In this document: piece after piece, positions 1 through 22,305 of the stretch
How positions within the stretch are numbered: the stretch's first letter is position 1
Layout: the number at the start of each line of letters is the position of its first letter
IMG/VR virus record: IMGVR_UViG_3300044952_001320
Span: 1 to 22,305 of that record
Length of the DNA: 22,305 nt
Source of the DNA: a virus
Direction: 5' to 3' (one strand)
The notes under the pieces: generated by a model
Seen by the model: the letters and a program-made list of their open reading frames with translations, nothing else
Told to the model about the DNA's origin: nothing
Database searches by the model: none
Position numbers and translations under genes: made by a program

Positions 1-90
1 GGCAACAAGAGTGCTGGCATGATTGTGCGCGACAGCAGCGAACAGATTGTGCGTGATCTCAGCCGAGTTGTGCCTCACTGGTTCCTGTGA
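1..90 (+). CDS. C-terminal end of an unknown protein (5' truncated)
   Basis: An open frame enters from the left edge in frame 1 and stops at TGA 88-90, leaving 29 residues that end in PHWFL. Nothing in this tail is diagnostic and I assign no function. The stop overlaps the next start as TGATG (ATG at 90), which suggests translational coupling with the downstream small gene and so one transcription unit. Confidence 0.6.
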   Translation, partial: GNKSAGMIVRDSSEQIVRDLSRVVPHWFL

Positions 91-374
91 TGATAGAGCA
101 GGTCCGCAACCAGAGCCTGCTGCGATATGTTCTTACCAACAGCTTTCAAGTGCCTGAAATATGGGACGAAGCCAAAATCAAGGCAGCAAAAGATTGGTGT
201 CAAAATCACTTTGGTGAAGAGCGTGACGGCAACATCCTGTGGGAAGCCAAAGAGGGATGGTTGGATTATATTGATGGTGACTGGAATTTTGTTTGGAATT
301 TAGGTTACGATCACTGTTTATTCTGGTTCAGTAACAAAAGTCGTCTCGCACAATTTGCACTCACTTGGGGGTAA
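90..374 (+). CDS. Small Trp-rich hypothetical protein, first of two paralogues
   Basis: Encodes 94 residues from ATG 90. That ATG overlaps the previous stop in TGATG; a GTG three bases upstream (87) is in frame but less likely. The protein is acidic and aromatic-rich, with a DWCQNHFGE segment near residues 37-45 and a C-terminal motif of the form LFWFSN...LAQFALTWG. The same layout (WCQ.RHGD early, CILFYN...LAEFRLVWA at the end) recurs in the next gene, so the two are diverged tandem copies. Short proteins ending in F.L.WG-type motifs are common among uncharacterised genes of T4-like marine phages (from memory). No signal peptide or membrane segment is visible. The function is unknown, but coding status is well supported by the packing and the paralogy. 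Confidence 0.7.
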   Translation: MIEQVRNQSLLRYVLTNSFQVPEIWDEAKIKAAKDWCQNHFGEERDGNILWEAKEGWLDYIDGDWNFVWNLGYDHCLFWFSNKSRLAQFALTWG

Positions 375-377
375 CAG

Positions 378-725
378 ATGACCCGGTGGCAACACCTGTT
401 CATGCATGAGCACAACACCAGGCGGAATTTGTTTGAGATGGTAGAGTGGTGTCAGCGGCGACACGGGGATGCCATTCTTCTGCCCGAGTGGATCGAGCGT
501 CGACTGCAATGCTCGGCACATGTGTCAAGTTGGGACCAAACACTGGGTGGATGGACAACAGAATGGCGAGACTCGGGCTACAGTTTTTATCACTCAAATC
601 CCAATTTTTGGCCTAGGCTTCAGCAAGTGCCGCATAACATCCCTCAGGATCTTGAGCGTTTCCCATTATGTATCCTGTTTTACAACCGTGAGGATTTGGC
701 AGAGTTCCGGCTTGTTTGGGCATAG
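378..725 (+). CDS. Small Trp-rich hypothetical protein, second paralogue
   Basis: Encodes 115 residues, starting three bases after the previous stop. It shares the EWCQRRHGD segment (about residues 23-31) and the C-terminal FYNRED-LAEFRLVWA pattern with the 94-residue protein upstream. It carries an extra middle section containing SSWDQTLGGWTTEW. The conserved parts are the N-terminal helix-like segment and the terminal strand, so the family looks like one small alpha/beta domain with a variable centre. The function is unknown. A longer frame starting at 469 and running into the UV endonuclease overlaps this gene; I consider that extension spurious. Confidence 0.7.
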   Translation: MTRWQHLFMHEHNTRRNLFEMVEWCQRRHGDAILLPEWIERRLQCSAHVSSWDQTLGGWTTEWRDSGYSFYHSNPNFWPRLQQVPHNIPQDLERFPLCILFYNREDLAEFRLVWA

Positions 726-774
726 ACTTTGCAGATTCTTCGTGTATTTTGATTGTGTGTTAAGGATTTACGCT

Positions 775-1800
775 ATGCCTGACCAACGAATTGGATTTGC
801 CTGCAAGCTTATGACTGAGCAAACCTTCTCAGACAAAAAAATGGAAAAACAATGGTACTCTGATTACAACACCAAAAGCACTACTATTACATCACTGGAA
901 AAACTGCCGCGCACACAGGCTATTGAAAAACTTTGTGAAATTATTCGTTATAACATTGCTGTGTTAACACGTCAGTTTCAGCTTGTGGGTAGTTGGCCGG
1001 AATCTTTGCGCATGATGCGAATTGGAAGTGAGATTTTGCCAGCTCGGACGCATGCTCGATGGAGTTCTGTGTATCAAGAGCCTGTGTTGATTGAAACACT
1101 CAGGGGATTTAGCGCAGTTGGAAAACTAGCACGAGATTTTGATATCCGGCTCAGTAGCCATCCTGGACAGTTCACTATGCTCGTATCACATACTCCTGAG
1201 GTGGTTGAACGTGCTATTGAAGATCTTGAATACCATAGTGAGATTTTTCGACTGATGGGGTTCGACAGCAGCGACCAACGACAGGAGATCAACATCCATG
1301 GCGGGGCAAAACGAGCAGACTTTCTGGATTATTTTCAACACAGTTTCGCACGTCTTGCGAGTGATACCAAACAGTGGCTGAGTGTGGAAAATGATGAGTA
1401 CAGCTATTGTCTAGACCATCTATTGCCGCTCCACGATAAGGTGAAAATTTGCCTTGACATCAACCATTACTGGATTCATCAAGGACAGTATCTAGCTCCT
1501 GATGATCCGAGACTTAAATCAGTTATTGACAGTTGGCGAGGCGCACGACCAGAAATTCATGTGGCATTCCCTCATGAAGATGTGTTGGCTGATCACAGCA
1601 CATCAGCCCGACCTGACATTACACTGTTGGAAGCCAGTGGTATGAAACGTAGTAAACTACGTGCGCACAGCAAGCGAGCATGGAACAAGGCATTGAATAG
1701 TTATTGCCTAGAGTTTTGGGACAGGATGGATCTAATGTGCGAGGCCAAGGAAAAGAACTTAGCTGCTAGAGAATTATATGACTATTCTCAAACACTATAA
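775..1800 (+). CDS. uvsE: UV-damage endonuclease, UvsE/UVDE family
   Basis: A 341-residue protein starting at ATG 775, with AAGGA eight bases upstream (762-766). The open frame continues to 469, but only through the body of the preceding gene. UVDE enzymes are TIM-barrel, metal-dependent nucleases that nick 5' of UV photoproducts and abasic lesions, starting a light-independent repair route. The family signature is visible in order: RIGFA at the N-terminus, HPGQF near residue 129, NIHGG near 175, SVEND near 205, LDINH near 228-231, then a late FPHED. These His, Glu and Asp residues correspond to the metal ligands of the family. The length of about 340 is normal for bacterial UvsE, so the enzyme is probably active. 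A sunlit habitat would give it an obvious use. An exact late promoter overlaps its stop codon and serves the next gene. Confidence 0.9.
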   Translation: MPDQRIGFACKLMTEQTFSDKKMEKQWYSDYNTKSTTITSLEKLPRTQAIEKLCEIIRYNIAVLTRQFQLVGSWPESLRMMRIGSEILPARTHARWSSVYQEPVLIETLRGFSAVGKLARDFDIRLSSHPGQFTMLVSHTPEVVERAIEDLEYHSEIFRLMGFDSSDQRQEINIHGGAKRADFLDYFQHSFARLASDTKQWLSVENDEYSYCLDHLLPLHDKVKICLDINHYWIHQGQYLAPDDPRLKSVIDSWRGARPEIHVAFPHEDVLADHSTSARPDITLLEASGMKRSKLRAHSKRAWNKALNSYCLEFWDRMDLMCEAKEKNLAARELYDYSQTL

Positions 1801-1803
1801 ATA
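1796..1803 (+). promoter_or_regulatory. T4-type late promoter (exact TATAAATA)
   Basis: TATAAATA, the T4 late (gp55) -10 element, overlaps the uvsE stop and lies 40 bases before the speD-like start. It is the only exact eight-base match I found. Variants sharing the TAAATA core lie before several other genes in the window. Confidence 0.65.
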
Positions 1804-1843
1804 ACCACTTAAACCATCTTTTATACCAAGGAGCACATATGAG

Positions 1844-2224
1844 ATGAAAAACCTACCAAGCTGGGGCAAACATTTGGTCGTAGATGCAGCAGGGTGCAAT
1901 GAAGCCATCAACGACAAAGAGACTGTAACCAAATGGGTTGACCAACTGGTTAACGATATTGATATGATTGCATTTGGTCGACCAGAGATTCATTGGTTCG
2001 CAGACCACGATGTTACTAAAGCTGGTATCAGTGCTGTGCAACTTATTACTACATCGGCTATTGTATGTCATTTTGTACCTCACACTTGGACACTTCACCT
2101 AGACGTGTTTTCTTGTAAGGACTTTGATTCCAATATTGTGCTCAAGCTGTTGCAGGAATATTTTGGGGTGAAAGCTTGGAATATCAAGGAGTTTGAACGC
2201 GAAGCTCCTGACCTCAATAGCTGA
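1844..2224 (+). CDS. speD: SpeD-like pyruvoyl-dependent decarboxylase (AdoMet decarboxylase family)
   Basis: A 126-residue protein with AAGGAG at 1828-1833, ten bases before ATG 1844. A nearer ATG at 1839 reads only ATG-AGA-TGA. SpeD proenzymes self-cleave at a serine that becomes the pyruvoyl cofactor and decarboxylate S-adenosylmethionine for spermidine synthesis. The match includes GKHLVVDAAGCN (residues 8-19), the KAGIS segment, and DVFSC (87-91). Compared with the Thermotoga-type enzyme (Ser63, His68, Cys83), this protein has Ser71, His76 and Cys91 at identical spacing (+5 and +20). The residue before the cleavage serine is Thr70, not the usual Glu, and the following HTWPE motif is altered. 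Some phage SpeD homologues have shifted to arginine or ornithine decarboxylation, so the substrate is uncertain. No other polyamine gene is in the window. Confidence 0.78.
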   Translation: MKNLPSWGKHLVVDAAGCNEAINDKETVTKWVDQLVNDIDMIAFGRPEIHWFADHDVTKAGISAVQLITTSAIVCHFVPHTWTLHLDVFSCKDFDSNIVLKLLQEYFGVKAWNIKEFEREAPDLNS

Positions 2225-2246
2225 ATTATATTATAAGGAAAAAGTA

Positions 2247-2834
2247 ATGCTTATAGGTTATGCAAGGACTAGCACACATGAACAATCCGCAAGTCTAGAA
2301 TCTCAAATTGCAGCATTGCAACAGGCTGGGTGTGAAAAAATCTTCGCAGAACAAACCAGTGCTGTTGGAAGTAGACCGCAGCTCACCGCAGCGATGTCAT
2401 ATATTCGTGAAAAAGATGTGTTTATGGTTACACGAGTAGACCGGTTGGCTCGAAGTACATCAGATCTTCTCAAAATTGTAGAAGATTTGGAAAAGCGAGA
2501 AATTGGCCTAATAGTGCAGAGCATGAACGGCATGGAATTAGACACACGAAATGCAATATCCAAGTTGATGCTGACTGTTTTAGGCGCAGTAGCAGAGTTT
2601 GAGCGTCAAATGATGCTTGAGCGGCAGCGAGAGGGCATCGCCAAGGCAAAGGCAGAGCGGCGCTACAAGGGCAGGGCGCCAACAGCACGCAGGCAGCTGG
2701 CTGAGATTCAGTCACTAAAATCCCAAGGGGTTGGTGCAAGTGAGATCGCAAGGCGGCTTAAGATCAATAGGTCAAGCGTTTATCGAGTGTTGGCACCAAA
2801 CTCTGTTATCAGCCCACTGGTTCAAGGTAAGTAA
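2247..2834 (+). CDS. Serine recombinase (resolvase/invertase family)
   Basis: A 195-residue protein. The start at ATG 2247 is chosen because AAGGAA (2235-2240) sits six bases upstream; the frame is open further up, but inside speD. The N-terminal catalytic domain has YARTST with the nucleophile Ser9, the RVDRLARS motif (Arg66, Arg69), and the long helix around AVAEFERQ (about 114-121). A C-terminal helix-turn-helix follows (GVGASEIARRLKINRSSVYRVL region, 151-172). This is the size and layout of DNA invertases and resolvases such as Hin or gamma-delta. It would recombine short paired sites, but I see no obvious inverted crossover sites or invertible segment nearby. It converges on the minus-strand cupin gene with only 19 bases between stops. 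It could be a stray transposon resolvase or a regulator of phage gene inversion. Confidence 0.88.
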   Translation: MLIGYARTSTHEQSASLESQIAALQQAGCEKIFAEQTSAVGSRPQLTAAMSYIREKDVFMVTRVDRLARSTSDLLKIVEDLEKREIGLIVQSMNGMELDTRNAISKLMLTVLGAVAEFERQMMLERQREGIAKAKAERRYKGRAPTARRQLAEIQSLKSQGVGASEIARRLKINRSSVYRVLAPNSVISPLVQGK

Positions 2835-2853
2835 GTATAATGGCCACTGGTAC

Positions 2854-3117
2854 CTAATCTTCAACTATCAACAATTTCAAATCCCCTGAGCCCTTCAATA
2901 GTCTATGGAAGGTGTCTCGGGGGATTCTCACGACATCGCCGGGCTTGAGATTGCAGGGCATGCAGTTGTCCATTTGAAGTTGCCAACCATTACCCTCAAC
3001 CACTGTAACAAGTCTGTGACAGTGATCTCGATGCCACACTAGCTCATGAGAATCTACAGATTGAAAGAATGTTCTTTCCAAACCTTGAATTTGTTTGTTG
3101 TCACTGTAGGGATTCAT
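2854..3117 (-). CDS. Small cupin-fold protein
   Basis: An 87-residue protein on the minus strand. I chose ATG 3117 because it overlaps the upstream gene's stop as TAATG; an in-frame ATG at 3126 would add three residues. The sequence is a minimal one-domain cupin. Motif 1 carries His29, His32 and His34, followed by VVEGNGW; motif 2 is KPGDVVRIPRDTFH (58-71) with His71. The three His plus the late His are the usual metal ligands, so it may bind a divalent metal. Small cupins occur in many T4-like phages without a known role. Its place after the MKIQDL protein suggests one transcript from the late promoter ahead of that gene. Confidence 0.75.
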   Translation of the reverse strand: MNPYSDNKQIQGLERTFFQSVDSHELVWHRDHCHRLVTVVEGNGWQLQMDNCMPCNLKPGDVVRIPRDTFHRLLKGSGDLKLLIVED

Positions 3118-3695
3118 TACCACCATTTGGCACTAATTGGACTCAATCCCAAGGATTTAGTATAGCGGGGAACTCTACACGCCCAGTATCCAGCCTTCAT
3201 TTTGTCTGTTTTTTGTTCACAGTTGTGACGAGAAGCAAACGCTTTGCGTCGTTTGGGATCGCGGATTTTAACACTCAAACCTGACACATCACCAAAGGCA
3301 ATTTTTTTGACCCTGCCTGTTTTGGGATTCTTGACGTAGACGTAATACTTTTTAGGACCGCCTCTCTTGGGCTTGTTGAGCTCAACAGCTTTTCCTTGAT
3401 ACTCAGCCTCATCAAGACTTTCTGGAGTTTCAAAAATACAATCCAACGGAACCATTCTGCCTTCATACACACCAAACGTGCCTAAATCACTCTCAATCAT
3501 GTCCTGGTCAAGAGCGTGTTCCAAGAGTATATCTCCACAAGAAACACGACGTCGCATCTCACAAAAAAACTCAAACCAAGCTGGGCTGTGAATACGGAAT
3601 ATGTTATCAACTAGCGGAACTTTGTTATCCTGGTGCCATTGAATGGCTTGATTTACACTTTCATTCAAAGGTTGCGTAAGGTCTTGAATTTTCAT
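3117..3695 (-). CDS. Hypothetical protein with MKIQDL leader and C-terminal basic/Cys module
   Basis: A 192-residue protein starting at ATG 3695 on the minus strand. A GGGAA purine run lies a few bases upstream, and TAAATA (3731-3726) lies 30 bases upstream. The first residues, MKIQDL, match the leader of the large plus-strand proteins in this window, so it may be packaged too. Residues 20-110 form an acidic globular region with no recognised motif. Residues about 115-186 form a compact basic module (KKYYVYVKNPKTGRVKKI, then KIRDPKRRKAFASRHNC and GYWACR). I remember this module from numerous T4-like marine phage proteins, where its role is unknown. It ends in PISAKWW. The function is not assigned; a virion-associated, nucleic-acid-binding role is a guess from charge and leader. 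Confidence 0.7.
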   Translation of the reverse strand: MKIQDLTQPLNESVNQAIQWHQDNKVPLVDNIFRIHSPAWFEFFCEMRRRVSCGDILLEHALDQDMIESDLGTFGVYEGRMVPLDCIFETPESLDEAEYQGKAVELNKPKRGGPKKYYVYVKNPKTGRVKKIAFGDVSGLSVKIRDPKRRKAFASRHNCEQKTDKMKAGYWACRVPRYTKSLGLSPISAKWW

Positions 3696-3725
3696 TTGGT
3701 TTCCCAGATCTTGAAACGTTTGTGT

Positions 3726-3731
3726 TATTTA
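3726..3731 (-). promoter_or_regulatory. Candidate late promoter core TAAATA (minus strand)
   Basis: Read on the minus strand, TAAATA overlaps the sirtuin stop codon and ends 30 bases before ATG 3695. The distance matches that of the plus-strand late promoter candidates ahead of the other MK[L/I]-leader genes. Confidence 0.45.
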
Positions 3732-4460
3732 GAAACCAAAATGCTCTTGTAAGATCTTGTTTATTTTGTGCAGTTGTTGAGTTACAGGCCCTAATAGGCA
3801 GTGAGTCCAGTGAGAAGGAACTATCGGAGGCAAGTAGCCGTCAATGTCCCGATTTAAATTTAACACGTTGATTACACTAGGACAATCCAACACTTTTGCG
3901 AAGTTATCAACAGGAACAACTGAGCCTGATGTTCCAATACACAGGAACAGGCTTTTGTCTGTAAGGCTGTCCAGTGTGTTGTAGAGATATTCGTATTTGG
4001 GTGCTGGTTCACCAAACAACACTACCGCAGGCTTGACATCAGTAAGGCTTTGGCAATTGGGACAACCTAGAGATATGTTGTATCGAGTGTAGCCAATATT
4101 CCAAACATAACTGCAATTTTCGCATTGCATTTCATCCAGCTGTCCGTGAACATGCACAACAGGGGTGCAACCAGCCTCCTCTAGCAAGAGGTCTGCATTT
4201 TGAGTTATCACTGTTGCACTGTATTTTCTCTGCCATTCTGCCACCTGTTTGTGGGCGGCGTTTGGCTGAAACTTCTGAAGCATTTCCCGTAAGTCGCTGT
4301 GAAATTCATTTACAATTTGGCTGTTTTGTCGCCAAGTGGAGTAGTTACTGTAAACCATTGGATCATAACGGCTCCATAAACCTTCACTATCTTCTCTAAA
4401 TGTGGGGATGCCGCTTTCGGCACTCAAGCCAGCGCCGCTGAAAATCAATAATTGGGTCAT
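3729..4460 (-). CDS. Sir2-family NAD+-dependent deacylase (sirtuin)
   Basis: A 243-residue protein from ATG 4460. A TTG at 4487 would add nine residues, but the family normally starts just before the GAG motif. All sirtuin hallmarks are present: GAGLSAESGIPTFR (9-22) for NAD+ binding; TQNAD (86-90) where most members have TQNID; HVHG with catalytic His105; a four-Cys zinc site (C113, C116, C133, C136); VLFGE (147-151); and GTSGSVVPV (176-184). The length matches a minimal bacterial CobB-type enzyme. It should remove acyl groups from lysines using NAD+; pure NADase activity is an alternative for some Sir2 domains. It heads a minus-strand block and is divergent from a gene encoding GNAT-like and ART-like domains. 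Acyl-lysine and NAD+ chemistry therefore cluster here. No clear promoter is visible for it. Confidence 0.92.
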   Translation of the reverse strand: MTQLLIFSGAGLSAESGIPTFREDSEGLWSRYDPMVYSNYSTWRQNSQIVNEFHSDLREMLQKFQPNAAHKQVAEWQRKYSATVITQNADLLLEEAGCTPVVHVHGQLDEMQCENCSYVWNIGYTRYNISLGCPNCQSLTDVKPAVVLFGEPAPKYEYLYNTLDSLTDKSLFLCIGTSGSVVPVDNFAKVLDCPSVINVLNLNRDIDGYLPPIVPSHWTHCLLGPVTQQLHKINKILQEHFGF

Positions 4461-4509
4461 GTTAAATTGTGTTGAAAATAGATTCAAGGTGCAACTCTAC
4501 AGTCGCAAG

Positions 4510-4515
4510 TAAATA
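4510..4515 (+). promoter_or_regulatory. Candidate late promoter core TAAATA
   Basis: AGTAAATA lies in the divergent gap, with the core ending 29 bases before ATG 4545. It would drive the operon 4545-10123, whose genes overlap each other. The same core recurs at similar spacing before 10154 and 10669. Confidence 0.5.
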
Positions 4516-4544
4516 TTGCATAAACTTTTAGTATCCAGTGGCCT

Positions 4545-6566
4545 ATGAAATTATCTAATTTGTTTGATCCCCGCTCTACAAGACCAACTATAGCTCTTCT
4601 TACTTCTTGTGGAACACCATCGCAACCCTATAACGAACAAATTTCTCGCCAACTGACGGAGGCAAGAAGTCAACTGGGAACGCAAGGCAAAGCCTATCGT
4701 GCCTTGCGTGCCATCAGTCACGTTTTGGAATCGCAGAAGCTTTTTGAAAACGATCCCGAAATAAGTGACACCAGCATTTGGCTCTACACTGAAGGTTGCC
4801 AAAGTGCATTGCACATACTGCTTGACAACCAGACAGCAAAAATCACTTGGTTAGGTAGTTTGAACGGCACTGGCAGGCAACTGTTGGAACAGGGGTTAGC
4901 ACAAAGCAAGAAACAAGGTGCGTCATTAGCTGTTGTGAAACCCATCTGGAACAGCCACAAATTTTATGAGCAGATGGGATTTCAAGATCAAGGAACTGGT
5001 TATTGGAACTTACCTCTTGTTGAATCAGCTAATCAACTGGATCGTGCAGATCTGGAAGACTTATTGGGTGAAATCAAATATGAGCAAGAAGAGATTGACA
5101 ATGCCAGCTATGATGCTGCGGGTTCAAAGTATGAAAAACTTGACCAGGATTTCAAAGCCCTAGAGGCTGTTGCCTATGTGGTCAAAAATAACTTACGAGC
5201 ACTTGACGATCCCAAATTGGGAAAAAATAGCATTTTCCTCTACAACTATACACCAGATCTAGGCGTGTTCAGTGTAACTGCAATACATGTGGTTATTGAA
5301 AATCAAGTGGCGCATGTGAAATGGTTGGGCAGTTATGACAACAACCCTGGTGCTGGCAAAGCGTTGATGTTACAGGCCTTAACTGTGGCAAAGAGCAAGG
5401 GTGCCACCAAGAGTGTCGTTGAGGCAAAATGGGAAAGCGAAGGCTTTTATCACAAGCTGGGCTACGATGTGGAGCACAGAGGCTCTGACAACCCATTTAC
5501 TGGCACTAGTTTAGTCCAGATGGGAAAGAAGTTGGAAGAAGCTTGGACCGATGAAGACCAGCGCATGGTTCACAAAAATCCCACAATTCAAGATTTGAAA
5601 AGGTTAGCACGCAACAACAAGTATCACAGTGCTAGATTTGTTATCTACAAAGATGGCAGTGTTGTGGCTGCTGACAGCGAGCATTTCACGCATCACAGTG
5701 CTGCACCGGCCATGGGCGCTTGGGCTTTGAGAGGGTATGTGCAATACTTGGGTACCAATGACTATGCCTATCGCAGCATGGAAGTCTACAGTCCCAAAAG
5801 TGTGGATCATCCCATTTTCCGTGTGTGGGAGAGAGCTGGAATAGAGAATGGTAATCCTGACCACCAACGCAATCAAATTTCTGAAGACGTCTCTCCCAAA
5901 AGACAGAAGTATCGAGCCACATGGAGAGGCAGGTTGGCTGAATATGACCCCAACTTCTTTGATGTCGAAGAGGACAAATACACTGACGATGATGGCAAAG
6001 TCATTCTTGTCAAAGACAAACTCATACCTAGTTCCAATCTTCAAGCAAATCTAGACATCACACCCAATCCACAATTGGTGTATCGCGGCATGAGCAATGC
6101 GGAGTTTGAAGTTATCAAAAAGACTGGGAAGATTCAAAGCCGAGGCGACTACAACATGGGAGGGCAAGAGGGGCTCACCTACTTCAGCACTGATCCCCAG
6201 TCTGCAGAAGCCTATGCCAACAGTTTTGCCCCCTGGAAACACAAAGCCACTTGGGACAAGCCAGCATGGGTCATCGCTGTGCCCAAGCCTGATCCCAGCA
6301 GGGTGAGAAAGGTGGCTGGCACTGGGGAGCATGAGGTAGGTATCGAGGGTACAATCCCAGCCAGCGAGATTCGGGAAGTTTACCGAGGCAGGGTGGTAGA
6401 GTACGACCCAGGGGTGCCAGAGCAAGTGGCTCCGTCAGCTTGGCTGCACTGGGAAAAGATTCCTGTGAGATTTGATAAGATCACAGAGGTGTTTGCGCTG
6501 GATGCTGGATTGCCACTTGTTGAGCTAGATACAGACACTGTAGAAAAAAATTGGACAAAAAAATGA
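4545..6566 (+). CDS. Double GNAT-like plus ADP-ribosyltransferase-like multidomain protein, putative packaged effector
   Basis: A 673-residue mosaic. The leader MKLSNLFDP resembles a T4 capsid-targeting sequence. Residues about 50-155 and 205-310 are two GNAT-like domains. Each ends in the typical pattern of a Gly-rich turn (NGTGRQLL; NPGAGKALM), a helix, a strand, and N/E..FY..(M/L)G(F/Y). Residues 345-430 form an unassigned alpha/beta region. Residues 455-645 form an ART-like domain: VYRGM with Arg514, a TYFSTD strand (545-550), and GTGEHEVG giving an ExE pair (Glu595, Glu597). That matches the R / S-T / ExE order of Arg-specific ADP-ribosyltransferases. T4 Alt, a packaged ART of similar size, is the obvious comparison. 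The ART segment is duplicated in the 10669 gene. The last residues overlap the next gene by ATGA. The fold calls come from motifs by eye: GNAT fairly likely, ART likely, activity unproven. Confidence 0.72.
   Translation: MKLSNLFDPRSTRPTIALLTSCGTPSQPYNEQISRQLTEARSQLGTQGKAYRALRAISHVLESQKLFENDPEISDTSIWLYTEGCQSALHILLDNQTAKITWLGSLNGTGRQLLEQGLAQSKKQGASLAVVKPIWNSHKFYEQMGFQDQGTGYWNLPLVESANQLDRADLEDLLGEIKYEQEEIDNASYDAAGSKYEKLDQDFKALEAVAYVVKNNLRALDDPKLGKNSIFLYNYTPDLGVFSVTAIHVVIENQVAHVKWLGSYDNNPGAGKALMLQALTVAKSKGATKSVVEAKWESEGFYHKLGYDVEHRGSDNPFTGTSLVQMGKKLEEAWTDEDQRMVHKNPTIQDLKRLARNNKYHSARFVIYKDGSVVAADSEHFTHHSAAPAMGAWALRGYVQYLGTNDYAYRSMEVYSPKSVDHPIFRVWERAGIENGNPDHQRNQISEDVSPKRQKYRATWRGRLAEYDPNFFDVEEDKYTDDDGKVILVKDKLIPSSNLQANLDITPNPQLVYRGMSNAEFEVIKKTGKIQSRGDYNMGGQEGLTYFSTDPQSAEAYANSFAPWKHKATWDKPAWVIAVPKPDPSRVRKVAGTGEHEVGIEGTIPASEIREVYRGRVVEYDPGVPEQVAPSAWLHWEKIPVRFDKITEVFALDAGLPLVELDTDTVEKNWTKK
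5910..6473 (+). repeat. ART-like domain segment, copy 1
   Basis: Codes for residues 456-643 of the 4545 gene. It is a diverged direct repeat of 11194-11757 in the 10669 gene; by eye roughly 70 percent of residues agree across about 188 positions. The shared block runs from YRA.WRGRL through the last Trp-rich stretch SAWLHWEK. It has clean edges and unrelated flanks, as expected of domain shuffling. Confidence 0.75.
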
Positions 6567-7201
6567 GTTATTTAAATCACAACATTCCAGTCGTCACATG
6601 CTTGATACGCAATGAGTATCTCTTTAACCACACTCAAGGGCATGGTGAGTTTACTCCTTGCGACGTTCACAGTGTTGCCAGCTTGCAAAAACGCACACCG
6701 TTATTTGAAGCATTTTTGGAAAACGGAGTCAACTGGACCCGCAGGCCCATAACCGCATTTTGCTGGAAACCAGATGCTCCAGTGAGACCTCTGCACGATC
6801 ATATGTATTGGGATTGTTTTAGTCCCTATATCGATGTACAAGTTCGGGCTAGATTGGCAGGGTTGCGGGCAGATTTGATCACATGGAAAGGTGAAAAACG
6901 TCAAGGTCATTACATGATGACATTGGATTGGAGTTGGGAAAACGCTGTAATGGCTGATCTCAACTTCAGCGAAACTCCAGAGCACAAGTGCGCTCACATG
7001 TTTCGCATGGATGAAGGCAACTATTACCTTTATCCTAACAACAGAATTGTTTGGCATGACAATGCTTGGGTGAAAAATCCCATCACACAAAATCCTGGTT
7101 ATTTGATAGACATGAACATCTACAGTGTGGAAAATGCTGTGAAGTTTTTCACAGATGATCGCTATGTAACAGGAATAGCCACTGAGGAAAAACAGCCATG
7201 A
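6563..7201 (+). CDS. Hypothetical protein, 212 residues, operon member
   Basis: Starts at ATG 6563, which overlaps the preceding stop as ATGA; an in-frame TTG at 6551 is less likely. It ends with another ATGA overlap to the next gene, so translation is coupled on both sides. The protein is rich in Trp, His and Asn. Features include VVTCLIRNEYLFN near the start, a His/Asp pair in PLHDHMYWDCF (about residues 75-85), and a C-terminal NIYSVENAVKFF. There is no MKL leader, signal peptide or membrane segment. I do not recognise a family. Being locked between two putative packaged multidomain proteins suggests a related role, such as a chaperone, immunity or assembly partner, but that is context only. 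Confidence 0.75.
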   Translation: MSYLNHNIPVVTCLIRNEYLFNHTQGHGEFTPCDVHSVASLQKRTPLFEAFLENGVNWTRRPITAFCWKPDAPVRPLHDHMYWDCFSPYIDVQVRARLAGLRADLITWKGEKRQGHYMMTLDWSWENAVMADLNFSETPEHKCAHMFRMDEGNYYLYPNNRIVWHDNAWVKNPITQNPGYLIDMNIYSVENAVKFFTDDRYVTGIATEEKQP

Positions 7202-9024
7202 AGTTACAGGAACTACTAGATTTTAACGCAGCTAATCTTGAAGAAAAATGGACCAAAAAGTATAAGAAAAGTATCAACTGCAACAGTCCCAAAGGGTTCA
7301 GCCAACGTGCTCACTGTGCTGCTAGACGCAAACGACAAAAGGGCGGAAAGACAACTAGCAATCCCTTGAATGAAAACAATAACGTAGAAATACACAACTA
7401 TAAAAAACTGGATCGCATCTTAGTTGCGTTGTGTAACCTAGTTGACACCAGACGAAAGAAAAACCCTGACAAATACGGATGGGTAGCCGCAGGGTTGTTG
7501 GATCCCCGCAACCGTCTTGTAATAGGTTTCAGCACATTTGCCAATGACAAATGGTATCATGCTGAACGATTGGCTATGAGGGCTTATCGTAAAAAATACG
7601 GAAGCATACCTGATGGCTGTATTATTGTAACCACATGCAGTCCATGCAGCGAGCAGATGCCAAGATATGGTGAAAGTTGTACTGACCTAATCAACAAGAG
7701 TCCTGTCAAAAAAGTCTATTGCGGTTACTCAGATACTACTCAATCCCAAAGTCAACGCACCTTCAATATTATGGTTACTGCTGATACAAACATACGAGAA
7801 CGGTGCCAAAAATTTGCTGAAAACTTTATGGATTGGGAAGCGCAATATTTGGATGAAAGCTTGCGTGATTGGTTCAAACAAAAATGGGTGCGATTTGGGA
7901 CAGATGGCAAGATCAGAGGCGACTGTGCTATAGGCAGTGAAGGCGAAGGCAAGCCCAAATGCCTGCCACAGCGGAAGGCTTGGGCACTGGGCAAGAAAAA
8001 ACGTGCAACTGCTGCTAGGCGCAAGCGTAGAGAAGATCCCAATCCTGAACGTGAAGGCAAGGCCCGGAACGTAGCCACAAAAGAAAGTGTTGGCTCTACA
8101 AAATTGGGAGATCTCTGCACTATCAAAACTAATTTTCCTGATGCTGACTTTTGGCTTGTGCGACGCAGTGATAGAACAAATGTAGGCACACCAACCAAAG
8201 AATTCAGTCCCTATCATATTGGAATCAAAGTCACAGCTACTGAACAGCTGATTCCTCAATATCTCTACTATATGATGATGCATCTCCACAACCAAGGCTA
8301 TTGGCAAACCAGGAGCATAGGCACCACGGCTCTCTTGAACATACGCACAGAAGATGTGAAAAACATCCAACTGGCTTTGACTGAACATGAGCTGAAAGAA
8401 AACTCCAGTTGTCCTCATTGTGGTGGCCAAATGGTTAACTACTCTATGCTCAGTGAAAAACAAGATGCCTGCTATTACAAAGTCAAGAGTCGCTACAAAG
8501 TTTGGCCCAGTGCCTATGCCAGCGGTGCATTAGTGCAGTGCAGGAAAAAGGGTGCCAAAAACTGGGGCAAGAGCAAGACAAATGAAGCTGCCCCATGGCT
8601 CGGGCAGGGAGATGAGCCGCTGCCCACCAAACTCTATCATGTCACACGCACACGAAACCGTTTGAGCATTCGCCAGAGAGGACTTGTTCCCAAAACCAAA
8701 GAGCACAAGAGAGTGTTCCGCAAGCCAGGTGTATTTGGCTTTGAAACATTTGAACAAGCTGAAGACTGGGCTTACTATTGGAGTCAAGATGATCGTGAGA
8801 GCATGGATATTTGGGAAATAGACGTTGAAGATACAAGTGATCTCACTCCAGACTCAGCATGGGATATTCAGCAAGATTACGATGCATGGGTAATCTACAA
8901 GCCAATTCCTGCAGCCAATGTGAGGCTGAAATTTACGCAACGCTGGCCAGAACCTCGGGGAAAGCCTTTTACAACGGTGAAAAAAATCCGCAACCTTGAA
9001 GAAGATCCTAATGAAACTGAATGA
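7198..9024 (+). CDS. Mosaic protein: Cys modules, cytidine-deaminase-like domain, HsdS-like recognition domain and ART-like domain
   Basis: 608 residues from ATG 7198 (ATGA overlap). In order: leader MKLQELLDF; a small basic Cys module (INCNSPKGFSQRAHC, 26-40); a zinc deaminase-like domain (about 68-180) with HAE at 121-123 and CSPC at 147-150, the CDA/dCMP deaminase signature; a basic linker module (KWVRFGTDGKIRGDC at 229-243, then a run of Lys/Arg to about 295). A domain at 300-400 resembles one target-recognition domain of a type I restriction S subunit (KLGDLCTI ... IPQYLYYMM ... IGTTALLNI). A CPHCGG knuckle (405-410) follows, then YKVWPSAYASGALVQCRK (433-450). A C-terminal region (478-578) begins LYHVTRTRN..SIRQRGL, like KptA/DarT-type ART folds. 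No methylase or restriction subunit is nearby. It is probably a DNA-associated packaged protein. The deaminase call is firm; the others are tentative. Confidence 0.72.
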   Translation: MKLQELLDFNAANLEEKWTKKYKKSINCNSPKGFSQRAHCAARRKRQKGGKTTSNPLNENNNVEIHNYKKLDRILVALCNLVDTRRKKNPDKYGWVAAGLLDPRNRLVIGFSTFANDKWYHAERLAMRAYRKKYGSIPDGCIIVTTCSPCSEQMPRYGESCTDLINKSPVKKVYCGYSDTTQSQSQRTFNIMVTADTNIRERCQKFAENFMDWEAQYLDESLRDWFKQKWVRFGTDGKIRGDCAIGSEGEGKPKCLPQRKAWALGKKKRATAARRKRREDPNPEREGKARNVATKESVGSTKLGDLCTIKTNFPDADFWLVRRSDRTNVGTPTKEFSPYHIGIKVTATEQLIPQYLYYMMMHLHNQGYWQTRSIGTTALLNIRTEDVKNIQLALTEHELKENSSCPHCGGQMVNYSMLSEKQDACYYKVKSRYKVWPSAYASGALVQCRKKGAKNWGKSKTNEAAPWLGQGDEPLPTKLYHVTRTRNRLSIRQRGLVPKTKEHKRVFRKPGVFGFETFEQAEDWAYYWSQDDRESMDIWEIDVEDTSDLTPDSAWDIQQDYDAWVIYKPIPAANVRLKFTQRWPEPRGKPFTTVKKIRNLEEDPNETE

Positions 9025-10123
9025 CCTACTGAACAAGCCTACCAGTAGCGTAGCTGAGCTGGCTAAAAAATACAAAGTGTCGCCAGCTGTTGTGGACCAG
9101 CAGCTAGCACAAGGCATTAAAGTAGAAATGGAGCACACTAAGTTGCGCAGTGTGGCACGAGAAATAGCCTTGGACCATTTGGGTGAGGACCTCCATTACT
9201 ATGAGAAGTTGAGCAAGATTGAAAAAATCAAAGTTCAAGAACATCAACTAGTTGAACTGTTTGACTTGAACAAGCCACCACAAGGAGTACAAGGTCCCAA
9301 TCTAAGATTTTCGCAGGGAAGGGTAGCATATTACGGTTTTGCAGTTGACGATAAAAAATATTTTGTTGAGTTTCATAACTTTCCTGAGCAAGATGTAGAG
9401 ATAGTTTTTGGTGATGAGCATGGTAACGTTGGATTGACGCACACAGGAAATGCCACCAAAGTTTTTTGGTCAGTTGCACAATGTCTAGTTGATTATTTGG
9501 AAAGGCATCCCAGTGTGCAAAAGATCTACTTCACATCGCATTCTGATGAGCCCAGTCGATTGAGACTGTACCACTCACTGAGTAACCGGTTGGCTCAACA
9601 GTTGGGATGGCATGCCAGCAGCAAAAAGGGTCGGAAAGATGTTGAATATTACGTTACCAAAGATCTATTGCGCTCACTTGATGAAAACTCACTCCTAGTA
9701 GAGCTGTTTGACTTGAGCAACGTGCCCGAAGGTGTGAGGCCTCCTGTATATGATTCTCAAGAAGGGGGTAATGACTACTATGTGTTTCGGGTTGATCAGA
9801 AAAGGTATACGTGTGTATTCGCTGACCTTGGAGATCAAACTTACGATTTCAAATTCCGAGACCCAGAGAAAAGAACAAGTATAACAGGTGCAGGAGATGC
9901 TGCCAAAGTATTTTGGGGTGTAGCTAAAACTATTGACATGTTTGTGAAATCACACAAGGTCAACATGCTCAAGTTCGGCGCTAGCGAGCCTAGCAGGCAA
10001 AAGCTTTACACTGTACTTAGTAAAAGGCTGGCAGAAACACTGGGTTGGAAAAGAGAAATAGTTAAACATCCTAGTGACCCTGCTACATACTTTAGGCTCC
10101 GCAACCCCAACTATCAATCTTAA
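9011..10123 (+). CDS. MKL-leader protein with DUF5661-like module and two Alt-N-like repeats
   Basis: 370 residues from ATG 9011, chosen because MKLNDLL matches the leader of its neighbours; it overlaps the previous gene by 14 bases. Residues 13-72 form a helical module (VAELAKKYKVS ... GIKVEMEHT ... IALDHLGED..YY). I associate it with the DUF5661 family of phages and plasmids (name from memory). Two copies of an alpha/beta domain follow, about 79-217 and 228-363. Each contains VELFDL, a YY.F.VD..(K/R)Y strand, a G(N/D)A.KVFW.VA helix, and SR.(R/K)LY..LS.RLA..LGW. The order of strands and helices recalls the region after the leader in T4 Alt and is also GNAT-like, but without a clear acetyl-CoA loop. 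No catalytic residues are evident. It is probably a packaged or head-associated protein of unknown activity. Confidence 0.72.
   Translation: MKLNDLLNKPTSSVAELAKKYKVSPAVVDQQLAQGIKVEMEHTKLRSVAREIALDHLGEDLHYYEKLSKIEKIKVQEHQLVELFDLNKPPQGVQGPNLRFSQGRVAYYGFAVDDKKYFVEFHNFPEQDVEIVFGDEHGNVGLTHTGNATKVFWSVAQCLVDYLERHPSVQKIYFTSHSDEPSRLRLYHSLSNRLAQQLGWHASSKKGRKDVEYYVTKDLLRSLDENSLLVELFDLSNVPEGVRPPVYDSQEGGNDYYVFRVDQKRYTCVFADLGDQTYDFKFRDPEKRTSITGAGDAAKVFWGVAKTIDMFVKSHKVNMLKFGASEPSRQKLYTVLSKRLAETLGWKREIVKHPSDPATYFRLRNPNYQS
9245..10099 (+). repeat. Tandem pair of Alt-N-like domains
   Basis: Residues 79-217 and 228-363 of the 9011 gene repeat the same domain. Shared anchors are VELFDL, the VD.K.Y strand, KVFW.VA, and PSR..LY..LS.RLA..LGW. 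Two further, more diverged copies lie at 12013-12870. Confidence 0.6.
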
Positions 10124-10126
10124 ATA
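10121..10126 (+). promoter_or_regulatory. Candidate late promoter core TAAATA
   Basis: CTTAAATA overlaps the stop of the 9011 gene; the core ends 27 bases before ATG 10154. The spacing matches the other candidates ahead of MKL-leader genes. Confidence 0.45.
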
Positions 10127-10153
10127 CAAACGTATTAATACCGGGTGGTTGGC

Positions 10154-10627
10154 ATGAAGCTGCAAGATCTACTACAAGAAAACACCAGTTTCAATAACTG
10201 GACACGTTTTACTGACGCCAGTCTTGAAGCTGACTTTCAGGAATACAAACAAAAAGAACAGCGTAAATGGAAACAACGAGCTGAGTTGATACAAGCCCGC
10301 TGGCCCTTGTTTCAAGACATACAAGAGTTTCGACAAGCCTTGAGCTCAGCCCCTGTTGTAGATGTTGACAGCTTGAGATCAGTGCAAAACCTCACTAAAA
10401 ATCGCAGTATTGCGGACATCAAAGACATGGTCAGCAGCTATGCATGGCCTCGAGATGTAGCTAGAATACAACAGGGTTACCAAGAAAACCACAAAATGCC
10501 TCTGCCCATTATTATAAAAGGGCAACAGGGCATGTGGATCATGGCAGGCAACACACGTCAAAGTGTGGCTAGAGTCCTGGGAATCACACCTCGCGCACTG
10601 TTAGTGGATGTAAGTGACAGGCCCTAG
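10154..10627 (+). CDS. Small MKL-leader protein with ParB/sulfiredoxin-like C-terminal domain
   Basis: 157 residues from ATG 10154; a GTG at 10145 would add three residues but would spoil the MKLQDLLQE leader. Leader residues 1-9 end in LQE, a plausible cleavage site for a T4 gp21-type prohead protease (consensus L/I-x-E). Residues 17-60 are strongly charged and helical. The C-terminal part (about 75-155) has the pattern of a ParB-like fold: PLPIIIKGQQGMWIMAGNTR near 115-135, then SVARVLGITPRALLVDV. The G-N-T-R turn sits where ParB/Srx proteins have G-x-x-R. It is short, has no HTH, and is unlikely to be a partition protein. The next gene begins with a related domain. Confidence 0.65.
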   Translation: MKLQDLLQENTSFNNWTRFTDASLEADFQEYKQKEQRKWKQRAELIQARWPLFQDIQEFRQALSSAPVVDVDSLRSVQNLTKNRSIADIKDMVSSYAWPRDVARIQQGYQENHKMPLPIIIKGQQGMWIMAGNTRQSVARVLGITPRALLVDVSDRP

Positions 10628-10632
10628 CTGGC

Positions 10633-10640
10633 AATAAATA
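10633..10640 (+). promoter_or_regulatory. Candidate late promoter AATAAATA
   Basis: AATAAATA differs from the T4 late element TATAAATA only at the first base and fits the looser NATAAATA form described for T4-like cyanophages. It ends 28 bases before ATG 10669. Confidence 0.55.
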
Positions 10641-10668
10641 TCTCAGGACTTTTATAAATGAGACTGAA

Positions 10669-13509
10669 ATGAAGTTGTGGGATTTTCTACAAGAAGTAAA
10701 AATAGACAACAAGCAGGGTATTGGGGAAGTTCCTGACAACAACAATGTTGATTATCTAGGATTGCGAGTGCTCATGCGCCCCAGTGTGTTTTTGGGACTT
10801 GCATCAACATTGTACCGAGAACAAGCTTCAAGCGTGGACTATATCAAACAACAGTTGGCCCAAGGACGGGGCATAGCCAGCCCTTGGTTGGTAATTGATA
10901 TTCCTCAAGCTTGGGGGCAAAACAACCTTGATGCGCCAGCCCGAGTCGTCAGTCATGAAGGCCGCAACAGAATGTATGCAGTGCTGGAAACAGAGGGTGA
11001 CGAGCCCATTGAGACCCATTTGTTTTTCTCAGGTGGGTTGCGCAACAGGCACATCAAGCCCAACTGGATTGAGAACATGAATAAGAGTTTGGTGCCACAA
11101 CGCAGCAATCAGAGAGTTCCTGGGCCATTTTTCCAAACTTTGAATCAGCAGCCCAATACCTTATCTGAAGAAACCGCTGAGCAAAGAGCCACATATAGAG
11201 CTAGCTGGCGAGGTAGATTGGGTGAATATGATCCCAACTTCTTTGACGTGGAAGAAGACTCATTGGAAGATGAAAAAGGTCAAGTGATCGCAGTCAAAGA
11301 CGTTCTACGTCCCAAGAGAAATTTGAATTCAAAATTGAGCTTTGAACCCAATCCTCAACTTGTGTATAGAGGCATGAGCAATGCTGAATTTGAAAACATC
11401 AAAAAAACAGGGGTAATCAAAAGCAAAGGTGATTACAATTTACAAGGACAAGAGGGCCTAACCTACTTTACCACTCGTCCCGAAACAGCTGACAGCTATG
11501 CTCACAGTTTTGCACCTTGGAGTCAAAAAGCCAACTGGGACAAACCAGCTTGGGTGATTGCTGTGCCCAAACCAGACCCATCCCAAATTGTTCATGTACC
11601 AGGCACTGGCTCTCACGAAGTTGGAGTAAAAGGTGTTATAAATGCTGATCAAATAAAAGAGATATACCGCGGAAAAGTTGTGGAGTACGATCCTGGTGTC
11701 CCCAACCAAGTAGCCCCCTCTGCATGGTTGCATTGGGAAAAAGTTCCTGTTAAAATAGTTGTTACAGAACGCAACGGTGCACCTGGCACCCTAAAAGCAA
11801 AAATAAGTAAACGATATGGTGGCAGTGTTACTTGTGCAAAAGCCAAAAAGTTAAAATCCCGTAAAACATCTACAGCCCTAGACAAACGACAAGCCAACTG
11901 GTTTCTCAACATGCAGGACTGCAATGAAAGCCAGGGGGTCCAACCTATAACTGAACTTGTGTCACTGCCTAAAACACCTGTTGAATGGAAACAACAACAG
12001 TTTAACTTTGGTAGGAGATATCTAACAGCCTTTGAGCTTGATAATCATCTTGTTGAAATACGTATGGATCAAGATCGCAGTCATTATGCTTTACAAAACG
12101 CCATGTTACTTGACCCTATACAAATAAATCCCCAAGCTCACGGCTACACTATTTTGTTTATGGTTGATGATGAAATAATAAAAACTGGACTACTTGGTCA
12201 AAAAAGTTCCACGCTGTTGGCACAAACTTTTGGTAGAATACTGCAATGGTTGAAAACGCACAAATGGGATTATATAATATTCACTGGAGCCCGAGGCAGC
12301 AGAAACAAACTATACGGCATGATTAGTCGACAGCTTGCTAGAGAGTTTGGAGCAAAACTGCATTTTGATTTTGACACCAGTGACTTTGTGGTTTACAAAC
12401 CATCAACATTTGCACAAAAACTTGTGCGCGAAGCACTAACTTGGCAGTTACCCAGCAACAACTGGACTGTTCAATCAAAGTATGATCGCGATATCACATA
12501 TAAGTTTGCTGTGGACGGTGAAAAATATTTCATGGAAATCGTGAACATTCCCGAACCCAACAACCGTGGCATTTATGACATTGAGTTTTTCCATGAAGAA
12601 CATGGCATGGATATAACAGGATTAGGTGTCAGTCATGCAATGAAAGTTTTCAGTGCTGTCAAACAGCTGGCCCGTGACGCTCAAGGACGTTTAACTGACT
12701 TGCCGATCAATGCTTGGTTTTTCAGTGGTCGTGGAGCAAGCCGACAAAAACTTTATTTACGGTTGGCACAGCAACTAGCTGAAGAAATGGGTTGGAAGCT
12801 TACTACTACTCGGGCACTCATGCCCTTGCAGGGTGACAGCAACATGCAGGGCTATTTGATATACAGTCCCAAAATTGAAAATCGCATATTGAATCCCAAA
12901 CTTAGGGACATACAAGAAGCCGAATCCGCAGGATCAGCACTGACAATATTTGATATTGATAGCACGCTTATGAAAACGTCTGCCGCTGTATATGTAGTCA
13001 ACACTCAAGGTAAACGAGCCAAACTCACAGCTCAAGATTTCAATAGTTATCAACTGAAACCCGGAGAATATTTTGATTTTCAGGAGTTTGAAGACAGCGA
13101 TTTGTTTCACGACACAAGTGAACCCATAGCACAAATATGGCGCACTGCACAAAACACCTTGGCCAATACCGGGCGCCGACCAGGAAGTCGAGTTGTAATA
13201 ATCACCGCACGTGGACCATTCAACAACACAGAAAAGTTTTTGAAGACATTTGAAAAACACGGTTTGGACATGACCAAAGTGCGGGTGTTTACTGTGGGTG
13301 GTGCTAGAAACAAAAAACCACTTATCCGGCAGTTATTGCAACAACACAACTATACGGAAACACGTATCTTTGATGATCATCTAGGAAATCTGCGAGACTT
13401 TTTAAGTCTGCACCCGGAGTTTCCCCAGGTAACTTTTAAAGCTTTTGCAGTGGGCGCAGCAGGTAATGTTGGTCAACCTGTTGTCATACAAGGAACAACC
13501 GATGAGTAA
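10669..13509 (+). CDS. 946-residue mosaic: ParB-like, ART-like, two Alt-N-like repeats and HAD phosphatase
   Basis: The largest protein here, from ATG 10669; no strong Shine-Dalgarno is seen. Leader MKLWDFLQE ends in an L-Q-E cleavage-like site. Residues 30-130 form a ParB/Srx-like domain with SHEGRNRMYAV (95-105). Residues 176-363 form an ART-like domain nearly colinear with that of the 4545 gene: Arg234 in VYRGM, TYFTTR (265-270), and SHE with Glu317. The first acid of the ExE pair is Ser315, so catalysis may be altered. Residues 372-418 form a basic/Cys module (ISKRYGGSVTC ... LDKRQANWFLN). Residues 449-578 and 591-734 are two Alt-N-like repeats. Residues 757-925 form a HAD phosphatase: FDIDST with Asp762/Asp764, ITARG with Thr846, Lys882/883, and DDHLGN (902-907), so all four motifs are present. 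It may be a packaged enzyme with several activities acting early in infection. The HAD call is firm. Confidence 0.75.
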   Translation: MKLWDFLQEVKIDNKQGIGEVPDNNNVDYLGLRVLMRPSVFLGLASTLYREQASSVDYIKQQLAQGRGIASPWLVIDIPQAWGQNNLDAPARVVSHEGRNRMYAVLETEGDEPIETHLFFSGGLRNRHIKPNWIENMNKSLVPQRSNQRVPGPFFQTLNQQPNTLSEETAEQRATYRASWRGRLGEYDPNFFDVEEDSLEDEKGQVIAVKDVLRPKRNLNSKLSFEPNPQLVYRGMSNAEFENIKKTGVIKSKGDYNLQGQEGLTYFTTRPETADSYAHSFAPWSQKANWDKPAWVIAVPKPDPSQIVHVPGTGSHEVGVKGVINADQIKEIYRGKVVEYDPGVPNQVAPSAWLHWEKVPVKIVVTERNGAPGTLKAKISKRYGGSVTCAKAKKLKSRKTSTALDKRQANWFLNMQDCNESQGVQPITELVSLPKTPVEWKQQQFNFGRRYLTAFELDNHLVEIRMDQDRSHYALQNAMLLDPIQINPQAHGYTILFMVDDEIIKTGLLGQKSSTLLAQTFGRILQWLKTHKWDYIIFTGARGSRNKLYGMISRQLAREFGAKLHFDFDTSDFVVYKPSTFAQKLVREALTWQLPSNNWTVQSKYDRDITYKFAVDGEKYFMEIVNIPEPNNRGIYDIEFFHEEHGMDITGLGVSHAMKVFSAVKQLARDAQGRLTDLPINAWFFSGRGASRQKLYLRLAQQLAEEMGWKLTTTRALMPLQGDSNMQGYLIYSPKIENRILNPKLRDIQEAESAGSALTIFDIDSTLMKTSAAVYVVNTQGKRAKLTAQDFNSYQLKPGEYFDFQEFEDSDLFHDTSEPIAQIWRTAQNTLANTGRRPGSRVVIITARGPFNNTEKFLKTFEKHGLDMTKVRVFTVGGARNKKPLIRQLLQQHNYTETRIFDDHLGNLRDFLSLHPEFPQVTFKAFAVGAAGNVGQPVVIQGTTDE
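11194..11757 (+). repeat. ART-like domain segment, copy 2
   Basis: Codes for residues 176-363 of the 10669 gene and is the partner of 5910-6473. Conserved blocks include WRGRL.EYDPNFFDVEED, PNPQLVYRGMSNAEFE, GQEGLTYF, PAWVIAVPKPDPS and HEVG. The flanking domains differ completely from those around copy 1. Confidence 0.75.
12013..12870 (+). repeat. Second pair of Alt-N-like domains
   Basis: Residues 449-578 and 591-734 of the 10669 gene. Anchors: FTGARGSRNKLYGMISRQLA in one and FFSGRGASRQKLYLRLAQQLA in the other, compared with PSR.(R/K)LY..LS.RLA in the 9011 gene. The first copy is the most degenerate of the four. Confidence 0.5.
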
Positions 13510-14548
13510 CTTGACAGTGTTAGGTGCCAACAGCCTATATGTGCGTGAACAAGGCGCCATGGCTTACAGCGATGATGGCGTTTTATACACCTCGACAACA
13601 TACAGCTCTGATCCCGATCTTTATCACAGTTTAACTGGCGCTGTGAGTCGAGGCGGATTGATAATAGCAATAACCACTCGTGGAGATATTGCCGTGGGCA
13701 CCAGTTTGCAAGACATGGGTCAAGGACCCAGCATTGGTGGCAATCAAGGATGGTTTCGTCCCACAAGCATCGCAACAGACAGCACAGACGTTTTGATTGC
13801 CGGTATGTATAAAAGCAACAGTCTTGTGGAAACTGGTACCATCTACACAAATCAAGAAAACGACAGTTTGTTATATGCAGACTCGGGAAATATTTTAATA
13901 ACCGACACCGTAAGTCCCGCGGACATTGTGGCATTCACAGGCACACAAGCTGTTATCTATTACCCTTTGTATCAGTTTGCCAGCAACAGCATTGTTTACA
14001 ACATACAACATTATGTCAACGCCCCAGTGAACACAGGCAGTGAAAATGTTTGGGTAGCAACAGGTAGAATCAACAACACAGGTGCTATTTGGTATAGCAA
14101 CAACCAAACCACATGGAACACTGTGACTTTACCGTCACAATTTGCCCAACGCACAGTCTATACCAGCGCCATACGAGAAAACACTTGGTATTTTGGTGCC
14201 TGGGGCATCATACTCACAGCCAACAAGCTGGTTGGCCCTACTTGGGAAGCAAGTCAAGAACTTGTGGTTGCTCAAGCACAGCCTGATATACGATGGATCT
14301 CAGTGAATCCCGACAACAACATGTTGGCTGTAAGTTCCGGAGCAATTTTCTACAGTGCTGATGGAACCAGTTGGGCAGGCTATCAAAAATCAGGGTATAG
14401 CTTTCAGGGTGCAGCGTGGTTTCAAAATGCCTGGCGTGTGGGATCTAGCAGCTTGCTGGCCAGCCAGGTCTTTTCGTCAAGTAATGGCCAAGACTGGTCT
14501 GGCTCTAGTGTGGCTGTTAGTGCTAGAGATATTGTTGTGTTGCCTTGA
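13502..14548 (+). CDS. Beta-propeller-like protein with Asp-box-like repeats
   Basis: 348 residues from ATG 13502, which has AAGGAA at 13490-13495 six bases upstream. It overlaps the previous gene by 8 bases. The protein is rich in Ser, Thr, Asn, Gly, Tyr and Trp and almost entirely beta-strand-like. Repeated motifs of the form (Y/F)S.(D/N)G..W occur near residues 199 (YSNNQTTW), 285 (YSADGTSW) and 325 (SSSNGQDW). These resemble the Asp boxes (S-x-D-x-G-x-x-W) of sialidase-like or photosynthesis-stability-factor-like propellers. There is no signal peptide and no MKL leader. Composition and fold suit a virion surface or adhesion protein, but no enzymatic residues can be assigned. It follows the packaged-protein run and could be transcribed with it. 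Confidence 0.65.
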   Translation: MSNLTVLGANSLYVREQGAMAYSDDGVLYTSTTYSSDPDLYHSLTGAVSRGGLIIAITTRGDIAVGTSLQDMGQGPSIGGNQGWFRPTSIATDSTDVLIAGMYKSNSLVETGTIYTNQENDSLLYADSGNILITDTVSPADIVAFTGTQAVIYYPLYQFASNSIVYNIQHYVNAPVNTGSENVWVATGRINNTGAIWYSNNQTTWNTVTLPSQFAQRTVYTSAIRENTWYFGAWGIILTANKLVGPTWEASQELVVAQAQPDIRWISVNPDNNMLAVSSGAIFYSADGTSWAGYQKSGYSFQGAAWFQNAWRVGSSSLLASQVFSSSNGQDWSGSSVAVSARDIVVLP

Positions 14549-14597
14549 CAAATACAGCGTCATAGCACAAAGTTAGCACACACAAAGGAGATACAAC

Positions 14598-14873
14598 ATG
14601 TCACTGGGCGTAATGGACCCTGCAGATAAAGCACGGCTGACCAATCTTGTTAATGAAGGCGTGCAAGTAATGAGCGACGTTCAAGCACTTAAAGAAAGTT
14701 TGAAGGAAACTGTTGACACTGTCAGTGAAGAAATGGACATCAAAAAGAGTGTGCTGAATAAAGCCATTCGCATTGCTTGGAAAAACACACAAAATCGCAA
14801 TGCCCTGGAAGACACACGTGAAGAACTTGATGAAGTTGAACAGGTTCTCATGAACGCTGGCCTTAAACTATAA
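14598..14873 (+). CDS. Small helical DsbA-like dsDNA-binding protein (tentative)
   Basis: 91 residues with a strong AAAGGAG (14584-14590) seven bases before ATG 14598. It is all helix by composition, with Lys/Glu heptad-like patterns, and ends in GLKL. The order of a charged helix (ALKESLKETVDTV), a short IKKSVLNKAIRIAWK segment (about 49-63), then an acidic helix (TREELDEVEQVL) resembles T4 DsbA. T4 DsbA is 89 residues long, binds double-stranded DNA and affects late transcription. The similarity is one of pattern and length, so the call is tentative. It sits 24 bases before the polymerase gene, in a replication block. It could also be another small phage coiled-coil protein. Confidence 0.55.
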   Translation: MSLGVMDPADKARLTNLVNEGVQVMSDVQALKESLKETVDTVSEEMDIKKSVLNKAIRIAWKNTQNRNALEDTREELDEVEQVLMNAGLKL

Positions 14874-14897
14874 TCTAGAATCACAACGAGGTAGAGT

Positions 14898-17672
14898 ATG
14901 ACTTATATTGATGGATATGTTGATAGAGAAAAGAACATTGTCCACATCGTGGAACGCACAGCTCAAGGCGTGAGAAACTTTGTAACATATCCCACTCAAT
15001 ATGCTGTGTATTGGCCTCAGCCTCAAGGCAAATACACAAGTATTTTTGGTGATCGACTGGCAAAGTTCCAAACATCAAGACATCAAGAGTTTCAACGTGA
15101 ACTGCGCATGCTCAGTCGCGAGACTCTCTTGGAGAGTGATATTGATCCCATATTTAGGTGTCTGTATCAAAACTATCGTCAAAGCCCCACTCCCCAGTTA
15201 CATGTGGGGTTCTTTGACATTGAAACTGACTTTGATCCCGATCGTGGCTACAGCACACCTGAGGAAGCCTTTAATGAAATAACAGCAGTAAGTGTGTATC
15301 TTGCATGGATGCAACGATGCTTTACCTTGGTAGTTAAACCTCGCAGTTGGTCACAAGAGCAAGCACAAACTGTTGTTGAGCAGTTTCCTGACACCATGCT
15401 TTGCGATACTGAATCCGATCTATTGGATATTTTTCTACAGTTGATTGAAGATTGTGATATCATAAGCGGGTGGAACTCAACCACTTATGATATGCCCTAC
15501 ATCTATAAGCGAATTCTCTTAACTTTGGGAAAAGAACACACACGTAGATTGTGCTTGTGGAATCGACAACCCACCAAACGCGAGTTTGAAGCTTATGGGA
15601 AGCGACAAGTCACATACGAAATTGTGGGCCGAGTGCATCTTGACTATCTTGATTTGTATCGCAAGCACACTTATCAAGAACTCCACAGCTACAAATTGGA
15701 CTTTGTGGGCGAGCATGACACTGGTGATCGCAAGGTGCCATATGAAGGCAGTTTGGACCAGCTTTATAATCGAGACTTTGGCAAGTTTATCGAATATAAC
15801 CGACAAGACGTCATGCTGTTGGTCAAGATTGATCAAAAACGTCGGCTTATTGAACTTTGCAACAATCTAGCTCATGAAAACTGTGTGCTGTTGGCTACAA
15901 CACGTGGCAGTGTCAAGCTTATTGACCAAGCAATTGTAAACGAAGCTTGGGACAACAACTTGATTGTTCCCAATCGTCCTCAACATGCAGATGATCGTGA
16001 TGATGACGTAGTAGCTGAAGACGATGACGACGACGATTTTGAGCAACAGGACTTGGGTATTGTGGGTGCGTATGTTGCTGATCCCGTGCAGGGCATGCAT
16101 GAATGGATTGGTGGCGTGGACATCAACAGTCTATATCCCAGCACTATTCGCGCGCTGAACATGAGTCCCGAGACGATTGTGGGTCACATTAGACCCGAGC
16201 AAACGCAAGCTTTGATTAAAAAGCGCATGACACAAGAAAAGAGAACATTTGCTGAATCTTGGCAAGGCATGTTTGGCACCTTGGAGTTTCAGGAAGTTCA
16301 AAAACGCAGTGATATTCCCTTGATTGTGGATTTCACTGAGGGTGGCAACTTGACAGTCACAGCTGGTGAGCTTGCACAACTGGTATATAATGGCAATCGT
16401 GGTTGGATTTTGAGTGCTAATGGAACTATTTTTGCCCAAAGCAAAACCGGAATTATTCCGCAGCTATTAGACAAATGGTATTCCGACAGGAAAAAACTTC
16501 AAGCCGAAATGAGAAAATATGCCAAAATGGCAGATGAAGAATCAGATATTTCTCAAAAAGATGAATATCAAAGGCTTACAGGATTTTATGACCAGCGCCA
16601 GTTGATCCAAAAAATCAAATTAAATAGCCTGTACGGGAGTTTGTCAAACGCCGGAAGTAGATTTTTTGATGAGCGAGTAGCGCAAAGTGTTACGCTAACT
16701 GGTCGCTGTATTGTTAAACACATGGGTAGCAAAATCAATGAGATAATAACTGGTGATTACAACCATAAAGGACCGGCGCTTATTTATTCTGATACCGACA
16801 GCCAATATTTCTCAGCGTATCCTGTAATGAAAGATCTTCCTGAGTTTCAAGACTTTGCTTGGACAAAAGAAGCCGTTGTGGATCTTTATGATAAAATTGC
16901 TGATGTAACCAATGCTAGCTTTCCAGAGTTTATGAATCAAGCATTCAACTGCCCGGAAAAGAATGGTGCTATTATCCGTGCAGGTCGTGAACTTTGTGCT
17001 GAGCGTGGTATTTTTATCAAGAAAAAACGCTATGCAGTTTTGATTTTTGACAAAGAAGGCAAGCGCAAAGACACAGATGGCAAACCCGGTGAAATTAAAG
17101 CCATGGGGCTGGACCTCAAGCGCAGTGATACGCCTCGTGTAGTTCAAGAGTTTCTCATGAGCGTGCTTACACAAGTGTTGACTGGCAAAAATCAACAACA
17201 AGTGATCGACAACATATTTGAGTTCCGAAAAGAGTTCTCTAGCTGGCCCGGCTGGATAAAAGGCACTCCAAAAAGAGTTAACAAACTCAGTCATTATCAA
17301 CAAGCCAAAACTACAAATGAAACTTGGAGTTTGACTGATAAAACCAAAAAGACCAACTTGCCAGGGCATGTGCGAGCTAGTTTGAATTGGAACAAGCTGC
17401 TGAATCTGTATAACGATCATGGCAGTGTGAAAATTCAAGACGGCAGTAAAATCATTGTGTGTAAACTTCGCGATAATTCTTTGAACATGACCAGCATTGC
17501 CTATCCCATTGATCAAGATCATCTCCCTGACTGGTTCAAACAACTGCCGTGGGATCACGCCGAAATGGAAACTGCACTAATAGACAAGAAGATTAAAAAT
17601 CTCTTGGGAGTTTTGGACTGGGATCTTGACAGCAGTCGTAAAAAATCATCGGCAGGCAGTTTGTTTTTCTAA
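14898..17672 (+). CDS. 43: Family B DNA polymerase, T4 gp43 type, with 3'-5' exonuclease
   Basis: 924 residues (T4 gp43 is 898) from ATG 14898, with GAGGT at 14888-14892. The exonuclease is intact: FFDIETD with Asp107/Glu109 (Exo I), GWNSTTYDMPYI (Exo II), YNRQDVMLL (Exo III). Polymerase motifs: DINSLYPS with Asp408 (motif A), KLNSLYGSLSN (motif B), and YSDTDS with Asp632/Asp634 (motif C). The enzyme should be an active proofreading replicase. Between Exo III and motif A, residues 365-381 carry a run of Asp/Glu (ADDRDDDVVAEDDDDDDFE region), an unusual acidic insert. The C-terminus KKSSAGSLFF looks like the terminal clamp-binding peptide of T4/RB69 gp43. That fits the sliding clamp gene immediately downstream. 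Confidence 0.96.
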   Translation: MTYIDGYVDREKNIVHIVERTAQGVRNFVTYPTQYAVYWPQPQGKYTSIFGDRLAKFQTSRHQEFQRELRMLSRETLLESDIDPIFRCLYQNYRQSPTPQLHVGFFDIETDFDPDRGYSTPEEAFNEITAVSVYLAWMQRCFTLVVKPRSWSQEQAQTVVEQFPDTMLCDTESDLLDIFLQLIEDCDIISGWNSTTYDMPYIYKRILLTLGKEHTRRLCLWNRQPTKREFEAYGKRQVTYEIVGRVHLDYLDLYRKHTYQELHSYKLDFVGEHDTGDRKVPYEGSLDQLYNRDFGKFIEYNRQDVMLLVKIDQKRRLIELCNNLAHENCVLLATTRGSVKLIDQAIVNEAWDNNLIVPNRPQHADDRDDDVVAEDDDDDDFEQQDLGIVGAYVADPVQGMHEWIGGVDINSLYPSTIRALNMSPETIVGHIRPEQTQALIKKRMTQEKRTFAESWQGMFGTLEFQEVQKRSDIPLIVDFTEGGNLTVTAGELAQLVYNGNRGWILSANGTIFAQSKTGIIPQLLDKWYSDRKKLQAEMRKYAKMADEESDISQKDEYQRLTGFYDQRQLIQKIKLNSLYGSLSNAGSRFFDERVAQSVTLTGRCIVKHMGSKINEIITGDYNHKGPALIYSDTDSQYFSAYPVMKDLPEFQDFAWTKEAVVDLYDKIADVTNASFPEFMNQAFNCPEKNGAIIRAGRELCAERGIFIKKKRYAVLIFDKEGKRKDTDGKPGEIKAMGLDLKRSDTPRVVQEFLMSVLTQVLTGKNQQQVIDNIFEFRKEFSSWPGWIKGTPKRVNKLSHYQQAKTTNETWSLTDKTKKTNLPGHVRASLNWNKLLNLYNDHGSVKIQDGSKIIVCKLRDNSLNMTSIAYPIDQDHLPDWFKQLPWDHAEMETALIDKKIKNLLGVLDWDLDSSRKKSSAGSLFF

Positions 17673-17683
17673 AGCTGCTTGCT

Positions 17684-17712
17684 TTGCACACCTAGAACAG
17701 TTACTATATAAT
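17684..17712 (+). promoter_or_regulatory. Candidate sigma70-like promoter before the sliding clamp gene
   Basis: A perfect TATAAT (17707-17712) has TTGCAC (17684-17689) 17 bases upstream. The -10 is ideal, but the -35 matches only in TTG. It lies in the 57-base gap after the polymerase gene, 17 bases before ATG 17730. It could give extra early expression of the clamp. Confidence 0.4.
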
Positions 17713-17729
17713 CCAACAAGGAAATATTC

Positions 17730-18473
17730 ATGACACTGAAAGACATCTTTAAAGAAATCAACACATACGTAGCTAATACTGGTATGTTTGAAAAGATCAA
17801 GATCAATGTTGACAACAATATTGTCAGCGTGGAAGCTTTTGAGAAAGAGCGGGGTTTGGTAAAAGGCAAGTTCACCAAAGCAGTTACTGAAATCGCAGGA
17901 AGTTTTGGGCTTAAAAATCTCAACATGCTGAACATCATTACAAATGATCCCGAATACTTGGCTTCCGAAAGCACTATTACAGTTAATACTGAAAGTCGCG
18001 ATGGGCAAACTTATCTTGCCAGTTTGACTTATGTGAACAAAAGTCAAACTGAGATTTACTATCGCTTTATGTCCTCGGACCTGCTGCCCAAAAATACTCA
18101 AGTTCGTGAGCCACAGTATGAAGTCACAGTGAATCCTGCACGCAGCAGCATTCAACAGTTTATTTGGGCAGGTAATGGTCTCAGCAGTGTGGAGCAATAC
18201 TTTAATCCACAGATACGTGATCGCCAACTACGGTTTTGCATTGGTGAAGACGGCGCACAAACCAGCCGTGGCGGTGTGGTGTTTGCACAAAACATTGATG
18301 CCAAAATGCAATGTGATTTTCATTGGAAAGTCAGCGACATTCAAACTGTGCTCAAGCTAAATGATTCTGCTGATTGCGAAGTGGCTATTAGTGGAGCAGT
18401 GGGTGCTATTCAGATCAAGTTCCAAACTGGTCAAGCACAGTGGCAGTATGTGTTTCCCGGTAAAGTAAAATAA
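17730..18473 (+). CDS. 45: Sliding clamp, T4 gp45 type
   Basis: 247 residues (T4 gp45 is 228), with AAGGAA at 17718-17723 six bases before ATG 17730. No enzyme motifs are expected in a clamp; the call rests on overall pattern and position. The centre (GLKNLNMLNIITND near residues 60-73) corresponds to the DLNSFLSILSL region of T4. The last third has a typical clamp ending: a hydrophobic strand, KVSDIQTVLKLNDSADCEVAISG, then a short strand and QWQYVFPG. It should form a trimeric ring that tethers gp43. In T4 it also activates late transcription through gp33/gp55, which would suit the late promoters seen in this window. Placement right after the polymerase supports the call. Clamp-loader genes are not in view. 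Confidence 0.75.
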   Translation: MTLKDIFKEINTYVANTGMFEKIKINVDNNIVSVEAFEKERGLVKGKFTKAVTEIAGSFGLKNLNMLNIITNDPEYLASESTITVNTESRDGQTYLASLTYVNKSQTEIYYRFMSSDLLPKNTQVREPQYEVTVNPARSSIQQFIWAGNGLSSVEQYFNPQIRDRQLRFCIGEDGAQTSRGGVVFAQNIDAKMQCDFHWKVSDIQTVLKLNDSADCEVAISGAVGAIQIKFQTGQAQWQYVFPGKVK

Positions 18474-18484
18474 GCTAATCTCCG

Positions 18485-18515
18485 TGCAGTGCTAAATAAC
18501 AAGCACTGCATTTTT
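18485..18515 (+). terminator. Rho-independent terminator after the clamp gene
   Basis: A perfect 9-bp stem (TGCAGTGCT at 18485-18493 pairing with AGCACTGCA at 18502-18510) has an 8-base loop, AAATAACA, followed by five T (18511-18515). It lies 12 bases after the clamp stop and ends just before the start of the next gene. Confidence 0.8.
18493..18498 (+). promoter_or_regulatory. TAAATA late-promoter-like core inside the terminator hairpin
   Basis: GCTAAATA spans the end of the left stem arm and the loop. Its core ends 20 bases before ATG 18519, closer than the other candidates. It could let late transcription restart at plcP after early transcripts end here. It could also be chance. Confidence 0.3.
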
Positions 18516-18518
18516 CAC

Positions 18519-19289
18519 ATGAAACCCAGTTATAGAACTATTTTTGTTAGTGATTTGCATTTAGGCGCTGGTGAAAGCCAAGCCCAAGTCTTTGCAGATT
18601 TTTTAAAGAACCATGATTGCGACAATCTCTACATGGTTGGAGACATGATCGATGGTTGGAAGCTGCAAAGGCGCTGGTATTGGCCCCAAAGTCACAGCAA
18701 TGCACTGCGTAAAGTTTTAACCAAAGCAAACAGAGGTTGTCGAGTAGTTTATATAACTGGGAACCATGATGAGTTTATAAGAAGCTTTTTACCAGATTTT
18801 GATAGTTTTGGTGCAATTGAAATCGTAAACCACACACTGTATCAAGATTTACAAGGCCGGCAATGGTTTGTCACACATGGTGACATGTTTGATGCTGTTA
18901 CTCGTCACTGGAAGTGGATAAGCAAGGTGGGAGATAGACTTTACACCATGCTTTTGGAGCTCAACAGGATTTTGGCTTGGGCGAGACGACTTTTCGGCTT
19001 GGGATATTGGAGTCTCAGTCAATATGCCAAACAAAACACCAAACAAGCAGTTAGTTTTATAGCAAAGTTTGAAGAACACCTAGCACGTCACGCACACACT
19101 CAAAGTTGTCACGGAATTATATGCGGTCATATTCATACTCCGGCAATCAAAAAAATACAAGATGTAACATACATGAACACAGGTGATTTTTGTGAAACAT
19201 GTAGTGCATTAGTGGAAACTCATGAAGGTGTTTGGCAGTTGCTTCAGCTACAATCAGATAATACATGGAAAGTCATCCAGCAGTTATGA
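18519..19289 (+). CDS. plcP: PlcP-type metallophosphoesterase (phospholipase C of lipid remodelling; LpxH-like)
   Basis: 256 residues from ATG 18519; an in-frame GTG at 18489 lies inside the terminator hairpin. No Shine-Dalgarno is visible. The calcineurin-type metal site is complete: SDLHLG (Asp12, His14), GDMIDGW (Asp42), GNHDEF (82-86), THGD (His120, Asp122) and GHIHTP (His204, His206). WYWPQSH after GDMIDGW, YWSLSQ.AK, and the C-terminal YMNTGDFCETCSA are the pattern I know from Sinorhizobium PlcP and its marine relatives, often annotated as UDP-2,3-diacylglucosamine hydrolase. PlcP hydrolyses phospholipids such as phosphatidylcholine and PE to diacylglycerol during phosphate starvation. 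The overlapping downstream Agt-like gene strongly favours PlcP over LpxH. The protein should act at the inner face of the cytoplasmic membrane. Confidence 0.82.
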   Translation: MKPSYRTIFVSDLHLGAGESQAQVFADFLKNHDCDNLYMVGDMIDGWKLQRRWYWPQSHSNALRKVLTKANRGCRVVYITGNHDEFIRSFLPDFDSFGAIEIVNHTLYQDLQGRQWFVTHGDMFDAVTRHWKWISKVGDRLYTMLLELNRILAWARRLFGLGYWSLSQYAKQNTKQAVSFIAKFEEHLARHAHTQSCHGIICGHIHTPAIKKIQDVTYMNTGDFCETCSALVETHEGVWQLLQLQSDNTWKVIQQL

Positions 19290-20299
19290 AAATATGTATT
19301 GTAACAGACAGCTGGCAACAGATTAATGGTGTAAGCACTACTTTAAAAAACACAGTAAACTGTTTGATAACCATGGGACATGAAGTTTTAGTTATTGAAC
19401 CCAGTGTGTTTAAAACTTGCAAGTTTAAGTTTTATCCCGACATTGATTTTTCCTGGAATATTTGGAAAGTAGGCAAATTAATTCAAGATTTCCAGCCTCA
19501 TGCTATTCACATAGCAACAGAAGGACCCTTGGGTATTGCGGCTAGATGGTATTGCAAGGTTAACAAACGCCAAATACCACATAATACCAGTTATCATACC
19601 AACTTTCCGGAATATTTAAAGTTATCGTATGGCATCCCCTTGACTGTTAGCTATAAAGTACTGAAGTTATTTCACAAGTTCAGTTGCAGGGTTTTAGTTA
19701 CTAACCATGATATGAAAACTCAACTGGATCAACGTGGGTTGAAAAATCTTGTAGTTTGGAGCCGAGGAGTAGATCTTTCCTTGTTTGCTCCTGACAGACG
19801 ATCGCAACAAGTTCAAACAAATTTGGGACCTGGACCTCGGATTCTGTGTGTGAGTCGAGCAAGCAAAGAAAAAAATCTTGATGCGTTTTGTCAGTTGTCT
19901 GTGCCGGGAACAAAAATACTTGTGGGCGATGGACCTGAGTTAGCACGCTTGCAAACACAGTATCCTGATGTAAAATATTTGGGTTGGAAAACCGGCGCTG
20001 ATTTGGCTGAACTATATGCCAATGCAGATGTTTTTGTGTTCCCTAGTGTTACTGATACATTTGGTGTTGTGATGTTGGAAAGCATAAGCACAGGCACTCC
20101 GGTAGTTGCTTATAATGCCATAGGTCCACGGGAAGTAATAGAACAAGGCATTAACGGCATCATAAGCCAAGATTTAGCACAAGCTATTCCACAGGCTTTG
20201 CTTTTGGATCGCCTCACGGTGAGACAAAGCAGTCTAAAATGGACGTGGAACAAATGCACAGAAGTTTTTTTGGAAAACTTAGTTGCAATAAAGACTTGA
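19286..20299 (+). CDS. agt: Agt-type glycosyltransferase of glycolipid synthesis (GT4, GT-B fold)
   Basis: 337 residues from ATG 19286, which overlaps the plcP stop as ATGA; an ATG at 19265 is in frame but is not the coupled one. N-terminal acceptor half: VTDSW.QINGV (6-16), HIATEGPLG (75-83), TSYHTNFPEY (101-110), VVWSRGVD (156-163). C-terminal donor half: VSRASKEKNLD (189-199), LVGDGPE (212-218), and TDTFGVVMLES (256-266), the D/E-x7-E nucleotide-sugar motif. This is the pattern of the agt genes that follow plcP in alphaproteobacteria. Agt attaches glucose or glucuronic acid to diacylglycerol, making phosphorus-free membrane lipids from PlcP's product. Length and motifs are complete. Plain GT4 members acting on other acceptors remain possible, but the gene pair argues against it. 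Confidence 0.82.
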   Translation: MKICIVTDSWQQINGVSTTLKNTVNCLITMGHEVLVIEPSVFKTCKFKFYPDIDFSWNIWKVGKLIQDFQPHAIHIATEGPLGIAARWYCKVNKRQIPHNTSYHTNFPEYLKLSYGIPLTVSYKVLKLFHKFSCRVLVTNHDMKTQLDQRGLKNLVVWSRGVDLSLFAPDRRSQQVQTNLGPGPRILCVSRASKEKNLDAFCQLSVPGTKILVGDGPELARLQTQYPDVKYLGWKTGADLAELYANADVFVFPSVTDTFGVVMLESISTGTPVVAYNAIGPREVIEQGINGIISQDLAQAIPQALLLDRLTVRQSSLKWTWNKCTEVFLENLVAIKT

Positions 20300-20324
20300 A
20301 AAACTACAACAAGTCACATACAAT
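20296..20324 (+). promoter_or_regulatory. Sigma70-like promoter for the QueD-like/GT/TGT block
   Basis: TTGAAA (20296-20301) and TACAAT (20319-20324) are separated by exactly 17 bases; each hexamer differs from consensus at one position. The promoter overlaps the agt stop and lies 31 bases before ATG 20356. It suggests early expression by host polymerase. Confidence 0.55.
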
Positions 20325-20355
20325 AAAAATATAGTTTTAGTATAAAGGCAAAAAA

Positions 20356-20721
20356 ATGACAGATTGGGTCTGGGTAACATTTCAACGGGAAGGTATTCAC
20401 AAATATCCCGCAGCACTTACCGATCCAGCCCTGGAGTCAGTGCGATTCCTAGGCTTTGAACATCGTCACATGTTTCATTTCCGAGTATGGATTGAAGTAC
20501 ATCACGACGATCGTGATCGAGAGTTTATCATGGAAAAGCGTTGGATGGAAGGTCTATATGGATCTGGTACACTGCAACTGGATTATCAAAGCTGTGAAAT
20601 GATAGCCCGTGGACTGGCTGCACAGTTGCAACAGCGTTATGCCGGTGAACATCGCAAGCTTATGATTGAAGTAAGCGAAGATGGTGAAAATGGTTGCTTG
20701 ATGGAGTTTACAGCCGAATGA
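20356..20721 (+). CDS. QueD/PTPS-like T-fold protein (tentative)
   Basis: 121 residues, with AAAGG (20344-20348) seven bases before ATG 20356. I recall close relatives as hypothetical proteins in T4-like marine phages. The layout matches 6-carboxytetrahydropterin synthase (QueD): an early His (His15 in GIHKYP), a paired His-x-His (His36, His38 in EHRHMFHF) where QueD has LHGH, DREFIMEK (52-59) like the D-F-x-x-L-K segment, QSCEMIA (about 79-85) like PTSE.LA, and a final EVSEDGENGC with Glu where QueD has KET.TAGC. The catalytic Cys of QueD is not evident, so activity may differ. The gene overlaps a glycosyltransferase by ATGA, and a TGT/DpdA-like gene follows. That supports a 7-deazaguanine link. 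It is remote homology by eye. Confidence 0.5.
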   Translation: MTDWVWVTFQREGIHKYPAALTDPALESVRFLGFEHRHMFHFRVWIEVHHDDRDREFIMEKRWMEGLYGSGTLQLDYQSCEMIARGLAAQLQQRYAGEHRKLMIEVSEDGENGCLMEFTAE

Positions 20722-21809
20722 CTGTAAACATTTGGATTTTCAGCTTAGAGCCTTTAGACAATCGTTACACTGCACAGTGGCATCATTGGGTGCCACGAAC
20801 ATTGACAGACATGGTTGGTCAGCAACAGCTGGATGTTCGTGTTCACCAAGTTGACGGCAAGCAAAACACTACAAAAACCACAGCTGGTGGCTTTTTAAAC
20901 TTCGTAGATACCAACTTTTGGAAAAGCAGTCAGCTATGTGCTTTTTTGGACTTGCACAATCAAGGTCAAACAACACCTCATGATGTGTTTTTGTTCACCG
21001 ATGCTTGGAATCCTGTGATTTTGCAACTGAGATACATAAGTGATCTCATGGGATACAACTGGCGCATGCACGGGTATTGGCATGCGGGGGCATACGACCC
21101 CACGGATATTTTGGGTGTTAAAATGAACAAGCCTTGGCCTTGGCATTTGGAACGTAGTTTATACTATGCCTGTGACAAGAACTGGTTTGCTACTGATTTT
21201 CACAGGCGCATGTTCTTAAACAATCTGGGAATCATGGCTAGAGATGAACATCGCAGCGGACTAAGCGGACAGCCTCATGATGCTATTATAGCTGCCATGA
21301 ACAACCTGCCCGAGGTTGCCAACAAGGCTGGAGTTATTTGGCCGCATCGCTACAACAGTGACAAACAGCCCGAGATTGCAGAAAGTCTTGCCAGTAACAT
21401 GACAGTGCCCTGGTTGCTGACACAAAAGCTCAACCTGGACAAACAGGAATATTATCAAGTGTTAACACAACACCAAGTTTTGTTTTCCTGTAGCTTGCAT
21501 GAAAATCTTGGCATCAGTGTCATGGAAGGTGTTCTGTGCGATGTGATTCCAGTGTTACCACAGCGGTGCAGTTATCAGGAAATGTACTTGCCGGAGTTTC
21601 TCTATCCTGCCAAATGGACTGCAAACTGGGATCAGTTTTTGGCTCATCGCGAACAGCTAGAGGATTTTATCATGCATCGAATAAACAATCGGGAAAGATA
21701 TCAATCAGCTATGAACAAGCAAAAGCAACTGCTGAAAGATCGATATCTGCAAGCAAGCACCATGTATAATAGTTTGCTGCAAGATATTGTCACCACAGCC
21801 AAGATATAG
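20718..21809 (+). CDS. GT-B glycosyltransferase resembling tRNA-queuosine mannosyltransferase
   Basis: 363 residues from ATG 20718 (ATGA overlap with the previous gene). The N-terminal half contains NIWIFSLEPLDNRY, LFTDAWNP (92-99) and several Trp/His-rich strands. The donor half has WPHRYNSDKQPE (208-219), with the Arg and Lys expected to hold nucleotide-sugar phosphates, and SLHENLGISVMEG (259-271), an E-x7-E motif (Glu262, Glu270). PVLPQRCSYQEMY then follows. The S.HE..G....E...C...P..P.R..Y.E order resembles the queuosine-tRNA mannosyltransferase group (GTDC1/QTMAN), which glycosylates a 7-deazaguanine nucleoside. In this operon, that resemblance hints at modification of a deazaguanine in DNA or tRNA. 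A role in surface glycan or hydroxymethyl-base glycosylation is also possible. Confidence 0.65.
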   Translation: MTVNIWIFSLEPLDNRYTAQWHHWVPRTLTDMVGQQQLDVRVHQVDGKQNTTKTTAGGFLNFVDTNFWKSSQLCAFLDLHNQGQTTPHDVFLFTDAWNPVILQLRYISDLMGYNWRMHGYWHAGAYDPTDILGVKMNKPWPWHLERSLYYACDKNWFATDFHRRMFLNNLGIMARDEHRSGLSGQPHDAIIAAMNNLPEVANKAGVIWPHRYNSDKQPEIAESLASNMTVPWLLTQKLNLDKQEYYQVLTQHQVLFSCSLHENLGISVMEGVLCDVIPVLPQRCSYQEMYLPEFLYPAKWTANWDQFLAHREQLEDFIMHRINNRERYQSAMNKQKQLLKDRYLQASTMYNSLLQDIVTTAKI

Positions 21810-21820
21810 TAAACTCAATC

Positions 21821-22305
21821 ATGATACCTACCACATTTCACCTAGCAAACGACGTAAATCCTCAGGCTAGAGATTTTGCTGTGAGGCAAAAAGACTATGC
21901 TGTGTTTTTGCCCAGCATTTCAGCTATCTATGTTCGTCAGGCCAGCGACTCCAACAGTCGCGTGCCACAAGCACTGCCCGGAGGACTGACAGATCTTGAT
22001 TTTTTAAATCCCAAGACAAACTTGTTTTACTATCCCGCTGCCCTTTACAGCAGTGGGCATAGTGTATGGGACATAAATCAAAGCAATCAGCAAGAAAGCA
22101 TGGTTCAGCAGCGAGATCGTTCCCGTACTGTAATTGTTGGTGACAGCGGTGGCTATCAAATCGCAACTGGCGTGTTAAAGTGGCCCTGGCAGAAAAAGGC
22201 ACAGTGGACTGACAGCGATTGGACTAGAGAAAAAGACAAGATCCGCTTGCAAATTCTTCGTTGGCTGGAGCACACCACTGACTACAGCATGGTGCTGGAT
22301 GTGCC
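21821..22305 (+). CDS. TGT/DpdA-like transglycosylase, N-terminal half (runs off the window)
   Basis: Starts at ATG 21821, eleven bases after the glycosyltransferase stop, and stays open to the right edge (161 codons). The segment VGDSGGYQ (residues 106-113) matches the TDSGGFQ motif of tRNA-guanine transglycosylases, whose Asp reads the base. MVLDV (157-161) matches the second base-contact Asp (MAFDE in TGT). The usual early TGT signatures are absent, and the long N-terminal section before DSGG is unlike standard bacterial TGT. This fits the phage DpdA relatives that insert 7-deazaguanines into DNA. The catalytic nucleophile should lie beyond the edge. TGT superfamily is fairly secure; a DNA rather than tRNA target is inferred from phage context. 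Confidence 0.68.
   Translation, partial: MIPTTFHLANDVNPQARDFAVRQKDYAVFLPSISAIYVRQASDSNSRVPQALPGGLTDLDFLNPKTNLFYYPAALYSSGHSVWDINQSNQQESMVQQRDRSRTVIVGDSGGYQIATGVLKWPWQKKAQWTDSDWTREKDKIRLQILRWLEHTTDYSMVLDV

Follow-up and report, generated by a model that had tools for sequence, protein, structure and literature searches.

A plcP–agt gene pair in large T4-like phages as a probable virally encoded lipid-renovation operon

Introduction

Phages infecting cells in phosphate-poor waters have a high demand for phosphorus to build their DNA, and the membrane lipid is one of the larger phosphorus stores of a cell. Cyanophages and pelagiphages carry phosphate-uptake genes, such as pstS, phoH and others.

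In bacteria starved of phosphate, the plcP–agt gene pair converts membrane phospholipids to glycolipids that contain no phosphate, by a well-established pathway (PMC4796936, PMC8231724, PMC9239053, PMC8528852). The Pseudomonadota operon, typified by those of Candidatus Pelagibacter HTCC7211, Methylosinus trichosporium OB3b and Pseudomonas aeruginosa (PA3219–PA3218), is the closest described counterpart of the viral locus reported here, which displays the same families, gene order, strand and active-site residues; among the bacterial loci that we examined, agt lies just 3′ of plcP in 54 of 80. The viral pair differs from this operon in being carried by phages, in the separate clade formed by its Agts and in being devoid of a Pho box, and a subset of the viral versions is additionally joined to a phage pstS gene and, less certainly, to a gene for a nucleotide-sugar dehydrogenase.

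Three sets of phage genes invite further comparison. The aim probably common to the pair and the phage pstS and phoH genes is more phosphate in infected cells, and pstS is found beside the pair in some phages; however, the products of pstS and phoH act on uptake from outside, whereas those of the pair would tap phosphate already held in the lipid of the host membrane. Freshwater pelagimyophages code for a stearoyl-CoA desaturase and FabF (PMC7029224), which, like the pair, are phage-encoded proteins acting on host membrane lipids, but these alter the acyl chains, whereas the pair would swap the headgroup and remove phosphorus. Finally, genes termed lpxH in viromes are filed under lipopolysaccharide biosynthesis, whereas the evidence assembled here for plcP–agt points to phospholipid turnover; lpxH is the name that such genes receive, and the corresponding gene of the SAR11 phage Mosig EXVC030M codes for a member of the PlcP family, 46% identical to the protein under study. 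Our literature search, covering openly licensed papers, found no description of plcP in phage genomes and, in line with the initial annotation of this DNA, no virus-encoded lipid-renovation operon.

The plcP–agt locus and its phage setting

The window, i.e., the whole stretch of 22,305 bases that was analyzed, is an IMG/VR virus record, and the longer records available for its relatives indicate that it is a fragment. The pair is embedded in the following arrangement:

14898..17672, + strand: T4-type family B DNA polymerase gene (phrog_262, 668 bits)
17730..18473, + strand: conserved phage gene, phrog_12062, directly upstream of plcP–agt
18484..18516, + strand: stem-loop followed by AUUUUU (z −4.7), between the upstream gene and plcP
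18519..19289, + strand: plcP-like gene, 256 amino acids, ATG start, coding for a PlcP-family calcineurin-fold metallophosphoesterase with all metal ligands intact
19286..20299, + strand: agt-like gene, 337 amino acids, coding for a GT4 enzyme of the Agt clade, its start ATG lying within the ATGA at 19286–19289 and thus overlapping plcP
20356..20721, + strand: conserved phage gene, phrog_17812, downstream of plcP–agt

Both open reading frames of the pair and their ATGA overlap are as the initial annotation had them, and longer versions are also offered from upstream starts, GTG 18489 for plcP and ATG 19265 for agt. The nearest named relatives of the polymerase come from jumbo phages of Sinorhizobium and Agrobacterium (44–48% identity), and still closer ones (50–53%) are encoded on viral contigs measuring 322, 335 and 338 kb; hence, the window most likely derives from the genome of a large T4-like phage, with no structural gene recognized in its 22,305 bases. 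The phrog_12062 gene lies near the pair in relatives too. A hairpin occurs at the same place before plcP in two relatives (L012 and L125), and that of the window is a probable terminator of the upstream gene; accordingly, plcP–agt probably opens a transcription unit or forms one of its own. Scans near the pair for T4 late promoters (TATAAATA) and for sigma-70 promoters gave no signal above chance.

Affinities and active sites of the two proteins

The first protein is a member of the PlcP phospholipase C family and, by analogy with its bacterial homologues, is predicted to hydrolyze PE, PG or PC. Pfam recovers only Metallophos families for it. The claim that its binuclear metal site is intact holds: the motifs DLH (12–14), GD (42), GNHD (81–84), THGD (119–122) and GHIH (203–206) are all present, and the metal-ligand columns D12, H14, D42, N82, H83, H120, H204 and H206 are invariant across 57 viral and bacterial relatives. 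Its best NCBIfam matches are LpxH models, at scores far under their cut-offs (46.7 versus 190 bits and 57.5 versus 134 bits, the cut-off of the LpxH model TIGR01854 being 190.35 bits); within the same genomes, the LpxH-model scores are 231–345 bits for LpxHs and 34–62 for bacterial PlcPs. The initial annotation had proposed a phylogeny with LpxH as a check, and the resulting tree sets five LpxHs apart from all PlcPs with an SH-aLRT support of 100, the window protein grouping with its viral relatives on the PlcP side. Likewise, the GNHD motif is seen in 95 of 95 viral and 80 of 80 cellular PlcPs, as against GNRD in all five LpxHs. The AlphaFold model of the protein (pLDDT 89) adopts the calcineurin fold, and its nearest match among solved structures is LpxH (Z 18.7, rmsd 3.8 over 193 residues), with no PlcP named among them; a modeled fold that is shared with LpxH does not decide the substrate.

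The second protein belongs to the Agt clade of GT4 glycosyltransferases and is predicted, again from characterized relatives, to synthesize glycosyl- or glucuronosyl-diacylglycerol. In the SAR11 enzyme GTcp, the catalytic dyad is formed by His104 and Asp256, and mutations have shown R190, K195, E264, T162, R163 and W320 to be essential for the binding of the UDP-sugar and diacylglycerol (PMC8231724). When these residues are mapped onto the viral protein via the order of motifs and a Pelagibacteraceae homologue, rather than via the sequence of GTcp itself, H104 and D257 are present, the latter within FPSVTDTFG (252–260), which fits the FPSXTDTFG motif. The stretch SRASKEKN (190–197) departs at two positions from the GRVAXEKN consensus, with Arg191 and Lys196 kept, and E265, R160 and W321 are also retained; Thr162 is replaced by Ser, as in several bacterial Agts. 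The protein is 41–45% identical to most plcP-adjacent bacterial Agts, with a few cellular plcP-adjacent glycosyltransferases as low as 26–27%, and at most 30% identical to the other GT4 enzymes of six genomes. The tree places the window copy in a clade of 49 sequences, all of them viral (support 97), which is united with the plcP-linked cellular Agts at a support of 99, leaving the other GT4 transferases of the six genomes outside. This placement, together with the GTcp-essential residues kept but for the one Thr-to-Ser change, sustains the earlier assignment to the Agt-type diacylglycerol glycosyltransferases, and an identity as a surface-polysaccharide glycosyltransferase was rejected on the tree and on the identity to paralogues.

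Occurrence and linkage among viruses

A search of viral contigs for the same adjacent pair, which had likewise been proposed, found it on more than 100 distinct viral sequences. A scan with the PlcP alignment recovered at least 565 relatives; among the best 80 of these, Agt is encoded at most 400 bases downstream in 40 and at most 1.3 kb downstream in 8 more, and in about 15 of the remaining loci a gene for a GT2-family glycosyltransferase takes the place of agt. A second scan with the Agt alignment only, blind to PlcP, yielded 80 loci; in 78, plcP precedes agt in the same orientation, at a distance of no more than 400 bases in 72 of these, and one of the two exceptions is cut by the end of the contig. 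Altogether, we count about 118 distinct viral plcP–agt pairs at 95% Agt identity, though these samples are skewed toward relatives of the window and therefore measure linkage rather than provide a census.

The records bearing the pair have a clear phage complexion. They reach 338 kb, and many of them also carry terminase, T4-type capsid and polymerase genes: the terminase TerL was detected on 10 of 34 records in one test set and 10 of 24 in another, and the T4-type capsid protein gp23 on 10 of the 14 largest, with no matches in 14 control genomes. Ribosomal protein L16 was found on none of the 37 records tested. Beyond these contigs, the PlcP family is represented in phage Mosig, where its gene adjoins a pstS-family gene, and by a distant relative in phage S-SRM01; no Agt partner was found across either whole phage, though a distant one is possible.

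Three records filed as phage were set aside: L008 (MT836169.1), filed as a bacteriophage, reads like a Bacteroidetes chromosome, and L009 (CAKLQH020000017.1) and its sister record read like an Acinetobacter chromosome. In the first of these, the gene for a PlcP relative precedes another kind of glycosyltransferase-like gene.

The GT2-family gene seen with agt-less viral plcP, which gives a weak GT21 match, follows plcP directly in L020, L022, L028, L029 and L047; the same order recurs in L053, L054, L064, L065, L068, L072, L084 and others. Its product is perhaps an alternative glycolipid synthase. Separately, six loci (L032, L039, L040, L044, L056 and L097) code just 3′ of plcP–agt for a protein combining CHASE2 and adenylate/guanylate cyclase domains (e.g., L097:5468–7519), an unusual signaling gene for a phage.

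Age, selection and regulation

The viral plcP and agt genes are under strong purifying selection: dN/dS among closely related viral pairs is 0.03–0.09 for plcP and 0.08–0.15 for agt, and both enzymes are therefore maintained. Synonymous sites are saturated when the window is compared with the relative nearest to it, so no ratio is given for these two. These low values and the recurrence of the same gene order on more than 100 viral sequences also mean that the pairing is not due to chance. Moreover, since the viral Agts form a clade of their own, the module is old in phages.

The regulatory picture is a different one from that of bacteria. Pho boxes with at least 11 of 14 matches were found in 0 of 38 regions upstream of viral plcP genes versus 8 of 35 bacterial ones, and the best candidate upstream of the plcP of the window, with 9 of 14 matches, is no better than those in shuffled sequence. 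Given that the Pho box of the bacterial operons is missing, the phage probably controls the pathway itself, without the starvation signal of the host. The pair would work like the bacterial operon, yet we do not class it as a member of the PhoB/Pho regulon. The standing of the module as an old phage lineage and the missing Pho boxes both go beyond what the initial annotation had offered.

Phosphate supply and the alternatives

We propose that PlcP would cut the phosphate-bearing headgroup off host glycerophospholipids, leaving diacylglycerol in the membrane. With a UDP-sugar of the host as donor, Agt would then add glucose, or glucuronic acid, to this diacylglycerol. The freed phosphorylated headgroup could enter the metabolism of the cell and thereby phage DNA synthesis, while the glycolipid would preserve the bilayer; the phage probably runs this lipid program in infection without awaiting host starvation. 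The reactions of both enzymes are here inferred from their characterized bacterial homologues. On balance, we consider it probable that plcP and agt form a phage-borne operon for lipid renovation that serves phosphate supply with the bilayer kept intact, which suggests that large T4-like phages mine the phosphate of the host membrane without sacrificing that membrane. The initial annotation is thus confirmed in its observations and supported in its interpretation; that the pair is a "complete switch", and to what end, we infer.

The strongest argument for a phosphate purpose is the linkage to pstS, which is present in a subset of the phages and supports this purpose as the likely benefit. The order pstS–plcP–agt is observed in five phage loci (L025, L034, L061, L107 and L108), and PstS beside the pair scores 363–379 bits, the curated cut-offs being 205 and 339. 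Among the 37 records tested, pstS exceeds the model cut-off in four, and the 22,305-base window has none. In three of the same loci (L061, L107 and L108), a relative of nucleotide-sugar dehydrogenases is encoded a few genes past the pair (138 bits, below the cut-off of 190); such an enzyme could provide UDP-glucuronate, which Agts are known to use. Counting against the proposed mechanism are the many viral plcP genes close to that of the window that have a GT2 glycosyltransferase gene, or no recognized one, in place of agt, as well as the small number of records with pstS. The want of Pho boxes in the viral copies implies that any link to starvation does not lie in regulation.

The main rival to the phosphate benefit accepts that lipids are renovated and sees the gain in a changed envelope, with phosphate release as a by-product: by modifying the charge of the surface, the display of receptors or the properties of the membrane, glycolipids might exclude competing phages, protect the cell against membrane-active attack or modulate lysis. 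The viral copies without a Pho box are compatible with such a role, and there are precedents for it: glycolipids alter the sensitivity of P. aeruginosa to antimicrobial peptides (PMC8528852), lipid remodeling has been argued to affect phage receptors (PMC9804370), and pelagimyophages possess further glycosyltransferases whose presumed target is the envelope (PMC7029224). However, an envelope benefit would not predict pstS adjoining plcP–agt on several phage contigs, or plcP in Mosig, and we regard it as an unlikely, albeit serious, explanation.

A second alternative, that the pair acts on surface polysaccharide or lipopolysaccharide as an LpxH-like lipid A enzyme with a core or O-antigen transferase, draws on existing annotations: the Mosig homologue is labeled a UDP-2,3-diacylglucosamine hydrolase, lpxH is counted among lipopolysaccharide genes in virome studies (PMC10653327, PMC9611531), and LpxH provides the solved structures nearest to the PlcP model. 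Against this, the tree, the GNHD-versus-GNRD distinction and the model scores all put the first protein outside LpxH, the identities of the glycosyltransferase favor the plcP-linked Agts over the other GT4s, and an IMG/VR scan for true LpxH in viral contigs, which was limited by its pattern and is no proof of absence, found no relative. The trees have largely refuted this alternative, which we rate as very improbable. Many virome lpxH calls are, we think, probably plcP.

That the pair is a recently acquired passenger from a host chromosome without a selected function, or mis-binned bacterial DNA, is scarcely credible: the pair is common in Pseudomonadota chromosomes and the window has no recognized structural gene, but the viral Agts group in a single supported clade separate from the cellular ones, dN/dS is low, and the terminase, gp23 and polymerase genes on the same contigs, along with the absence of ribosomal L16 where tested, rule out bacterial contamination.

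Taking the phosphate-supply proposal further, we lean toward a broader picture in which T4-like and jumbo phages have long possessed their own version of lipid renovation, which in some lineages makes up a phosphate module together with pstS and possibly a gene for a UDP-sugar dehydrogenase; it would operate independently of PhoB, channel membrane phosphorus into phage DNA and lie hidden as lpxH in surveys. If true, drawing on membrane lipid would be a new way to finance virus production, infected cells and their debris would be altered in lipid and phosphorus content, and genes entered as lipopolysaccharide genes in viromes would prove to be misinterpreted. The proposal lends itself to direct testing, as an established expression and lipidomics assay exists for the bacterial enzymes.

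Other genes in the window and its relatives

The polymerase gene is intact in the window and is interrupted or in two to three pieces in the records of L012, L026, L125, L277, L278 and L282, suggesting inteins or introns in these close relatives. The regions downstream of the pair, 20724–22305 in the window and 8303–9928 and 10321–10768 in L005, code, by reading only, for a glycosyltransferase-looking protein without a family match, a tRNA-guanine transglycosylase/DpdA-like protein and, in L005, a GTP-cyclohydrolase-like protein. These genes possibly belong to a 7-deazaguanine DNA modification pathway.

On the minus strand, at 3729–4487, the window codes for a Sir2-family NAD-dependent deacylase (Pfam SIR2, phrog_2162). 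The plus-strand segment at 4545–13509 holds a row of unrelated multi-domain phage proteins, parts of which look like GNAT, deaminase, DUF6934 and ADP-ribosyltransferase domains, and which share a similar short N-terminus of the MKLxxLL or MKINEII type. Similar N-termini recur at L108:4999, L061:5911, L097:5007 and L025:7498, and this shared element looks like a targeting tag, which perhaps directs the proteins into the capsid in the manner of T4 Alt and internal proteins.
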